NCBI RefSeq assembly: GCF_900188245.1
Contig: NZ_FZOK01000008.1
Coordinates: 1 to 64,000 of the forward strand
Length of the DNA: 64,000 nucleotides
Reading direction: 5' to 3'
DNA from: Belliella buryatensis
GTDB lineage: Bacteria > Bacteroidota > Bacteroidia > Cytophagales > Cyclobacteriaceae
Shown here: positions 1-64,000 of the stretch, piece after piece
Layout of the letters: each line of letters begins with the position of its first letter
How positions within the stretch are numbered: position 1 is the first letter of the stretch
Notes under the pieces: generated by a model
What the model saw: only the letters and a program-made list of their open reading frames with translations
What the model was told of the DNA's origin: nothing
The model's database searches: none
Made by a program: the position numbers and the translations under genes

Positions 1-25
1 GAGCCAGGATCAAACTCTCCATTGT
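1..25 (-). rRNA. rrs: 16S ribosomal RNA, 5' end only
   Basis: Read on the minus strand, the first bases give the universal 16S start AGAGTTTGATCCTGGCTC preceded by a Bacteroidota-like ACAATGG. The gene runs out of the window to the left. The exact mature 5' end is estimated by comparison with known 16S starts. Confidence 0.95.
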
Positions 26-213
26 AAAGTTTCTATCTCTACTCTCGTAGATTATTCCTATCGGCTCTTATTTATTCTTAACTTGAAAACTATCCAAAAT
101 AGCCCTCAATCGTTTCGTCTTACATCACTTCAATGAACTTTTTTGGACTTCTTATCAATCCAAAATGTAGTCTCTCGACTCTGTATTTTTAACCCGTTCC
201 GTTGAACAGGATT
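26..213 (-). other. rRNA operon leader (precursor 5' region)
   Basis: About 190 bases separate the probable rRNA promoter from the 16S start. No convincing reading frame is present. The stretch would be transcribed as the 5' leader of the pre-rRNA, which normally carries processing and antitermination signals. I could not identify a specific boxA with confidence. Confidence 0.6.
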
Positions 214-214
214 G

Positions 215-244
215 CAAAGGTAAGAAAGTTATTTGATCAGGCAA
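215..244 (-). promoter_or_regulatory. rRNA operon promoter
   Basis: The minus strand carries TACCTTTG (215-222), a perfect Bacteroidota -7 element TAnnTTTG. A TTG lies at 242-244, giving a 19-base spacer as expected for the -33 element. The orientation drives the 16S gene. A second weaker match (CACTTTTGC near 331-339) lies about 115 bases further upstream and may be a tandem promoter. Confidence 0.7.
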
Positions 245-507
245 TCTTTTTAAACCGAAAAAGTTTAAAATATTTTAAAACACCTTGCAACATTTATCCC
301 GTCCCTATTACTTTACCCCCGTTTGGGATTGCAAAAGTGCAACTTATTTCCCACTTTACAAGAACTCAATCCAAAGTTTTTTAAACATTTTTATTACTAC
401 ATTGAAAATCAATGAGAAAAATTGAGAAGAATTAAATCTTAAATCATAATGCTGAAAGACTCCCTCAATTTAGAATTCAGTCTACATTGCGAGATTCTCG
501 GATTTAA

Positions 508-540
508 GAAAAAAAATAGCTCGAATTACTCCGAGCTATT
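508..540 (-). terminator. Rho-independent terminator of purA
   Basis: Arms AATAGCTCG (515-523) and CGAGCTATT (532-540) pair perfectly around an 8-base loop. On the minus strand they are followed by a run of T. The hairpin lies 7 bases past the purA stop codon. Confidence 0.85.
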
Positions 541-546
541 TACTAT

Positions 547-1878
<1,332 letters not shown>

Positions 1879-2067
1879 TTAAATAATTGCAAGTAAAAGA
1901 ATGTATTTATTATAAATAAGAGGCTACGCGGTCAGAAAATAAAAAAGTAAATTAGCTAAACCTGAAGAAGGCTCAAGAATCACTGACTCTGCAAAACATA
2001 CTATTCTTTAATTAAAAGGAAATTCAATTAATAGATCGTATTGAAGACTTAAGGAGAATCGAGGCTG

Positions 2068-2412
2068 CTAAGATATTTCTTTCTTCGCGTCTTCAATTGA
2101 ATCAAAAACTGTAAATATGTTATTCAACTTAGTTATAATCAAAAGCTTTTTGACATGCTCGGAAGGAGATGTCAAGTAAACTTCACCGCCAGAGTTTCTC
2201 ATTTTAGTAAGCATGGTTATCAAAACACCAATACCACTAGATGAAATATACCTCACTTCCTTGAGGTCTATGACGAAGCTTTTGATTTTATCATTGACTG
2301 CATTGGTGACGATCTCGACTAGCTTTGGTCCAACATCATCTCCTATCAGATCTCCCTGAATATGTAAATACTGAATATTTCCAGCCTTTTCCAATTGATA
2401 GTTCAATTTCAT
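2068..2412 (-). CDS. STAS-domain protein, anti-sigma factor antagonist-like
   Basis: This 114-residue single STAS domain resembles SpoIIAA/RsbV. In the known family a serine in the SSG motif is phosphorylated by a partner kinase, which releases the protein from its target. The motif is visible as ISSSGIG (residues 56-62), with Ser58 at the SpoIIAA phospho-site position. No anti-sigma kinase gene is in this window, so the partner is unknown. Its start codon overlaps the end of the upstream Fur-family gene by 4 bases (ATGA), indicating translational coupling and a shared transcript. Confidence 0.85.
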
Positions 2413-2876
2413 ATCATCTCCCTATTTTCGCATTTTTCCTTTGTACAATTACCATATAAAATCAAAGAGTGATGAAGAACTTTAAAATTCAATATTTCTC
2501 CCACTGTGTTTTGAATATTTTGAATTCTTGGATCACAAAACTCTAAAACTTGATTACAGTCTACGCAAATCAGGTGATCATGTTGCTTGTAACCATAGGA
2601 CTTCTCATATTGTGCTAAGTTTTTACCAAACTGATGTTTGGTAACTAAATCACATTCCACTAAAAGGTCTAAGGTATTATAAACAGTGGCTCTGCTGACA
2701 CGGTAGTTTTTATTTTTCATACTGATATATAGAGACTCCACATCAAAGTGGCCACCACGCCCATAAATCTCTTCCAAGATTGCATAACGCTCTGGGGTTT
2801 TTCTTAATTTCTTATTCTCTAGATATGCAGTGAATATTTTTTTTACCTCTTCAAAAAGGGTTTCATTCAAGGCCAT
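2409..2876 (-). CDS. Fur-family (Fur/PerR-like) metal-dependent transcriptional regulator
   Basis: The 155-residue protein has a winged-helix N-terminal half ([13 protein letters not shown], then [16 protein letters not shown] as the recognition region). The C-terminal metal-binding half carries a KQHDHLIC segment, CVDC (about residues 104-107) and a second Cys pair CTKEKC (about 143-148). The two pairs match the structural zinc site of Fur/PerR proteins. Whether it senses iron, zinc or peroxide cannot be told from sequence. It heads a two-gene operon with the STAS protein. A Bacteroidota -7 element lies 17 bases upstream of the start. Confidence 0.9.
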
Positions 2877-2893
2877 TTCTTTTGTTTTTGTTT

Positions 2894-2928
2894 CAAATAT
2901 AACTGTTCTTATTTAGAAATAATTCAAA
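2894..2928 (-). promoter_or_regulatory. Promoter of the Fur-family/STAS operon
   Basis: TATATTTG on the minus strand (2894-2901) fits the Bacteroidota -7 consensus. TTTG at 2925-2928 is the best -33 candidate, although the 23-base spacer is slightly long. Transcription would begin about 10 bases before the start codon. Confidence 0.5.
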
Positions 2929-3008
2929 TAATTAAATAGCATAGCAATTGCTCTAGGCACGAGAAGTTATTTGTCTTTACTTTATAATTTCCATTGAGAT
3001 AACTTTCC

Positions 3009-5234
3009 CTAATAGTCAAATCTTGTGATTTTTATTACCCCATCAACTTTTCCTAAATTCCCCATTAACTTTTCTAGGTGCTGGGTACTATGAACATATA
3101 ACTTGATAGTGCCCTCAAATATTCCTGCATCGGAATCTACTGTTATCGATCTCATGTTCACCTTTAATTCATTAGAGATCACTTTGGTGACATCATTGAT
3201 CAACCCAACTCTATCTGTGCCTACGATCCTGAGACCTGCTAGAAATGCAATTTCTTGTTGACTAGTCCACTTCGCTTTGATTACTCTATTGCCATGATTT
3301 GATAGTAGTTCAAGTGCGTTAGGACAGGATGTCCTATGAATCTTGATCCCTTCATTCACAGTAACGAACCCAAAAACATCATCCCCTGGTATTGGGTTGC
3401 AACATTTTGCCAAAATATAATCCACCACGTCCATGTCTTCCCCTATCAAAAGCTGGTCATGGTCAGGTCCTTTAAGACTTTTAATTTGCTTGGTGAAAGA
3501 AGACTCGTCTTTGACGATATCTAGTGTGGACTTACTTTTTTGACGTTTATCATCCTTAAAGTCTTTGAAACTCTTGATAGAAGTAGACTCAATTATACCT
3601 TTGCCTACTTTATAATAGAACTCGTTAGCTGTCTTGGTTTCGAAATACGCACGTAGCTGCTCAACCGTTTCTGAGTTAAACTCCAACTTCATTTGCTTCA
3701 ATTTTCGCTGAACGATTTCTTTACCATCAAGGATGGAGGACTTTTTTTCTTCCCTTAGCGCATCCTTTATTTTAGCTTTAGCTCTTGAAGTTACGACTAC
3801 ATTCAGCCAATCTTCAGTAGGCTTTTGCTTATTGGAAGTGAGTATTTCTACTTGATCACCATTTTTGAGTTTATGATTGATCGAGACGAGTTTTTGATTG
3901 ACCTTGGCTCCAATGCACTTCGCTCCTACTTCAGTATGTATCTCAAAGGCAAAATCAAGCGCAGTTGAGCCAAAAGGCATTACTTTTAAGTCTCCCTTAG
4001 GAGTAAACACAAATACTTCATCGTGGAACAAATTCCCCCTGAAGTCATCCATAAACTCAATAGCAGAACCATCATTGGATTCTAAAAGCGTTCTGACTTG
4101 GGTAATCCAATCGTCTAATCCAGGGGATGCTTTATTTGTTGCAGCTTCTTTATCCTTATATTTCCAATGAGCCGCATACCCTCTTTCTGCAATATCATCC
4201 ATGCGCTGCGTTCTGATCTGAACTTCCACCCATTGTCCAGTATTGCTCATCACGGTGGTATGAAGAGATTCATAGCCATTAGATCTTGGCGTACTGATCC
4301 AGTCTCTTAACCTATCGGGATTAGGTCTATAAAAATCAGTCACCACAGAATACACTTGCCAGCAATCGGCCTTTTCATTATCATAGTCGGAATCCATAAT
4401 AATCCTTACTGCAAAGAGGTCATAAACTTCTTCAAAAGGAATATTCTGTTTTTTCATTTTATTATAAATGGAATAAACAGATTTTGGCCTACCCTTGATA
4501 GAAAAATTGAACCCTTGGGCCTTCAATTCCTCCTCGATTGGGGCAATAAAAGTTTTGATGAACTTATTTCTAGATAATCTGGTCTCGTTTATTTTTTCTA
4601 TAATGAAATTATAGGTGTCCGTATCAGTATACTTCAAATACAAGTCTTCCAATTCCGATTTAATGGTGTATAATCCCAACCTATGGGCAAGTGGAGCATA
4701 GAGATACATCGTCTCAGAGGCAATTTTCAATTGCTTGTGGCGAGGCATGCTAGATAGTGTTCGCATGTTGTTAAGTCTATCTGCTATCTTAATCAAGATT
4801 ACTCTTACATCATCGGAAAGTGTGAGCAGCATTTTTCTAAAATTCTCTGCTTGCTGAGATGACCCATAGTCAAAAACACCAGAGATTTTGGTCAGACCAT
4901 CTATAATTTGCATTACTTTATGGCCAAATTCTCTTTCAATATCCTCCAACTCCCACTCTGTATCCTCTACTACATCATGTAGTAGTGCCGCTACTATACT
5001 AGTAGGGCCTAAGCCTATCTCTTCCACACACACTAAAGCTACCTCCAATGGGTGGTATATGTAAGGCTCTCCAGATTTTCTTCTCATTTCCTTATGCGCA
5101 TCGTTAGAGACATTAAAAGCCTTCTTAATGATCTTTGCATCTCCAGCCTTTAGCAATGGCTTTGCCAGTCTAAGCAATTTTCTATATCGCTTCAGTATTT
5201 CCTTTCTTTCTTCTTCCAGATCAACTTGTATCAT
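3009..5234 (-). CDS. rsh: Bifunctional (p)ppGpp synthetase/hydrolase (RelA/SpoT homologue)
   Basis: It makes and degrades the stringent-response alarmone (p)ppGpp in the cytoplasm. The domains run in the usual order over 741 residues. First comes an HD hydrolase domain with His61 and the HDxxED motif HDVVED (86-91). Next is the synthetase domain with RPKSVYSIYNKM (about 252) and ESLHTTV, then a TGS domain (about 405-465), a conserved-cysteine segment CCNPIPGDDVFGF and a C-terminal ACT domain. The intact HDxxED box argues for a hydrolase-competent SpoT/Rel type rather than a synthesis-only RelA. It is transcribed divergently from tRNA-Leu. Confidence 0.96.
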   Translation of the reverse strand: MIQVDLEEERKEILKRYRKLLRLAKPLLKAGDAKIIKKAFNVSNDAHKEMRRKSGEPYIYHPLEVALVCVEEIGLGPTSIVAALLHDVVEDTEWELEDIEREFGHKVMQIIDGLTKISGVFDYGSSQQAENFRKMLLTLSDDVRVILIKIADRLNNMRTLSSMPRHKQLKIASETMYLYAPLAHRLGLYTIKSELEDLYLKYTDTDTYNFIIEKINETRLSRNKFIKTFIAPIEEELKAQGFNFSIKGRPKSVYSIYNKMKKQNIPFEEVYDLFAVRIIMDSDYDNEKADCWQVYSVVTDFYRPNPDRLRDWISTPRSNGYESLHTTVMSNTGQWVEVQIRTQRMDDIAERGYAAHWKYKDKEAATNKASPGLDDWITQVRTLLESNDGSAIEFMDDFRGNLFHDEVFVFTPKGDLKVMPFGSTALDFAFEIHTEVGAKCIGAKVNQKLVSINHKLKNGDQVEILTSNKQKPTEDWLNVVVTSRAKAKIKDALREEKKSSILDGKEIVQRKLKQMKLEFNSETVEQLRAYFETKTANEFYYKVGKGIIESTSIKSFKDFKDDKRQKSKSTLDIVKDESSFTKQIKSLKGPDHDQLLIGEDMDVVDYILAKCCNPIPGDDVFGFVTVNEGIKIHRTSCPNALELLSNHGNRVIKAKWTSQQEIAFLAGLRIVGTDRVGLINDVTKVISNELKVNMRSITVDSDAGIFEGTIKLYVHSTQHLEKLMGNLGKVDGVIKITRFDY

Positions 5235-5257
5235 ATATTCGAAGGTAAAAACAATTC

Positions 5258-5265
5258 CAAAATTA
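5258..5265 (-). promoter_or_regulatory. -7 promoter element upstream of the (p)ppGpp synthetase gene
   Basis: TAATTTTG on the minus strand matches TAnnTTTG and lies 24 bases before the start codon. No well-spaced -33 TTTG is visible, so support is moderate. Confidence 0.4.
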
Positions 5266-5324
5266 AAGCAACGAGGACTTCAATAATTTTTTTCTACTTT
5301 TTTTAATATTTTTTCAAACCAACT

Positions 5325-5355
5325 TTTGCAAGTTTCGATTTCGTTATTACCTTTG
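5325..5355 (+). promoter_or_regulatory. tRNA-Leu promoter
   Basis: TTTG (5325-5328), a 19-base spacer and TACCTTTG (5348-5355) form a perfect Bacteroidota promoter, 16 bases before the tRNA 5' end. It may also serve the trigger factor gene downstream, which has no clear promoter of its own. Confidence 0.85.
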
Positions 5356-5371
5356 CGTCCACATTAGATAA

Positions 5372-5453
5372 GCGGATGTGGCGAAATTGGTAGACGCACT
5401 AGACTTAGGATCTAGCGCCGTAAGGCATGGGGGTTCGAGTCCCTCTATCCGCA
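5372..5453 (+). tRNA. tRNA-Leu (anticodon TAG)
   Basis: The acceptor arms GCGGATG and TATCCGC pair with one G-U, followed by discriminator A. The anticodon stem CTAGA/TCTAG encloses loop CTTAGGA, giving anticodon TAG, which reads CUA-type leucine codons. The T arm GGGGGTTCGAGTCCCTC and a variable arm typical of class II tRNAs are present. CCA is not encoded. Confidence 0.95.
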
Positions 5454-5460
5454 CGTTTTC

Positions 5461-5533
5461 AAACCCTCAATCACGGTTCCGATTTCGAGACAGCTTCGGC
5501 TCTTCGAAAGGAGAAAAGAGATTGGGGGTTTTT
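5461..5533 (+). terminator. Possible terminator or leader hairpin between tRNA-Leu and tig
   Basis: AAACCCTCAATC (5461-5472) can pair with GATTGGGGGTTT (5520-5531) with one mismatch, and a T run follows. The 47-base loop itself contains smaller inverted repeats. It could end tRNA transcription or attenuate read-through into tig. Confidence 0.45.
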
Positions 5534-5562
5534 AGTTAAACACAAATCAAAATCAAAATACC

Positions 5563-6891
5563 TTGGAAATTACATTAGACAAGCATTCAGCAAATCAGGC
5601 TTCAGTTAAAATTAAGTTAAATGAAGCAGATTATCAACCAAAGGTTGATGCTAAAGTGAAAGATTACGCAAGGAAAGCCAATATCAAAGGCTTCAGACCC
5701 GGCAAGGCACCAATCGCAATGGTTAAGAAGCTTTACGGGACTTCTGTTTTGGTGGACGAGATCAATAGTATGCTCTCAACTTCCTTGAATGACTACTTGA
5801 AATCCCAAACTTTTAGAATCCTTGGAGATCCTCTTCCTGTGGTCGAAAACGCAGATCAAATTGATTGGGCTAATCAAAAGGATTTTGATTTTGAATACAA
5901 AATCGGATTTGTGGAAGACATTAAAGTAGATTTTGACAAATCTTTGAATGTGACAAGCTATACCCTTGAGGTGGATAAAGCCACAATTGATGATGCTGTT
6001 TCAAACTTAAGAAGACAATATGGGAAAATGACAAATCCCGAAGTAAGTCAAGAAGGTGATTTCCTTTACGGTGACATAAAAGCTTTGGATGGTTCTTTCG
6101 AGAAGACTTTTTCTCTACCTTTATCCAAAGTAGATGGAAGATCTTTGAAAAAATTCATTGGTTTATCTAAAGGTGACATTGTAGAATTTGATCCTTCTAA
6201 AGCAATCAAAGAAGACCTTGCCGAGGTAGTTGGTGTAGAAGAATCTGAAGTAGAAAAGTTATCCGGTAAATTTACTTTCTTGGTTCAAAACATCAATAGA
6301 ACTGAAGACGCTGAATTGAATCAAGAGTTTTTTGATAAAGTTTTTGGCCCTGACCAAGTTGACTCAGAGGAGGCATTTATGGAAAAAGTAAATGCGATCA
6401 TGTCAGAGAATTATAATAAAGAGGTGAGGGTGTTTAGCGATGAAAAAATCAAAGATACATTGATTGAAAAAGCGAATATCGACCTTCCAGAAGATTTCTT
6501 AAAAGAGTGGTTGTTCAGAGCCAATGAAGGCAAAGTAACTCAAGAGCAGGTAGATCAAGAATACCCAATCTATGCAAAACAACTATCTTGGACGATCATT
6601 TCTAACGAGATTGCTAAAAATAATGAAATCAAAGGAGAACATGAAGATGTAATTGAGAAAACCAAAGAGATGATCAGAGAGCAATTCGCTTCTTCTGGCA
6701 TGGGAGCTCAATTAGAATCTAGCATGGATATGTTTGTAGATAATTACCTTCAAGGCAATGAAGGACAAAATTATATGCAAATGCTTACTTCTGTACAAAA
6801 CGAGAAAGTTCTCTCATTTGTCAAAGAAAAAATAGATATCACTGAGGAAGTTATCTCCATAGATAAGTTCAAGGAACTTTTGGAAAACTAA
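5563..6891 (+). CDS. tig: Trigger factor, ribosome-associated chaperone
   Basis: It binds the ribosome exit site and shields nascent chains. The N-terminal ribosome-binding domain contains the signature GFRPGKAP (about residues 43-50), where the FRxGK loop docks on protein L23. A diverged PPIase-like middle (about 150-245) and a long helical C-terminal chaperone domain follow. At 442 residues it fits the family. The start is a TTG at 5563: no in-frame ATG is available nearby and the conserved N-terminus begins here. A terminator follows the stop codon. Confidence 0.95.
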
Positions 6892-6913
6892 TTCAGATTC
6901 AAAATCGTTTAGA

Positions 6914-6950
6914 AAAAGTCCTTCATTAAGTAAGGGCTTTTTTTATTTTT
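6914..6950 (+). terminator. Terminator of tig
   Basis: AAAGTCCTT and AAGGGCTTT form a stem with one G-U pair, followed by a long T run that also contains the -7 element of clpP. Confidence 0.8.
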
Positions 6951-6951
6951 G
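6944..6951 (+). promoter_or_regulatory. -7 element of the clpP-clpX promoter
   Basis: TATTTTTG fits TAnnTTTG and lies 22 bases before the clpP start, inside the T tract of the tig terminator. No good -33 element is visible. Confidence 0.4.
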
Positions 6952-6973
6952 TAAACGACTAAACAAAACAAAT

Positions 6974-7645
6974 ATGTTTAATAAAGACGAATTCAGAAAA
7001 TACGCAGTTCACAATCATGGCATCAGCGGAAATGCCTTTGACCAATATGACACATTTATTAATGGAATGACTAGATCTGTCATTGAGGAAAGGCCTACAA
7101 ATTTTCGAGAAATTGATGTTTTCTCAAGATTGATTATGGATAGAATCATCTTTTTGGGAACTCAAGTGGATGACTTTATAGCTAATATCATCACAGCTCA
7201 GTTACTTTTCTTGGAATCTACTGATCCTAAAAAAGATGTATTGCTATATATTAACAGCCCTGGAGGTTCTGTTACGGCAGGCCTAGGAATTTATGATACC
7301 ATGCAATACATCAACCCAGATGTTGCTACCATATGTACTGGTATCGCTGCTTCAATGGGTGCTGTACTACTTGCTGGAGGAGCAAAAGACAAGAGATCTG
7401 CACTCCAACACTCTAGAGTAATGATTCATCAACCTTCTGGCGGGATGCAAGGTCAATCAAAAGACATGGAAATCTCATTGAAGCTAATCCTTTCGATGAA
7501 AAAAGAATTGTATGATATCCTTGCGCAACATTCAGGAAAAACGTACGAAGAAATCGAAAGGGATTCAGACCGAGATTATTGGATGAAAGCACCTGAAGCC
7601 AAAGAATATGGCTTAATTGATGAAGTATTGATTAGAAAAAGATAA
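6974..7645 (+). CDS. clpP: ATP-dependent Clp protease proteolytic subunit
   Basis: This serine peptidase forms the barrel chamber that degrades proteins fed by ClpX or ClpA/C. The catalytic triad is visible: Ser127 in [11 protein letters not shown], His152 in MIHQPSGG and Asp201 in SDRDYWM. The 223-residue length includes an N-terminal extension of about 25 residues. Two bases separate it from clpX, so the two are one operon encoding protease and unfoldase. Confidence 0.97.
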
Positions 7646-7647
7646 AA

Positions 7648-8871
7648 ATGGCTCAAACGACTTGCTCCTTTTGTGGTAGAAATAAAAAAGATGTAGATCT
7701 GATGGTTTCGGGTATTTCTGCCCATATCTGCAATTTCTGTATAGATCAAGCCTATCAGATCTTGGCTGAAGAGGAGAAAACAAAAAAGCCTTCGAAAAAT
7801 CAGAAATTTCAACTCAAAAAGCCTAAGGAACTCAATGGGTATCTAGATCAATATGTAATCGGTCAGCAGGATGCCAAGAAGGTTCTAACTGTGGCTGTCT
7901 ACAACCACTACAAAAGATTGCAGCAAAAAACTAATGACGATGAAATCAAGATTGAAAAATCAAATATCATCATGGTTGGGGAAACAGGAACAGGTAAAAC
8001 CTATTTGGCTAAAACATTAGCTAAAACCTTAGAGGTCCCTTTTTGTATTGCAGATGCGACCGTTTTGACAGAAGCTGGATATGTAGGTGAGGATGTAGAA
8101 AGTATATTAACAAGACTTCTACAAGCAGCAGACTACAATGTGGAAGCTGCAGAAAGGGGTATCGTATATATAGACGAAATTGACAAGATTGCTAGAAAGT
8201 CTGATAATCCATCTATAACGAGAGATGTAAGTGGAGAAGGTGTACAACAAGCTTTGCTGAAGCTACTTGAAGGTACAGTAGTCAATGTACCACCTCAAGG
8301 CGGCAGGAAACATCCTGATCAAAAAATGATAGCTGTCAATACAGAAAATATACTCTTTGTATGTGGGGGAGCATTTGATGGTATTACTAGACATATAGCA
8401 AGACGCCTCAACACTCAACCATTGGGCTTTGCTAAAATGGAGGAAAAAGCCCATGCAGATAGGGAAAATTTGCTTCAATATGTAACTGCTCAAGATTTGA
8501 AATCCTTTGGGCTTATACCTGAATTGATTGGAAGACTCCCTGTCGTAACACACTTAGATCCCTTGGATAAAGATGCATTGAAAAGTATCTTGACAGAGCC
8601 TAAAAATGCCTTGACCAAACAGTATCAAAAACTAATGGATATGGAAGGGGTTGATTTGGTTTTTGAAGAAAGCGGAATAGATTACATTGTCGAGAAAGCT
8701 ATGGAATATAACTTAGGTGCTCGAGGACTTCGCTCAATTTGCGAAGCTATAGTAACAGACGCCATGTACGAGTTACCTTCTAATGAAGCAATCAAGGAGC
8801 TAGTCATAGACGCAAAATATGCTCAAGAACAATTTGACAAATCAAAGTTCAAAAAACTTCAGGTAGCTTAA
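7648..8871 (+). CDS. clpX: ATP-dependent Clp protease ATP-binding subunit ClpX
   Basis: This AAA+ unfoldase recognises substrates and threads them into ClpP. An N-terminal C4 zinc-binding domain uses Cys6, Cys9, Cys28 and Cys31. Walker A GETGTGKT (about residues 110-117), Walker [11 protein letters not shown] and the pore/sensor segments follow. Length (407) is normal. It is the second gene of the clpP-clpX operon and is closed by a strong bidirectional terminator. Confidence 0.97.
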
Positions 8872-8875
8872 AATT

Positions 8876-8907
8876 AAAAAGGGGATGGCCAAAACCATCC
8901 CCTTTTT
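8876..8907 (+). terminator. Strong terminator after clpX, usable in both directions
   Basis: A 13-bp perfect stem (AAAAAGGGGATGG and CCATCCCCTTTTT) surrounds a 6-base loop. The A and T runs flanking the GC core let it work for clpX and for lpxB, which converges on it. Confidence 0.9.
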
Positions 8908-8972
8908 AATTTTATTTGGGTTTTATCATGTGATTAAAAATCAAGAATTAATTATTAAACTAGGTTAATAGC

Positions 8973-10076
8973 CTAACTTAAACTTTTTAAAATTAGAATG
9001 GCTGTTTCTTTGGATGCCTCTTGATTGCCAATCTTATCTTTGATTTCATCATATCCTTGTAGCATTTTTCCTCGATACACCGGATTGCTTAAGATTTTAT
9101 TTAATTCATTGGCTAAACGATCCTTGTTGAAATCTTCTTGAATTAACTCTTTTACTATCTCTCTTTCTCCTATTAGGTTCACCAGTGAAATATACGGTAC
9201 TCTTATCAGCCTTTTCGCAATAGCATAACTCAGCGTACTAGTCTTATAAACAACTACCTGCGGAACTCTAAATAACGCTGTCTCTAATGTCGCTGTCCCA
9301 GAAGTAACTATGGCTGCCGTCGAATAATGTAGTAGGTCATAGGTTTGATCAAAAATAACTTTTATACCCGTCTCTTCTGCTGATTGATAAAGTACTTTAG
9401 GCAAATTCTTTACCCCTGCTACTACAAATTGAGCATTGGGGAATTGACCAACCATATCTACCATAATACGCATCATATTCATCACCTCTTGTTTCCTACT
9501 GCCTGGAAGTAGTGCTATGATGGGTTGATAGCTTAATTCATTTTTTTGATAAAAAAACTCGTGGGGGCTAAACCCTTTTAACTCATCCAATAATGGATTC
9601 CCAACATAAGTGGCATTTACACCATATTCTTTGAAAAAATCAACTTCAAAAGGTAGAATACAATAGACCTGATCTACATATTTTTGAATTTTCAAAGCTC
9701 TTTTTTGATTCCATGCCCAAACTTTAGGAGGGATATAATAATGTACTCTAAACCCATTGAGTTTAGCAAACTTGGCAATTTTCATATTAAACCCACCAAA
9801 ATCAACCAAAACAACCACATCTGGCTTCTCAGTTAGAATATCCTTTTTTACGATGGATAGATATTTAAGCACTTTTCTAAAGCCAAGAATCACTTCCAAA
9901 AAGCCCATCAATGCTATTTCCTGATAATGCACTTTAAGCTTTTGACCTGCTTTCTCAGAAAAATCACCTCCCATTCCCACAAACTCCGCTGAAGGGTCAA
10001 TTTTTAAAAGAGCCTTGACGAGATTAGAAGCATGAAGGTCACCTGACCGTTCTCCAGAGATGATGTAGTATTTCAT
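8973..10076 (-). CDS. lpxB: Lipid-A-disaccharide synthase
   Basis: This glycosyltransferase joins UDP-2,3-diacylglucosamine and lipid X to lipid A disaccharide at the inner face of the inner membrane. The N-terminus KYYIISGERSGDLHAS is the family signature. The C-terminal nucleotide-binding half has SGTATLETALF. I chose the ATG at 10076 because the conserved sequence starts there, giving 367 residues. An in-frame ATG at 10106 would add ten residues without family support. It is probably expressed alone or with the QueD-like gene 84 bases upstream. Confidence 0.95.
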   Translation of the reverse strand: MKYYIISGERSGDLHASNLVKALLKIDPSAEFVGMGGDFSEKAGQKLKVHYQEIALMGFLEVILGFRKVLKYLSIVKKDILTEKPDVVVLVDFGGFNMKIAKFAKLNGFRVHYYIPPKVWAWNQKRALKIQKYVDQVYCILPFEVDFFKEYGVNATYVGNPLLDELKGFSPHEFFYQKNELSYQPIIALLPGSRKQEVMNMMRIMVDMVGQFPNAQFVVAGVKNLPKVLYQSAEETGIKVIFDQTYDLLHYSTAAIVTSGTATLETALFRVPQVVVYKTSTLSYAIAKRLIRVPYISLVNLIGEREIVKELIQEDFNKDRLANELNKILSNPVYRGKMLQGYDEIKDKIGNQEASKETAILILKSLS

Positions 10077-10160
10077 TTGAATGAAGTAAAAGAGATAGCT
10101 AATCAAATAAAAAGGAAAAGGTTGCTTTCATCAACCTTTAACAATATTAGTCTAAGAATA

Positions 10161-10580
10161 CTACTCTCCAAAATATTCCACAAAGTTTCTCGGAGTTTCA
10201 TAAAGTGTAAGCTTATAAAGACTCCCATGTGACACAATTCTGTCTACCTCAGGTTTTAGAATTTTCCAAAATTCTAGGACAAGATTTTCACAACTTGCCA
10301 TTTTACCAATCATAAATTCCACATCAAGATTAAGATTTTTATGATCAACTTTGTCAATGATCAATTTCCGAATCAGCGTGCTTAGTTCCTTGAGATCGAC
10401 AACAAAACCTGTGTCAGGATCAGGCAAACCCCTTACCGTAACAATTAATTCAAAATTATGACCATGCCAATTTACATTTGCGCAGGGACCAAAAACTTCC
10501 ACATTCTTTTCTTCCGACCAATTTGGATTCCATAATTTATGAGCAGCATTAAAATGCTCCTTTCTGCAAACGTGTATCAT
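10161..10580 (-). CDS. queD: 6-carboxy-/6-pyruvoyl-tetrahydropterin synthase family protein (QueD/PTPS)
   Basis: It converts dihydroneopterin triphosphate, either to 6-carboxytetrahydropterin (queuosine/deazapurine pathway) or to 6-pyruvoyl-tetrahydropterin. Zinc ligands are His14 in FNAAH and His39/His41 in NWHGHNF. The catalytic Cys33 lies in GPCANVNWHGH, and VDHKNLN plus ETPRNFVEY complete the active site. The Cys-x3-N-x-HGHN spacing and the FGPC segment resemble eukaryotic PTPS as much as E. coli QueD. A queE gene lies 12 kb away in the window, which favours the deazapurine role. Confidence 0.85.
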   Translation of the reverse strand: MIHVCRKEHFNAAHKLWNPNWSEEKNVEVFGPCANVNWHGHNFELIVTVRGLPDPDTGFVVDLKELSTLIRKLIIDKVDHKNLNLDVEFMIGKMASCENLVLEFWKILKPEVDRIVSHGSLYKLTLYETPRNFVEYFGE

Positions 10581-10670
10581 TACTTTCTGATTTGGCTTGC
10601 AAATTTATGGAAAAGATCTTGAAATAAGAATTAGATTAATTTTAGTGCTATAATTTGGCAATCAAAAATA

Positions 10671-10707
10671 AAATACCCTTCTGAAATGGTTTTTCAGAAG
10701 GGTATTT
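10671..10707 (-). terminator. Terminator after the S8 protease/small secreted protein operon
   Basis: A 16-bp perfect stem AAATACCCTTCTGAAA/TTTCAGAAGGGTATTT with a 5-base loop is followed on the minus strand by a T-rich tract. Confidence 0.9.
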
Positions 10708-10725
10708 ATAAATCTAATAAATTTA

Positions 10726-11424
10726 TTACTTACTAGAGTTAAGTTTCATGAAAAAACTAACCAAATGATCCTCCCTCGATAAGTCATATTTATTTTCTTT
10801 AATAATTTGTTTGGCTAAAGCTTTATCTTGAGGCGACAATCCTTTTGTGATACTTGATGATTTAGCTCTAACAGAATTAACATCGCCAGAATCATCAATG
10901 ATATAAAATGATTGTTCAAACACAAACATCCTACCAGGCGTAGGAGTATAACTATTTTTTGGTGGAGTCACCAAATCTGAATAAAACTTCCTAACTAAAG
11001 TATACTTCTGCCCTTCTGCTAGTACATTCACAAAATCCTTTGTTGTCAAACCTTTGATATTTTCAAATCCATTTTTGAAAGTAAGTCTAGACAACAATCC
11101 TTCTTCTCTTGCTAAGACAATTGCTGGCCTTTCTAAAACAAATGAAGTTAGATAGCTTTTATCAAGTAAGATTTTATTTCCTGCTTCATTAATTACCTCT
11201 AACTCATTGTCATGAATATTTAATCTCGCCGAAATCTTCTCCTTCATTGAACCGCCTTTCATCGTCAAATCTGCATTACTCCATTCATCATATAAATAAG
11301 GAGAACCATCTATGCCAGAATAAGCCGTTACTCTTAAAGGGACTCCATTTAAATCAATATTTGCTATCTGACCATAAGATAGATTTGCAAGAAAAATTCC
11401 AAATACTATTAATAACTTTTTCAT
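10726..11424 (-). CDS. Secreted protein of unknown function
   Basis: I do not recognise a family. The 232-residue product has a signal peptide (KKLLIVFGIFLANLSYG, cleavage likely before QIA), so it is exported to the periplasm or beyond. The mature part is soluble, with no lipobox, membrane helix or sorting domain. The start codon lies one base past the stop of the upstream S8 protease gene, so the two are probably translated from one transcript. A role with that protease (inhibitor, chaperone or accessory) is only a guess from position. Confidence 0.8.
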   Translation of the reverse strand: MKKLLIVFGIFLANLSYGQIANIDLNGVPLRVTAYSGIDGSPYLYDEWSNADLTMKGGSMKEKISARLNIHDNELEVINEAGNKILLDKSYLTSFVLERPAIVLAREEGLLSRLTFKNGFENIKGLTTKDFVNVLAEGQKYTLVRKFYSDLVTPPKNSYTPTPGRMFVFEQSFYIIDDSGDVNSVRAKSSSITKGLSPQDKALAKQIIKENKYDLSREDHLVSFFMKLNSSK

Positions 11425-11425
11425 T

Positions 11426-14400
11426 TTAATTTTTTATAATTTTTTTACGCAAGATATAATTATTTGTCTTAATTAATAACAAATAAAGACCTTTTGGGCC
11501 AATTAATTGAAGTTCTATCTCTAAATCTTGATCTGCTTTGTATATACCTTGATTTCTAATCAATTTTCCTGTAACATCTAAAACATCAATTTCAATTTCG
11601 CCGATGTATTCATTAGATATTGCAACATTAATCATACCATTAGTAGGGTTTGGTCCTACAAAAACCCCAAATCTACTTAAATCAGGTTCTTGCTGAACAA
11701 TTGCTGTGATTATTACAGGGTCAGATATTCTATTACAATTACCTCCAAATATTGCTACCTGATAAGAACCATCACCTGTTGTCTGATATGATCTTGAGGT
11801 AGCTCCTTCAATAGGAGATCCGTTAAAATACCATTGATATCTTTCTCCAGGAGATTGTGAAGTCAAAAGATCACCATTGATTACAATGTTAGGCTTAGCA
11901 AGATTTGATGTAGCAACATTGACCACTTTCTGAATTTGAGTTTCAAATTCTCCCGAAGATATTATCAAGTCAACCTCAAATAATCCTGTATTTTCAAATT
12001 GAAAAAAAAGATTCTGCCCTGAACTTACTTGTTCACCATTAATTAACCATATATAATTATCAATTTCGCCCTCACTCAAATTTATAAATTCAGTAACTCC
12101 TCCTAAACATGCATAATCTACCCTGAAGTCAGCAAACAAAACATCCTCACATCTTAGTTGTATCCAATTATTAGAGTTTACTATTTGTGAATTTTCTCCC
12201 AAATTAATTATTGCATCACCTTGTAGGTCTACATTTATAACATCGACACCTTCCAAACAGTATTTTTTATATAAGTCATGAATTATAACTCCTCGATTTT
12301 CTGAACTAATAACACTTCTATTATTTCCAGAATTTGTTGATTCTATATTCTCTTGGACAAGAATTGAATTTCTATCCCCTAATTTTAAGTCACCACCATT
12401 TCTAAATTGAAGATAATTCACTGGTAACATTTCTGAATTTTGTATAAAAATTCCTCCAGACAGAATTAACCTATCAACAGGAGACTCACTTTGAAACATC
12501 AATATTCCAGATCCAGACATAATTACCTCACGTATTGGCCTTGTTGAACTATTAACAAATTCAGAACTTTCAACACCCGTAAAATTAAATCTAAGATTTG
12601 AACTGAAAAAAGCTTCAGAAGTAATTTCAACTTTCTTTTTAAAGTCTAATTCCTGAATAGCCCCAGCTAAAGACCCCGTATTATTTATACTTAGTTTATT
12701 AATTCTTAAATGAGTTGGTGTAACAGACAAACTAGAATTAATTGTCAATTCGTCAAGAGTAGTGGACTCCAATAAACTCCATAAACCTTGATCAATAATC
12801 AATTCTACGCCGTCGAACTCCGTATTGATCAAGGAAATAAGTTGTGTATTATTCGATTCAGTAGCAAAAGTTATTTTACCATTCTTAATTAAAGTGGCAT
12901 TACCTGCTATTCTTAGACCATCTCTAACTTGGATATTATTTCCATTCAGATCAATTTCTACATTTGAATCACCAAAAACATTCAAACTCGAAATTTCCAC
13001 TTGATTATTTAGAGCAACTAGGCTTACTTTTCCATCAAAAACAACTCTAGTACCACTTTCAGGCAACTTATTCGATGAACTCCCCTCTCTTGAGAAAGAC
13101 CAATTGTTAACATCATCCCACTGTCCATTATCAGGGCCAATCCAATATAATGTTTCAGTGCTTCCTTGTAATGAACCCGCTGTCATTACCAAAGAAAAAT
13201 TTTGTCCCCCATTAACTAGGTTACCTTTATGAGAGACACTAATGGTATATTTCCTCGCTTCAGGACTAGCAATAAAAACTTGTTCGATATTATCTCTAAA
13301 ATTATCCTCTGTCTGTCTAGCAGGCCCTGTGGCACCTCTTGATGGATCCAAAGACCAAGGGAAAAATTCTTTTCCTTGATCATCAAAAATTCTAAGATCT
13401 AAATCATTTACTAATTTCAAATCTGTAGGATTTAAAGAAATTGGAGATACATTTCCACTAGGGTCAGTCCAAGCAATTGTAGCTCTAATTGGAGTCACTC
13501 CATCAGAAATAAATTCAAACTCATAGGTACTGCCATTACTGAGAACTTCTTCTCTAATAAGATTAGAACTCCCATCTTCATTAAGAATAATCTCAGCTGC
13601 TGCTTTGGCGTCTAATAAACCCCATCCGAAAACATAATCAGGGCCATCATGTTGACCAGCTTCTTTTGTAGTGTTCAAGATAAGGGCTTTAAGCGTTGCT
13701 GCTAACATAAAATCATTATTATTCCTTTCTTTATATAACTGTTGTAAAAGAACTAAGGAACCAGCAACATTAGGCGATGCCATTGATGTACCTGAAAGTG
13801 AACCATAACTATCAGTAGTCCCACCATTAGCAATCGTAGTACTAAAAACATTAACACCAACACCTACTAAGTCAGGCTTAATCCTACCATCATCCGTAGG
13901 CCCCCAAGAAGAAAAAGAACTCATGGCCACTGAAGTTGGTCCAGTGTAAGAAGAAACTGAATTTACAGCTCCTACTGTAATCACATTTTTAGCTACACCT
14001 TCTGGACCGATTGTATCCTCTGGACCATCCGGCGGTCTGGTTCCATCGCCTACATCATTCCTATCATTACCAGCAGCCCATACTATGGTATAGTAGGGTT
14101 TTGCAAATGCCAAGTCATCTAAGCCCTTACTTTTTGTGGAATAAAAGCCAAACCTATAATCTTCTTCTGGACTAACAGAAGGATTACCAGACCACACCCA
14201 AGCACCACTAGAATTTCTATACCAACCCGTAACTATTCCATAAGAATGATTTGAAACAATATGACCATTGTTTTTTTCTACAGGATCATAAGCATTGGCG
14301 TTCATTTTTGACAAATCAGAATCCCAATTGAAAGCCCAGCCTGTAGCTTCATATGCCATTCCTCTTGCTCCTGAATTTACGCCAGAAGCCAGAACTGTAC

Positions 14401-14887
14401 CCGTCACATGGGTTGCATGATTGCTTAAATTCTCAGACGAACCATCTATTTGAGTTAAACGATTTCCAAATTCCACATGATCAGGCTTTGGTCTAGTTTG
14501 ATCGTAAATACCCACAGTAATTCCATTGCCAGTAAGATTCAACCCTAAATCACCACCAGGCCTTAATGCAGTAGCTCCAACAGAATTGGCTGCTCCCACA
14601 TTTTTAGTAGAATAATAAATTGGGAAATTAGATTCATCAAAATACTGGAGAGTTGCGGTTACATTATTTTCTAGTTCTAGAAAAATTGGAATATTTCTCT
14701 TTTGAGCTATTGATTTGATTTCTTCCTTAGGTAAAAGTAAATCTTTATAGGTTTTATTGAAATTTACAATAATGTCATACCTAGCTGTCTTTATATTTTC
14801 TTTGACATCCTTATTTGCATTTTCTTGTGAATATGAAATTTGAAAAATTGCCAATGAAAATATTAGTGTTATAATACTCTTAATCAT
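11426..14887 (-). CDS. Secreted subtilisin-like (S8) serine protease with type IX sorting domain
   Basis: This extracellular endopeptidase has a signal peptide (about 1-20) and a short propeptide. The catalytic domain has Asp129 (GIYDQT), His157 (NHATHVTG), oxyanion Asn274 (AAGND) and Ser368 (GTSMASP). A beta-sandwich follows, then a long repetitive region (about 590-960) and a PKD-like module. The C-terminal type IX secretion sorting domain runs from NPTNGMINVAIS through LDVTGK to a basic tail. At 1153 residues it is a multidomain surface or secreted enzyme. It follows the SusC/SusD operon across a terminator, suggesting joint use of protein substrates. Confidence 0.93.
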   Translation of the reverse strand: MIKSIITLIFSLAIFQISYSQENANKDVKENIKTARYDIIVNFNKTYKDLLLPKEEIKSIAQKRNIPIFLELENNVTATLQYFDESNFPIYYSTKNVGAANSVGATALRPGGDLGLNLTGNGITVGIYDQTRPKPDHVEFGNRLTQIDGSSENLSNHATHVTGTVLASGVNSGARGMAYEATGWAFNWDSDLSKMNANAYDPVEKNNGHIVSNHSYGIVTGWYRNSSGAWVWSGNPSVSPEEDYRFGFYSTKSKGLDDLAFAKPYYTIVWAAGNDRNDVGDGTRPPDGPEDTIGPEGVAKNVITVGAVNSVSSYTGPTSVAMSSFSSWGPTDDGRIKPDLVGVGVNVFSTTIANGGTTDSYGSLSGTSMASPNVAGSLVLLQQLYKERNNNDFMLAATLKALILNTTKEAGQHDGPDYVFGWGLLDAKAAAEIILNEDGSSNLIREEVLSNGSTYEFEFISDGVTPIRATIAWTDPSGNVSPISLNPTDLKLVNDLDLRIFDDQGKEFFPWSLDPSRGATGPARQTEDNFRDNIEQVFIASPEARKYTISVSHKGNLVNGGQNFSLVMTAGSLQGSTETLYWIGPDNGQWDDVNNWSFSREGSSSNKLPESGTRVVFDGKVSLVALNNQVEISSLNVFGDSNVEIDLNGNNIQVRDGLRIAGNATLIKNGKITFATESNNTQLISLINTEFDGVELIIDQGLWSLLESTTLDELTINSSLSVTPTHLRINKLSINNTGSLAGAIQELDFKKKVEITSEAFFSSNLRFNFTGVESSEFVNSSTRPIREVIMSGSGILMFQSESPVDRLILSGGIFIQNSEMLPVNYLQFRNGGDLKLGDRNSILVQENIESTNSGNNRSVISSENRGVIIHDLYKKYCLEGVDVINVDLQGDAIINLGENSQIVNSNNWIQLRCEDVLFADFRVDYACLGGVTEFINLSEGEIDNYIWLINGEQVSSGQNLFFQFENTGLFEVDLIISSGEFETQIQKVVNVATSNLAKPNIVINGDLLTSQSPGERYQWYFNGSPIEGATSRSYQTTGDGSYQVAIFGGNCNRISDPVIITAIVQQEPDLSRFGVFVGPNPTNGMINVAISNEYIGEIEIDVLDVTGKLIRNQGIYKADQDLEIELQLIGPKGLYLLLIKTNNYILRKKIIKN

Positions 14888-14932
14888 AGGTTACTTTTTA
14901 TTGTAAATAACTCATAATTTAAGCGTAAGTTC

Positions 14933-14962
14933 AAAAAAAAAGAGGGTAAAACCCTCTTTTTT
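14933..14962 (-). terminator. Terminator between the SusCD operon and the S8 protease gene
   Basis: AGAGGG and CCCTCT, extended by A/T runs, form an 11-12 bp stem around TAAAA. On the minus strand a long T run follows, so the protease probably has its own promoter or depends on read-through. Confidence 0.85.
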
Positions 14963-14985
14963 ATAAGAATTAATTATTTCAATTA

Positions 14986-15840
14986 TTAATCTTCAACTAA
15001 TGTCAACACGACTGTACCGCCATCACCCCAAGTATTACTCCAAGTAATGGTAATAGTATCGTCAGAGTTTACAACTCCTTCAATTGTAAAAGGATCTCCA
15101 TAACGATCAACATTAGTAGAAGCACCATCTATAACGTCACAAGTATCAGAAAACCTTCCCACAGGTCTAGAATCACTATAGATACCTGGGTACATTCCAA
15201 ATGACATATCATTTACTTGATATACACCTGTTGCTACTTGTGTTACAGTCACCTCATTTGCAGCATTAATTACAAAATTAGTGGCTGTCTGTGCTGCTCC
15301 ACCAGAACCATCTCCAGTTTGTAATCTTTCCCAGAAAACGGTATATGTTCCAGCAAGATCCGATGGACAAATAACTCTAATTCTAAAATCAAGCGTTTTG
15401 TAATTTTCAGCTATGGTTGCGCCAGTAGCCGTAGTCATCGTCAACAACAAATCAGGCGTTTCAGAAGGATCAATATTTCCAGTCAAAACTCTGATTGGGA
15501 AATTAACAACATTCTGTCCAGCTGGAATCGTAATTGTGGAGGAAGGTAACTCGTAATGAACACCTTCTATCGCAGTAGAAGCAGGGTCTGCAGCTACTGT
15601 AATCGTGATCGGAGATGATTGCGCTGCAGCAACAAGGTTTACTTGAAATTCTGTTACATCAACTTGAGTTGAACTGGTTCTAACAAAGTTTCTTGTCACC
15701 CCATTGGGTAGATTAGCATTTTGCCACTCTACTTGTACACCATCCCATAAGATGGTAGTGCCAGGCTCATCGAAACATGCAGTTGTCGCAAACATGGTTA
15801 GCAAAACTGCCATTAGGCTATATAATTTATTCAATTTCAT
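14986..15840 (-). CDS. SusCD-associated surface lipoprotein (SusE-like position)
   Basis: This 284-residue lipoprotein has the lipobox FATTAC (Cys22). The first half resembles a Calx-beta/DUF-type beta-sandwich (EGVHYELPSSTITIPAGQ). The second half is a beta-rich domain with repeated Gly/Asp turns. It is the third gene of the SusC-SusD operon, 13 bases after susD. In known systems proteins in this position are cell-surface ligand-binding lipoproteins. The ligand is unknown. Confidence 0.8.
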   Translation of the reverse strand: MKLNKLYSLMAVLLTMFATTACFDEPGTTILWDGVQVEWQNANLPNGVTRNFVRTSSTQVDVTEFQVNLVAAAQSSPITITVAADPASTAIEGVHYELPSSTITIPAGQNVVNFPIRVLTGNIDPSETPDLLLTMTTATGATIAENYKTLDFRIRVICPSDLAGTYTVFWERLQTGDGSGGAAQTATNFVINAANEVTVTQVATGVYQVNDMSFGMYPGIYSDSRPVGRFSDTCDVIDGASTNVDRYGDPFTIEGVVNSDDTITITWSNTWGDGGTVVLTLVED

Positions 15841-15853
15841 GATTTTCTTAATT

Positions 15854-17302
15854 TTAGTTATAACCTGGGTTATCTACCAACAATTCGTTCAACTGAAGTT
15901 GAGCAAGAGGGAGTGGAGCAAGAAGTCTATAGTCATTGTAAGGAAGATCTTCAAATCTACCGCCTTTAGTGATTGGCATACCATTTCTTTTCAGATCAAA
16001 GAATCTATGACCTTCTAATACCAATTCAATTCTTCTCTCGTCCATGATCTTGTTGAATAAAGCATTGCCAGAAAGATCAGCCGCCACAGGCCCCAGACCT
16101 CTACGACTTCTCAAAGCATTAATATCAGCTCTTGCTCCTGCGTTATCTCCAGTTTTCTGTCTAGCCTCAGCTCTTGTAAGATAAAGTTCAGAAGCTCTCA
16201 TGATAGGAAGGTTTTCCAAGAAATCTCCTTTATGACCGAGCCACTTGGCACTTCTAAATACTACTTCTGGTGAACCAGTTCTAGTGGTCTGAATCCAAGT
16301 ATTTCTTCTCACATCCCCCTCTTCATATTTATCTAATAAATCTTGAGTTGCAGTTAAAATAAACTGTGCAGAAGGGAAAACATTCGCTACCAAAGAACAA
16401 ACAGAGTTATTCACACCGTCCACTCCTGACCAATCGACAGCTCTAATTTCAACTTCGAAAATAGACTCTGGATTAGGTGCTGTAGAAAATGCAGAAACAT
16501 AATTCGCAGGAGTCAAAAGACCTGAACCATCATTTCCAAGACCGAATGTAGTCATCGCTTGAGAAGCCATAGCAGCTGCTTCAGCATTTTTACCACCATA
16601 AAGGTAAATTCTTGCCAGTAAGGCCTCGGCAGCACCCTTAGAAATTCTATACACTCCTGAAGATCCAACTGCAGCAGTTGGCAACAACGGAATGGCTGCT
16701 AATAAATCAGCCTCCATTTGTGCATATAATTCCGTATTGGTAACTCTAGCTCTAAAATCCGCATTAGAGAAACCTAAAGTAGGTGTTGTTCTGAGAATAG
16801 TAGTCAAGTTCCATCCATTCACTTCTCTACCGGGCTCGTAACCATATACCTTAGCGTGATTATGATAAAGGAGCGCTCTAATAGCTAAGGCCTCTCCTTT
16901 TACCCTATTTTTCAATGCTTGAGAACCTGGCAAATCAGGATCATCAATGGCATCTATGATAATATTAGTATCATTAATCGTAGAGAAATATCCTGTACCC
17001 CAGAGACCTATATGAGCTCTGTCTGCATTTTGTTCTTGACCAATATAACGTCCAGTATTTGCAATAATTCTCAAGTTATCTGCCATCACATCTGGCGCAA
17101 CAATCAAAGTTTGACCGTAAACACCAAATCCTCTTAAACCACCATATGCTGAAAACAAAAGAGATTGATAACCTTCTGCATCTGCAAATGCTATTTGGGT
17201 AGTTAAACTTTGCCTTGGCTCAGTATCTAATAGGTCAGAACAAGAACTGCTAGCCACAGTTAAAGCACTACCTAAAGCCAAAATTTTAAATATATTTTTC
17301 AT
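15854..17302 (-). CDS. SusD/RagB-family nutrient-binding outer membrane lipoprotein
   Basis: It caps the SusC transporter and captures substrate at the cell surface. A lipobox precedes Cys21 in ASSSCSDLLDTEP, and the SSCSDLLD start is typical of the family. The helical TPR-like body and the C-terminal ERRIELVLEGHRFFDLKR motif (about 425-442) are diagnostic. Length (482) is normal. It is co-transcribed with the SusC gene 13 bases upstream. No glycan-degrading enzyme lies nearby; the only hydrolase is the downstream S8 protease, so a peptide substrate is a reasonable guess. Confidence 0.95.
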   Translation of the reverse strand: MKNIFKILALGSALTVASSSCSDLLDTEPRQSLTTQIAFADAEGYQSLLFSAYGGLRGFGVYGQTLIVAPDVMADNLRIIANTGRYIGQEQNADRAHIGLWGTGYFSTINDTNIIIDAIDDPDLPGSQALKNRVKGEALAIRALLYHNHAKVYGYEPGREVNGWNLTTILRTTPTLGFSNADFRARVTNTELYAQMEADLLAAIPLLPTAAVGSSGVYRISKGAAEALLARIYLYGGKNAEAAAMASQAMTTFGLGNDGSGLLTPANYVSAFSTAPNPESIFEVEIRAVDWSGVDGVNNSVCSLVANVFPSAQFILTATQDLLDKYEEGDVRRNTWIQTTRTGSPEVVFRSAKWLGHKGDFLENLPIMRASELYLTRAEARQKTGDNAGARADINALRSRRGLGPVAADLSGNALFNKIMDERRIELVLEGHRFFDLKRNGMPITKGGRFEDLPYNDYRLLAPLPLAQLQLNELLVDNPGYN

Positions 17303-17315
17303 ATCTGATTTCTAA

Positions 17316-20288
17316 TTAGAAGTTAAGACTTACACCAGCAGTGAATTGCTTAGAGTTTGGAAAGGCTCCAAAAGTACTTCCAAGAGAGTTTGCCTCTGGA
17401 TCTATACCATTATACTTTGTAAAAGTCAACATGTTGATTCCTTGAACAAACAAATTAGCTTGTCTCATACCAAGTTTTGAAGCCAAAGCGTTAGGCATTG
17501 CATAGTTCAGAGTCACCTGCTTCAATCTGATATAGCTACCATCACTTAGAAGTCTAGTAGAAGCTTGGTTCACATTAGATGTACCCGGCTCCTGACCCCC
17601 TTCAAAAGGCCTTGCTGTATTGGTGATATCACCTGGCTGTCTCCAATAATCATTCATTGCTCTTAACTGGTTGCCTGGACCAGTACCCATACTTGCTAGA
17701 TTATATAAATCTTGGTTGAATGCTAGGTTACCAAACTGGTACTGGAAGAATACTTCCATAGAGAATGGGCCATAAGAGAAGTTGTTTGAAAGACCACCAT
17801 AAGAGCTAGGTAGTGCACTACCTATGTATCTAACAGAACCAGTACCCGTAATGTAAGTATAGTTACCTGCTCCATCATCAAACATCTGACGACCATTGGC
17901 TGGATTAACACCAAGAAACTCGTTCATATAATAGAAAGAGATAGGCTTGCCTACTATCAAGTCATTCCCAATTCTATCCAAATTATCATACAAAGAGATC
18001 AACTCATTTTGCAAGAAAGTCACATTGAACGCTGTAGTCCATCTGAATTTACCAGCTACAATATTTGTAGTCTGCAAATCAAAATCTATACCTTGGTTTC
18101 TAACTTGTCCAGTATTTCTGGTAATAGAACCAAAACCTGAATCAGCAGGGAGGGGAGTACCAAAAAGAAGCTCATTTGAATTCTTTCTCCAGAAATCAAC
18201 TGTACCAATGATTCTACCATTGAATAAAGTCCAATCAAGACCTATATTGTAGGTTTCAGCTTCTTCCCAAGTAAGGAGATCATTACCTAATTGAGATAGT
18301 GCCAAACCTCCTTGTCCAAGATATTGACCAGCATTTCCTACAAGCGTTCTAGAAGCAAAGTTAGGAATGCTTGAGTTACCGGTCACACCATAAGATGCTC
18401 TCATTCTCAAGTTATCCAACCATGTTACATCTTGAAGGAATGATTCAGATGACATTCTCCAACCTGCAGACACTGCACCGAAAGTACCCCATCTGTTTTG
18501 CTCACCAAATCTTGAGTGACCATCTCTTCTCAAAGTAAAGTCAGCAGTGTATCTATCGTCATATTCGTATTTAGCTTGACTGAATACACCTGACCTTTTG
18601 AATTCGGTGAAGTTACCACCAATGGCAAAAGGAACAGCTGCATTTTGTAAATATCTCAATGCTGGATTAGCAAAACCTCTACCTGTAGCAGTTTGAAGCT
18701 CAGATTGAGAACCCACATATTCAAATCCTAAGATACCAGATACAGTGTGAACATCGTTGAACTTCTTGTTGAAGTTGAAGTTATGGTTGGTATTGATGTT
18801 ATTATTTCTTCTGTCTGTATATGAAGCAGATCCACCATAAGAAGAGAACGCTGGGATTGTAGCAGGTCTATGGTTTTCATCTCTGTTATCAGAAAAATCT
18901 ATACCGAAATAAGAGGTAAAGCTCAACCATGGAGCAAATTGATAGTTCAACTGCAAATTAGAAACAGATTGAACAGTAGTACCTCTTCTCAACTCTTCGT
19001 TGACACCTTGTACAATGTTGTATCCAAAGAGGTGAGCTGATGGATATGGAGCAAATGATCCATCTTCATTGTAAATTGGAACATTTGGTCTCGCAGAAAA
19101 TCCGGCAACAAAAGGGCCATTCACAAAATTACCTCTATCAATCGTACCATTGGTTCTTTGATAAGCCAAAGACAAATTAGCTGATACCGTCAATCTCTTA
19201 TTAGGCCTGTGCGTTAAGTTCAATCTAGCAGTAGATCTTTGATAATCTGACATGATGATTTGAGCTTCTTGGTTAGTATGTGATCCAGATAAGAAAAACT
19301 GTGTTTTCTCATCACCACCAGAAACTGAAAGATCATAAATACCCAATTGACCAGTTCTATAAAGTGCTCCTAGCCAATCAGTAGATTGAAGATTTGGATC
19401 CTCTGGATTACCAAATATATTAGCAGCATTTGCAGGGTTCAATCCAGCATTGATGTAAGCCTCTCTTTTGATTGAGGCAAATTCTCTTGCATCCATTACA
19501 TCATAAAGATTCAAAGGTTGAACTATACCTCTCTGTACTGAGAGCCTAACTTTAGTATCACCTTTAGCACCTCTTTTTGTAGTAATCAAAACTACTCCAT
19601 TAGCCGCTTGAGCTCCGTAGATCGCAGCAGCAGCAGCATCCTTCAAAACCTCAATTGATTCAATGTCATTTGGGTTGATAGATGCTAAGGCATTTTGAGA
19701 ACCTTGACCTGAAAGACCACCACTTGACACCTGAACTCCATCCACAATATATAGTGGATCATTACCAGCATTAATGGAACCGACACCTCGAATTCGAACC
19801 GTAAGTGTACCACCTGGTTGACCAGTAGTAGAAGTAACTTGAACACCAGCAATACGTCCTTGCATCGCTCTATCAAACGACTGCATTGGCAAATCTTGGA
19901 AGACTTCACCTTTCACAGAAGCAATCGCACCAGTAATTTCTCTTTTTGATTGATCACCATATGATGTTACTACGAATTCAGATAGTGATTGAACATCAGG
20001 TTCCATAGTTACATCAACTACTGATCTTCTTCCGATGTTAACTTCCTGCGCTCTCAATCCAATGAAAGTGAAGGTTAATACATTGTTTGATTCTGGTACA
20101 TTAATAGAATACTTACCATCAAGATCAGTAGCTGTCCCGATAGTAGTTCCTTTGACCAGAACTGTAACACCTGGAACCGGTTGATTATCTTCACTAGAAA
20201 TCACCGTCCCAGTTACAACACGACTTTGAGCAAATGCCGAAGCACCTACAAAAAGAAGCGCGAGTCCTAGAAGTAAAACTTTCCTCAT
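17316..20288 (-). CDS. SusC/RagA-family TonB-linked outer membrane transporter
   Basis: This energy-dependent outer membrane importer works with SusD. After a signal peptide (to about residue 20) comes a carboxypeptidase-regulatory-like domain (TGTVISSEDNQPVPGVTVLVKG). The plug follows (GRIAGVQVTS, VRIRGVGSINAGNDPLYIVDG), then a long beta-barrel ending in an aromatic residue (GVSLNF). It has 990 residues. It is first in the operon, with a conserved leader motif 10 bases before the start that it shares with the second SusC gene of the window. Confidence 0.96.
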   Translation of the reverse strand: MRKVLLLGLALLFVGASAFAQSRVVTGTVISSEDNQPVPGVTVLVKGTTIGTATDLDGKYSINVPESNNVLTFTFIGLRAQEVNIGRRSVVDVTMEPDVQSLSEFVVTSYGDQSKREITGAIASVKGEVFQDLPMQSFDRAMQGRIAGVQVTSTTGQPGGTLTVRIRGVGSINAGNDPLYIVDGVQVSSGGLSGQGSQNALASINPNDIESIEVLKDAAAAAIYGAQAANGVVLITTKRGAKGDTKVRLSVQRGIVQPLNLYDVMDAREFASIKREAYINAGLNPANAANIFGNPEDPNLQSTDWLGALYRTGQLGIYDLSVSGGDEKTQFFLSGSHTNQEAQIIMSDYQRSTARLNLTHRPNKRLTVSANLSLAYQRTNGTIDRGNFVNGPFVAGFSARPNVPIYNEDGSFAPYPSAHLFGYNIVQGVNEELRRGTTVQSVSNLQLNYQFAPWLSFTSYFGIDFSDNRDENHRPATIPAFSSYGGSASYTDRRNNNINTNHNFNFNKKFNDVHTVSGILGFEYVGSQSELQTATGRGFANPALRYLQNAAVPFAIGGNFTEFKRSGVFSQAKYEYDDRYTADFTLRRDGHSRFGEQNRWGTFGAVSAGWRMSSESFLQDVTWLDNLRMRASYGVTGNSSIPNFASRTLVGNAGQYLGQGGLALSQLGNDLLTWEEAETYNIGLDWTLFNGRIIGTVDFWRKNSNELLFGTPLPADSGFGSITRNTGQVRNQGIDFDLQTTNIVAGKFRWTTAFNVTFLQNELISLYDNLDRIGNDLIVGKPISFYYMNEFLGVNPANGRQMFDDGAGNYTYITGTGSVRYIGSALPSSYGGLSNNFSYGPFSMEVFFQYQFGNLAFNQDLYNLASMGTGPGNQLRAMNDYWRQPGDITNTARPFEGGQEPGTSNVNQASTRLLSDGSYIRLKQVTLNYAMPNALASKLGMRQANLFVQGINMLTFTKYNGIDPEANSLGSTFGAFPNSKQFTAGVSLNF

Positions 20289-20298
20289 ATTTGTTTTT

Positions 20299-20313
20299 TT
20301 TGGTTTAACGATA
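20299..20313 (-). promoter_or_regulatory. Conserved leader motif in front of the first susC gene
   Basis: The minus strand reads TATCGTTAAACCAAA, ending 10 bases before the ATG. The identical 15 bases lie 9 bases before the second susC start (37095-37109). It may be a translation-initiation or post-transcriptional control element. Confidence 0.55.
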
Positions 20314-20833
20314 GCTCAATTTTATTCATTAACTCGATATAATCCAACTATTATCAAAAAATTTAAAAGTGATCTCTGGTCAATTCACAAATATTGAAAT
20401 AGGTTTTTGAATCAATTAAAGAATATAATTCTACTAGTGACCGCTAATAAAGAAACAAAACCAAAATAAGACTGATATATTTAATGTTAATCAAAATATA
20501 ATTTTTTTTTAACCTTTATTAACGACTCATTTATACTAAAAACTAAATTGATAACTAGGTAATTTCTTTAGTTATTTACATAAAAATTTAAAAAAATAAA
20601 CTTTAAAAATCAAAAACATATAAAATATAATTATTTTTATTTTTTTTATACTTTTTATATGTAGTTTTTGAATAAATAAAAATGAATCTTATATTTAAAA
20701 TAATATGATTGAGCCCCAACAAAAGATTCATTTTGCGCAAAAAATTTCTCTACAATATTAAAATAGTTTAATTTATAAATAGACAACATTATGGCACTAC
20801 AAAATTTAATAACACCATATTATTTGTCAAACA
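20314..20833. other. Long AT-rich intergenic region upstream of the first SusCD operon
   Basis: These roughly 520 bases hold no credible gene. The stretch is very rich in A and T with imperfect inverted repeats (ACATATAAAA near 20618 against TTTTATATGT near 20653). No TAnnTTTG element is evident on the minus strand. It presumably contains the promoter of susC and the 3' end of the OmpA-gene transcript. Confidence 0.5.
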
Positions 20834-22753
20834 TCACAATATACTCACCGTGATTCTTCTGTTTAAAGCTCGATTGCTCGCTGTGTCATTAGACACTAAT
20901 GGAACCTGAGAACCTTTCCCCGAAATCTGTAACCTTTCATCAGAAATTTCATTTTCAACTAGATATTTCTTGACACTGGCAGCTCTTCTCAAACTCAGCT
21001 CTTGATTATAGGATTCGCTACCTACATTATCTGTATGGCCGACTATCATAATCTGAACATTAGGATTCTCTTGCAAAAATGAAATCAGTCGCTTTAGTGA
21101 AGTAGTAGAAGCAGGTTTTAGATCGGTCTTATCAAAATCAAAAAAGATATTCTCGAAAACAAACTCCTCCCCTGATGCCACTGGAATCAACTCCACATCT
21201 AAATTCTTCTGATTGGCCAAACTATCTCTATCTACATTGTAAATCTTTGGCAGAAAGCCCTTTTTCTCCACATAAAGCCCTGAAGCAGGTCGATTGGGAT
21301 AAAGCATGGTAAAGTCCCCAGTTCTCCCATCGGACTTAAATTCATACATAGTGCTATCAGAAGCTAGATCAACAAGAGACAACTTAGCTTCCACAGGTTC
21401 ACCTGTACTCTTATTAAATACGCGACCTTGGGTCACCATCAGTTTTTCTCCTAAATAAATTTCTTCAGGGAATTTGAACCTATAAATAAAAGAGCGCTCT
21501 TGCTTTCCTTCATTAAAAACGGTCTCAGTATAATATGCATAATCGCGCTGAGCTGTGATAAAAAGTGCCAACTGATCCTGATGATCATTGATCGGGTAGC
21601 CTAGATTCTCTGGTGTAGAAAATACGCCTTTCTCCACACGAGACATGAATAAATCTAATCCACCGAATCCAAGATGTCCTTCAGAAGCGAAGAAAAGAAT
21701 CTCATTATTAAAGTAGATAAAAGGAGATACTTCATCCTTAGCTGTATTGATCTCTGATCCTAGATTCTTGGCTTCAGACCAAGACCCATCCGGCATTCTC
21801 AAAGTGTACCAGATATCTTTCCCCCCAAAGCCACCCCTTCTGTTGGAAGAGAAAAACAAAATACTACCATCTGCAGAAAGTGAAGGCTGAGAGTCCCAAA
21901 CTCTTGAGTTGACATTCTTCCCCATATTCACTGGTCTTTGCCATACTTCATTGACTTTGTAAGAAATATACAAATCGCAATCCCCAAAGGAGTCTGGCAT
22001 CTGACAAGAAGTAAAAATCAAAATTTTCCCATCAGCAGAAATGGTACATGTCCCTTCATTGTAAGCTGTATTGATACTATTAGCAATACTTTTTGGATCA
22101 GACCACAAACCTTCCTCTTCGTCAAAATAGGCCACAAAGATATCCTCATGCTCATTATTAGCCAATCCATCTCTTTTGGTAAAGAGAAGCTTCTTGCTAT
22201 CAGCTGTGAGCACCGGGAAATACTGTAAGACAAATTGATTCAGGGGATCTTCTAGCTTTTCTTTCTTGATCACAAACGGATTTTCTAAGTGACTTCGGAT
22301 AAAACTGATTTGATCCTTCATTTCCTTAAATGGACGTTGGTTTTGGAAGGTAGGATTGAGCAACAGTTCACTTTGGTCAAAAGCAGCTATAGCCTGGTCA
22401 AATTCTCCCAACTTTAAAAAACAATGGACCTTCAACCAAGCAAATTCCCCGAGAAGCTGATTAGGCGCCTTGATATTCCGCTTCAACCCCCTTTCGGCGA
22501 TTTCAATAGCCTGGTCAGGAAAACCCTGTGTTAACAGTATCCTAGCCCATTTTAGATAGGATTCCAAAAAGTTCGCTTCCCTGTTGATTGAAGCCTTAAA
22601 TTTGGCAATGGCATCATCATATTGCCGCTTTTGAATCAATTCATCTCCTTCTTCATGAAGTCTAATCGCTCTGTTATCTATAATGGTATAGGTCTGACCA
22701 CTGACTGTCAAAAATGTCAAAACCAGCAAAATAGATAAAAGGGCCTGCTTCAT
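20834..22753 (-). CDS. TPR/PD40-propeller/OmpA-domain outer membrane protein (PorE-like)
   Basis: The 639-residue protein has a signal peptide (to about residue 19, VSGQ) and TPR repeats (about 25-130). A PD40/WD40-like beta-propeller (about 180-430) has recurring blades such as SADGSILFFSSNRRGG. A carboxypeptidase-regulatory-like domain (about 445-520) and a C-terminal OmpA peptidoglycan-binding domain (FDFDKTDLKP, VGHTDNVGS, NRRITV) follow. This order is that of PorE, a periplasmic component of the type IX secretion system, but Bacteroidota have many paralogues, so the specific role is uncertain. It follows queE by 4 bases. Confidence 0.85.
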   Translation of the reverse strand: MKQALLSILLVLTFLTVSGQTYTIIDNRAIRLHEEGDELIQKRQYDDAIAKFKASINREANFLESYLKWARILLTQGFPDQAIEIAERGLKRNIKAPNQLLGEFAWLKVHCFLKLGEFDQAIAAFDQSELLLNPTFQNQRPFKEMKDQISFIRSHLENPFVIKKEKLEDPLNQFVLQYFPVLTADSKKLLFTKRDGLANNEHEDIFVAYFDEEEGLWSDPKSIANSINTAYNEGTCTISADGKILIFTSCQMPDSFGDCDLYISYKVNEVWQRPVNMGKNVNSRVWDSQPSLSADGSILFFSSNRRGGFGGKDIWYTLRMPDGSWSEAKNLGSEINTAKDEVSPFIYFNNEILFFASEGHLGFGGLDLFMSRVEKGVFSTPENLGYPINDHQDQLALFITAQRDYAYYTETVFNEGKQERSFIYRFKFPEEIYLGEKLMVTQGRVFNKSTGEPVEAKLSLVDLASDSTMYEFKSDGRTGDFTMLYPNRPASGLYVEKKGFLPKIYNVDRDSLANQKNLDVELIPVASGEEFVFENIFFDFDKTDLKPASTTSLKRLISFLQENPNVQIMIVGHTDNVGSESYNQELSLRRAASVKKYLVENEISDERLQISGKGSQVPLVSNDTASNRALNRRITVSIL

Positions 22754-22757
22754 AGAT

Positions 22758-23384
22758 CTAAGGGATATCCATAAATTTATGGGTTTGTAGGGATATTTTC
22801 CAATTTGGGTGAAATTTTACGTAATCTATAATCTTTGAAGTGAAAGTAGCAGCCTTGCTCCATTCTGGCTGAAGTAGCAATTGACAGTCATTTTGAACCA
22901 AAGCAGCATGTTTTTCAGCAAAATCAAAATCTGACACATGATAAATGACCACTTTTAGTTCATTTGCATGCTCATAGATACTTGGATGTGGCGCTTTGAA
23001 CTTCTTTGGAGAAAAACATACCCAATCGAAGTCTCCTGAAAATGGATGTGCTCCTGAGGTCTCCATGTGGGTAGAAAACCCTTCCGACTTCAATAAAGCA
23101 GTTAGTGGTCCAAGATTATACATCAAAGGTTCTCCTCCAGTGATCACTACTTTTCGTCCTGTGTATTGCTTTGCCTCTGCCACGATGTCCTCAATGGATA
23201 AAACAGGCCATTTAGCAGCCTCCCAAGAATCCTTGACATCACACCATACACAACCCACGTCACATCCTCCCAATCTAATGAAATATGCAGGATGACCAGA
23301 AAAAGTACCCTCTCCTTGTATCGTATAAAAAGCTTCCATGACAGGAAGCATTAGCCCTGCTGCTACTACGTCTCTTTTTTCCAT
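22758..23384 (-). CDS. queE: 7-carboxy-7-deazaguanine synthase (radical SAM)
   Basis: It converts 6-carboxytetrahydropterin to 7-carboxy-7-deazaguanine, the second deazapurine step towards queuosine. The CxxxCxxC cluster motif is Cys41, Cys45 and Cys48 in GGCDVGCVWCD. The GEGTFSGHPAYFIRLGG start and GGEPLMY (SAM binding) also fit. Length (208) is normal. Met11 or Met16 could also be starts. It is the first gene of a transcript that continues after only 4 bases into the OmpA-domain gene, an unexpected pairing. Confidence 0.94.
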   Translation of the reverse strand: MEKRDVVAAGLMLPVMEAFYTIQGEGTFSGHPAYFIRLGGCDVGCVWCDVKDSWEAAKWPVLSIEDIVAEAKQYTGRKVVITGGEPLMYNLGPLTALLKSEGFSTHMETSGAHPFSGDFDWVCFSPKKFKAPHPSIYEHANELKVVIYHVSDFDFAEKHAALVQNDCQLLLQPEWSKAATFTSKIIDYVKFHPNWKISLQTHKFMDIP

Positions 23385-23430
23385 GATAATTTTTGATAAA
23401 GCGGGTGATCGAACCGCTAAGTTTTATGTA

Positions 23431-23456
23431 AATCCGATTTTCGGATTGCAAAGGTA
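23431..23456 (-). promoter_or_regulatory. queE promoter with overlapping palindrome
   Basis: TACCTTTG on the minus strand (23449-23456) is a perfect -7 element. Just downstream, at the expected transcription start, AATCCGA-TTT-TCGGATT (23431-23447) is a 7-bp perfect inverted repeat. It could be an operator or the 5' hairpin of the messenger. A well-spaced -33 is not seen. Confidence 0.55.
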
Positions 23457-23497
23457 TGATTAATTTGATGATAAGAAAAATGAACTCAAATATTGGC

Positions 23498-23941
23498 TCA
23501 AAGTACTTTCTCCATCACAACCCTGTATTCTTCAATCCTCCCTTTTTTAATCAAATCCACAATCATAAAACCTCTATTCAGTCCAAAATGAATCATCTTG
23601 GTCAGTTTATTTCTAGTTTTGAAGTACACTTTGAAGTATCCATGGTTCCTCGCCCACAGCTCCTGAGCATCTGCCAATTTTGTTGCCACTCCTTTTCTTC
23701 TATGTGACGCAACTACTCCACCCATCCAAGAATAAAATGCCTGAGGAGAATCCCTTTGATACCCTACTTTGAACCCAACAGGGTCTCCATCAACTTCTGC
23801 TATCAAAATTAAATATGGAACCGACTTCAATCGCTCTTCATAGATCTTTTCAGAATACGGTTGGTAAAATTCACTCACCTGTTGACTCAAAACCACCACT
23901 TCACCTATGGTACCCTGCCTAATTTTGATCATGTCCTTCAT
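23498..23941 (-). CDS. GNAT-family N-acetyltransferase
   Basis: This 147-residue single GNAT domain uses acetyl-CoA to acetylate an unknown small molecule or protein. The acetyl-CoA loop reads VASHRRKGVATKLADAQE (about residues 78-95, the R/Q-x-x-G-x-G/A type). The preceding strand GFKVGYQ and following GYFKVYFKTRN fit the fold. Neither neighbour suggests a substrate. A possible -7 element TATTTTTG lies at 23968-23975 on the minus strand. Confidence 0.88.
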   Translation of the reverse strand: MKDMIKIRQGTIGEVVVLSQQVSEFYQPYSEKIYEERLKSVPYLILIAEVDGDPVGFKVGYQRDSPQAFYSWMGGVVASHRRKGVATKLADAQELWARNHGYFKVYFKTRNKLTKMIHFGLNRGFMIVDLIKKGRIEEYRVVMEKVL

Positions 23942-24059
23942 AAATTAAATCCCATCTATATTTACAACAAAAATATTTATTGCATTCAAGAGTCATTTCA
24001 GAGAAATTCACCTCTATGTAGACAGCAAGAGCAAGTATTAGTGTGACATTGCTATCGAG

Positions 24060-24551
24060 CTATTTTGAGAACCCTAAAACAGACTGCTTACCCACTTTAT
24101 CCTTATTTTCCAAGTCAAGAAGTTCGGATTTTCTCCAGATACCGCCAGCATAACCTGTAAGTTGGCCATGTTTGCCAACTATACGATGACAAGGAAGCAT
24201 AACCAAAATGGGATTAGCTCCAATCGCCGTACCTACTGCTCTAACGGCATTAGGCTTCCCAAGACCAAAAGCAATTTGCTCATAGGTTTTGGTCTGACCA
24301 AAAGGCACCTTATTGACTTCTAGCCAAACCTGACGCTGAAAATCAGTCCCGCCAAGCGCTACCGGCACATCAAAGGTTTTTTGCTTTCCCTGAAAATAAA
24401 GCCCTAATTGAATTCTCACATCCATCAGTACACCATCCAAAAAAGTGTCGGTGACTGGCTCTTCAGTAAACTTCAATGAAATCAAATATCCATCAAAAGC
24501 TTCTGCTTTTACATTGCCCAAGGGCGTCTCCATTACTGCAATCTCTCTCAT
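24060..24551 (-). CDS. ogt: Methylated-DNA--protein-cysteine methyltransferase
   Basis: It repairs O6-alkylguanine by irreversible transfer of the alkyl group to its active-site cysteine. The active site is Cys121 in MLPCHRIVG. The helix-turn-helix segment VPFGQTKTYEQIA (about 82-94) and the RAVGTAIGANP stretch are typical. At 163 residues it is the short Ogt form, without the Ada N-terminal domain. It lies near the regulator/dinB pair, so this part of the window is rich in DNA-damage genes. Confidence 0.94.
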   Translation of the reverse strand: MREIAVMETPLGNVKAEAFDGYLISLKFTEEPVTDTFLDGVLMDVRIQLGLYFQGKQKTFDVPVALGGTDFQRQVWLEVNKVPFGQTKTYEQIAFGLGKPNAVRAVGTAIGANPILVMLPCHRIVGKHGQLTGYAGGIWRKSELLDLENKDKVGKQSVLGFSK

Positions 24552-24784
24552 CTCTTCTTTGTTTTAAGGTAAAAACACTCCACACTCAATGATCACTGTG
24601 TACGCGCACGCCAATAGAATAGTAACGAAAGTTAGGGATAATTGTCTTGGAATACCTGCTTTATTTTCCAGAGCTATGATAAATTCTTCCAAAAACCTTG
24701 ATTTGAAACCCCAAAAATCACCTTATGAAGGTATTTTGTAAGTCTATATTCTAAAATAAGCCAATTAGTCTAAATAAAACATCC

Positions 24785-25480
24785 TCAATAAATCACCAAT
24801 CTAAACCGCCACACTTCTCTCAAATCGGAGATAGCAACATAAAAAGGTTTGTATAGAGGATTGCTAGAACAAAGCAAAAGTCGCTCTTTTTCCTTGACCT
24901 GATTGTAAGCGATCTTGAATGTCACCCCATCCTGCTCTGTGACGATGACGTACTTGTCCCCATCCTTGATGCTAGTCCAGTCATCCACATACTCACAGAC
25001 AATCCATGCACCATCTGGCAAGGGTAGCATGGAGTCTCCATCAATTTGAAAAACCCTATGCTTCTTATCCTCAGGCAAAAAAGGTAAAGAAAACCTCGGC
25101 AACTCTTCGATAAAGTCTGGATCTGAAAATCCCGCCAAATAGGAAGCCTTTGCTCGCTGAGACACTACCTCAATCAATTCTCTCCCCTTTACATCCACCG
25201 TGGTAGTCAATATCCTGAGATTGCGACCTTTTAGGTATTGGTCAGTCTCCAATGTCTGTCTGAGCTTATACTCCGACAGTGATGCTAGGTCTCTGCGCAA
25301 CAACAAATCTACCGATACACCGAAATAATCAGAAATCATCAAAATAGCTTCTAATGGCGGATTGATGTTCAACTCGTAGCCCGCTAGCTTGGATCTACTG
25401 ATCCCTACACTTTGTGCCATCGTCTCTTGCGTCAGCCCCTTTTGCTTACGGAGGAATTTGATATTAGAATGAATATACAT
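24785..25480 (-). CDS. XRE-S24 transcriptional regulator, LexA/CI-like, probably self-cleaving
   Basis: This DNA-binding repressor has an N-terminal XRE helix-turn-helix (about residues 7-62) and a C-terminal S24 peptidase domain. Ser150 (DGDSMLP) and Lys189 (VTFKIAYN) are placed as the LexA dyad. An Ala116-Gly117 pair in SYLAGFSD suits self-cleavage. In LexA/CI proteins RecA-stimulated cleavage induces the regulon. It is divergent from dinB across 162 bases, so it probably represses that polymerase and itself. A phage origin is possible but no phage genes adjoin it. Confidence 0.88.
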   Translation of the reverse strand: MYIHSNIKFLRKQKGLTQETMAQSVGISRSKLAGYELNINPPLEAILMISDYFGVSVDLLLRRDLASLSEYKLRQTLETDQYLKGRNLRILTTTVDVKGRELIEVVSQRAKASYLAGFSDPDFIEELPRFSLPFLPEDKKHRVFQIDGDSMLPLPDGAWIVCEYVDDWTSIKDGDKYVIVTEQDGVTFKIAYNQVKEKERLLLCSSNPLYKPFYVAISDLREVWRFRLVIY

Positions 25481-25590
25481 GACAGATTATCAGATTTTTA
25501 TAAATGAATCAAGCCCACTGTGTCACTACTTGTCAGATTAAATACTGAAGTCCTTACATTTTTTATGGATTCGTATTTCAAATCTAATCA

Positions 25591-25623
25591 TTAAAGCCTA
25601 AATTATAAACAATAAAATGTCAA
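25591..25623 (+). promoter_or_regulatory. Shared dinB/dnaE2 upstream element (dinB copy)
   Basis: This 33-bp stretch, ending 19 bases before the dinB start, matches 38521-38553 upstream of dnaE2 at 29 of 33 positions. The core TAAATTATAAACA is identical. It probably is the promoter/operator of the damage-inducible polymerases and the target of the adjacent S24 regulator. Confidence 0.65.
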
Positions 25624-25642
25624 AATAATAAACAAAAAATTT

Positions 25643-26836
25643 ATGTCCTCTCAAAGCCGACACATCCTACACATGGACTTAGATTCCTTTTTTGTCTCGG
25701 TAGAGCGACTCTACGACGACAGACTCAAAAATAAACCCATTCTCATTGGTGGATCGGGAGACCGAGGCGTAGTGGCAGCATGTAGCTATGAAGCAAGAAA
25801 ATTTGGTGTACACTCGGCTATGCCTATGCGTACGGCTAGACAACTTTGCCCCGAAGCAATCTTGGTTCGGGGAGATTTTGAAAAATACAGTCAAAAGTCC
25901 CATGAAGTTACAGAAATCATTCGGGAAGATGTTCCTCTCTTCGAAAAGTCATCTATTGACGAGTTCTACATCGACTACACAGGAATGGATCGCTTCTTTG
26001 GCTGCTTCAAAATGGCTCAAGAGCTGCGCAAAAAAATCTCAAAAGAAACTGGACTGCCTATCTCTATGGGTCTTTCACAAAACAAGACTGTATCCAAAGT
26101 CGCGACCGGAGAAGCCAAACCCGATAACGAAAAGCAAATCCAAAAAGGGGAAGAGAAGCCATTTTTGGCTCCTCTGTCTGTACGCAAAATCCCCATGATC
26201 GGAGAAAAAACCTCTCACACACTCTACAATATGGGTGTCAAGAAGGTACAAACGTTACAAAACATGCCCGCTGAACTCTTGGAAGCCACCTTCGGAAAAA
26301 ATGGCCGTCTCATCTGGGAAAAAGCCAATGGCATAGACCATTCTCTAGTTACTCCTTATTCCGAAGCCAAATCCATCTCTTCCGAAAACACCTTCGAACA
26401 AGACACCATTGACATCAAAATGCTTGAAGCACACCTGGTCGCCATGACCGAGCAGCTAGCATCCAAGCTCCGACAAAAACAGCAACTCACAGCATGTGTC
26501 AGTGTGAAAATCCGCTATTCGGATTTTGATACGCATACCATACAGCAGCGGGTTCCTTATACCTCCACAGACCATACGCTGATCACTGTGGTAAAAGGTC
26601 TTTTCAAAAAACTTTATAATCGCCGCATGCTGATTCGTCTGATTGGCGTGCGATTCAGCAGCTTGGTGCATGGTAACTATCAGATCAATCTATTCGAAGA
26701 TTCCGAAGAACAAATCAGACTCTACCAGGCTCTTGATCGACTAAACATCAAATATGGAGACAAAACCGTCTGCCGCGCCATCGGTATGCAGGTCGGCAGA
26801 CGGAGATTCAATCCTTTTAATGGAGTGGGGATCTAG
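25643..26836 (+). CDS. dinB: DNA polymerase IV (Y-family translesion polymerase)
   Basis: This error-prone polymerase bypasses lesions. Catalytic acidic residues lie in HMDLDSFFVS (Asp11 and Asp13) and SIDEFYID (Asp/Glu near residue 105). RRSMP-type nucleotide contacts appear as ACSYEARKFGVHSAMPM. A little-finger domain and a C-terminal QINLFED sliding-clamp motif are present. Its 397 residues are normal. SIDEF replaces the commoner SIDEA. The divergent LexA-like gene and the element shared with dnaE2 indicate damage-inducible control. Confidence 0.95.
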   Translation: MSSQSRHILHMDLDSFFVSVERLYDDRLKNKPILIGGSGDRGVVAACSYEARKFGVHSAMPMRTARQLCPEAILVRGDFEKYSQKSHEVTEIIREDVPLFEKSSIDEFYIDYTGMDRFFGCFKMAQELRKKISKETGLPISMGLSQNKTVSKVATGEAKPDNEKQIQKGEEKPFLAPLSVRKIPMIGEKTSHTLYNMGVKKVQTLQNMPAELLEATFGKNGRLIWEKANGIDHSLVTPYSEAKSISSENTFEQDTIDIKMLEAHLVAMTEQLASKLRQKQQLTACVSVKIRYSDFDTHTIQQRVPYTSTDHTLITVVKGLFKKLYNRRMLIRLIGVRFSSLVHGNYQINLFEDSEEQIRLYQALDRLNIKYGDKTVCRAIGMQVGRRRFNPFNGVGI

Positions 26837-26842
26837 TCTAAT

Positions 26843-27970
26843 TTATACAGTCAAAAAATCCATATAATTGTCTGGAGACACTTGATGAAAAACAGTATTG
26901 GGATAAGCCTCTTCAAACCCGGAAGGAAATGAAGACCTCCTCTTCGGGTTCCATTTTGCTTCGAAAGCATGGATTGCTCCTCCCTTTTCTTCAAGCCAAT
27001 CCAACTCCATTCCTGTCGTCGTCCTCCAGAAATAAACATTGGTTTTTATTCTGTTGTAATGCAAAAACTTCATTCGTTCACTGATGATGAAATTCTCCCA
27101 AAGCGCTCCTACATCATTCCGCAAAGACAGCGCATTGAAATTGTTGATAATGGCATTTCGAACGCCATTGTCCCAAAAATAGATTTTCTTGCCCTTCTTG
27201 ATTTCCCTTCGCATATTCCGACTGAAGGAATTCATCTTAAAGATCACATAGCTTTTCTCCAAAAGATCTATGTATTTTTCGGCGGTTTCCTTATCTATTC
27301 CTATCGTATTTCCCAGCTCATTGAAAGTCACTTCAGAACCTACTTGTAAAGCCAAGGCGAGCAATAATTTCTGCAAAATAACAGGCTTCCTCACTTGGTC
27401 TAAAGTGAGAATATCTTTGTAGAGATAGCTACTCGTCAGTTCTTCAAGAATCTCCTCTGCTTCACTTGGTTTATTGACAACTTCAGGGTAAAAACCATAA
27501 ATCAGCCTCGTATCAAGCATCCTTCTCTCCTCCCTCTGAGAGCTATGAGCTATCATTTCTCCTGTAGAAATCGGGTAAAGACTCAATTCCCTCTTCCTTC
27601 CTGTAAGAGGCTCTTTGATTTCATTTGCAAGTTCCAAAGCTGAAGAACCAGACGCAATCACTTGCACACCGGGCATGCCATCTGCGATCAACTTCAAGGT
27701 CAAACCAATGTTTTTGACCCGCTGAGCTTCATCGATCACCACCAGCGTATGCGAACCTATGAGTGACTTTAGTCTAGTAATCGTCACGTCCTCTAAATCA
27801 TCTCTATCGTCAGGATTGTCACAATTGAGCCACAATACATCCAGCTTCTCACGCTCTATCAGCTGCCTCAACAAAGTAGTCTTACCTACCTGCCTTGGAC
27901 CCAATACCAACAAAACCTTTCCTTGATTGAGTCTGATTTTAATTTCGCTTTCTATTACCCTAGTAATCAT
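26843..27970 (-). CDS. AAA-family ATPase with DUF4143 (ATPase/nuclease-fold) domain
   Basis: Proteins of this family pair a P-loop ATPase with a C-terminal DUF4143 region; their cellular role is poorly known. Walker A is GPRQVGKTT, Walker B LVVIDEAQR, and sensor-like VIASGSSALEL follows. The C-terminal FWRTTTGMELDWLE and HAFEAKWN resemble the acidic/Lys core of PD-(D/E)XK domains. I set the start at 27970 because the family begins just before the Walker A strand. Upstream in-frame ATGs (28012, 28060) fall inside a 32-bp tandem repeat whose period is not a multiple of three. Confidence 0.85.
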   Translation of the reverse strand: MITRVIESEIKIRLNQGKVLLVLGPRQVGKTTLLRQLIEREKLDVLWLNCDNPDDRDDLEDVTITRLKSLIGSHTLVVIDEAQRVKNIGLTLKLIADGMPGVQVIASGSSALELANEIKEPLTGRKRELSLYPISTGEMIAHSSQREERRMLDTRLIYGFYPEVVNKPSEAEEILEELTSSYLYKDILTLDQVRKPVILQKLLLALALQVGSEVTFNELGNTIGIDKETAEKYIDLLEKSYVIFKMNSFSRNMRREIKKGKKIYFWDNGVRNAIINNFNALSLRNDVGALWENFIISERMKFLHYNRIKTNVYFWRTTTGMELDWLEEKGGAIHAFEAKWNPKRRSSFPSGFEEAYPNTVFHQVSPDNYMDFLTV

Positions 27971-27984
27971 TTCTAGATCATTTG

Positions 27985-28080
27985 AAGCAAAAATATGTAA
28001 TTCTTCGATCATAACCGAAAATAAACATGTAATTCTTCGATTACGATCGAAAATAAGCATGTATTTCTTCGATTAGAGAA
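27985..28080. repeat. Three tandem 32-bp repeats upstream of the DUF4143 ATPase gene
   Basis: Units start at 27985, 28017 and 28049. The shared core ATGTAATTCTTCGAT recurs exactly every 32 bases (the third unit has one change). Units 2 and 3 match at 25 of 32 positions, units 1 and 2 at 23. Unit 2 contains the inverted repeat GTAAT-TCTTCG-ATTAC. The spacing is close to three helical turns, as expected of repeated protein-binding sites on one face of the DNA. Confidence 0.8.
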
Positions 28081-28102
28081 ATTAGAAAGGAGTTGAAAAA
28101 AT

Positions 28103-28133
28103 AAAATCAAGGACTTAAGGGGTCCTTGATTTT
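28103..28133 (-). terminator. Terminator of the ABC transporter/GntR operon
   Basis: A 12-bp perfect stem AAAATCAAGGAC/GTCCTTGATTTT around a 7-base loop is followed on the minus strand by a T-rich run. It lies 36 bases past the last gene of the operon. Confidence 0.9.
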
Positions 28134-28169
28134 AAAATACACTTTCTTTATAAAAGATAGACTTACAAA

Positions 28170-28904
28170 TCAGTTACTGAAAAACATAAGACCTGAACTA
28201 TCATCTTTTTTGAGATTGATTTCATTTGCTTTTCTTGGGAGTGTCAATTTAGATTCAATAATATTACCGGAAACTCTTCCTAAGAATTGTGACACATCAG
28301 CTTTACTCTGATTCAAATGAATCTCTAAATTGGGAATACTTTCTACAGACAAATGAGCTCCAGCATCTCCTCGCAAATCTAAAAACGATATACCATGTTC
28401 CCTTCTAAGCTTAAAAGAAGAATTGGAGGCTATTACTTTTAAGCTATCATAATTAAGCGCATTTTGGGTCCCTAACTCAGTGACATCATTTAAAATCAGA
28501 GTTTTAATATTCTGCCCAATATAAAGTGTTAACGATCCGTTTTCCTTCATTCTAGCATCCCTGACAAATAAAGTATCTTCCTTAACCTGAATAAAATATG
28601 GACTAGAACTATTAGAGGCATTTTCATCACTCTCCTTATAGGAGAATTGTCTATACTCAATTCGGCTCACATCCTCCTTCTTAAACATCAAAATCCCCGA
28701 ATTTTGAATTGATACTACCGAAAATTCGCCTTCAATAGGCATTGTGTCAACTGAAGTTTCCTCTAATAGAAAAGTCTCTCTTAACAGTAAATCTTCTTTT
28801 TCCGAATAATGAACAGAAGCAAACACTGCCCCAACCACGGACACCCACGCAAATCCCAAAAAAGAGAATAAAATTTTATTACTTGTTTTCATTTTGATTT
28901 TCAT
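28170..28904 (-). CDS. Membrane-anchored protein with beta-helix-like repeats, unknown function
   Basis: The 244-residue protein has an N-terminal membrane segment or uncleaved signal (ILFSFLGFAWVSVVGAVFA). The extracytoplasmic part has repeated short strands (SLKVIASNSSFKLRR, FLDLRGDAGAHLSVES) reminiscent of the DUF2807/GIN beta-helix family; this is resemblance only. It is the last gene of the ABC-GntR operon and overlaps the GntR gene by 26 bases. Met5 is an alternative start that shortens the overlap. A role in the stress or envelope function of the transporter is inferred from position. Confidence 0.75.
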   Translation of the reverse strand: MKIKMKTSNKILFSFLGFAWVSVVGAVFASVHYSEKEDLLLRETFLLEETSVDTMPIEGEFSVVSIQNSGILMFKKEDVSRIEYRQFSYKESDENASNSSSPYFIQVKEDTLFVRDARMKENGSLTLYIGQNIKTLILNDVTELGTQNALNYDSLKVIASNSSFKLRREHGISFLDLRGDAGAHLSVESIPNLEIHLNQSKADVSQFLGRVSGNIIESKLTLPRKANEINLKKDDSSGLMFFSN

Positions 28905-29256
28905 TAAGTTGATCTAAAAGCATTTTAAAGTCAGCAGGAACCATTTTCAAGACTTTTGCTTGATGCACCAGCTTGGGGAGTTCTTTTTGAAGAAAAAGTT
29001 TTTTCTCATCCTGAATCAAACGCTCTCTAGCATGATCAGAGACAAAAAAACCTATTCCACGTTTGTTATCCACTATCCCTTCATTTTCCATCAAAGCATA
29101 GCTTCGCATGACCGTGTTTCTATTGACTTCTAAGTCCACTGCCAATTCTCTAACAGAAGGAATCTTATCTCCCGGAAGTAATTTTCCTGTGAGAATCTGA
29201 TCGACCAGTCTGTCCCTAATTTGGATAAATATGGTTTTACCATCGCTAAATTCCAT
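28879..29256 (-). CDS. GntR-family transcriptional regulator (YtrA-type)
   Basis: This 125-residue regulator has an N-terminal winged helix (about 10-75: IRDRLVDQILTGKLLPGDKIPSVRELA, then VNRNTVMRSYALMENEGI). A short helical C-terminus replaces a ligand domain, as in the YtrA subfamily, which usually controls an adjacent ABC transporter operon. Here it is encoded inside the operon, one base after the permease gene. A palindrome TGTCATA-N6-TATGACA at the head of the operon is its likely operator, giving autoregulation. Confidence 0.9.
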   Translation of the reverse strand: MEFSDGKTIFIQIRDRLVDQILTGKLLPGDKIPSVRELAVDLEVNRNTVMRSYALMENEGIVDNKRGIGFFVSDHARERLIQDEKKLFLQKELPKLVHQAKVLKMVPADFKMLLDQLNENQNENK

Positions 29257-29257
29257 A

Positions 29258-30079
29258 TTAAACCTCCCTTTCTTTTAGCTTGTAATATGAAATAATGTAA
29301 CTTAGCACAGCACCCGTATAAAATAAAACTAGCAAGACATAAATCATCAGTGGTGCTTCATTTCCAAAAACTTTAATGTTCCAACTGCTATCAAGAAAAT
29401 AACCAAGAGTCTTATTTCCATCATTAAATAAATTAGATATTATAAATGGAGACAAAGCCGTTGCCACGCTGAATACAATTATAAAAAGAGGAACCATCAC
29501 AATATTCCACTTTCCAAAATATTGACTTCCAGTGAATATCGCTGAAGGGATAAATAATATTAAACTCAAAATAAAGATATAATATAGCCAGTCTGCACTT
29601 TGTTTAATTGGTATCAAAACATCAAAATCTATAATATCTATATTAGTTATCCCTCCTGTCCATTGTATCAAAAACTCTAGAGCTATCCATCTGGCAAGGA
29701 TGGCACTTAAAGCAAAAATTGTAGGCATAACCAAAAAAGCCAATGTGAATTTCACTATAAACTGAGAGAATAGCTTCTCCAATGGTAAAGCTGGTAAAAG
29801 GAGATATCGCTCTGCGGAGACTTTTGACCTTAGATCCATAAAACTTTGTCCTACAACAAAAAGTAAAATTGCTATTACATAAAAAAAGTACGCTCCGTTA
29901 TAAAAATTATTTTTTTCTCCATACTGTGTCATATCTATCCTTTGATATGATAAGTATTGAGTAAGATACAATGTAACAAGCAAAAATGCCCCAAAAATAA
30001 GCAAAAGGTAATACTTCTTATGAAGCAAAAATTCAAACTTGATCAGCTTCAAAATTCTGGATAAGGATAAATTATTCAT
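29258..30079 (-). CDS. ABC transporter permease-type membrane protein
   Basis: The 273-residue protein has about six hydrophobic helices (for example YYLLLIFGAFLLVTLYL and GAYFFYVIAILLFVVGQ) and a final helix near YVLLVLFYTGAVLSYII. No named family motif is obvious, but the topology and the 8-base overlap with the ATP-binding gene upstream make it the membrane half of that ABC system. Such YtrA-linked systems are often tied to cell-envelope stress. Substrate and direction are unknown. Confidence 0.82.
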   Translation of the reverse strand: MNNLSLSRILKLIKFEFLLHKKYYLLLIFGAFLLVTLYLTQYLSYQRIDMTQYGEKNNFYNGAYFFYVIAILLFVVGQSFMDLRSKVSAERYLLLPALPLEKLFSQFIVKFTLAFLVMPTIFALSAILARWIALEFLIQWTGGITNIDIIDFDVLIPIKQSADWLYYIFILSLILFIPSAIFTGSQYFGKWNIVMVPLFIIVFSVATALSPFIISNLFNDGNKTLGYFLDSSWNIKVFGNEAPLMIYVLLVLFYTGAVLSYIISYYKLKEREV

Positions 30080-30932
30080 GTGTTACTTGATTTTGAGTTG
30101 ATAAAAATTCACCGGTCAATTTGCCCGCGATCACCGCATTAAATAATAATTCTAAGTCAGGGCTGCCACCAGAAATACGTTCTCCTTCAGGCTGTCTCGC
30201 TATATATTGAGCTCCAAGAAGGTGTGATTCTACAAAAATAGCTTGCTCAGGAGCTTGCGGTCCTTGGGAGAAGACAAATTGATTTTCTAAGGCTTCCAGA
30301 TCTGCATGAAGCTTCACTTTCCCTTCATCTAAGACAATGATCTGATCTACCAAGTTCTCAATATCCTTGACCTGATGCGTGGAGATAACCATGGTCTGAT
30401 CTTCTTGCAGGCTACCGGAAAGCACTCTCCTGAATGTACTTTTTGAAGGAATATCCAAGCTATTTGTCGGTTCATCGAATAGCAGCAACTTCGCCCCAGT
30501 GCTCAATCCAATCGCAATCTGTAACTTCTTTTGCTGACCAAATGATAGGTTGGAAATTCTCTGATTCCCGATAATCTGAAACTCTGAGAGTAACTTTTCA
30601 AATCGATCAGAATCAAATCCTGTATAAAAATCTTTATAGATACTTACATATTCATTCACTTTCAAAAACTCTGGTACAGAAACTTTCTCAGGAACAAAAA
30701 TCATTTGATTCAAAAATGAGACTGCTCTGTCAAATGTAGAAACCTCGTGAAACTTCACTTCACCTGAAACTGGCTTGAGCAATCCTGCCATCAGGCGCAT
30801 CAAGGTGGATTTGCCTGCTCCATTCATCCCTAAGAGTCCTATAATTTTACCCTCTCCCAATTCCAGATCCATTTCCTCACAAAGCCTGGGCTTTTTTGGA
30901 TAGGAAAAACTCAACTTTTTTATTGAAATCAT
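30072..30932 (-). CDS. ABC transporter ATP-binding protein
   Basis: This cytoplasmic nucleotide-binding subunit powers the permease encoded downstream. Walker A is GMNGAGKST (about 35-43), the signature LSFGQQKKLQ, Walker B LLLFDEPTNSLD and the H-loop STHQVKD. A C-terminal extension of about 70 residues follows the ATPase core. It is the first gene of a four-gene operon (ATPase, permease, GntR, membrane protein). The start lies 15 bases from a palindromic operator. Confidence 0.93.
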   Translation of the reverse strand: MISIKKLSFSYPKKPRLCEEMDLELGEGKIIGLLGMNGAGKSTLMRLMAGLLKPVSGEVKFHEVSTFDRAVSFLNQMIFVPEKVSVPEFLKVNEYVSIYKDFYTGFDSDRFEKLLSEFQIIGNQRISNLSFGQQKKLQIAIGLSTGAKLLLFDEPTNSLDIPSKSTFRRVLSGSLQEDQTMVISTHQVKDIENLVDQIIVLDEGKVKLHADLEALENQFVFSQGPQAPEQAIFVESHLLGAQYIARQPEGERISGGSPDLELLFNAVIAGKLTGEFLSTQNQVTHE

Positions 30933-30947
30933 ATCTTAATGTTTTAC

Positions 30948-30967
30948 TGTCATAGTATATTATGACA
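30948..30967 (-). promoter_or_regulatory. Palindromic operator, probable GntR/YtrA site
   Basis: TGTCATA-GTATAT-TATGACA is a perfect 7-bp inverted repeat with 6-base spacer, 15 bases upstream of the operon's first start codon. It is well placed to block the promoter or the start of transcription, and fits the operon-encoded GntR regulator. Confidence 0.7.
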
Positions 30968-31183
30968 CTAACATAGGTGATTAAATTTATAAGTCAAAAA
31001 TTATTTTTAAAAAATTTTAAAAATCCTTTGAAAATCAGAGTCTTTAATTGAACAATCTCATCTATTTGAAAAGCATATTGAACAATAAAGGAAAGTATCA
31101 AGTTCTAAATGTTATACTCACTCTTTAATCAATTAGAAACCCTCAAAATAAGCAAGGTTTTGAGAGATTTCTGAAAATAAATC

Positions 31184-31954
31184 ATGCCCAAGTTATCTTC
31201 TGAAGAAAAGTTTGTGGATGTCTCCGATTATGGAAGACCGCTGGCGAGAGCTTTTGTGAATCAAGTGCAACATACCCGCATTACTCCAGTACAGGTTACT
31301 TACCTATTTGGTATCAGTGGTCTAATTGCCATCTTTTGTATCCTCCACGGATTATATTTGGCTGCTGGTTTTTTCTTGATCCTCAAATCCATCTTGGATG
31401 CTGCAGACGGTGAACTTGCTAGAACAAAAAATCGCCCCTCTTACACAGGCAGGTATTTGGATTCTATTTTCGACATTTTTCTAAATTTCCTTTTCTTGGG
31501 GGCAATTTGGTATGTAACAAACTCTTCTATTTGGGCCACATTACTGGCTTTTTTGAGTATCCAAGTTCAAGGCACTTTGTACAATTATTACTATGTAATA
31601 CTCAGACACAATACAGAGGGTGGGGAAAGAACGAGCAAAATCATAGAAAATAAGCGACCAAAGGCATTTCCGATTGAAAGTCAAAGTACCGTTGATTTTC
31701 TTTATGACACATACAACATTTTGTACGGCACTTTTGATAAACTAATCTATCGTTTGGACAAAAGCGCAAGTGATGCACCACCATTTCCAAAGTGGTTTAT
31801 GTCCATGATTTCTATATATGGTCTTGGCTTCCAACTTCTTATTATTTCAGCTCTTCTGTCAGTTGGACTAATTGAATTTATCATCCCGTTTTTTATTGGC
31901 TACAATGTATTCTTGATAGTGTTTATAGGTTTGAGAAAGATTTTTTTGACATAA
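31184..31954 (+). CDS. CDP-alcohol phosphatidyltransferase family protein
   Basis: This integral membrane enzyme transfers a phosphoalcohol group from a CDP-alcohol to a lipid or sugar acceptor. The signature D-G-x2-A-R-x8-G-x3-D-x3-D is visible as DAADGELARTKNRPSYTG followed by RYLDSIFD (about residues 68-94). Several hydrophobic helices surround it (LFGISGLIAIFCILHGLYL, FGLQLLIISALLSVG). At 256 residues it is longer than PgsA/PssA types, so the exact phospholipid product is not assignable. It stands alone and ends in a terminator shared with the converging lipoprotein gene. Confidence 0.88.
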   Translation: MPKLSSEEKFVDVSDYGRPLARAFVNQVQHTRITPVQVTYLFGISGLIAIFCILHGLYLAAGFFLILKSILDAADGELARTKNRPSYTGRYLDSIFDIFLNFLFLGAIWYVTNSSIWATLLAFLSIQVQGTLYNYYYVILRHNTEGGERTSKIIENKRPKAFPIESQSTVDFLYDTYNILYGTFDKLIYRLDKSASDAPPFPKWFMSMISIYGLGFQLLIISALLSVGLIEFIIPFFIGYNVFLIVFIGLRKIFLT

Positions 31955-31955
31955 A

Positions 31956-31984
31956 AAAAGACAACAAAAATTTTGCTGTCTTTT
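31956..31984 (+). terminator. Bidirectional terminator between convergent genes
   Basis: AAAAGACA/TGTCTTTT with inner CAAAA/TTTTG forms an interrupted stem of 13 pairs between the CDP-alcohol transferase and lipoprotein genes, with A/T runs on both sides. Confidence 0.75.
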
Positions 31985-32010
31985 CCATAATTTAACAATT
32001 AACCTAAACA

Positions 32011-32511
32011 CTATTCTATGATTCTCGCTCTTACTCTCATAGAGACAATTTCCTGACCATTATCAAGCGTCACTAAAAACATGAAAGCTAATTCATCACC
32101 TGCTCCAACAGAAGTAACTTCACCTTCACTGTTTGTTCTTACTTTTTCTTCAAACTCAGTGATCGATGTTGTGAAAACTGCGCTTGTTGCTCCAACTTGT
32201 ATCGGGGCATCCAAATAACTTTCATTTGAATTCAACTGCCCCACATTGATATCGGACGCACCACCTATAGCCTTCGTGATTTCTGCAATAGTTCGTCCTG
32301 AGGCTTCTGGAATCTGCATTTCATATCTAATCTCCCCACTGCCCGAAACTGACACTTCTATAAATGGATCAAATCCGAAAGTAGTCGCATTTGGGAAAGT
32401 CAATGGAACCTCAGCAACATTGTCACTATTAAGCTCACCGAAATCTTGTTCACAAGATGTTGCAAACCATGCGAACACCATCAACACAATATAATTTTTT
32501 ATCTTTTTCAT
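32011..32511 (-). CDS. Small lipoprotein of the second SusCD operon
   Basis: The roughly 166-residue lipoprotein has lipobox WFATSC, so it is likely outer-membrane anchored. The body is a single beta-sandwich-like domain with no motif I can name. It is the third gene of the operon and begins right after susD. I set the start at 32511 (MKKIKNYIVL), a normal signal peptide; an upstream ATG at 32529 would overlap the susD stop by 8 bases. By position it is a surface substrate-binding accessory protein. Confidence 0.75.
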   Translation of the reverse strand: MKKIKNYIVLMVFAWFATSCEQDFGELNSDNVAEVPLTFPNATTFGFDPFIEVSVSGSGEIRYEMQIPEASGRTIAEITKAIGGASDINVGQLNSNESYLDAPIQVGATSAVFTTSITEFEEKVRTNSEGEVTSVGAGDELAFMFLVTLDNGQEIVSMRVRARIIE

Positions 32512-32521
32512 AATCTTTAGC

Positions 32522-33976
32522 TTATTCATTCCACCAAACAGGGATATTAGAGAAAATATTATTAGGGAAATTTGGGTTTCTTGCTACTTCTTGAGAGACA
32601 TATTGTGCTCTCAGAGGGCGCTGATTCGGGTCAATGCCACCTGCATTCTGATGAGGTGCTAATGTTGGGTAGCCCGTTCTTCTCCAATCTGTCCATTGCT
32701 CTATCCCATTTCCAGTCCAAGCGATGTATTTTTGAGTGAGAATTTTTTCCAAATCTGACTCAACATTACCGGTTAGATTTACTTCATCCGAATTATCAGC
32801 AAAATATTGGTCGATTTGCGCCGCAGTCAATCCTGCCAAAGACATAGAGGCCCTTATTCCTTCTTGATAAAATGCATTGGCATCTCCAGCAATTCCCAAT
32901 CTAACTACAGACTCCGCCATGATAAATGCCCTCTGGAAGTTGGTGAGAAGTCTAACTGGTCCTGCACCATTACCTGTTACATAAGTGTTGAACCTAGACC
33001 AAGAAGTTTGTGGAAGGGGTCTCTGGCCTGCAAAACCATTATCTATAGTAATAAACTCTCCAGTTGGCGCTGTGACAAATATTGGTAATCTTGGATCATT
33101 TTTGCTTTGTAGCAAATTCACGAAACGCGTACTTATAATCAAATCCGCCGCAAATGTGGATATATTGGTCCACTCGTGAACTGGCGCATAACTCCCTTGA
33201 GAAGTCCCGAAATTGATATTCAAATCTTCATCGTTACTCAATATCAAGTCATTCTGCAATACCTCATTAATTATTGAAGTAGCCAAGGCTGGCTCCTTAA
33301 CAGAAATTGTATTTGCCATTTTCAACATCAAAGTATATCCAGCTTTTTTCCAACTTAGCAAATCACCTCCATAGGCCACATCATCTTGACCTGGGACTGC
33401 GGTAGATTCAGCATCTAGATCTGCAATACCCTCTCTTACTAAATCAAAAAGACTCTGTATTTGATCTGTTCCTTTATAAATATCCTCTTGGCTATCTAAT
33501 ACTGGCTGCGTGTTTTCAAGCCCTAATAAAGCTTGAGAATAAGGAATATCACCCCAAGTATCTGTAGCCAAAGCAAAAGCATAAGCTTTCATGATTTTCC
33601 CAATTCCAGAATAAGCACTAGCCCCAATCGCATCGGCAGATTTGATCATTTCTTCAAAAGAAATCAGTGCACCACCATATAATTCAAATCTCCACTGATT
33701 TCCAAAATCATCACCATCGATATCATAGATATCATAAGCCGCTGGCGAACCACCTGCACCAGCTGTTACAGAGATCACTGTAGAACCGAATCTGTTAAGC
33801 TCATTGTTATTGGCAAAAGCTGTTCCGGTCAATCCTGTCGGTAAAAGCAAATCAGGAGTAACTGACTCAGGGTTATTTGGATTCTCATTGACATCCAAAA
33901 ATTCCTGACAAGAAGTTGCAGTAAAGACTACTGCTACCACTAATAAAATTCTATTTAATGTTTTCATCTTCGTCAT
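32522..33976 (-). CDS. SusD-like outer membrane lipoprotein (second locus)
   Basis: This 484-residue surface lipoprotein has lipobox TATSC (Cys23, CQEFLDVNENPNNPE). The N-terminal DVNENPNNP segment and the KAYAFALATDTWGDIPYSQAL stretch mark the SusD-like_2 branch, distinct from the classic SusD in the first locus. The C-terminal KYIAWTGNGIEQWTDWRRTG replaces the usual ERR-FDLKR motif. It is co-transcribed with the SusC gene, whose stop lies 1 base upstream. Ligand unknown; no degradative enzyme is adjacent. Confidence 0.94.
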   Translation of the reverse strand: MTKMKTLNRILLVVAVVFTATSCQEFLDVNENPNNPESVTPDLLLPTGLTGTAFANNNELNRFGSTVISVTAGAGGSPAAYDIYDIDGDDFGNQWRFELYGGALISFEEMIKSADAIGASAYSGIGKIMKAYAFALATDTWGDIPYSQALLGLENTQPVLDSQEDIYKGTDQIQSLFDLVREGIADLDAESTAVPGQDDVAYGGDLLSWKKAGYTLMLKMANTISVKEPALATSIINEVLQNDLILSNDEDLNINFGTSQGSYAPVHEWTNISTFAADLIISTRFVNLLQSKNDPRLPIFVTAPTGEFITIDNGFAGQRPLPQTSWSRFNTYVTGNGAGPVRLLTNFQRAFIMAESVVRLGIAGDANAFYQEGIRASMSLAGLTAAQIDQYFADNSDEVNLTGNVESDLEKILTQKYIAWTGNGIEQWTDWRRTGYPTLAPHQNAGGIDPNQRPLRAQYVSQEVARNPNFPNNIFSNIPVWWNE

Positions 33977-33977
33977 A

Positions 33978-36900
33978 TTAAAGCGTGAATCTTATATTGA
34001 CACCATAGTTTCTGGTATTAGGCACACCGTTGAGGTCGAGACCTTGGATATTACCTGCCCCTTGCGTGTTCAGTTCTGGGTCACCCGGGAATCCAGGAGC
34101 AAAGAACCAAAGATTTCTACCACTGAAGCCAATACTTGCCTCTCCAAACGGAGTCCTTTCCAAAAATCTTCTGGGAAGATTATAAGACAAACTCACTTCT
34201 CTTAATCTATAAACAGTAGCATCATAAACACCGCTTTCAGATATTAGACCTCCTAGTCCAGACCAGTACGTTTGAGCAGGTACTTGAATATTATTTGGCA
34301 CATATTGTCCATCTCCAACTTCGATCACTCCGGGCAGTACTCTAGGTAAATCTCTGTCTACTCCAGTCATTGCCAGTGTACCACCATTTCTCTGATCTAC
34401 CATACCGAAAGAATAGATGTCACCGCCTTGGCGAGTATCTACCAAGACACTCATCATCCAGTTTTTATATCTAAATGTATTCATCAGGCCAGCTAACCAA
34501 TCAGGCTGAGAGTTAGCGATTACTTGTCCCGCTATTCCAGGTAGATAGCCACCAGTAAGTGGGTTAATTAATAATTCACCCGCTGCATTTCTTTGCATGG
34601 CATTACCCACGATCACACCATAAGGTTGACCTACTACAATAGATGGCGTCAATCCAATGAATCCATTACCTGGGATACCTGACTGGTCGACTCCTGGTGC
34701 AATTTCCCTGACTTCATTTCTGATACGCGTAAAATTTAACCCCATATCCCAAGAAAAGCTTCCTGACTCTAGAATGGTCCCATTCAATTCCAATTCAATA
34801 CCCTGGTTGACCATCTCTCCGACGTTTGTAGTTTGTACATCAAATCCAGAAGCATTGGAAACGGCTACATTGAAAATTTGATTGGTAGACCTCGTGAAAA
34901 AATATGCTGCATCAATAGAAAGCCTATTGTTGAATAAGCCAATATTACCACCTACTTCATAACTTGTCACAAATTCAGGTGTCAACTGATCAGAACCCAA
35001 TCGTGCACCTGGTAAGAAACCTGGAATATTTGCTCCGCCAACCCCAATTGGAAATTGAACAGAAGCTACATTGTTACCGAAACCAGCAGTACCAAAGAAT
35101 GTATTCAATAGGTATGGGTCAGCATCCCTACCAACTGTGGCGGCACTAGCTCGCAATTTGGCATATGAAAGTACATCGGATTCAATGTTGAACGCATCTG
35201 TCAACACAAAACTAGTGGCAATAGATGGATAGAAATATGCATTGTTACCAGCTGGCAAAGTAGAGGACTGATCGACTCTTCCAGAAAGTTCTAGAAATAA
35301 ATAATTATTATAATCCAAAGAAAGCTGTGCGTAATATCCCAAGAGCCTTCTAACATTGGAAAATTCACCTGACCCTGTAAACACAGATGCATTACTTACA
35401 TTGTCAAAAAATGGCACATTCAAAGCTGAGCCCAATACACCTATGGTTTGAAGATTCCTTTGATTGATATTTTGACCGAGTAATAATGAAGCACTAAAGC
35501 CTTCTGTAAAGATATTAGACTTTGAGGCCGTGATTAATAAGTCCCCGTTCAATTCAGATCTATAAATCATATCATCAGCGATGCTTCCTGCTGGAGTTCT
35601 AGCAGATCCAATTCTTGAAACTGCCTTACGTCTGTCCGTATATGTATCAGCCGTCACCCTATAAGTGATATTCAACCAATCAGATATGTCATATCCCACC
35701 TTGAAATTACCAAAAACTCTATCAACGGTACTTTCAAGGAATTCATTTTGAGTACTCCAAAGTGGATGATTTTGAGCTGGGTTATAGAATAAACTATTAC
35801 CCAACTCGTCTTGGAATGGCTCTCCAACCAAATCAAAGGATCTTGGGATTCTGGTAATCTGACCAAAAGCAGAACCTCCATTACCTGTAATAGTATTTCT
35901 GGACTCAGATTTCACATAAGTAACATTACCACTTACCTTGACTCCATTATTGAGCTTTTTATTCCCTCCTACTTGAACATTATTTCTATTGAAAAATGAT
36001 TCGGGGATAATCCCATCCTGTAAGGATGAATTGACTGAAACAATAAAGTTATCATCTCTATTGCCTGAAGCTATACTCACACCATTTTGAACGATTCTTC
36101 CTGTTTGATAAAAATCTCTAACGTTATTAGGAAATGCCTGATAAGGCACCGTAGTTCCAAAACTTGTTTCTACAGTTTCGAATCCAGGTGTTCCAAAAGC
36201 AGGACCCCAAGAAGCAGTAGAGATGTTATTAAAATCATTTTGTGTGCCTTGACCAAATTGATTTTGAAAACTTGGTAAACCATACACACTCTGAAAATTA
36301 ACAGATGAATTCACTGTAATCTCCGTCTTATCGTTCATGTTTGCCCCACTTTTAGTAGTGATGACGATCGCACCTGCGGAAGCTCTAGAGCCATACAGTA
36401 CAGATGCAGCCGGACCTTTCAGTACATTGATCGACTCGATGGACTCTGGAGCTATATCATTCAACCTGTTGGCTGGCTGAGACCCAAAAAGTGTGTTTTG
36501 GGTATTGTCAGTATCGTTATTGAAAATAATTCCATCTACCACAATCAATGGTTGATTAGACCCAGTGAAAGAAGTAATACCTCTAATGTTGATATTGGTA
36601 GAAGCACCTGGGGCTCCAGAAGCACCTACTATATTTACGCCAGTCAACTTACCTTGTAGGGAATTAAGTAAATTTGGCTCCGATTTTTGACTTACCATAT
36701 CTCCCTTAATGGATTGCACTGCATAACCAAGTGATCGCTCATCCCGCTCAATTCCTTGAGCAGTAACAATAAATTCACTCAAATCTTCAAGGTCAGATGC
36801 CAAGTTCACATTAATTTCTGACCTTGATCCTACGCGCTCTTCATGGGTTTTGTATCCAATAAAACTAAATACAAGAACTGCCTGATCTGAGGGCACTTCT

Positions 36901-37085
36901 ATAGTATACCTTCCGTCCAAGTCTGTGGTAGTACCCGAACTGCTTCCTTTAATTAGAATATTCACTCCTGGAATACCCTCTGGCTCCTCCGTTGAGGTCA
37001 CCCTTCCCGTTACTGCTTTACTCTGCGCCCATATTTCATTGGTAGCAAATACAAGCAACAGAAGCGACAATAAAACTCTCTTCAT
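33978..37085 (-). CDS. SusC/RagA-family TonB-linked outer membrane transporter (second locus)
   Basis: This 1035-residue TonB-dependent importer has a signal peptide (to about residue 20). A carboxypeptidase-regulatory-like domain (TGRVTSTEEPEGIPGVNILIKG) and a plug (GKLTGVNIVG, INIRGITSFTGSNQPLIVVDG) lead into the beta-barrel. It differs clearly from the first SusC in plug and length. It forms a three-gene operon with the SusD-like and small lipoprotein genes. The same 15-base leader motif as in the first locus lies 9 bases before the start. Confidence 0.96.
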   Translation of the reverse strand: MKRVLLSLLLLVFATNEIWAQSKAVTGRVTSTEEPEGIPGVNILIKGSSSGTTTDLDGRYTIEVPSDQAVLVFSFIGYKTHEERVGSRSEINVNLASDLEDLSEFIVTAQGIERDERSLGYAVQSIKGDMVSQKSEPNLLNSLQGKLTGVNIVGASGAPGASTNINIRGITSFTGSNQPLIVVDGIIFNNDTDNTQNTLFGSQPANRLNDIAPESIESINVLKGPAASVLYGSRASAGAIVITTKSGANMNDKTEITVNSSVNFQSVYGLPSFQNQFGQGTQNDFNNISTASWGPAFGTPGFETVETSFGTTVPYQAFPNNVRDFYQTGRIVQNGVSIASGNRDDNFIVSVNSSLQDGIIPESFFNRNNVQVGGNKKLNNGVKVSGNVTYVKSESRNTITGNGGSAFGQITRIPRSFDLVGEPFQDELGNSLFYNPAQNHPLWSTQNEFLESTVDRVFGNFKVGYDISDWLNITYRVTADTYTDRRKAVSRIGSARTPAGSIADDMIYRSELNGDLLITASKSNIFTEGFSASLLLGQNINQRNLQTIGVLGSALNVPFFDNVSNASVFTGSGEFSNVRRLLGYYAQLSLDYNNYLFLELSGRVDQSSTLPAGNNAYFYPSIATSFVLTDAFNIESDVLSYAKLRASAATVGRDADPYLLNTFFGTAGFGNNVASVQFPIGVGGANIPGFLPGARLGSDQLTPEFVTSYEVGGNIGLFNNRLSIDAAYFFTRSTNQIFNVAVSNASGFDVQTTNVGEMVNQGIELELNGTILESGSFSWDMGLNFTRIRNEVREIAPGVDQSGIPGNGFIGLTPSIVVGQPYGVIVGNAMQRNAAGELLINPLTGGYLPGIAGQVIANSQPDWLAGLMNTFRYKNWMMSVLVDTRQGGDIYSFGMVDQRNGGTLAMTGVDRDLPRVLPGVIEVGDGQYVPNNIQVPAQTYWSGLGGLISESGVYDATVYRLREVSLSYNLPRRFLERTPFGEASIGFSGRNLWFFAPGFPGDPELNTQGAGNIQGLDLNGVPNTRNYGVNIRFTL

Positions 37086-37094
37086 GTTATAATA

Positions 37095-37109
37095 TTTGGT
37101 TTAACGATA
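37095..37109 (-). promoter_or_regulatory. Conserved leader motif in front of the second susC gene
   Basis: TATCGTTAAACCAAA on the minus strand, identical to 20299-20313 and at nearly the same distance from the ATG, although the flanks differ. Confidence 0.55.
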
Positions 37110-37521
37110 AATATTAAATACTAATATTAATTGTTTTTGTTATATAATAAAAATTTAATGATTTTTTTAAACAATATTTAAACCAGTTATTTATTCTAAA
37201 AAAATAAAGTTTTATAAAAGATATATTAAATCATTAATAATTTATATTTTAATAAAAAACAGAATATTTATTCACATTTACTGTTTTTATTTAAAAAATA
37301 AAATGATGTTCTAGCTAAATCAAAACAAATAACCCTTCAACCTTCAAAATTAATCTACAGCACATTTCAAAAGAATCTATTTTATATGTATATACATGTA
37401 AAATTATCTAAGGGTTTAAAAAATTTTAACTTTTTTTATCCATAAACAGATTTTATGAAATAATTACTATTATACATGTGATTTAAACCTGAAATTACCA
37501 GAAGAAAAAAATATAAAATTT
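37110..37521. other. Long AT-rich intergenic region upstream of the second SusCD operon
   Basis: About 410 bases of very A+T-rich sequence with no credible gene. It holds a 12-bp perfect palindrome ATGTATATACAT (37386-37397). It must carry the susC promoter, but no clear TAnnTTTG element is seen on the minus strand. Confidence 0.5.
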
Positions 37522-38442
37522 TTACGGTCTCCTACCCTCAAGAATTATGGATGTGGTCGGGTAGACAATCCTAACACTACTTTCAGCCTTAAATTGATCA
37601 ATAATACTTTCTGTGATCAAATGTTCAAAAAATCTCCTTTTCCTGGGATTACACAAATAGCGCAATGAAAGTTGTATTCCTCTTTCGTGAATCTTAGCAT
37701 ATACTGTGGGAGTATATTGGGTGAAAGAAATGAAATGCTCCTTCTGTGCTTTCTTAAGGGCTATTTGGATACTTCGATATTCTTTCTTGAATATCTCTTC
37801 AAGCATTTCAGTTAAAATCAACTTGGCTCTCTTATAATCGGAATCCAAACTGATGTTAATATGCTGCTCATTCCATATATAATCAAAACCCTGACTGTAA
37901 TTGGCCTGCGGTGCCGAAAAAACCATCCCATTTGGGACGTGAATAATCCTACCTGTACTCTGCTCAGCATCCACCCAGTTACCCACTTCAAGGATACTAA
38001 ACTGAAACACCCTCGTATCTACCACATCACCTTTAAACTCCCCTATCTGTACCCTGTCCCCTATATCAAAGGGCTTGCGCCAAAGAATAAACAGCCAACC
38101 AGCAATGTTGATAAAAATATCTTTTAAGGCAATCGCTATACCCGCTGATAATAATCCAAGGAAAGTCGTGATGGATTGGAAGTTACTGATCCAAATATTC
38201 CCGATTAGTAAAAATCCAATAAATACAATGATATACTGAACAGTCTTCCTCCAATGATAAAACTTTTTAAGCTCTGTCTCTTCTCTTTTTGCACCGATAA
38301 TCCTGAAAGCGAGCTTTTTAATCACCCATAAGACCACTATGATCATGATGGTCTTGTAGATGTCCCATCTCAACTCATAGGCCACTACAGTATTCAAATA
38401 ATCAATCCACTGTTCCATATTTTCAATAGTATCAAGCTCCAC
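37522..38442 (-). CDS. MscS-family mechanosensitive channel
   Basis: This 306-residue inner membrane channel releases solutes on hypo-osmotic shock. Three hydrophobic helices precede the pore-lining helix (TFLGLLSAGIAIALKDIFIN, about 92-111). The beta domain follows with KPFDIGDRVQIGEFKGDVVD and IIHVPNGMVFS, then a C-terminal alpha/beta domain. The glycine/alanine-rich TM3 pattern and GDRV motif are typical. It is transcribed divergently from dnaE2 across about 220 bases. Confidence 0.92.
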   Translation of the reverse strand: MELDTIENMEQWIDYLNTVVAYELRWDIYKTIMIIVVLWVIKKLAFRIIGAKREETELKKFYHWRKTVQYIIVFIGFLLIGNIWISNFQSITTFLGLLSAGIAIALKDIFINIAGWLFILWRKPFDIGDRVQIGEFKGDVVDTRVFQFSILEVGNWVDAEQSTGRIIHVPNGMVFSAPQANYSQGFDYIWNEQHINISLDSDYKRAKLILTEMLEEIFKKEYRSIQIALKKAQKEHFISFTQYTPTVYAKIHERGIQLSLRYLCNPRKRRFFEHLITESIIDQFKAESSVRIVYPTTSIILEGRRP

Positions 38443-38520
38443 TTACAATTTTATTCTTTTTATCGACAGTCCAAAAACTTTTCTTGACAATTCTCTTCTC
38501 AAAATTGGAAAGACGATTTT

Positions 38521-38566
38521 TTAATGACTAAATTATAAACATTAAAATGTTAATTTTATTAACATT
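38521..38566 (+). promoter_or_regulatory. Shared dinB/dnaE2 upstream element with inverted repeats (dnaE2 copy)
   Basis: Positions 38521-38553 match the dinB upstream element at 29 of 33 bases. The copy is extended by symmetrical half-sites: AACATT-AA-AATGTT (38538-38551) and AATGTTAAT-TTT-ATTAACATT (38546-38566), both perfect. The ATG at 38547 lies inside it and is not the gene start. Confidence 0.65.
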
Positions 38567-38660
38567 TATAAAATATACCAAGATATATCGCTTCGCTTAT
38601 ATCACGCAGTATCTATCCAATTATTTCCCCGACCAAGGGGAGGCATATTTCACCAAGTAT

Positions 38661-41609
38661 ATGTTTATCAATTGCCACTCTTACTACAGCTTCAAATACG
38701 GCACGCTCTCGATCGAAGAACTGGTCTCCGAGGCCAAAAGCAAAAAACTGGATGCGCTGGCCTTGACAGACATCAATTCAGTGGCCGGGGTGTTCCCGTT
38801 TATCCGTGAAGCACAGAAGAATGGCATACATCCTGTAATTGGGATTGACTTCCGCAATGGGGTAAAGCAGCAGTATATAGGACTGGCCAAAAATCAGGAA
38901 GGCTTCTACGAACTCAACCGCCACCTGTCCCATAGACGGACCAAAGGGCTGGAATTTGACACTCAAGCTCCTGCTTTTCAACATAGCTTTGTCGTGTATC
39001 CATTTAGGGAAAATGTATTCTCCCTAAGGGAAAATGAATTTATAGGCATCCACCCTTATCAACTCAATCGCTTGGTCAAGTCTCCTTGGTGCCGCTACAA
39101 GGATAAGCTGGTGCTACTGCAACCCGTCAGCTTCTCTTCTAAGCTAGAGTTCAACGCACACCGCCTGCTCCGTGCGGTAGACAAAAACACCTTGCTCAGC
39201 AAACTTGAACCCGAAGAACAAGGGGATATCAGCGACCAATTTTACTCTTATGCCGATATGGTAGCCCGCTGCGAAGGTCATAGCTATCTCTTGTACAATT
39301 CACAGCGCTTGCTGGAAGCTTGCCAGTTTTCCTTCTACTTCCAGGCAGTCAAAAACAAGCGGGACATCTTAGGCTCAGACTCGGAGGATTTTGATTACCT
39401 GAGACAGGAGACTTTCAAAGGTGCCATCAATCGCTATCCAGATCTCACGCAGAAAATCAGCACACGGCTGGAAAAGGAACTGGAGCTTATCCAGCAAAAG
39501 GGCTTTGTCTCCTACTTTCTGATCAATTATGATATCGTCAGCTTTGCCCAGCAACGGAATTACTACCATGTAGGCCGTGGCAGTGGTGCCAATAGCATCG
39601 TGGCTTACTGCCTGGGCATCACAGACGTGGACCCCATTGAGCTGGATTTGTATTTTGAGCGCTTTATCAACCTGTATCGGGAAAATCCTCCAGACTTCGA
39701 TATCGACTTCAGCTGGACAGACCGGGATGAAGTAACGAAGTACATTTTTGAAAAATACAACAAGGAAGGGCAAGAGCATGTGGCCCTGCTAGGCTCTTAC
39801 AGTACCTTCCAGGCCAATTCTATGTTGCGGGAACTGGGAAAAGTATTTGGCTTACCCAAAACTGAGATCGAATCGCTGATCTACCATGCCGACAAGCCTA
39901 ATCATATTCCCGACCAATACGGGAAGCTGATTCTGAAGTACAGCCAGGTACTGCACGGGATGCCCTCACACCTGACCATTCATGCCTGTGGGATATTGAT
40001 TTCGCATAAGCCCATACATTACTACACTGCAACTGAAATGCCCCCGAAGGGATTTCCACTAGCACATATTGATATGCATACGGCGGAGGATATCGGGCTA
40101 CATAAGTTTGACATCTTATCCCAGCGTGGACTTGGACACATCAAAAGTAGTCTGGAGATTATCTATCAAAACCAAGGTGTAGAGGTGGATATACGGGAAG
40201 TGAAAAAATTCAAAAAAGACCCAAAAATCAAAGAACTACTAAGGACAGGGCACACCATCGGGGCATTTTATGTAGAATCTCCGGCCATGCGTATGCTACT
40301 GGCCAAGATGAAGGCTAGTGAGTATCTTGAGCTTGTTGCTGCCAGCTCGATCATCCGTCCTGGCGTGGCTCGATCAGGAATGATGCGGGAATACATCCTG
40401 AGGCATGTGAATAAAGAGCGTCGCAAGCAGGCCCATCCTGTGATGATGGAGATCATGCCCGAGACCTATGGCATCATGGTCTATCAGGAGGACGTGATCA
40501 AGGTGGCGCATTACTTTGCCCAACTCAGCCTATCGGAAGCGGATATTCTGCGACGGGGCATGAGCGGGAAGTCAAGGTCAAAGGATGAATTCCAGCGGGT
40601 AAAAGATCAGTTTTTTCTGAATTGTGAAAAATTGGGAAGAGACCCGAAAATCACCAAAGAAGTCTGGCATCAGATTGAGAGTTTTGCGGGCTATTCTTTT
40701 GCCAAGGGACATTCTGCATCCTTTGCAGTGGAGAGTTATCAGAGTCTGTACCTGAAAGCCTATTTTCCGCTGGAGTTTATGGTGGGGGTGATCAATAACT
40801 TCGGGGGATTTTACCATACGGAATTCTACATCCACGAACTCCGCATGAACGGAGCAGATATACAGGCTCCGCACATTAACGAGAGCGATCATCTGACCAA
40901 TATCAAGTGGAAGACTGTATACCTTGGTTTTATCCACTTGAAGTATTTGGAAAAAGCCAGCATTGAAAAAATACTCAGCGAGAGGAGAGCTAATGGTTTG
41001 TTTGTAGGCTTGTCAGACTTTATCGCTAGGGTAGACATCAGCTTGGAGCAAGTCCTGATTCTGATCCGTATTGGTTGTTTTCGCTTTACGGGCAAGAGCA
41101 AGCAGGAATTGCTTTGGGAGGCACACTTTATCCTGAACAAGCGTAAGACGGTGACTACGGGCAGTGAGCTCTTTCGGCAGACTGGGTTCCGGGAATTGCA
41201 GGTACCTAAGCTTGAGGCGGCTGATCTGAGGCAAGAGATCGTAGATCAGATCGATATCCTGGAGTTTCCTTTGGACTCTCCTTTTCATCTGGTCAAGGAT
41301 CAGACGGCACCTAGCATCAAGGCAAGAGATTTGAAGCAGTACTTGGGCAAACAAGTACAGATTATCGGTTATCTCGTCACGATCAAATACACCCGTACGG
41401 TGAAGGGTGATGTGATGAACTTCGGCACATTTGTCGACCGGGAGGGGGACTGGATAGACACCGTACATTTTCCTCCTGTGGTCAAAAAACACCCCTTTAA
41501 GGGTCGTGGTATCTACCTGATCCGAGGCAAGGTCACGCAGGAATTTGATTTCTATAGTATCGAAGTAACGAGCTGCGAACGAATGGCATATTGGAATGCG
41601 GGTGATTGA
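38661..41609 (+). CDS. dnaE2: DNA polymerase III alpha subunit, short error-prone type (DnaE2/ImuC-like)
   Basis: This C-family polymerase is likely for mutagenic lesion bypass with DinB. An N-terminal PHP domain (FINCHSYYSFKYGTLSIEEL) leads into the palm with VGRGSGANSIVAYCLGITD and catalytic DFDIDFSW (about 345-352). Thumb and fingers follow, then an OB fold (VQIIGYLVTIKYTRTVKGD). At 982 residues it is shorter than replicative DnaE. I start it at 38661, where the conserved PHP sequence begins; an in-frame ATG at 38547 lies inside the regulatory repeats. Its base composition is visibly richer in G+C than its neighbours. Confidence 0.92.
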   Translation: MFINCHSYYSFKYGTLSIEELVSEAKSKKLDALALTDINSVAGVFPFIREAQKNGIHPVIGIDFRNGVKQQYIGLAKNQEGFYELNRHLSHRRTKGLEFDTQAPAFQHSFVVYPFRENVFSLRENEFIGIHPYQLNRLVKSPWCRYKDKLVLLQPVSFSSKLEFNAHRLLRAVDKNTLLSKLEPEEQGDISDQFYSYADMVARCEGHSYLLYNSQRLLEACQFSFYFQAVKNKRDILGSDSEDFDYLRQETFKGAINRYPDLTQKISTRLEKELELIQQKGFVSYFLINYDIVSFAQQRNYYHVGRGSGANSIVAYCLGITDVDPIELDLYFERFINLYRENPPDFDIDFSWTDRDEVTKYIFEKYNKEGQEHVALLGSYSTFQANSMLRELGKVFGLPKTEIESLIYHADKPNHIPDQYGKLILKYSQVLHGMPSHLTIHACGILISHKPIHYYTATEMPPKGFPLAHIDMHTAEDIGLHKFDILSQRGLGHIKSSLEIIYQNQGVEVDIREVKKFKKDPKIKELLRTGHTIGAFYVESPAMRMLLAKMKASEYLELVAASSIIRPGVARSGMMREYILRHVNKERRKQAHPVMMEIMPETYGIMVYQEDVIKVAHYFAQLSLSEADILRRGMSGKSRSKDEFQRVKDQFFLNCEKLGRDPKITKEVWHQIESFAGYSFAKGHSASFAVESYQSLYLKAYFPLEFMVGVINNFGGFYHTEFYIHELRMNGADIQAPHINESDHLTNIKWKTVYLGFIHLKYLEKASIEKILSERRANGLFVGLSDFIARVDISLEQVLILIRIGCFRFTGKSKQELLWEAHFILNKRKTVTTGSELFRQTGFRELQVPKLEAADLRQEIVDQIDILEFPLDSPFHLVKDQTAPSIKARDLKQYLGKQVQIIGYLVTIKYTRTVKGDVMNFGTFVDREGDWIDTVHFPPVVKKHPFKGRGIYLIRGKVTQEFDFYSIEVTSCERMAYWNAGD

Positions 41610-41659
41610 AGCGTGATGGATATGGTTCCATTCGCAGCTTAGTCTTGAACCACTTGGGG

Positions 41660-41981
41660 TTATTTTGTTTTTTTGATATTGGAAGGATCTCTGCTGGTAT
41701 GAAAAATATCAAGCACATATACAGCTTCGGATGCAACTTCATAAATAATTTTATAACTCCAGACCACCTTATATCTAAAATCGCCCTCTACACTTAAAAG
41801 GTTTTGCTCCTTTTCAAATTTCTCCGGAAAATCAACAATTTTTTTAGTCTGAAAAATTAATTCATCTCTTACTTTTATCGCTACATCTATGGATTCTTTG
41901 TGCTTTAATATAGTTATAAATCTGTTTCAAAGCTTCTTTGGCTTCATCACCCCAAATAACTTTCAACTTTCTTTTCACCAT
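41660..41981 (-). pseudogene. Frameshifted RelE/ParE-family toxin
   Basis: The minus strand encodes a ParE-like toxin in two frames. The first part reads MVKRKLKVIWGDEAKEALKQ then IYNYIK. A net +1 frameshift near 41899-41906 follows, and the second part gives KESIDVAIKVRDELIF and, at the end, RYKVVWSYKIIYEV and VLDIFHTSRDP, the ParE C-terminal core. Removing one base restores YIKHKESIDVA. The start overlaps the antitoxin stop by 7 bases, the normal arrangement of such pairs. The gene is therefore intact in outline but disabled. Confidence 0.75.
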
Positions 41982-42211
41982 TTTTCGATTTCCTTTTCAA
42001 GATCCTCTTGTGAGGTGAGATGTCCTGATTGGATACTTTTCTTAGCGGTAGTAATTCTTCTTTTTAACTGCCCTTCACTCAGAGGTTCTCCTGCTAGGGT
42101 AAAATCCTCTCGGACATACTCTTTTGCAACAGCATAAAGTAAGCTCAAAAGTCTATCATCACTTTATTCTATAAGTTGGAAAAGTTCCTCTTTGATTTTT
42201 GGTGTACCCAT
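41975..42211 (-). pseudogene. Antitoxin gene with premature stop codon
   Basis: A 79-codon frame starts MGTPKIKEELFQLIE, meets TAA at codon 16 (42164-42166), then continues in frame as SDDRLLSLLYAVAKEYV and ends SGHLTSQEDLEKEIEKW. Size, acidic helical character and overlap with the ParE-like gene mark it as the antitoxin. One base change (for example from CAA or GAA) explains the stop. A later in-frame GTG or TTG could give a truncated protein, but both partners are damaged. Confidence 0.7.
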
Positions 42212-42400
42212 GGTTACAATTTTTATCTAAAATAACGATTATCCAACAAAATCGAACATGATACTTATTGATTTTTAAATTGCCAGATATGCAGTAAGTA
42301 TAAATACAACTTTTATTTGAGCATTATATTATTGACATTAGAAGTAGGGACTGAGAATTAGAGTCTTTTATTTCTGTTTCAAAACAAGTAAATTTACTCC

Positions 42401-43009
42401 ATGGGAAAGGATGATTTAAAAAGCCGAGTAGAAGAGCCACCATCATTATATGGCCACTACACCTATGCGGATTACCTGACTTGGAAGATGGATGAGATGG
42501 TCGAGTTGATCAAAGGTAAGATTTTCAAACAGGCGGCAGCTCCAAGGGTAAATCACCAAAGGTTATCCCTAAAAATATCCACTGAGCTTTACAGTATTTT
42601 AAAGGGCAAAAAATGTGAGGTTTTTGCAGCTCCTTTCGATGTAAGGCTCCCTGTGAAGTCAAAAAAACACGAGGACATTGATACGGTTGTTCAGCCAGAT
42701 ATCTGCGTGGTATGTGATCCAGATAAATTAGATGAACTTGGGTGTGTGGGGGCACCGGATTTGATTGTAGAAATCCTATCTCCAGGAAATAACCGAAAAG
42801 AATTGCAAAATAAGTATGAAGTCTATGAAGAGTCGGGTGTGAAAGAGTATTGGGTGATTCACCCCAATGAATGTACGCTCTTGATTTACAATTTGATCAA
42901 TGGTAAATATCAAGCTTCAAAGCTTTTTACCCATGGAGATGTGGTGAAATCTGACGCAGTTGAAGGATTTCAGCTAGATTTATCTGAAATTTTTGAAAAT
43001 ATCCAATGA
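42401..43009 (+). CDS. Uma2-family (DUF820) PD-(D/E)XK nuclease-fold protein
   Basis: The 202-residue protein is of a family common in cyanobacteria and Bacteroidota, with predicted endonuclease fold but no settled function. Core motifs: MVELIKGKIFKQAAAP (helix and first strand), VVQPDICVVCD (catalytic Asp), GAPDLIVEILSPG (catalytic Glu and following strand) and KYEVYEESGVKEYWVI with the conserved Lys/Tyr. All expected acidic positions are present, so it may be active. The gene stands alone next to a broken toxin-antitoxin pair, in a region that looks prone to gene gain and loss. Confidence 0.88.
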   Translation: MGKDDLKSRVEEPPSLYGHYTYADYLTWKMDEMVELIKGKIFKQAAAPRVNHQRLSLKISTELYSILKGKKCEVFAAPFDVRLPVKSKKHEDIDTVVQPDICVVCDPDKLDELGCVGAPDLIVEILSPGNNRKELQNKYEVYEESGVKEYWVIHPNECTLLIYNLINGKYQASKLFTHGDVVKSDAVEGFQLDLSEIFENIQ

Positions 43010-43053
43010 CATCCTGTCCCTTATTGGTAGGATAGAATTTGCAAAAATTTTGT

Positions 43054-44385
43054 TTACTCCACCAAATTTTTATAAATCTTCCCATCCTTCATAATCACCA
43101 CAAACTTTTCGGCAGGATTGGCAATCAATGAAAGGTCAGCCAAAGGATCACCATCCACCAAAATCAAATCTGCTAAGGCTCCTTCTTCCACCACGCCCAA
43201 TCTCCCAGGATAGGGGCTTCTCAGCCCCGAAAGCTGCAACAACTCTGCATTGTCAGCTGTGACCATCTTGAGAATCTCGGCATTACTGAACCACTGCTGA
43301 AGGCGTAGGATATAGGAGTTCTGCTGTTCGTTCAGCTCTGGTTCGAACAAAAAATCTGTTCCCCAAGCGATCTTCAACTTCATCTTTTTGGCCATAGGCC
43401 AAAGTTGCGCTTGTCCTTCAATCACAGGCTTACGCTTTTCTACTCTTTGTGGATCCATATCAGGAGTGCTCTCCACAAGGTTTTGTGTACTCAACCAGAC
43501 ACCTTTCCTTTTCATTAGGCGAAGCGTCTTTTGATCGAGCATTTGCCCATGTTCTACACACTTTACTCCCGCCTTGATGGCTCGCTGTACGGCTCTTGGG
43601 GTATACGCATGCACCATCACATAAGTACCCCAGTCGTCTGCAGCTTCCACTGCTGCCTGCATTTCATCAAAAGTATATTGGGTCACATCCACAGGATCGT
43701 AGGCAGATGAAGTTCCTCCACCTGCCATTAATTTGATCTGACTGGCACCAAAGCGCAAGTTTTCTCTTACAGCAGTCAATACCTCGTCTCTCCCATCAGC
43801 AATAAAAGTAGCATTAAACCTTTCAGCTCGAGAAGGTTCTCCAAAAAATCTTCTTGACTTTTCATCTGGTGCTCTAAAATCTCCATGACCTGCAGTTTGG
43901 GAAATTGTAGCTCCGGATGGCCAAATTCTAGGACCTTTTAATTTACCTGCATCTATCCCCATTTTCAAAGGAAAGATAGGACCGCCCGCATCCCTTACAG
44001 AGGTAAAGCCCCGCATCAGCATCCTTTCCGCATTACCACCTACCTTTTCCATAATCACTCCCTCAGAAAGCATGGGCGACATCATTTCCCGCATGGTCAG
44101 TGCTCCAAAAGTCAAGTGTACATGGACATCAATGAGTCCAGGTATTAGCGTTTTCCCAGTTCCATTTATTCTAAGAGCACCATCTGAAGTCATGGAAATT
44201 TGGCCTATAGATTTGATTTTACCCCCCTCTACCAAAACTGTTCTTGGTTCTGTCAAGGACATAGTTTTTGCATCAAATATCCTTACATTTTCAAAGATCA
44301 CGCTATTATTATCAAAAGCCTGAGCAAAGGCAAATGCTGGTATCAACAATGCTTGAAAGAGAAATAAACAAAAGTATTTTGACAT
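43054..44385 (-). CDS. Secreted amidohydrolase (imidazolonepropionase/Xaa-Pro dipeptidase-like)
   Basis: This metal-dependent hydrolase is exported by a signal peptide (FCLFLFQALLIPAFAFA). Metal ligands are His88 and His90 in DVHVH. A probable carbamylated Lys lies in QIKLMAGGG, further His in MVHAY and CVEHG, and the catalytic Asp in WGTDF. The C-terminal GALADLILVDGDPLADL closes the composite beta domain. Members of this extracytoplasmic branch act on dipeptides or cyclic amides; the substrate here is unknown. A periplasmic peptidase role would fit the M3 peptidase 4 kb away. Confidence 0.9.
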   Translation of the reverse strand: MSKYFCLFLFQALLIPAFAFAQAFDNNSVIFENVRIFDAKTMSLTEPRTVLVEGGKIKSIGQISMTSDGALRINGTGKTLIPGLIDVHVHLTFGALTMREMMSPMLSEGVIMEKVGGNAERMLMRGFTSVRDAGGPIFPLKMGIDAGKLKGPRIWPSGATISQTAGHGDFRAPDEKSRRFFGEPSRAERFNATFIADGRDEVLTAVRENLRFGASQIKLMAGGGTSSAYDPVDVTQYTFDEMQAAVEAADDWGTYVMVHAYTPRAVQRAIKAGVKCVEHGQMLDQKTLRLMKRKGVWLSTQNLVESTPDMDPQRVEKRKPVIEGQAQLWPMAKKMKLKIAWGTDFLFEPELNEQQNSYILRLQQWFSNAEILKMVTADNAELLQLSGLRSPYPGRLGVVEEGALADLILVDGDPLADLSLIANPAEKFVVIMKDGKIYKNLVE

Positions 44386-44504
44386 GTTCTGTTTGTTTTA
44401 CTTGTACAAAAACTAAATATAAGATTTTTGAATAATAGCTGCATTCACTTTTGAATAAATCTCAATCTAAAAAATTTTGGTAGGTAGATGGGCTATTTTC
44501 TATA

Positions 44505-44524
44505 TTTCACCCAAACGGGTGAAA
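44505..44524 (+). promoter_or_regulatory. Perfect inverted repeat upstream of the unknown lipoprotein gene
   Basis: TTTCACCC-AAAC-GGGTGAAA has 8-bp perfect arms and lies 53 bases before the start at 44577. It is either an operator near the promoter or a 5' untranslated hairpin; no T run follows, so it is not a terminator. Confidence 0.5.
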
Positions 44525-44576
44525 GCTAAACATCCAACTATTCTCAAATTTATACAGAACCAAATCCTTAAACATT

Positions 44577-45173
44577 ATGAGAAATTTAAATTTAAAGTCT
44601 AGCATTGGGACATTATTGCTTACTATGTCCATCATCCTAATGACAAACTGCACTATGGAAGGCATAGAGCCATATGACAACAAACTCCCTGAAATCGAAG
44701 AATTAAGCTCCACCGTCACTGGACAAGAGAACCTGAGGAGATCAGATCAAAATCAACTCCTAGCAGAAATGCGCCGACTTACCGCAAAATATCAAAGACT
44801 TGAAGTCGCAGAAGCTGCCGGCTATACTTTAGATAGAGAACACTGTGTATCTCATCCTGAGTTAGGAGGAATGGGACATCATGCCCCAAATTTTGGACTA
44901 GTAGATGGTGAGTATGATATTTTCACACCTGAAGTGATGGTGTATGAGCCCATGGATAATGGAAAAATGAAACTAGTAGCTATAGAGTATGTCATCATGG
45001 CTGATTTTTGGGAGGGTGAAACTCCTCCTATGTTTGGAGAAGTAGAATTTGATTTTGTGCCTGCCAATCCTATGGGTTTACCCTTTGATAACTTCCAGCT
45101 GCATGTTTGGATTTGGAAACATAACCCAAGTGGAATGTATGCTCCCTTCAATCCAACCGTCAATTGTCAATAA
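44577..45173 (+). CDS. Lipoprotein of unknown function with His/Cys-rich conserved core
   Basis: The 198-residue product has lipobox MTNC (Cys25), predicting membrane anchoring. I do not recognise a named family. The mature domain has features that look conserved rather than random: GGMGHHAPN (paired histidines), PEVMVYEP, VAIEYVIMADFWEG and a C-terminal LHVWIWKHNPSGMYAPFN ending in NCQ. Cys/His placement could bind a metal; that is inference. It has its own upstream inverted repeat and a strong terminator, so it is probably a single-gene unit. Confidence 0.8.
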   Translation: MRNLNLKSSIGTLLLTMSIILMTNCTMEGIEPYDNKLPEIEELSSTVTGQENLRRSDQNQLLAEMRRLTAKYQRLEVAEAAGYTLDREHCVSHPELGGMGHHAPNFGLVDGEYDIFTPEVMVYEPMDNGKMKLVAIEYVIMADFWEGETPPMFGEVEFDFVPANPMGLPFDNFQLHVWIWKHNPSGMYAPFNPTVNCQ

Positions 45174-45183
45174 AATTATTAAT

Positions 45184-45212
45184 GGAGACTCGGCATGCTG
45201 CCGCGTCTCCTT
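45184..45212 (+). terminator. Terminator after the unknown lipoprotein gene
   Basis: GGAGAC-T-CGGCA and TGCCG-C-GTCTCC make an 11-pair, GC-rich stem with one internal mismatch, followed by a short T-rich stretch. Confidence 0.75.
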
Positions 45213-45520
45213 ATTCTTTGAATAATTAAAGATGCTTTTATTCCTTTACATAAGATAAACTATTTATTATCAACTCTATAAATACAAAAACTTAAATAAA
45301 AATTTTCATTTTCATCTACCTTTTAATCAATTTTAAATACATACAAACGCTTCTCATTCTTTTTATTCATATTTTTCAGTATTTAATTTTGTTATTCATC
45401 ATTTAATTTATAATTTTCAACACTTTCGAGTAAGATTTGCCAACAATAAGTAATAAAATAATGCTAAAATCTAACTCGAGCTTAGAGGCAAAATATCACC
45501 CGCTGAAAACCCAAAAAGTT
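45213..45520. other. AT-rich intergenic region without evident gene
   Basis: About 300 bases, very AT-rich. An in-frame extension of the downstream gene reaches back to 45437, but it lacks family-like sequence. A near-match TAAGATTTG (45431-45439) has one base too many between TA and TTTG for a clean -7 element. Confidence 0.4.
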
Positions 45521-46138
45521 ATGAATTTAGGAATTATAGGAGGAACTAAACTGGCATGTACATTAGGTAATAAATACCTATCGACAGGAGCCAAGGTGGT
45601 CTTCGGGGTCCGACAAGGATTCGAGGCCAAGGATGTGGAATGGAAAATCCTAAATATGTACTTAGACAAGGTCTTTGGATACAAAGAAGCTATTGTGCAG
45701 TCAGATATTATTTTGATTTGTTGTGACAATGAAAATCTAGTAAGTGTTTGTGAAGTTTTGAAAAAAACGGATCTTAAAGATAAAATCCTGATAGATTGCA
45801 CCAATAGTGCCTATAACAAATACTTTTACTGCAATACGGCTTTCATACAAGAAAGTATAGGTGACCAACCTCCTATTTTCAAAGCATTCAATAATCTAGG
45901 TTTAGACTATCCTAAATCAGACCCAATGGGAATGATTAAAGAAACCTATTACTGTGGAGAAGAAGGAATTGATAAATGTAAAGTTAAAAAGCTAATTGAA
46001 TTAATAGGCTATAGAGCTATAGATGCAGGAAAAACAGAAAGCGCGCTCCTCCTAGAAGCATTCTATCACCTCAGAAAAGAAATTGCCTTCAACAAAAGAG
46101 AACAAACCGACTACCATTTCAAACTTATATCAGTTTAG
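45521..46138 (+). CDS. NAD(P)-binding Rossmann protein, F420-dependent NADP oxidoreductase-like
   Basis: The roughly 205-residue protein starts with a Rossmann strand MNLGIIGGTKLACTLGNKYL, then VVFGVRQG, ILICCDNENL and ILIDCTNSAY, the pattern of small reductases that bind NADP with a short C-terminal part. The glycine loop GGTKLA departs from the usual GxGxxG. I placed the start at 45521 because the fold begins there; ATGs at 45437 and 45461 would add up to 28 residues. The middle FKAFNNLGLDYPK resembles the family's substrate region. Function unknown. Confidence 0.7.
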   Translation: MNLGIIGGTKLACTLGNKYLSTGAKVVFGVRQGFEAKDVEWKILNMYLDKVFGYKEAIVQSDIILICCDNENLVSVCEVLKKTDLKDKILIDCTNSAYNKYFYCNTAFIQESIGDQPPIFKAFNNLGLDYPKSDPMGMIKETYYCGEEGIDKCKVKKLIELIGYRAIDAGKTESALLLEAFYHLRKEIAFNKREQTDYHFKLISV

Positions 46139-46160
46139 ATTTAGGATTTAAAATTTATTT

Positions 46161-46190
46161 AAAGGCCGAAGCAAGATTGTTTCGGCCTTT
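46161..46190 (+). terminator. Bidirectional terminator between convergent genes
   Basis: AAAGGCCGAA and TTCGGCCTTT form a 10-bp perfect stem with T run on one side and A run on the other. It ends the Rossmann-protein gene and the globin/phosphodiesterase operon. Confidence 0.9.
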
Positions 46191-46193
46191 TTA

Positions 46194-46598
46194 TTAGTTA
46201 AGTTTTCTATTCTCCATGATTCTAAAAAAAAGAATATGAGCCATTCGCTCTGCGTGAACTTTTGCATACTCCGCCGCCTCCCCTTCAAAATATTCCTCCA
46301 CAGTTTCAAACCAAAGACCCAACCAGCTTAAAAAGTGTTGCTCTTCTAGCTGATGATTGACTTGTCTGTCCACTTCTTTATGCACTGGAACAGGGCTGAA
46401 TTTACCCGCACCTGGACCAGTCTGCAACAAGATCATTTCCCAAAAATCAGTGAGTCGTTCTAAGTGCTCCTCCCAATCTTCCACAACCCCATTGAAAATA
46501 GGACCTAAGTCTGCGTGGTACCTAACTTTCGAATAAAAATTTCTAACCAATACGGAAACTTCCTCCCTACTCTTAATCTCTTTCTTTTCACTTATCAT
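46194..46598 (-). CDS. Group III truncated haemoglobin-like protein
   Basis: The 134-residue small globin has the pattern FYSKVRYHADLGPIFN, then WEEHLERLTDFWEMIL and HFLSWLGLWFETVEEYFEG, characteristic of group III. Such globins bind oxygen or nitric oxide and may act in redox defence. The haem-proximal histidine is one of His73, His82 or His88; I cannot fix which without an alignment. It overlaps the upstream phosphodiesterase gene by 11 bases and shares its transcript. Confidence 0.85.
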   Translation of the reverse strand: MISEKKEIKSREEVSVLVRNFYSKVRYHADLGPIFNGVVEDWEEHLERLTDFWEMILLQTGPGAGKFSPVPVHKEVDRQVNHQLEEQHFLSWLGLWFETVEEYFEGEAAEYAKVHAERMAHILFFRIMENRKLN

Positions 46599-47850
46599 CT
46601 TTCAGTATTTTTTGTAAAACATCTAGACTCCCATCGATCCCATCAGGAATAGACAACCCCAAAATTGCTGCTACTAAAGGATAAACATGAATATTCTGAA
46701 ATGGCTCGATTACCAAACCTGTTTTGATCCTTGGACCACGAGCATAGAAAATAGCTCCCATTTCTTTGTATTCGGGACTGAAGCCATGCTCCCCAAATAC
46801 ATCCGTCTTCAGAAGCCCCGATCTATTTTGATATTTGACCATGTCAGGCGTGGTGGCAAGATAGAATCCCAAATCTGGCATGATCAGGATATCTCCAAGA
46901 CGGTCTGCATATGTGCTGATATTTTTGTAGTACTTTTTATCCTGAACTAGCGCCAACTGAAAAGGACCATCTCTTTGAGATAGCTTGATCATCACTTCTT
47001 TCCTTTCAAGGGGATTTTCTAGGTAAACATGAGCCATAGCACCATTATTGACTACCATTGCCGCGATACCTTCTGTGATCAAGTCCAAATTAATGAGATT
47101 TTGCTTTGGCACATTGACCATACCATGATCTGAAACGATAAACACATTGATATCCAAATCAAAACTTTTTAAACCCTCAAAAAGTGCCCCAAGTTCTCTA
47201 TCTAATTTTTCTATTTTCTGAGCAAGTTGCTGATCATTGTCAGGCCCATAGGCATGGCCAACATCATCCATATCTGAAAAGTACAAGGTTATCATCCTTG
47301 GTCGGTCTTCTTCTGGCAATTCGAGCCATTCAAATACCTTCGTGACTCTAGTCAAGTTAGTGACTGCTGCATCATAATTGTGATAGTAGCTTGGTCTGAT
47401 TCCTTGGACATCAGCCTCAGAGCCTACAAAAAAATAACTAGCAGCTTTCATTCCATGCTGCTCGGCCAAAACCCACAAAGGTGTACCGCTATACCAGTAG
47501 CCGTCCTCTACTATGCTTCTATCCCTAATATTGTAGACTTTATCTTTTTTGGAATCATAGAAGGCATTATTGACCAACCCATGATTTTCAGGCTTCATCC
47601 CAGTTGCAATACTATAGTGATTAGGAAAAGTCTTTGTAGGAAATGAAGGAATCATCGCTTCTGCAGCTGTCCCTTCTTTGATAAATCTCAAAAGATTCTC
47701 TGGCTTAAATCTCTCTGTGTAATCATATCTGTAACCATCTAAAGAAATCAAGATCACATATTGCTCACGCTCTTGTCCTAAGGAAATCGAGTGGACAAAA
47801 AGCCATAAAAAGAGACACCAAACACACCTTAATTTTATCATGATTGACAT
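46588..47850 (-). CDS. Ectonucleotide pyrophosphatase/phosphodiesterase family protein (alkaline phosphatase superfamily)
   Basis: This exported hydrolase of phosphodiester or pyrophosphate bonds has a signal peptide (CVWCLFLWLFVHSISLG). Metal ligand Asp38 lies in SLDGYRYDY. The nucleophile Thr74 lies in SFPTKTFPNHYS, the NPP signature. Further metal ligands lie in SDMDDVGHAYGP and VSDHGM. The 420-residue length is that of a bacterial NPP. Met4 (47841) is an equally good start. It is first in the operon with the globin. A clear promoter lies 16 bases upstream. Confidence 0.93.
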   Translation of the reverse strand: MSIMIKLRCVWCLFLWLFVHSISLGQEREQYVILISLDGYRYDYTERFKPENLLRFIKEGTAAEAMIPSFPTKTFPNHYSIATGMKPENHGLVNNAFYDSKKDKVYNIRDRSIVEDGYWYSGTPLWVLAEQHGMKAASYFFVGSEADVQGIRPSYYHNYDAAVTNLTRVTKVFEWLELPEEDRPRMITLYFSDMDDVGHAYGPDNDQQLAQKIEKLDRELGALFEGLKSFDLDINVFIVSDHGMVNVPKQNLINLDLITEGIAAMVVNNGAMAHVYLENPLERKEVMIKLSQRDGPFQLALVQDKKYYKNISTYADRLGDILIMPDLGFYLATTPDMVKYQNRSGLLKTDVFGEHGFSPEYKEMGAIFYARGPRIKTGLVIEPFQNIHVYPLVAAILGLSIPDGIDGSLDVLQKILKDDK

Positions 47851-47865
47851 TTTTCTTTAATGGAT

Positions 47866-47896
47866 CAAAGGTACAGGATGATAATGGGCTTCCCAA
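47866..47896 (-). promoter_or_regulatory. Promoter of the phosphodiesterase/globin operon
   Basis: On the minus strand TACCTTTG (47866-47873) and TTG (47894-47896) are separated by 20 bases, a good Bacteroidota promoter. The expected transcription start is about 9 bases before the ATG at 47850 and 18 before the one at 47841. Confidence 0.75.
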
Positions 47897-47938
47897 TCCT
47901 TTTATATAAAAACCGAATTCAACCTCTCAAAACATCCA

Positions 47939-47970
47939 TTGATTAGGTGTTTAAAATTCTTTTATCTTTG
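47939..47970 (+). promoter_or_regulatory. Promoter of the M3 peptidase gene
   Basis: TTG (47939-47941), a 21-base spacer and TATCTTTG (47963-47970) match the Bacteroidota consensus. This predicts an unusually long leader of about 140 bases, which contains a 32-codon reading frame (47985-48083). Confidence 0.65.
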
Positions 47971-48117
47971 TGATTATAACCCAAATGTCTACTTGTGTGA
48001 AATCAAGCATAACCGAAGCAATCAGACATAACCTGTTAGCTGATGCTACAACTTATAATGCAAAACTCCACACCCTTTACTAACTGGTAGAGATGACTTC
48101 AATAAATTTATAAACAG

Positions 48118-50253
48118 ATGAAAAAAACAATCCTTGCGCTTGCAGCTTCGGCCACATTACTTTATTCCTGTGGTTCTTCAGACGAAAATACAACAACTAT
48201 GAATCCATTCTTTGAGGCTTACAATACGCCATTTGAAGTTCCTCCATTTGATAAGATCAAAAATGAACACTTTGCTCCTGCATTGAGAGAAGGTATCAAA
48301 CAGCATCAGGCTGAGATCGATGCTATCGTCAATAATGATGATGCCCCAACTTTCGAAAATACCATCGAGGCAATGGAGTATGCTGGTGAACTGCTTGGAA
48401 AGGTGTCTAGGGTTTTCGGAAACCTAAATTCAGCCAACACCAATGATGAACTACAGGCGATTGCTAAGGAGATGGCTCCAGAGCTTTCTGCCCACAGTGA
48501 CAATATTTCTTTGAATGAAAAATTATTCGAAAGAGTAAAAGCTGTATGGGGTAGCAAAGAAGAGCTAGATCTCAATGCAGAACAACAAATGCTCTTAGAA
48601 AAAACCTATAAATCATTTGTAAGAAATGGTGCCAACCTCGATGAAGCAGACAAAGCTAAACTCAGAGAAATCAACAGTAAGCTGTCTTCACTCACACTGC
48701 AGTTTGGCCAGAACCTATTAGCTGAAACTAATGCATACATGCTAGTCATAGAAAACGAAGCTGACCTTGCTGGTTTACCTCAGGCTTTGATAGATGGAGC
48801 GGCTGATGATGCAAAGGCAGCAGGACACGAGGGCAAATGGGTATTTACCTTGCAAAACCCTAGCATCATGCCTTTTCTTCAATATGCTGAAAACAGAGAA
48901 CTGAGAAAGCAAATCTGGGAAGCTTACAAAAACAGAGCAGATCAAGGTAATGAATATGACAACAAAGCAGGCTTGATAGAAACTGCGAACTTGAGAAGAC
49001 AAAAAGCACAACTTCTCGGATACAATACACATGCAGATTATGTCTTAGAAGAATCTATGGCCAAGAATGCTGAAAATGTATACAACCTTCTAAACCAACT
49101 TTGGACTCCAGCATTGGCAAAAGCTAAAGTTGAGAGAGATGAAATGCAGGCATTAGTAAAAGCTGAAGGACATGACTTTAGCATAGAACCATGGGATTGG
49201 AGATACTATGAAGAAAAACTCCGTCAACAAAAGTTCGATCTTGACGAGCAAGAAATCAAGCCTTACTTCTCTTTACCTAAAGTCCAAGAGGGCGTATTTA
49301 TGGTGGTAAAAAATCTATGGGGCTTGACCTTTGAAGAAATTCAAGACATCCCTGTCTACCATCCTGACGCCAAAGCTTATGAAGTCAAAGAGGCAGATGG
49401 AAGTCACGTAGGTGTAATTTATATGGATTTCCACCCAAGAGCCTCAAAAAGAGGTGGGGCTTGGATGACTTCATACCGATCTCAAAAAACCGAAAATGGT
49501 GAGAGAAAGGCTCCTGTTATCTCCATTGTATGTAACTTCTCAAGGCCTACTGCCAATGCTCCTGCCTTACTAACGTTTGACGAGGTGACTACCTTCTTCC
49601 ACGAGTTTGGTCATGCCCTTCATGGCTTGCTATCCAATGTACAGTATCAAAGCTTAGCTGGAACATCTGTCCCAAGAGACTTTGTAGAATTACCTTCTCA
49701 AATCATGGAAAATTGGGCTACAGAACCTAGTGTAATGAAACAATATGCTTTCCATTACGAAACTGGAGAAGTCATCCCTGACGATTTGATCGCAAAATTG
49801 ACTAACAGTGGTACTTTCGGCCAAGGTTTTGGAACTACTGAATACTTAGCAGCTTCCCTGATGGATTTGGATTACCATACCCAAGCGCAGGACATCAGTA
49901 TGGATGCCACAGCATTTGAAAAAGCTTCTATGGCTAAAATTGGCTTAATCGACGAAATCATTCCAAGATATAGAAGTCCATATTTCCAGCACATCTTCGC
50001 TGGTGGATACTCTTCAGGTTATTATAGCTATATTTGGTCAGGTGTATTGGACACAGATGCTTTCCAAGCTTTCAAAGAAACTGATCTATTCAATCAAGAA
50101 AAGGCTAAAGCTTTTAGAAAGGAAATCCTCGAAAGAGGCGGTACAGATGAACCGATGAATATGTATGTCAACTTCCGCGGAGCAGAACCTAAGATCGATG
50201 CATTACTCAAGAAGAGAGGCCTAGATCAAGTTGCTGTAGAAAGGACAAAATAA
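48118..50253 (+). CDS. dcp: M3-family zinc metallopeptidase, peptidyl-dipeptidase Dcp-like lipoprotein
   Basis: It cleaves short peptides, usually releasing C-terminal dipeptides. The zinc site is HEFGHALH with His495 and His499 and catalytic Glu496. A downstream PSQIMENW supplies the third ligand region. The N-terminus has lipobox YSC (Cys18), so it is membrane-anchored and extracytoplasmic, unlike E. coli Dcp. At 711 residues it matches the family. It has a long leader and ends in a remarkable 33-bp perfect hairpin. Confidence 0.94.
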   Translation: MKKTILALAASATLLYSCGSSDENTTTMNPFFEAYNTPFEVPPFDKIKNEHFAPALREGIKQHQAEIDAIVNNDDAPTFENTIEAMEYAGELLGKVSRVFGNLNSANTNDELQAIAKEMAPELSAHSDNISLNEKLFERVKAVWGSKEELDLNAEQQMLLEKTYKSFVRNGANLDEADKAKLREINSKLSSLTLQFGQNLLAETNAYMLVIENEADLAGLPQALIDGAADDAKAAGHEGKWVFTLQNPSIMPFLQYAENRELRKQIWEAYKNRADQGNEYDNKAGLIETANLRRQKAQLLGYNTHADYVLEESMAKNAENVYNLLNQLWTPALAKAKVERDEMQALVKAEGHDFSIEPWDWRYYEEKLRQQKFDLDEQEIKPYFSLPKVQEGVFMVVKNLWGLTFEEIQDIPVYHPDAKAYEVKEADGSHVGVIYMDFHPRASKRGGAWMTSYRSQKTENGERKAPVISIVCNFSRPTANAPALLTFDEVTTFFHEFGHALHGLLSNVQYQSLAGTSVPRDFVELPSQIMENWATEPSVMKQYAFHYETGEVIPDDLIAKLTNSGTFGQGFGTTEYLAASLMDLDYHTQAQDISMDATAFEKASMAKIGLIDEIIPRYRSPYFQHIFAGGYSSGYYSYIWSGVLDTDAFQAFKETDLFNQEKAKAFRKEILERGGTDEPMNMYVNFRGAEPKIDALLKKRGLDQVAVERTK

Positions 50254-50326
50254 ATATCCTGAAATAAAGTCAAAAAGCCCGAAGGGAAATTCTCTTCGGG
50301 CTTTTTGACTTTATTTCAGGATATTT
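50252..50326 (+). terminator. Exceptionally long terminator hairpin after dcp
   Basis: Two 33-base arms (50252-50284 and 50294-50326) are perfectly complementary around a 9-base loop, starting within the stop codon itself. The inner half (AAAAAGCCCGAAG/CTTCGGGCTTTTT) is a normal intrinsic terminator; the outer 20 pairs are extra. Confidence 0.85.
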
Positions 50327-50399
50327 ACAATTCGACGCATATCAATACATAAGATTGAATTATATGTTTCTTTTGTGTCTCAAATTTAAAACTAATAGC

Positions 50400-50795
50400 A
50401 TGAGAGTCCTTATTGTTGAAGATGACGAAATTATCAGATTTATATTATCACATCACTTCAATACAGCAGGATTTGAAGTTATACTTGCAGAAGATGGCCA
50501 GCATGGCTTGGAACATCTTATTACTTCCAATTTTGAAATCGACTTAATCATTACAGACTTAATGATGCCTAAATTAGATGGGTATGGCTTAGCGAAAAAA
50601 GTCAGATTTGAGCATGGTAAATACGACCTACCTATCATTGCTATTACTGCTGGTGTTATCATACAGGAAGAAAAAAAACGTGCCCTCTTCAATTTTATGC
50701 TCCAGAAACCTTTGGACATTAAAGGTCTGATCACCTTATCAAATTGCCTGATTTCAGGTAGCGAAAAGTTGCAAAATCACCCAGTTGCAATCTAA
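50400..50795 (+). CDS. Single-domain response regulator
   Basis: This 131-residue receiver domain has no output domain. Phospho-acceptor Asp53 (IITDLMMP), acidic pocket Glu7-Asp8-Asp9, Thr83 and Lys103 are all present. I start it at 50400 (MRVLIVEDDE), where the fold begins; an ATG 45 bases upstream adds a hydrophobic stretch without family support. It may act as a phosphate shuttle or bind another protein. The converging genes encode a receiver-kinase and a sensor kinase, its likely partners. Confidence 0.9.
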   Translation: MRVLIVEDDEIIRFILSHHFNTAGFEVILAEDGQHGLEHLITSNFEIDLIITDLMMPKLDGYGLAKKVRFEHGKYDLPIIAITAGVIIQEEKKRALFNFMLQKPLDIKGLITLSNCLISGSEKLQNHPVAI

Positions 50796-50806
50796 CGCTA
50801 ATGACC

Positions 50807-51850
50807 CTACTCTTTGAGTAGGGTCAACTCTGCACAAAATACTTTCTGCTGGTCTACAGTAATGCTTAGACAAGCCTGATTTTTTTTAGCATACTCTAAG
50901 GAAAGGTATAATCCAAGACCTAAACCTTGTTGTTCAAAATATTTCCTATTGATTTGTGAGAAGGGTTGTATTTCTATTATTTGAGGTACATCAAAGATCA
51001 CCTGCTGATTGAAAACTTTAATTTTTCGATCTTTCAGCTCTACTACGATATACTCCCCTGAATTGAACTTAAAAGCATTAGTGATTAATTCTCCCACTAT
51101 AAATTCGAATTGTTTATAGTCAAACCAACATCCAAAATCAGAGCCTGATATTCTGTAGTGCTGCTTTTGATCAGCACTTTCTAGTAATTTTAGCAGATAG
51201 TTTTTTACAGAGGGCAACCAAATCCGCTCTGTCCTGATGACATCCACTCCTTGGTAACGTGCCAAATTCAATAAACTTGAATTTAACCTATCACCAGATG
51301 AAATAGCCTTATTCAATAATTCTATCAAGTGCTCTTCACTCAACACCCCTAAAGAATCCTTGATTATATGAAGAAGTGAGTTTAGCCCAAATAGCGGTGT
51401 TCTCAATTCATGATATTTAACCTTCCTTTCTTCAGCCAATACTTCCTCCACTTTGTGCTGCAGCCACATGTCCCTATTCCACTTCTTGTTCAAAGAAGCG
51501 TTGATTGCATTCACAAGGTCTTTAGCTTGAATGGGCTTGGTTAGATAATCTTCTGCACCTGTTTCCATACCTCTACGCACATCATCTTTATCAACTTTTG
51601 CTGTAAGGAAGAGAAAAGGCAAATTGATATGTTTGCCATTTTTTCGAACTGTCTCCAGAAATTCATAGCCATCCATCACTGGCATCATCACATCTGATAC
51701 AACAATATCTGGATTATATTCTTCAAGCATTTCTACCCCCATTTGACCATGGTCGGCTTCAGCTAATTCAAAGTCATGTATCTCGAGGATGTCCTTGATA
51801 TTCTCTCTTAATTCTAGCTCATCTTCGACAAGCAATATCTTAATCTTCAT
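50807..51850 (-). CDS. Response regulator fused to histidine kinase
   Basis: The 347-residue protein has an N-terminal receiver (Asp53 in VVSDVMMP, Lys105) joined to a kinase core. The H box is KYHELRTPLFG with His147. The ATP-binding domain has an N box GELITNAFKFN and G box GLGLGLYLS. No sensory or membrane segment is present, so it is cytoplasmic and probably receives phosphate from the sensor kinase encoded upstream, with which it overlaps by 11 bases. Receiver-first kinases of this kind relay or modulate rather than sense directly. Confidence 0.92.
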   Translation of the reverse strand: MKIKILLVEDELELRENIKDILEIHDFELAEADHGQMGVEMLEEYNPDIVVSDVMMPVMDGYEFLETVRKNGKHINLPFLFLTAKVDKDDVRRGMETGAEDYLTKPIQAKDLVNAINASLNKKWNRDMWLQHKVEEVLAEERKVKYHELRTPLFGLNSLLHIIKDSLGVLSEEHLIELLNKAISSGDRLNSSLLNLARYQGVDVIRTERIWLPSVKNYLLKLLESADQKQHYRISGSDFGCWFDYKQFEFIVGELITNAFKFNSGEYIVVELKDRKIKVFNQQVIFDVPQIIEIQPFSQINRKYFEQQGLGLGLYLSLEYAKKNQACLSITVDQQKVFCAELTLLKE

Positions 51851-54413
51851 GGGGTAAACTTAATGTAAACGCCGATCCTTTTCCTTCCTGACTGCTAAAG
51901 CTTACCTCACCGCCTAGCTTGGTGATAAATTCTTTGACAATATTCAGTCCTAGTCCAGTGCCTTTTATGTTGGAGACATTCTTGGCTCTAAAAAAAGAAC
52001 CAAATATATATTTGTGGTCTGCTTTTGGAATACCAATTCCAAAATCTTTAACCGTGATAAATACATTTTTCTTAAATTTTGTCACACTCACCCTAGGATT
52101 ATCAGTTGCATTGATAGAATACTTTACAGCATTATCGATTAAGTTATTGAGGATATGAGAAAGCCAGGTAGGATCTGTATTGATGATAATTTCCTCATCT
52201 GACAATTCAAGATCAATCCTACTCCCCATGTCATGAAGGTGATTATCCACGACAGATTTGACAAATTGATTGATAGCTACCTCTTGTTGAGTAATAACCA
52301 CCTTGTCTTGTGCATTACGTTCCAAAATCAATAAATCAGATATAACAGTTGTTAACCTTTTGATTTGAGCATTGATCCTTCCAATATGGGTTTTGGACTT
52401 CTCTTTGAGCATGCCATCATCTACCCTATCCAAGACCATCCCAAGCAACTCTGTACTACTCATGATAGTCGCTAGAGGTGTGCGAAACTCGTGCGAAGTC
52501 ATTGAAATAAATCTGGACTTGAGCTGATTGAGTTCTTTTTCGCGCATCAAAGACTCCTTAAGCTCTTCTAGCATTTTTTCACGCTCTGTCACATCCCTAG
52601 AAGTAGCTAATAGAGAATGGACAACACCATGCTCATCCCTCAGTGGCTTCATCAAAATCTCCAAATAAACGGTAGATTCATTGTACTTATGCTGATGTGG
52701 AACTACCAGCTTAATCTGATCATCCAAATCACTGGCAACTAAATCTCCAGGGACTCCAAAAGCCTGTGCAGGTGTTCTACCTATTAGCTCCTCAGGACTG
52801 TAACCAAGCACTTTCTCAATAGAAGGTGATATATATTTGAAAGTCAAATCAACATCATGAAGTGCTATAATATCACCTGTATTCTGAGATACTAGTTTGT
52901 AGTTTTCATCTGCTTTTTGTCTTAAGAGATCTGACTCTTTCTTTTGTCTATTAATCCTAATTGCTTTGATCAAATTCGCATAGCCAGAGATTAAGGGTTG
53001 TAGAAACTCCACATCCTCCATTGTGTAGTCTGTCTCCTTATTAGCAAATCCCATCAATCCTAGAAAGTCTTCCCCCTTGTAAACAGGTATGCCTACATAT
53101 CTAAAAAGTGGTGGGTGTCCTTGAGGTGTACCTCCTGCTCTAGGATCTTGTGCCACATCATTAGAAATCACTAACTGACCTGTCTTTAAACTCTCACCAA
53201 ATAATGTGTTGAGGTTTCTAAACTCAATTCCAACTCGGAAATTTTGCTCGTAAAATTCATTAGTCTCCTTTGACCAAGCAATGTTGGAAATTGTATGACT
53301 TTTGAGATATGGAGCCCCATCAGGATCATAGAGAACCTCTCCAATAAAGCCAAACTTACTCCCAGTGATATTGAGAATTTTAATCAAAAGCGTATCTAAA
53401 GGACTCTGAAAATCTTCCTCAAGATAAAAGCTGAGTTGAGTATCATTGACAGCCTGAAGCAATTCATTTAACCTCTGGAGATCAGACTCTTTTTCTTGAA
53501 GTGCTGCTTGAATTGATTTTTCTTGGTTGATATTGACCAAAGTTCCAGACAAGGAAACTGGAGTGCCATTCTGGCCAAGAATGATACGAGCTTGTGCTTT
53601 GATCCAAACCAAAGCACCTGATTTAGTAACTAGCTGAAATTCGGTCTTTGCCTCTTCCAATGCACCATTAACCAACTCCTGGAACAGACTATGCATTTTT
53701 TCATGAAAAGATAGTTCTAAATAACTGAACGCATTTTTTCCGATACTTTCTTCTATAGTGAAACCCGATATAGACTCCCAAGCTTGATTCAAAAAAGTCC
53801 AGTTACCTTCGATATCAATCTTGAATATGACATCCTTGACCCCGTGAACCAAGTTGAGGTAGCTCTTTCTGCTTTTAACCAAGTTCTTTTTTTGCTTCTT
53901 GGAGAGAATTGTTGTTCCTAAAGTGGAGGCTAGGGCGTGAAGTGCTAATTCCTGCTGTTTTGTAAATAATATCTCTTCTTGACAATTATCAAATCCGATA
54001 TAACCCCAAAAATCACCCCCAGAAAATATTGGAACAAAGAGATAGGATAGGATCCCTTGCTCAACCATAGCGTCATAAAAATCTCCATTTTGAGTGTTTT
54101 TAACCAATTCATTGATGACCTTATTTTGCCTAAGTACTGATTCTATTTCTGGAAAAATAGACCAAGGAAGTCCCTGAAGATACTCAAAGTCAATTTGAGG
54201 ACTAACTCCAGGCGCATTCCACTCGAAGCTATAAGTCATACAAAACTCTCCTGCTTCATTGAAATGATTCTTAAAAACATAAACTCGATCTACCCCTGTA
54301 GCCTGACCAAGATGCTGCAGTATAAGTGGGATTGACTTTTTTAAACTTGCGTGACTTTGTAATGTAAAGTATGATTTACCTATCGCCTCTAAGATGATTG
54401 AACTTCTTTCCAT
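51840..54413 (-). CDS. Cytoplasmic GAF-PAS-GAF-PAS sensor histidine kinase
   Basis: The 857-residue protein has GAF (about 20-170), PAS (about 180-300), GAF (about 325-490), PAS (about 500-615), HisKA (HEFRTPLATIMSS) and HATPase (NLIDNAVKYS, GTGLGLNIVKEF). No membrane helix is present, so the signal is intracellular: a small molecule, light or redox state bound by the GAF/PAS modules. It is first in the two-gene kinase operon. The LytTR regulator encoded divergently 127 bases away is a plausible output. Confidence 0.93.
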   Translation of the reverse strand: MERSSIILEAIGKSYFTLQSHASLKKSIPLILQHLGQATGVDRVYVFKNHFNEAGEFCMTYSFEWNAPGVSPQIDFEYLQGLPWSIFPEIESVLRQNKVINELVKNTQNGDFYDAMVEQGILSYLFVPIFSGGDFWGYIGFDNCQEEILFTKQQELALHALASTLGTTILSKKQKKNLVKSRKSYLNLVHGVKDVIFKIDIEGNWTFLNQAWESISGFTIEESIGKNAFSYLELSFHEKMHSLFQELVNGALEEAKTEFQLVTKSGALVWIKAQARIILGQNGTPVSLSGTLVNINQEKSIQAALQEKESDLQRLNELLQAVNDTQLSFYLEEDFQSPLDTLLIKILNITGSKFGFIGEVLYDPDGAPYLKSHTISNIAWSKETNEFYEQNFRVGIEFRNLNTLFGESLKTGQLVISNDVAQDPRAGGTPQGHPPLFRYVGIPVYKGEDFLGLMGFANKETDYTMEDVEFLQPLISGYANLIKAIRINRQKKESDLLRQKADENYKLVSQNTGDIIALHDVDLTFKYISPSIEKVLGYSPEELIGRTPAQAFGVPGDLVASDLDDQIKLVVPHQHKYNESTVYLEILMKPLRDEHGVVHSLLATSRDVTEREKMLEELKESLMREKELNQLKSRFISMTSHEFRTPLATIMSSTELLGMVLDRVDDGMLKEKSKTHIGRINAQIKRLTTVISDLLILERNAQDKVVITQQEVAINQFVKSVVDNHLHDMGSRIDLELSDEEIIINTDPTWLSHILNNLIDNAVKYSINATDNPRVSVTKFKKNVFITVKDFGIGIPKADHKYIFGSFFRAKNVSNIKGTGLGLNIVKEFITKLGGEVSFSSQEGKGSAFTLSLPHED

Positions 54414-54539
54414 GCCTTATTTTTCAGATTGTAAAGTAAATGCTTAAAAATTTGTTAGCGATTCACTTTATTTACAATAAAATACCGATTATATTAAAAA
54501 TACATTTTTTGAACTTTCTTGCGGTAAAATTGAAACAAA

Positions 54540-55250
54540 ATGCAGAAAATACTAATAGTTGAAGACGAATACGAACTAGCCTTGAACATCCAAGAAATCT
54601 TGATCAATCTTGACTATGAAGTGGTCGGTATCTTCAATAATGCCATTGATGTATTGGACTTTTTTATAGATGGCACTGCCGATCTAATTCTTATGGATAT
54701 TTTGATTAACGGAGATTTGGATGGCATAGATCTCTGCTACAAGCTCAAGGATAAACTCAACATTCCGATAGTTTTTTTGACGGCATACTCAGATCAAGGA
54801 ATTTTAGATCGAATCTCGAAGGTTATTTATGATGGCTATTTATTAAAACCATTTACAGTAGAAAGCCTCAAGTCTTCAATCTACCTCGCTTTGGAAAAAC
54901 CACAAGGAAAATCCACTTCAAAACCAGCCTCTGCAACTAAAAACACCCTCAAGATTAGGGATAAAGGGTTCCTTGTACCAGTACCAGTCTACGACATTCT
55001 GTTTCTTAAAGCAGATGGGTTATATACCAAAGTTTTCACCAAAACCAAAACCTATGTAATCAGGGATATCCTGAAAGATGTGCTCGGAGACCTCCCAACG
55101 AGCTCTTTCGTAAGAGTTCACAAATCTTATTTGGTCAATATTAAGCATATTAGTTCTTTTAATTCTAAAGAACTAATCATTGAAGAACATACCATTCCTA
55201 TTAGAAGAGGATTTTATAAAGAGCTCCATGAGTTGACAGAAATAAAATAA
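54540..55250 (+). CDS. LytTR-family response regulator
   Basis: This 236-residue transcription factor has a receiver domain (Asp53 in LILMDILING, Lys near residue 104 in YLLKPF). The C-terminal LytTR DNA-binding domain spans about 135-232 (VYDILFLKADGLYTKVFT, SSFVRVHKSYLVNIKHI). LytTR proteins bind promoters directly; autoregulation is common. Divergent from the sensor kinase gene, it is the only DNA-binding protein of the cluster and so the probable output of the relay. Confidence 0.94.
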   Translation: MQKILIVEDEYELALNIQEILINLDYEVVGIFNNAIDVLDFFIDGTADLILMDILINGDLDGIDLCYKLKDKLNIPIVFLTAYSDQGILDRISKVIYDGYLLKPFTVESLKSSIYLALEKPQGKSTSKPASATKNTLKIRDKGFLVPVPVYDILFLKADGLYTKVFTKTKTYVIRDILKDVLGDLPTSSFVRVHKSYLVNIKHISSFNSKELIIEEHTIPIRRGFYKELHELTEIK

Positions 55251-55255
55251 TTCTC

Positions 55256-55588
55256 CTAGAAAAACATTTGGTAAAGCCTCCCCAACCTACTTTGAAGCTC
55301 TCCAATAGTTACAAGTCCATTGGATCTAAAAAATTCTTTCCCTTCAAAATAAACCATGATTCCAGGTACAGAGAGCATTCTCAGCTGTGCTGCAAGTGTC
55401 CTGTTTTGCTCAGCCTCTAAGACTAAGATCTCCATTTTGGGAAACTCCTGCTCAAGCAAATTTTTGATCTTAGGAAAAAGGATTTTGCAAACCCCACACT
55501 TATTTTGATAAAAGTAAACCAGTGTAGCGGGATGATTTTCAAGCAAAGCTTCAAAATCCTCGGTTGTTATCTTTTTTGTTATTTCCAT
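55256..55588 (-). CDS. Thioredoxin-family protein
   Basis: This 110-residue thioredoxin fold has active site CGVC (YQNKCGVCKILFP) in place of the usual CGPC, and cis-proline in SVPGIMVYF. There is no signal peptide, so it is cytoplasmic. The start overlaps the upstream porin-like gene by 10 bases. Being last in a cytochrome/porin operon suggests it handles a reduced sulfur species or keeps a sulfur-carrying partner reduced. CGVC may change the redox potential. Confidence 0.88.
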   Translation of the reverse strand: MEITKKITTEDFEALLENHPATLVYFYQNKCGVCKILFPKIKNLLEQEFPKMEILVLEAEQNRTLAAQLRMLSVPGIMVYFEGKEFFRSNGLVTIGELQSRLGRLYQMFF

Positions 55589-56949
55589 TGTAAAGTATAG
55601 TTTGCGATCAAGTTGATGTGGATCAAATCTACCTTATTATAAATCCATGTGAGTTGAAGACTATCTCTATTTAAAGCGGATTTTGTCAATATAATTCCAT
55701 GAAAATCTAATCCTTTACCCCACTTTGAGGGTGAATATTTCACCCCTAGGTTGGCTTGGTGGTAAGAGGGGAATGCATATTTATTGATTGCGAATGTATC
55801 AGGTTTGGGCAGGAAGTGAATCCCAGTGAAAGCATAAACTTGTAGACCTCTTTCCACAAACCTTCTCTCAAAATAGCCAGTCAATGCAGTCACTTCACTG
55901 AACCCTTCATTCCTTTCTCGCGGAATGAAAGTGAAAAATGGATCCCTACCCCATTCTCTTGGGCTAAGGTATCTCCCTTGTCCACCTATATAGGTGAAGT
56001 TGAGGTGCCATGTAGTTAATTTATCTTTCGCACCAATTCTTGCGCTGACAATCCAATTTTGATCATAAGGATCCTTGTAGCGTAAGTTAGGGTCATCATT
56101 CCCACCATTTTTGATACCATGCTGAAACATAACCTGAAGCCCAGTAAGCAACTTCTTTGAAGGATTCAATTTCCAATCTCTTTCGAATTGTGTCAGAAAA
56201 GTGCTAGATACATTTTGAACGTAAGTATGGTTAAATTCAAATGAAAAGGCCTCTTCCTCCACAATATGCTTCCAATCAAAAACTGTTACGAAATCGCTAT
56301 CTACATTCCCTTTGTAAGCAGAGGGATTACCTTGTAAATCCAATCCAATCGGGTACAATCCAAAAGTATCACCAATTCCAAACCATGCAGCAGTAGATCT
56401 TGGAGAAATCCTACTTATATAATTTAATGTTGCAGTATTGGCCCTATCTGGTGTGAAATTGAAAAACAATCCTTCTACAAAAGTCGGAGAAAGTCTTCCA
56501 TCTTGGGGGTTGATAAGAGCAGTATTGATAGGCATTTTTCCTGCTGCAAAGGAAAAGAGCGCTGCTTCATATTTGACTTGAAACTCCTCCAGTCTGCCGA
56601 AATATTGGTTATCTAGGTCTGTCACATCTAGTAAGCCTACCTCATACCTATTTCTTCCTCCAGTGATCGGATCTCTCGCTGCTAAATCTGAACTGACAAT
56701 ATTTCCAATAACCGCATACCTACTAGCAAAGGAAAACCCTTTGAATTTTGGTGTTTGCACTTTTGCATATGCTGATTGAGCCCATGCAAAGTCATCTTTG
56801 AAATTATCATAATAGGAAGTGGACATGAAAAAGCTCCTTGTTCCTAATGTCCATTTGGCTTTCTCTTTGGTAGAAACACTATCAGAGTGGCTTCTTGCCC
56901 ACAGAGACTGCGACCAAAGAATTCCTATGACCAGGAGCAAATTTCTCAT
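55579..56949 (-). CDS. Outer membrane beta-barrel porin-like protein (paralogue A)
   Basis: The 456-residue protein has a signal peptide (LLLVIGILWSQSLWA). Alternating strands rich in aromatic and small residues end in aromatic-terminated YTLQWK, as in outer membrane barrels. It is a paralogue of the protein at 60852-62240. They share ITGGRNRYEVGLLDVTD against VTGGGNRYEILLYDMND, and PREWGRDPFFTFIPRER against PREWGREQLFASMPRER. Placed directly after the TsdA-like cytochrome gene (4-base overlap), it may admit thiosulfate or another sulfur anion; that is inference. Confidence 0.8.
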   Translation of the reverse strand: MRNLLLVIGILWSQSLWARSHSDSVSTKEKAKWTLGTRSFFMSTSYYDNFKDDFAWAQSAYAKVQTPKFKGFSFASRYAVIGNIVSSDLAARDPITGGRNRYEVGLLDVTDLDNQYFGRLEEFQVKYEAALFSFAAGKMPINTALINPQDGRLSPTFVEGLFFNFTPDRANTATLNYISRISPRSTAAWFGIGDTFGLYPIGLDLQGNPSAYKGNVDSDFVTVFDWKHIVEEEAFSFEFNHTYVQNVSSTFLTQFERDWKLNPSKKLLTGLQVMFQHGIKNGGNDDPNLRYKDPYDQNWIVSARIGAKDKLTTWHLNFTYIGGQGRYLSPREWGRDPFFTFIPRERNEGFSEVTALTGYFERRFVERGLQVYAFTGIHFLPKPDTFAINKYAFPSYHQANLGVKYSPSKWGKGLDFHGIILTKSALNRDSLQLTWIYNKVDLIHINLIANYTLQWK

Positions 56950-58013
56950 TGATTTTTAGCCATCGCTTGGGCTTCCAGTATTGGTTTAAATGGTCCAAAC
57001 TTATGCTGCTCCTCGGTGAATTGATCAGTAAAAGGACCAAAAGGATGATCTACTGGTTTCTTACTGATATCTGGCCAGTCATTAGAAATATCTTTTGCAG
57101 GTCTAGCCATAGAATTGACATAGGCTGCTACATCCCAAGCCTGTTCATCTGTCAGCATGGGTCTTTCATAAGTTGCTCCTAGTGGCATATTGGCCTTGAC
57201 ATAGCCCGCAAATCTGGACATTCTATAAAGCCCTGCTCCATCGTTATAACTATGATCGCCCCATAATGGTGGATAGGTATATCCCAACCCATCGAATCGC
57301 AGTACGCCTTGACCATCTTCCATATGACAAGAAGCACATTGATTATCATATACACGCTTCCCAGCTACTGGATTGGCGGGTCTTTCTAAAAAAGCAACTG
57401 CATAAATACCCGCTCCCTTGGGAGTTTCTCCCTTGGGCACGTCTTTACCAAGCCATTCCATGTAGGCTACCATCGCTTGCATTTCTTTACTTTCTATTGG
57501 TAAGCCTTCTCCATTCAGACTACGCTCAAAGCAATCATTGATTCGTTTTGGGATATCCTCAGATTGACCAGATCTTGCTCTTACCTTTGGATAGGTTGAA
57601 AACACAGCTGCATAATTATTACCCAAGGGAGCTGTCCCTGCATTGAGGTGGCAGTTTTGGCAATTCATCCCGTTGGAAATCTTCATGACTTTCCCATTTG
57701 GCCCTAAATATTCAGATGTGTTGGCAATCAATTCTCTACCGTATTTGATCAAATCTGCATTGGCTTCTTGCTCTACCAATGACCACTCTGGGGACGTCCA
57801 CATTCCTTCACTACTCACCAATGCCAAGAAATCAGGTTCTTCGGCAACCGGAAGAGGAGGTGTTTTTTCCACAAAACTAATTTTTGGTAATTTTCCTCCT
57901 TCACTGACATACAGCACAGTTCCTATGACTAGCGCTGTAAATGTAGCCACTATCAGTAGCAAAGAAACCATCAAGGAAATCAGCTTAACAAAGGGTTCAA
58001 ATGATTCTTTCAT
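56946..58013 (-). CDS. TsdA-like dihaem c-type cytochrome (thiosulfate dehydrogenase/tetrathionate reductase family)
   Basis: The 355-residue protein is anchored by an N-terminal helix (about 11-36) with the rest in the periplasm. Two haem sites are present: CQNCH (118-122) and CASCH (226-230). The stretch YPKVRARSGQSEDIPKRIND followed by CFERSLNG and MQAMVAYMEWLG is the TsdA signature. Cys161 in it corresponds to the unusual cysteine haem ligand reported for TsdA. TsdA oxidises thiosulfate to tetrathionate. It is first in an operon with a porin and thioredoxin, behind a CRP-like box. Confidence 0.82.
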   Translation of the reverse strand: MKESFEPFVKLISLMVSLLLIVATFTALVIGTVLYVSEGGKLPKISFVEKTPPLPVAEEPDFLALVSSEGMWTSPEWSLVEQEANADLIKYGRELIANTSEYLGPNGKVMKISNGMNCQNCHLNAGTAPLGNNYAAVFSTYPKVRARSGQSEDIPKRINDCFERSLNGEGLPIESKEMQAMVAYMEWLGKDVPKGETPKGAGIYAVAFLERPANPVAGKRVYDNQCASCHMEDGQGVLRFDGLGYTYPPLWGDHSYNDGAGLYRMSRFAGYVKANMPLGATYERPMLTDEQAWDVAAYVNSMARPAKDISNDWPDISKKPVDHPFGPFTDQFTEEQHKFGPFKPILEAQAMAKNQ

Positions 58014-58065
58014 TTTTTTGGGGATTATTGCAAAAACAAAATTGCATTTTTCAATCCTCTCATTT

Positions 58066-58081
58066 TGTGATATTTCTCACA
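58066..58081 (-). promoter_or_regulatory. CRP-like binding site upstream of the TsdA-like operon
   Basis: TGTGA-TATTTC-TCACA is a perfect match to the CRP-family consensus TGTGA-N6-TCACA, 53 bases upstream of the cytochrome start. Confidence 0.6.
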
Positions 58082-58100
58082 ATAAATTTATCGGTTTTCA

Positions 58101-58128
58101 AATTTTATCTTCAATGTAAGATAAAATT
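58101..58128. repeat. 11-bp perfect inverted repeat between the MFS and cytochrome genes
   Basis: AATTTTATCTT-CAATGT-AAGATAAAATT lies 19 bases past the MFS stop codon. It has no T run, so it is a weak terminator at best; it may be a binding site upstream of the cytochrome operon. Confidence 0.6.
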
Positions 58129-58146
58129 AAAAGTAGACTTTTTATA

Positions 58147-59298
58147 TCAAACCTTATTTTCATTGAAAACCTCAAGCCTGATACTTGTCAAAAGTACAAT
58201 GCCCAAACCAGCCATCGCTATCAAAACAAAAGAAGCTTTCAAGCTCAATAATTCTGCGATAAAACCGATCAGTGGGGGACCAATCAAAAAACCAAAAAAC
58301 GAAATCGTAGACACCATAGCCAATGCCACTCCTGGCGAATACAGCCTTGAGCGACCAGCTACAGAATAAGAAACAGGTATCACCGATGCTACTCCAAAGC
58401 CTACCAGAAGAAATCCTAAAACTGCAACTACAGCAGTTGGAAAAATCACAGATAGTATCAACCCTAAAAAAATTAGGAATCCACTTCCCCTGAGAATTTT
58501 TAATCTACCAAAACGATTATTCAATCTATCCGATATAAACCTTCCCGCAGCCATTGCTCCCATAAAAGACACATAACCTAGGGCTACAAAACTCGCATCT
58601 ATGGCAACAACCTTCTTGAAATAAACCCCACTCCAATCAAACATACAGCCTTCAGCCAACATCCCCAAGAAGGCAATCCCCCCAATCCTTAATAGCAAAT
58701 CATCTGGTCTCCTGAGTACTAAACCGCCTCCACCTCTGGCATTTCCTTCTTTCACCAATAAGCCTTGCGCCACCACGATGATCAAAAGCACGATCAACGA
58801 AACCAAGAGGTAATGAAACTTTGGCAAAACATCATAGTAAATCATCCCAGCACCTATACCTGCTCCAGTAAAACCTGCCAAACTCCACAACCCATGAAAT
58901 GATGCCAAGATACTTCTTCCATACATATCCTCGAGGGCAAGTGCTTGGGTGTTGAGGGAGATATTCATCAGGTTTCCAATCATACCAAAAACCACAATCA
59001 CTGGAACCAAAGTCCATATAGTCGGACTAAAACCAATCAATGGCAGGAAAATCATGTAACCAAAGCCACTAATCATAATCACCAACTTACTCCCAAATCG
59101 ATGAACTAACCAACCTGCAAGAGGCAAAGCTAATAATGATCCTACAGGTAATCCGAGTAAAAGCGTGCCTAGCTGAGATTCAGATAGCTGAAACTTGCTT
59201 TGTACATCTGGTATACGAGAAGCCCAAGAAGCAAAGCACAAGCCTGCCAAAAAAAATAAACTGCCCAAAGCGGCTCTTCTCTTTTGCAATAAGGTCAT
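58147..59298 (-). CDS. Major facilitator superfamily transporter
   Basis: The roughly 383-residue inner membrane permease has about 12 hydrophobic helices. The N-terminal LFFLAGLCFASWASRIPDVQ and the loop-2 WLVHRFGSK resemble the YbjJ/fucose-permease-like group; the substrate is not predictable. I set the start at 59298 (MTLLQKRRAA); a further ATG at 59325 adds nine residues that do not look conserved. It lies within the sulfur gene region but could be unrelated. An FNR-like palindrome sits 61 bases upstream. Confidence 0.88.
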   Translation of the reverse strand: MTLLQKRRAALGSLFFLAGLCFASWASRIPDVQSKFQLSESQLGTLLLGLPVGSLLALPLAGWLVHRFGSKLVIMISGFGYMIFLPLIGFSPTIWTLVPVIVVFGMIGNLMNISLNTQALALEDMYGRSILASFHGLWSLAGFTGAGIGAGMIYYDVLPKFHYLLVSLIVLLIIVVAQGLLVKEGNARGGGGLVLRRPDDLLLRIGGIAFLGMLAEGCMFDWSGVYFKKVVAIDASFVALGYVSFMGAMAAGRFISDRLNNRFGRLKILRGSGFLIFLGLILSVIFPTAVVAVLGFLLVGFGVASVIPVSYSVAGRSRLYSPGVALAMVSTISFFGFLIGPPLIGFIAELLSLKASFVLIAMAGLGIVLLTSIRLEVFNENKV

Positions 59299-59358
59299 AG
59301 GTTTGGGGAAAATAATTAAGCGCAAGATACAGCCAAAAAATCAGCTTTATACTTTCCA

Positions 59359-59372
59359 TTGATGATTATCAA
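59359..59372. promoter_or_regulatory. FNR-like palindrome between the MFS gene and a small ORF
   Basis: TTGAT-GATT-ATCAA is an exact match to the FNR/Dnr consensus TTGAT-N4-ATCAA. It lies in the 195-base gap between the divergent MFS gene and small membrane-peptide frame. Confidence 0.5.
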
Positions 59373-59493
59373 CGGTCGGTAATTCAAACGATTGAAATTT
59401 TGATCTTTCTATTATCAAAGGCTGAAAACTTTAGATACAATAAATTATTGGTTCTTTGCCATAACATTTCATGAATCAATAAGTTAATAATCA

Positions 59494-59574
59494 ATGGAAT
59501 TTGTAATCGCCGGAAGTGTCGTATTGGCTGCTATTTTGTTGATCAGGGTGGTCATCAAAAAGGTCTTTAATTAA
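59494..59574 (+). CDS. Possible 26-residue membrane peptide
   Basis: ATG at 59494 to TAA at 59574 encodes MEFVIAGSVVLAAILLIRVV followed by IKKVFN: one hydrophobic helix with a basic C-terminal end, as in small inner-membrane regulatory or cytochrome-oxidase-type peptides. Its terminator (59630-59662) follows after 55 bases, and an FNR-like box lies 120 bases upstream. It is too short for certainty; conservation in relatives would decide. Confidence 0.35.
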   Translation: MEFVIAGSVVLAAILLIRVVIKKVFN

Positions 59575-59629
59575 ACCTCAGATATGCATTAGAATATTAT
59601 CAAGAACCCTAATGTATAACCAGAATTAA

Positions 59630-59662
59630 AAAAGCCACCCTGAATATTTCAGAGTGGCTTTT
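59630..59662 (-). terminator. Terminator of the YeeE/YedE genes (both directions)
   Basis: AAAAGCCACCCTGAA and TTCAGAGTGGCTTTT pair over 15 positions with one mismatch around a 3-base loop, 20 bases past the YeeE/YedE stop codon. The A and T runs allow use by the small plus-strand frame too. Confidence 0.8.
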
Positions 59663-59682
59663 GCCATACAGTCAAAATACAA

Positions 59683-60165
59683 TTAGTTTGGAAGCTTATC
59701 AGAAAATCTTCCGTATACCCAAGTACCCGCTATAGCACTCACCAAAGTTACAAGGATAACAGTAAACCCGCTACCAATCTGAGCGAATAATGGCCCTGGA
59801 CAAGCACCAGTCAATGCCCAACCCAATCCGAAGATGAATCCACCAATGATCTGACCTTTTCTAAATTCTTTTTTAGGAATATTTACAGTCTCACCCTTCA
59901 TCGTTTTGATGTTGAATTTTTTGATCAAAAAGATGGATAAGGCTCCAACTGCAATCGCAGACCCAATCACACCATACATAAAGAATGATTGCAATCTGAA
60001 CATCTCTTGAATTCTAAACCAAGAAACAATTTCAGCTTTGACGAATACAGTTCCGAATAAGATACCAATGATCAGGTATTTCAACAATCCGTCTTTACTT
60101 TCCTGCATATTAGGTGCTTCGCACTCTACAGGCTGTATATTTTTCACTTTTTCTTCTACTTTCAT
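59683..60165 (-). CDS. YeeE/YedE-family sulfur transporter, second half
   Basis: The 160-residue membrane protein has about four helices and the conserved cysteine motif TGACPGPLFAQIG (about 115-127). In the known TsuA/YeeE transporters such central cysteines pass thiosulfate through the membrane. It is a half-size protein; its partner is encoded 13 bases upstream and together they equal one full-length transporter. An N-terminal soluble leader of about 28 residues with VECEAP has an extra cysteine. It imports sulfur compounds for assimilation or detoxification. Confidence 0.88.
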   Translation of the reverse strand: MKVEEKVKNIQPVECEAPNMQESKDGLLKYLIIGILFGTVFVKAEIVSWFRIQEMFRLQSFFMYGVIGSAIAVGALSIFLIKKFNIKTMKGETVNIPKKEFRKGQIIGGFIFGLGWALTGACPGPLFAQIGSGFTVILVTLVSAIAGTWVYGRFSDKLPN

Positions 60166-60178
60166 CTTCTTTCAATTA

Positions 60179-60760
60179 TTAAAATCCAACCATTTTCATC
60201 AATGGCCCTAACAATACATGTGTCATCAAGAAGCCACCCACCATAAAGAAGATCGTAGCCACTACGGATGGCCATTGTAAGGAAGAAATCCCCATGATGG
60301 CATGACCTGATGTACATCCTCCTGCATATCTGGTCCCGAAACCTACCAAAAAACCTCCAATCACAAAGAAAAGCAGTCCTTTACCCGTGAATAGGTTTTC
60401 CCAATTGAAAATTTCAGCTGGTAGCAACTTGCTGTAATCCGTAATACCCAAAGCAGCCAAATCCTGTTGTGTAGATTCTGCGACTACGATGGTATCTGGA
60501 TTAGAAATGAAAGTTGTCGCGAAGAAACCACCCAAAAGCACTCCAACCACAAATACAATGTTCCACATTTCCTTTCTCCAATTGTAAGTAAAGAATGGGA
60601 TATTTGCGGGCACACACATGGCACACACGTGTCTTAGAGAAGACGAAATCCCAAAAGATTTATTACCTACTAGCAATAGGATCGGCACTGTCAGCCCGAT
60701 CAGTGGACCTGCCACATACCAAGGCCAAGGCTGGGTAATCCATTCAATAAATTGTTCCAT
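60179..60760 (-). CDS. YeeE/YedE-family sulfur transporter, first half
   Basis: The 193-residue membrane protein has about five helices and the motif [15 protein letters not shown] (about 147-161), the other half of the cysteine pathway of TsuA/YeeE proteins. Another Cys pair lies near [14 protein letters not shown]. With the following gene it makes a split transporter. A GTGA-type direct repeat (60791-60806) lies 30 bases upstream and resembles half-sites of the CRP-like boxes found elsewhere in this island. Confidence 0.88.
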
Positions 60761-60790
60761 TTTACTTTATTAATTTTAGTTGTTTGTTTT

Positions 60791-60806
60791 TCACTTTTTA
60801 TCACTT
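60791..60806 (-). promoter_or_regulatory. GTGA half-site repeat upstream of the YeeE/YedE pair
   Basis: The minus strand reads AAGTGATAAAAAGTGA, two direct GTGA half-sites 10 bases apart. It resembles, but does not complete, the GTGA-N6-TCAC palindrome seen at 62266-62283. Confidence 0.3.
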
Positions 60807-60851
60807 GGACTTGTTTGTCATCCTTCATCTGTGCATCCTTCATCCTTCATA

Positions 60852-62240
60852 TCAAAACTTATAATCTACGATGAAGTTCAAGTTCCACATATCTACTCGA
60901 TTAATACGCAAGTTATCTGTCAGTCCATTCCTATTTTGAGCAGTTTTATTCACAGCTAGAAATTGAAAGTTCAATCCCTCAAAATAATCCCTAAACCTAT
61001 ATTCCAGCATGCCTGTAAAGTGGTAGTAAGAAGGAATTCCGTATTTATTGGTTGTAAAGGAAGTCATACCACTATGATTGACCAACCCTGCTCCAAACTG
61101 CGCAAATAACCCATCAACTGAAGTTACCAAATCATACTTCAAGACATAAGCACTCATATCACCCGCCCCTTCGTACCTTTCTCTTGGCATGCTTGCAAAG
61201 AGTTGTTCTCTGCCCCATTCTCTAGGAAACAGAAACCTCCCTTTATCATTGATTACAAGGTAATTAAATGAAAGGTTGTGATTTCCTCTAAACACACCAA
61301 GTTTAGCACCAATTCCTGAAGCCTTTTCACCGGGGAGTATATAAGTCAATTGGTTATTAGGATTTCCACCATCATTGAGGGCGAATTGATGAAATCCCTG
61401 CAAACCTAGATGTACTCTTGTGCTTTTGGGAAGGTTGATGGTATACTCTACCTGTCCAAAGCTCATGTTGAATACATTCTCTGCTGTATAGTTCCAAAAC
61501 TGAGTTGTCAAACCCTTATCATGGTACTGTAATCCGACTAATCCAATTCCTTTTGAACGGATATTTCCTTTGTAATTAGAAGGCTCTCCGAATGGGTTTC
61601 TCCCGAAACTATATACTCCGAAAGAATCATCTATCCTATACCAATCTACCGTGCCCCTGATTGTGACTTGATTGATCCACATCGCTGTGGTTTTTACTTT
61701 CAACCCTGAATAGGTAACAGATAGCCCCTGAAATACATTCGGGCGCATTCTATTATCTTGATCGTTGAGCAGAGGGGTAATAATTTTTTGTCTTCCAAGC
61801 ACAAACTTGATCCTATCTTTTCTATATGCCAGATACAGTTCCTCTAATCTATCCAACTTATTGGTATTGGAAACATCATTCATATCATAGAGTAGGATCT
61901 CGTATCGATTACCTCCGCCAGTCACAGGATCTGCAATCCGAATATTATTTTCAAATACCTGGTAAGTAAAGAACCCATTGAATCGAAACTGCAAGCCATT
62001 CCACTCTGGACTAGTATAACCAATTCCCGCACCTGCTGCCAAGGTGGCATAATCTATGACATCTCCAGCATTCACTGTAGACATCATATAAGATCTGAAA
62101 TGGAAATCAAATTTGCCACTTTTCAAATCTTCCTTTAGAGAAGGCTTTCTTACTTTCAAAGTATCTTGGTCATCATTACCAAAAGCAAATGACGAAAGTG
62201 AAATCAGAAATGAAGCCAACAAAACTCGGATCATATTCAA
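60852..62240 (-). CDS. Outer membrane beta-barrel porin-like protein (paralogue B)
   Basis: The 462-residue protein has a signal peptide (VLLASFLISLSSFAFG) and barrel-like strands ending in FIVDYKF. It is paralogous to the protein at 55579-56949 (shared TGGxNRYE and PREWGR-PRER motifs). Met3 is an alternative start. It lies between the YeeE/YedE pair and the persulfide dioxygenase gene, with its own CRP-like box 26 bases upstream. Having one such protein in each arm of the island suggests a channel for a sulfur substrate; not proven by sequence. Confidence 0.8.
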   Translation of the reverse strand: MNMIRVLLASFLISLSSFAFGNDDQDTLKVRKPSLKEDLKSGKFDFHFRSYMMSTVNAGDVIDYATLAAGAGIGYTSPEWNGLQFRFNGFFTYQVFENNIRIADPVTGGGNRYEILLYDMNDVSNTNKLDRLEELYLAYRKDRIKFVLGRQKIITPLLNDQDNRMRPNVFQGLSVTYSGLKVKTTAMWINQVTIRGTVDWYRIDDSFGVYSFGRNPFGEPSNYKGNIRSKGIGLVGLQYHDKGLTTQFWNYTAENVFNMSFGQVEYTINLPKSTRVHLGLQGFHQFALNDGGNPNNQLTYILPGEKASGIGAKLGVFRGNHNLSFNYLVINDKGRFLFPREWGREQLFASMPRERYEGAGDMSAYVLKYDLVTSVDGLFAQFGAGLVNHSGMTSFTTNKYGIPSYYHFTGMLEYRFRDYFEGLNFQFLAVNKTAQNRNGLTDNLRINRVDMWNLNFIVDYKF

Positions 62241-62265
62241 AATTGCCTAATTCTACCGTGAGAAA

Positions 62266-62283
62266 AAGTGACAAAAATCACTT
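62266..62283 (-). promoter_or_regulatory. CRP-like palindrome upstream of porin paralogue B
   Basis: AAGTGA-CAAAAA-TCACTT has 6-bp perfect arms and contains GTGA-N6-TCAC with the same spacing as the site in front of the TsdA-like gene. It ends 26 bases from the start codon. Confidence 0.6.
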
Positions 62284-62304
62284 AATCCCTTTTATAAATT
62301 GAAA

Positions 62305-62328
62305 ATGGCAAAGCCGAAGCTTTGCCAT
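62305..62328 (-). terminator. Terminator of the persulfide dioxygenase-rhodanese gene
   Basis: ATGGCAAAGC-CGAA-GCTTTGCCAT is a 10-bp perfect stem with tetraloop. On the minus strand it is followed by a T-rich run (TTTTCAATTT), and lies 30 bases past the stop codon. Confidence 0.85.
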
Positions 62329-62358
62329 CCTATTTAAATCAAGGTGTAATTCGATGAA

Positions 62359-63780
62359 CTACAACAAGGTAGAAGGACAAACGTAATCACTTACCTCAAA
62401 CTTCTCTGATTCTTTGATGGCTTTGAAGCCCCCATTGATATCAATTAGATTATCAAATCCTCTCGCTTTGAGGATGGAGATAAAGACCATTGATCTATAA
62501 CCTCCAGCGCAATGAACGTAGTAAGTCTTATCCTTATCCACCTGAAGCATGCTTTCGTTGATGTAATCCAAAGGTGCATTTTCAGCATTTAATACATGTT
62601 CACTTAAGAACTCACTGTTTTTTCTAACATCGAGGATATTTACGTGACCTTCTTTGGTTTCGATTGCAGCTACTTCTTCTGGAGTCAAAGATGTGATGGT
62701 ATCTACTTCTCTGCCGTCTTTTTTCCAAGACTCAAAACCTCCTTCAAGGAATCCAATCGCATAATCATAGCCTACTCTGGCTAATCTAGTGATGACCTCT
62801 TCTTCCTTGCCTTCATCAGCAATCACTAAAATCTCTTGTTTCAAATCTGGAATCATAGCTCCTACCCATACTGCAAAGCTTCCTTCTATGCCAATATTGA
62901 TGGAATTAGGGATAAAACCTTTTGCGAAAACTTGTGCATCCCTAGTATCCAAAAGTACGGCACCAGTTTCATTAGCAGCTGCTTCAAATGCAGCTGGTGA
63001 AAGTGGTCTTACACCTCTTTCCAAAACATCATCTATGCTATCATACCCTTCGATATTCATCATTACGTTTTGAGGGAAATATGCTGGAGGAGGAGTCAAA
63101 CCTGTTGTCACTTCTTTGATAAACTCTTCTTTAGTCATCTCTTGAAGTGCATAATTCGTTTTCTTTTGATTCCCTAAAGTGTCAGAAGTTTCTTTGCTCA
63201 TGTTTTTTCCACAAGCTGAGCCTGCACCGTGAGCAGGATAGACGATCAAGTCATCAGACAAAGGCATGATTTTATTTCTCAATGACTCGTACAAATGCCC
63301 TGCAAGCTTGTCTTGTGTCAAGTCTGCAATCACTTTCTGAGCCAAATCTGGTCTCCCAACATCTCCAATGAATAAAGTATCACCAGTGAAAATTGCCTCT
63401 TCTTTTCCATCTTCATTGAAAAGCAAATAGCAAGAACTCTCCATCGTGTGGCCTGGGGTGTGGATCAATTTGATTTTCAATCTACCCACTTCAAATTCCT
63501 GTCCATCTTCAGCAATAATCGCATCAAACCCTAACTTCATCCCAGTAGGGCCATATACGATATCTGCTCCAGTCTTAGCCGCTAAATCCTTATGACCAGA
63601 CACAAAGTCTGCGTGGAAGTGTGTTTCAAATACATACTTGATTTTTGCATTATTTTTTTCTGCTTGATCGATGTAAGGCTGTACTTCTCTCAATGGATCA
63701 ATGATTGCTGCTTCACCATTGGATTCAATGTAATATGCTCCTTGAGCAAGACATCCTGTATAGATTTGTTCGATTTTCAT
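62359..63780 (-). CDS. Persulfide dioxygenase-rhodanese fusion (MBL fold plus two rhodanese domains)
   Basis: It oxidises glutathione or other persulfides to sulfite and transfers sulfane sulfur. The MBL domain (about 1-230) carries THFHADFVSGH (His54, His56, Asp58), HTPGHTMES and FTGDTLFIGDVGRPDL, as in ETHE1. The first rhodanese domain (about 270-355) lacks the catalytic cysteine (VIADEGKEEE). The second (about 370-465) keeps it: Cys424 in VHCAGGYRS. The 473-residue length matches such fusions. A thioredoxin gene lies upstream. It likely protects against sulfide and feeds the sulfur pathway. Confidence 0.93.
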   Translation of the reverse strand: MKIEQIYTGCLAQGAYYIESNGEAAIIDPLREVQPYIDQAEKNNAKIKYVFETHFHADFVSGHKDLAAKTGADIVYGPTGMKLGFDAIIAEDGQEFEVGRLKIKLIHTPGHTMESSCYLLFNEDGKEEAIFTGDTLFIGDVGRPDLAQKVIADLTQDKLAGHLYESLRNKIMPLSDDLIVYPAHGAGSACGKNMSKETSDTLGNQKKTNYALQEMTKEEFIKEVTTGLTPPPAYFPQNVMMNIEGYDSIDDVLERGVRPLSPAAFEAAANETGAVLLDTRDAQVFAKGFIPNSINIGIEGSFAVWVGAMIPDLKQEILVIADEGKEEEVITRLARVGYDYAIGFLEGGFESWKKDGREVDTITSLTPEEVAAIETKEGHVNILDVRKNSEFLSEHVLNAENAPLDYINESMLQVDKDKTYYVHCAGGYRSMVFISILKARGFDNLIDINGGFKAIKESEKFEVSDYVCPSTLL

Positions 63781-63817
63781 ATTTATCTAAATTATATTCT
63801 GAGTTTAAATGATATTA

Positions 63818-63825
63818 CAAATGTA
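63818..63825 (-). promoter_or_regulatory. -7 promoter element of the persulfide dioxygenase gene
   Basis: TACATTTG on the minus strand fits TAnnTTTG and lies 37 bases upstream of the start. It is centred in a TTACA-AA-TGTAA palindrome. No clear -33 is present, as would suit an activator-dependent promoter. Confidence 0.5.
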
Positions 63826-63847
63826 AATTCTTTGACTAAACTGATTG

Positions 63848-63861
63848 ATGACTTTTGTCAC
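63848..63861 (-). promoter_or_regulatory. CRP-like site upstream of the persulfide dioxygenase gene
   Basis: GTGA-CAAAAG-TCAT on the minus strand differs at two of 14 positions from the box at 62266-62283 (core GTGACAAAAATCAC). It lies 22 bases upstream of the -7 element, in the class II activator position. Confidence 0.5.
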
Positions 63862-63863
63862 AA

Positions 63864-64000
63864 TTAGACAGTTTGAGAAAGATTTTGATTGATGACATTT
63901 ACAAGTTGATGCGTAGGCACCACACCTGATTGTCTCCACAGTATCTTTCCTTTTTGAAATAAGATCAATGTCGGAACTCCTCTTACCTGAAAGTTGCTCG
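63864..64000 (-). CDS. Thioredoxin-family protein, C-terminal part only
   Basis: The last 45 codons of a gene entering from the right edge read NFQVRGVPTLILFQKGK, then ILWRQSGVVPTHQL, and end at TAA (63864-63866). The RGVPT cis-proline loop and following FQKGK strand are the thioredoxin signature. The active site CxxC is outside the window. It lies 83 bases before the persulfide dioxygenase gene on the same strand, so it is a likely partner in sulfane-sulfur reduction. Confidence 0.85.
   Translation of the reverse strand, partial: SNFQVRGVPTLILFQKGKILWRQSGVVPTHQLVNVINQNLSQTV

Follow-up and report, generated by a model that had tools for sequence, protein, structure and literature searches.

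Two polymerase genes of Belliella buryatensis, dinB and dnaE2, lie ~13 kb apart and carry the same 40-bp composite element upstream. In our best reading of the sequences, they would make up a small regulon of translesion polymerases, with dispersed genes and a diverged LexA-like protein as repressor, and the element is most likely the binding site of the LexA-like repressor encoded beside dinB, here referred to as S24-A. The features concerned, in positions of the window (the whole 64-kb stretch of DNA that was analysed), are:

24785-25480, minus strand: XRE-S24 regulator S24-A (HTH_3 and Peptidase_S24), the candidate repressor, divergent from dinB
25579-25586, minus strand: putative -7 box TAGATTTG of the S24-A promoter, fitting TAnnTTTG, 8 bp left of operator 1
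25595-25611, plus strand: dinB operator 1, AGCCTA-AATTA-TAAACA, overlapping a putative -7 box TAAATTAT at 25599-25606
25618-25634, plus strand: dinB operator 2, TGTCAA-AATAA-TAAACA, starting 23 bp after operator 1
25643-26836, plus strand: dinB-type Y-family polymerase (PF00817, E 2.4e-48)
26843-37085: genes between dinB and mscS, from the list of open reading frames
37522-38442, minus strand: MscS-type channel gene (PF00924, E 3.2e-13), divergent from dnaE2
38505-38507, plus strand: TTG, lying at -20 relative to the start of the operator, a putative promoter element (-33) of dnaE2
38525-38541, plus strand: dnaE2 operator 1, TGACTA-AATTA-TAAACA, overlapping a putative -7 box TAAATTAT at 38529-38536
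38548-38564, plus strand: dnaE2 operator 2, TGTTAA-TTTTA-TTAACA, a perfect dyad
38661-41609, plus strand: dnaE2-type C-family polymerase (PHP, pol3 alpha, finger and HHH_6 domains)

Direct alignment of positions 25591-25623 with 38521-38553 reproduced the 29 of 33 identical bases reported in an earlier note on this DNA. In an all-diagonal scan, this was the only same-strand pair in the window with at least 29/33 matches at a distance of at least 100 bases, and each of three locally shuffled windows gave no pair at that level. The fully identical core is 14 bases long (25598-25611 and 38528-38541), one more than the 13 first claimed. The palindromes described in the dnaE2 copy are genuine, but their proposed AATGTT half-site was replaced; its letters are present, but the stable units in relatives, from whose sequences our parse was derived, are two 17-bp dyads, TGTYWA-N5-TWRACA, with starts 23 bp apart. 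Both copies contain the two dyads, those at dinB being weaker than those at dnaE2.

Across the whole genome (3,877,983 bases), a 23-letter core with one N matched at only these two places with up to 3 mismatches, and its reversed control matched nowhere. The absence of the element from other gene starts in the window was thereby borne out, and the genome-wide motif scan, which had been suggested as a test, showed no scatter over unrelated genes. A single palindrome (TGTTWA-N5-TWAACA, 1 mismatch) was rejected as a regulon finder, being uninformative on its own, as it matched the genome at 74 places and the reversed control at 120; single-site targets may nonetheless exist. Two further exact single sites were found, one (L097) just 3′ of a gene that we take from its sequence to be DnaE1-like and the other (L098) at the end of a presumably unrelated gene.

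The catalytic acidic motifs of the Y-family polymerase, MDLDSFF and SSIDEFY, were kept in 29 of the 30 sequences aligned, the remaining one being gapped, so the protein is DinB-like and the ImuB-type alternative raised earlier does not apply. We take its QINLF segment to be clamp-motif-like. The dnaE2 product scored below the cut-off of the NCBIfam error-prone model, and its name therefore rests on context; its coding start is probably at 38661, where relatives align, rather than at the mechanical ATG at 38547, which would place the element 5′ to the gene. An active PolY is encoded alongside DnaE2 in the same genome. The genes filling 26843-37085, named from sequence, presumably encode an ATPase, GntR/ABC proteins, a CDP-alcohol transferase-like protein and SusD/SusC-like proteins. 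In the two Litoribacter loci (L206, L207), these genes are missing from a dinB-mscS interval of 0.8-0.9 kb, and dinB and dnaE2 are ~1.9 kb apart with the MscS gene between them in the same relative orientations. Among genomes without S24-A, the dinB-dnaE2 gap was within 600 bp in 25 of the 67 counted, a tally that omits G242, G302 and G339 (no S24-A; both genes present, on different contigs). Both observations support the earlier proposal that a cassette was split by unrelated genes: an ancestral dinB-dnaE2 pair may have been pulled apart in this clade, with each half retaining a copy of the operator.

Alignment of the upstream regions of orthologues, likewise put forward as a test, recovered the composite with up to 4 mismatches at 24/24 dinB and 23/23 dnaE2 genes of this type, whether linked or not, while all 13 outgroup loci had 8-10 mismatches. 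The 23-bp offset was retained despite letter divergence at L057-L059 and L155-L159. Such conservation bears on the idea that one upstream region was recently copied to the other gene and that the two are not jointly controlled. The 29/33 identity does resemble a copy, but both copies occur in all 23 fetched genomes with both genes of this type, their flanks differ, and the TTG and the -7-like box of the S24 gene are gene-specific, which makes a recent duplication scarcely credible. Dyads with several half-sites and the same N5 spacing appeared at other loci, which would fit published motif drift.

The distribution of the element follows that of S24-A. Among 118 family genomes, which are related rather than independent samples, composite sites numbered 84 against 15 in the reversed control in the 23 genomes with S24-A, and 64 against 64 in the 95 without it. 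The element was found at dinB or dnaE2 in 22/23 S24-A genomes vs 2/95 others, a count in which positions were compared by eye (for G340, from the locus alignment) and weaker elements may be missed. Given the relatedness of the genomes, the Fisher value for the co-occurrence is an overstatement. Sites with up to 3 mismatches numbered 45 at the 43 named S24-A loci, and every one lay at dinB (36), at dnaE2 (4, one of them assigned by coordinate arithmetic) or upstream of S24-A (5), and in 6/6 named loci with no dinB nearby a weaker pair (3-5 mismatches) stood 5′ of S24-A. Additional composite sites in G205, G241, G276, G279, G300 and G327 resembled off-targets, a reading that was dropped because they adjoin genes, some of them remnants, of one family of small proteins (a weak match at G279:C1, E about 1e-4). 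The unexplained composite sites in S24-A genomes, among the matches listed, were in G316 (3) and G188 (1), all with 3 mismatches. The small protein belongs to an orphan family of ~85 aa found in relatives, and its genes carry the composite pair against the start codon; G300 and G335, which have the composite at such a gene, both lack S24-A.

S24-A has an N-terminal HTH_3 domain (PF01381, E 9e-11) and a C-terminal S24 peptidase domain (PF00717, E 6.5e-08), and both columns of its Ser-Lys dyad (Ser150/Lys189) were invariant in 81/81 sequences. The LexA_DNA_bind winged HTH was absent from the domain search of S24-A, which returned only the HTH_3 type. The structure model was middling (pLDDT 78, pTM 0.45), with Thermotoga LexA (3k2z, E 8.5e-07) as top Foldseek match and a poor global fit. 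Judged by its sequence, S24-A is a CI-like S24 protein near the published Bacteroidetes "non-canonical LexA", and not LexA. The conserved dyads match neither the CTAA-N5-TTAG nor the GGA-N5-TCC operator; in the 320 bp upstream of the S24 gene of the window, the sole N5 dyad with half-sites of at least 5 was unrelated and lay inside dinB, and CTAA-N5-TTAG, which this search did not turn up, was discarded as the operator here.

The scissile columns of this family align with LexA Ala84-Gly85 and UmuD Cys24-Gly25 in 3/3 alignments and with the Ala-Gly of CI in 2/3. The aligned position in S24-A is Ala112-Ser113, and the pair is Ala-Ser in 42/42 S24-A sequences vs Ala-Gly in 39/39 other homologues. 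Ala116-Gly117 was rejected as the plain scissile bond, since the aligned scissile pair lies four residues before it. Damage-triggered cleavage is uncertain given this Ala-Ser, and damage control is accordingly less certain than joint control.

The same alignment makes S24-A a less confident choice and strengthens the case for a paralogue elsewhere in the genome, S24-B (41% identical to S24-A), which might bind the element alone or with S24-A, the latter then not being the sole regulator. In 7/7 loci examined, a pair at the S24-B promoter has starts 23 bp apart and TGTT/AACA as its outer half-sites (1-3 mismatches to a relaxed pattern), and the aligned scissile pair of S24-B is still Ala-Gly in 7/7, so S24-B could bind the element. 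A reading of the Asn-Gly in S24-B as a defect was dropped, the aligned scissile pair being Ala-Gly as in 32/32 other homologues. In G283 and G340, dinB (2-3 mismatches) and dnaE2 (3-4) both carry the element although S24-A is absent; these genomes have other S24 proteins, one of which sits behind a TGTTAT-N5-ATAACA dyad (L131). However, the elements at dinB and dnaE2 follow S24-A and not S24-B (G281 has S24-B and no composite at either gene), the inner half-site at S24-B differs (TGTTAT), and S24-A adjoins dinB in most loci; we regard a role of S24-B at the element as rather unlikely.

Operator 1 of both polymerase genes is a probable site of their -7 box, with 4 of 6 letters fitting the consensus, taken from PMC7366714. 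On the opposite strand, the -33 region of the S24-A promoter would also fall within operator 1; its -7-like motif, read as CAAAnnTA, stands at -16/-15 in 16/24 dinB loci and is missing in L140-L142 (S24-A elsewhere), L155/L156 (no S24-A) and L157-L159 (S24-A adjacent). An AT-rich symmetric promoter conserved for initiation only, with no repressor, could account for the tighter conservation of the operator 1 spacer (AATTA) relative to the operator 2 spacer, as expected of a -7 box, and for the TTG at -20 in 17/21 dnaE2 loci. Two dyads at a fixed offset of 23 bp are unnecessary for a promoter, though, and initiation alone explains neither the restriction to two genes nor the co-occurrence with one regulator gene; moreover, at the small-protein genes this pair abuts the start codon. 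We consider this explanation very improbable.

The likely mechanism is that S24-A binds the tandem operator and jointly silences dinB, dnaE2 and its own gene until released by damage. A dimer would occupy each palindrome, probably cooperatively, as starts 23 bp apart place the two on about the same helix face. At dinB and dnaE2, bound S24-A would mask the probable -7 box, and at its own divergent gene the -33 region. The likeliest trigger would be DNA damage, with RecA promoting self-cleavage of S24-A at Ala112-Ser113 or Ala116-Gly117; this cleavage is the least certain step. It would free both promoters, so DinB and DnaE2 would appear together wherever their genes lie. A more tentative possibility is that two LexA-like switches run in parallel, S24-B with its Ala-Gly and S24-A with serine for the scissile glycine and a mutagenesis-only regulon, the latter protein being cleaved late, elsewhere or not by RecA. 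Mutagenic synthesis would then run independently of the remaining damage response or lag behind it, S24-A and S24-B could compete for similar tandem operators, and the S24-A regulon would comprise dinB, dnaE2 and, in relatives, the orphan small protein.

Joint control by S24-A would mean that dinB and dnaE2 are still switched on together though no longer neighbours, and would extend Bacteroidetes LexA-like control to the Cyclobacteriaceae (Belliella, Algoriphagus, Cecembia and others). These genomes would offer a natural series in which one regulon is tight, loosened or fully dispersed. With the scissile glycine lost across the clade, a testable question arises, namely whether a repressor with a different trigger can hold mutagenic polymerases, and the small-protein family is named here with an operator of the dinB/dnaE2 type as its sole known clue.

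The closest known system is the non-canonical LexA of Bacteroidetes (Sanchez-Osuna et al., 2021; PMC8565304), with the motifs CTAA-N5-TTAG and GGA-N5-TCC; in that paper, relatives with N5 operators bind and are damage-inducible, and its main text makes no mention of Cyclobacteriaceae, Belliella or Algoriphagus. Shared with it are the HTH_3 and S24 domains, the Ser-Lys dyad, the location near an error-prone polymerase, and an N5-spaced palindromic operator, there sometimes with two sites per promoter, upstream of error-prone polymerases and of the regulator itself. The S24-A system differs in its diverged TGTYWA-N5-TWRACA operator and fixed tandem pair, a lambda-like two-site geometry, in Ala-Ser at the aligned scissile position, and in composite sites that, in the Belliella genome, occur only at dinB and dnaE2. 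The annotated 17-bp operators OR3 and OR2 of lambda start, by our computation, 23 bp apart, as the dyads do here, and CI likewise joins its type of HTH to an S24 domain; half-site and targets differ, CI retains the scissile glycine where S24-A has serine, and cooperativity of S24-A is presumed. Joint control of a Y-family polymerase and DnaE2, as suggested here, recalls the canonical LexA/imuA-imuB-dnaE2 cassette, but S24-A has no LexA-type winged HTH, the genes are dispersed, and the Y-family protein keeps its active-site acids, unlike the catalytically dead ImuB of the ImuA-ImuB-DnaE2 mutasome. In the DnaE2B-PolY-RecA module of Bacteroidetes (PMC12926913), too, DnaE2 is paired with a PolY that is active; the text consulted there deals with composition and not with control. 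HdiR of Streptococcaceae and UmuDAb of Moraxellaceae, as described in PMC8565304, have small regulons and act as S24 repressors mainly of error-prone polymerases, much as proposed here for S24-A.

The likeness that the earlier note had claimed between the dinB and dnaE2 upstream regions held on recheck (29 of 33 bases identical), as did its remark that no other gene start in the window showed the element: an all-diagonal comparison returned no second same-strand pair of 33-mers with at least 29 identities, and such a pair was absent from all three windows shuffled locally as a control. A motif scan of the whole genome with the core, allowing up to 3 mismatches, matched these two places only (reversed control, 0), and they were also the only two places found in the window with a matrix trained on relatives' sites together with the window's own two.

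Family dinB and dnaE2 loci, 30 fetched per gene out of 100 (dinB) and 94 (dnaE2) genomes with a match, were scored upstream by mismatches to a 40-bp composite, TGTYWA-N5-TWRACA, 6 bases, TGTYWA-N5-TWRACA, whose two dyads (operators 1 and 2) start 23 bp apart. The composite proved to be conserved at orthologous genes, with 0–3 mismatches in all 24 dinB loci at least 74% identical to the window gene and 0–4 in all 23 dnaE2 loci at least 65% identical; the other fetched loci (6 dinB, 7 dnaE2) had 8–10. The G and C at positions 2, 16, 25 and 39 were invariant (47/47), and the 23-bp offset was retained despite letter changes in diverged members (L057-L059, L155-L159). Across the 47 sites the operator 2 spacer was A/T variable, and that of operator 1 was nearly fixed as AATTA (first base in 34/47), yielding TAAATTAT.

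S24-A, the product of the gene divergent from dinB, contains HTH_3 and S24 domains and was found at 69% identity or more in 23 of 118 family genomes. Of these 23, 22 have the element at dinB or dnaE2, compared with 2 of the other 95, and composite sites numbered 84 versus 15 in the reversed control in S24-A genomes and 64 versus 64 in the others. In the 23rd genome, G271, the sole dinB of the window type is a broken remnant beside an intact S24-A; its other dinB and dnaE2 are of another type, and the site persists between the remnant and S24-A (L128). Arguing against S24-A as the binder, G283 and G340 lack S24-A yet carry the element at dinB and dnaE2 alike.

Among 73 S24 loci, 43 were at least 68% identical; these are the named S24-A loci. 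The site was present in all 36 of these with dinB inside the fetched stretch, and all 45 sites with up to 3 mismatches lay at dinB (36), at dnaE2 (4, including L233:78, assigned via a contig position matching the G275 dnaE2 start) or upstream of S24-A (5, one of them, in L234, identical in sequence to the site next to the broken G271 dinB). Most of 1,720 random stretches from these loci reached only 8–10 mismatches; 32 had 0–5 and probably overlap known sites. In Algoriphagus loci L211, L214, L215, L219, L221, L224, L227-L229 and L231 the S24-A and dinB starts are 0.7–1.4 kb apart, leaving no short common intergenic region, yet the element is retained at dinB. Six other dinB-less named loci have a weaker pair (3–5 mismatches) 32–57 bp before S24-A, which suggests autoregulation.

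Bacteroidetes promoters are described in PMC7366714 as having TAnnTTTG at -7 and TTTG near -33. A reverse-strand TAnnTTTG starts 15–16 bp left of operator 1 in 16 of 24 dinB loci. Its absence in L140-L142, where the S24 gene is located elsewhere, and in L155-L156, from genomes without S24-A, suggests that it serves the divergent S24 gene as its -7 box; it is also absent in L157-L159 despite an adjacent S24-A. Of 21 dnaE2 loci, 17 have a TTG at -20 relative to the operator. If these putative promoter boxes at dinB, dnaE2 and S24-A are correctly assigned, a bound repressor would cover the promoter and thereby repress.

Another S24 protein of the same genome might also act at the element:

L285:2054-2833 (G000:C19, outside the window): S24-B, 41% identical to S24-A
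L285:1809-2054: ORF of 81 aa before S24-B

All seven S24-B loci examined have an operator pair with 23-bp spacing that starts 68–83 bp before the preceding small ORF (1–3 mismatches to a relaxed pattern), one dyad being TGTTAT-N5-ATAACA in most. Cross-binding of S24-B at the S24-A element is possible because this pair has a similar make-up. S24 homologues in L036, L254, L256 and L033 differ in their recognition helices, and upstream N5 dyads there are of other sequence, e.g., GATAC-N5-GTATC and TTAGCAT-N5-ATGCTAA.

S24-A, the favored repressor, is 98% identical to a Belliella pelovolcani S24 protein, and neither its catalytic Ser nor its catalytic Lys column varies across 81 aligned homologues, some representing the same strain twice. 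Residues 112-113 matched the scissile pair of E. coli LexA and UmuD in 3/3 alignments and that of lambda CI in 2/3. These columns hold Ala-Ser in 42/42 S24-A sequences (window 24785-25480 and 41 others) and the usual Ala-Gly in 7/7 S24-B and 32/32 other homologues. Damage-triggered cleavage of S24-A is uncertain because of this Ala-Ser pair; an Ala-Gly lies four residues beyond it, likewise in 12 of the 32 other homologues. The predicted fold (pLDDT 78, pTM 0.45) had LexA as top structural match with poor overall superposition; the LexA C-terminal domains alone superpose better, and some unrelated enzymes score too.

The proposal that unrelated genes split the cassette was borne out insofar as the 10-kb block at 26843-37085 probably arose by insertion or rearrangement within the Belliella lineage, since two Litoribacter loci hold S24, dinB, mscS and dnaE2 within ~7 kb in compact order with the window's orientations. 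Among 22 S24-A genomes with both genes, 1 has them adjacent (G271, other-type genes), 3 at 1.3–8.5 kb, 8 at 11.8 kb or more on one contig and 10 on different contigs; in 67 genomes without S24-A, a count omitting three more, 25 have a gap of no more than 600 bp, 20 a gap of up to 10 kb and 6 a larger one, and in 16 the two genes are on separate contigs. Judged from outgroups, the change would run from linked to separated.

Most of the placeable further composite sites abut the start of an uncharacterized ~85-aa protein, the start codon lying against the 40-bp operator pair:

L277:2012-2269: orphan family member
L284:1944-2222: orphan family member
L276:2031-2276: orphan family member
L289-L315: further members

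With two fragments dropped, 25 of 27 matches were examined, and 23 of the 25 loci had a pair with up to 4 mismatches ending 0–19 bp before the matched start. The 118-genome search placed the family in 14 genomes, 12 with S24-A, and found no member in the window's genome. G279 and G276 each have several copies, of which some in G279 may be duplicates created by the assembly. Copies on G279 contigs C5, C12 and C19 are paired ~25.07 kb apart, and because these pairs recur on three contigs, a 25-kb segment is present more than once, in the genome itself or in its assembly. Three members had no Pfam match and one no PHROGs match at E 0.01; a PADLOC scan of two gave one marginal match (E 0.0068).

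The layout resembles that of CI operators, since the annotated lambda operators OR3 and OR2, each 17 bp long, have starts 23 bp apart, the same offset as in Belliella (OR2 to OR1, 24 bp); by analogy, binding at the paired dyads may be cooperative. Among the papers listed in a literature search, none dealt with this operator or clade. PMC8565304 reports that phage-like S24 repressors control Bacteroidetes SOS genes via CTAA-N5-TTAG or GGA-N5-TCC, that a diverged N5 palindrome is functional and that Cytophagaceae homologues could not be assigned. Compared with the systems described there, the Belliella one appears similar in working but has its own operator, a further variant with fixed tandem geometry, and an altered scissile pair in S24-A, and its genome has composite sites only at the two polymerase genes, plus the regulator by overlap. 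The catalytic acids of the window DinB are intact, consistent with the PolY of the DnaE2B-PolY-RecA complex predicted in Bacteroidetes in PMC12926913.
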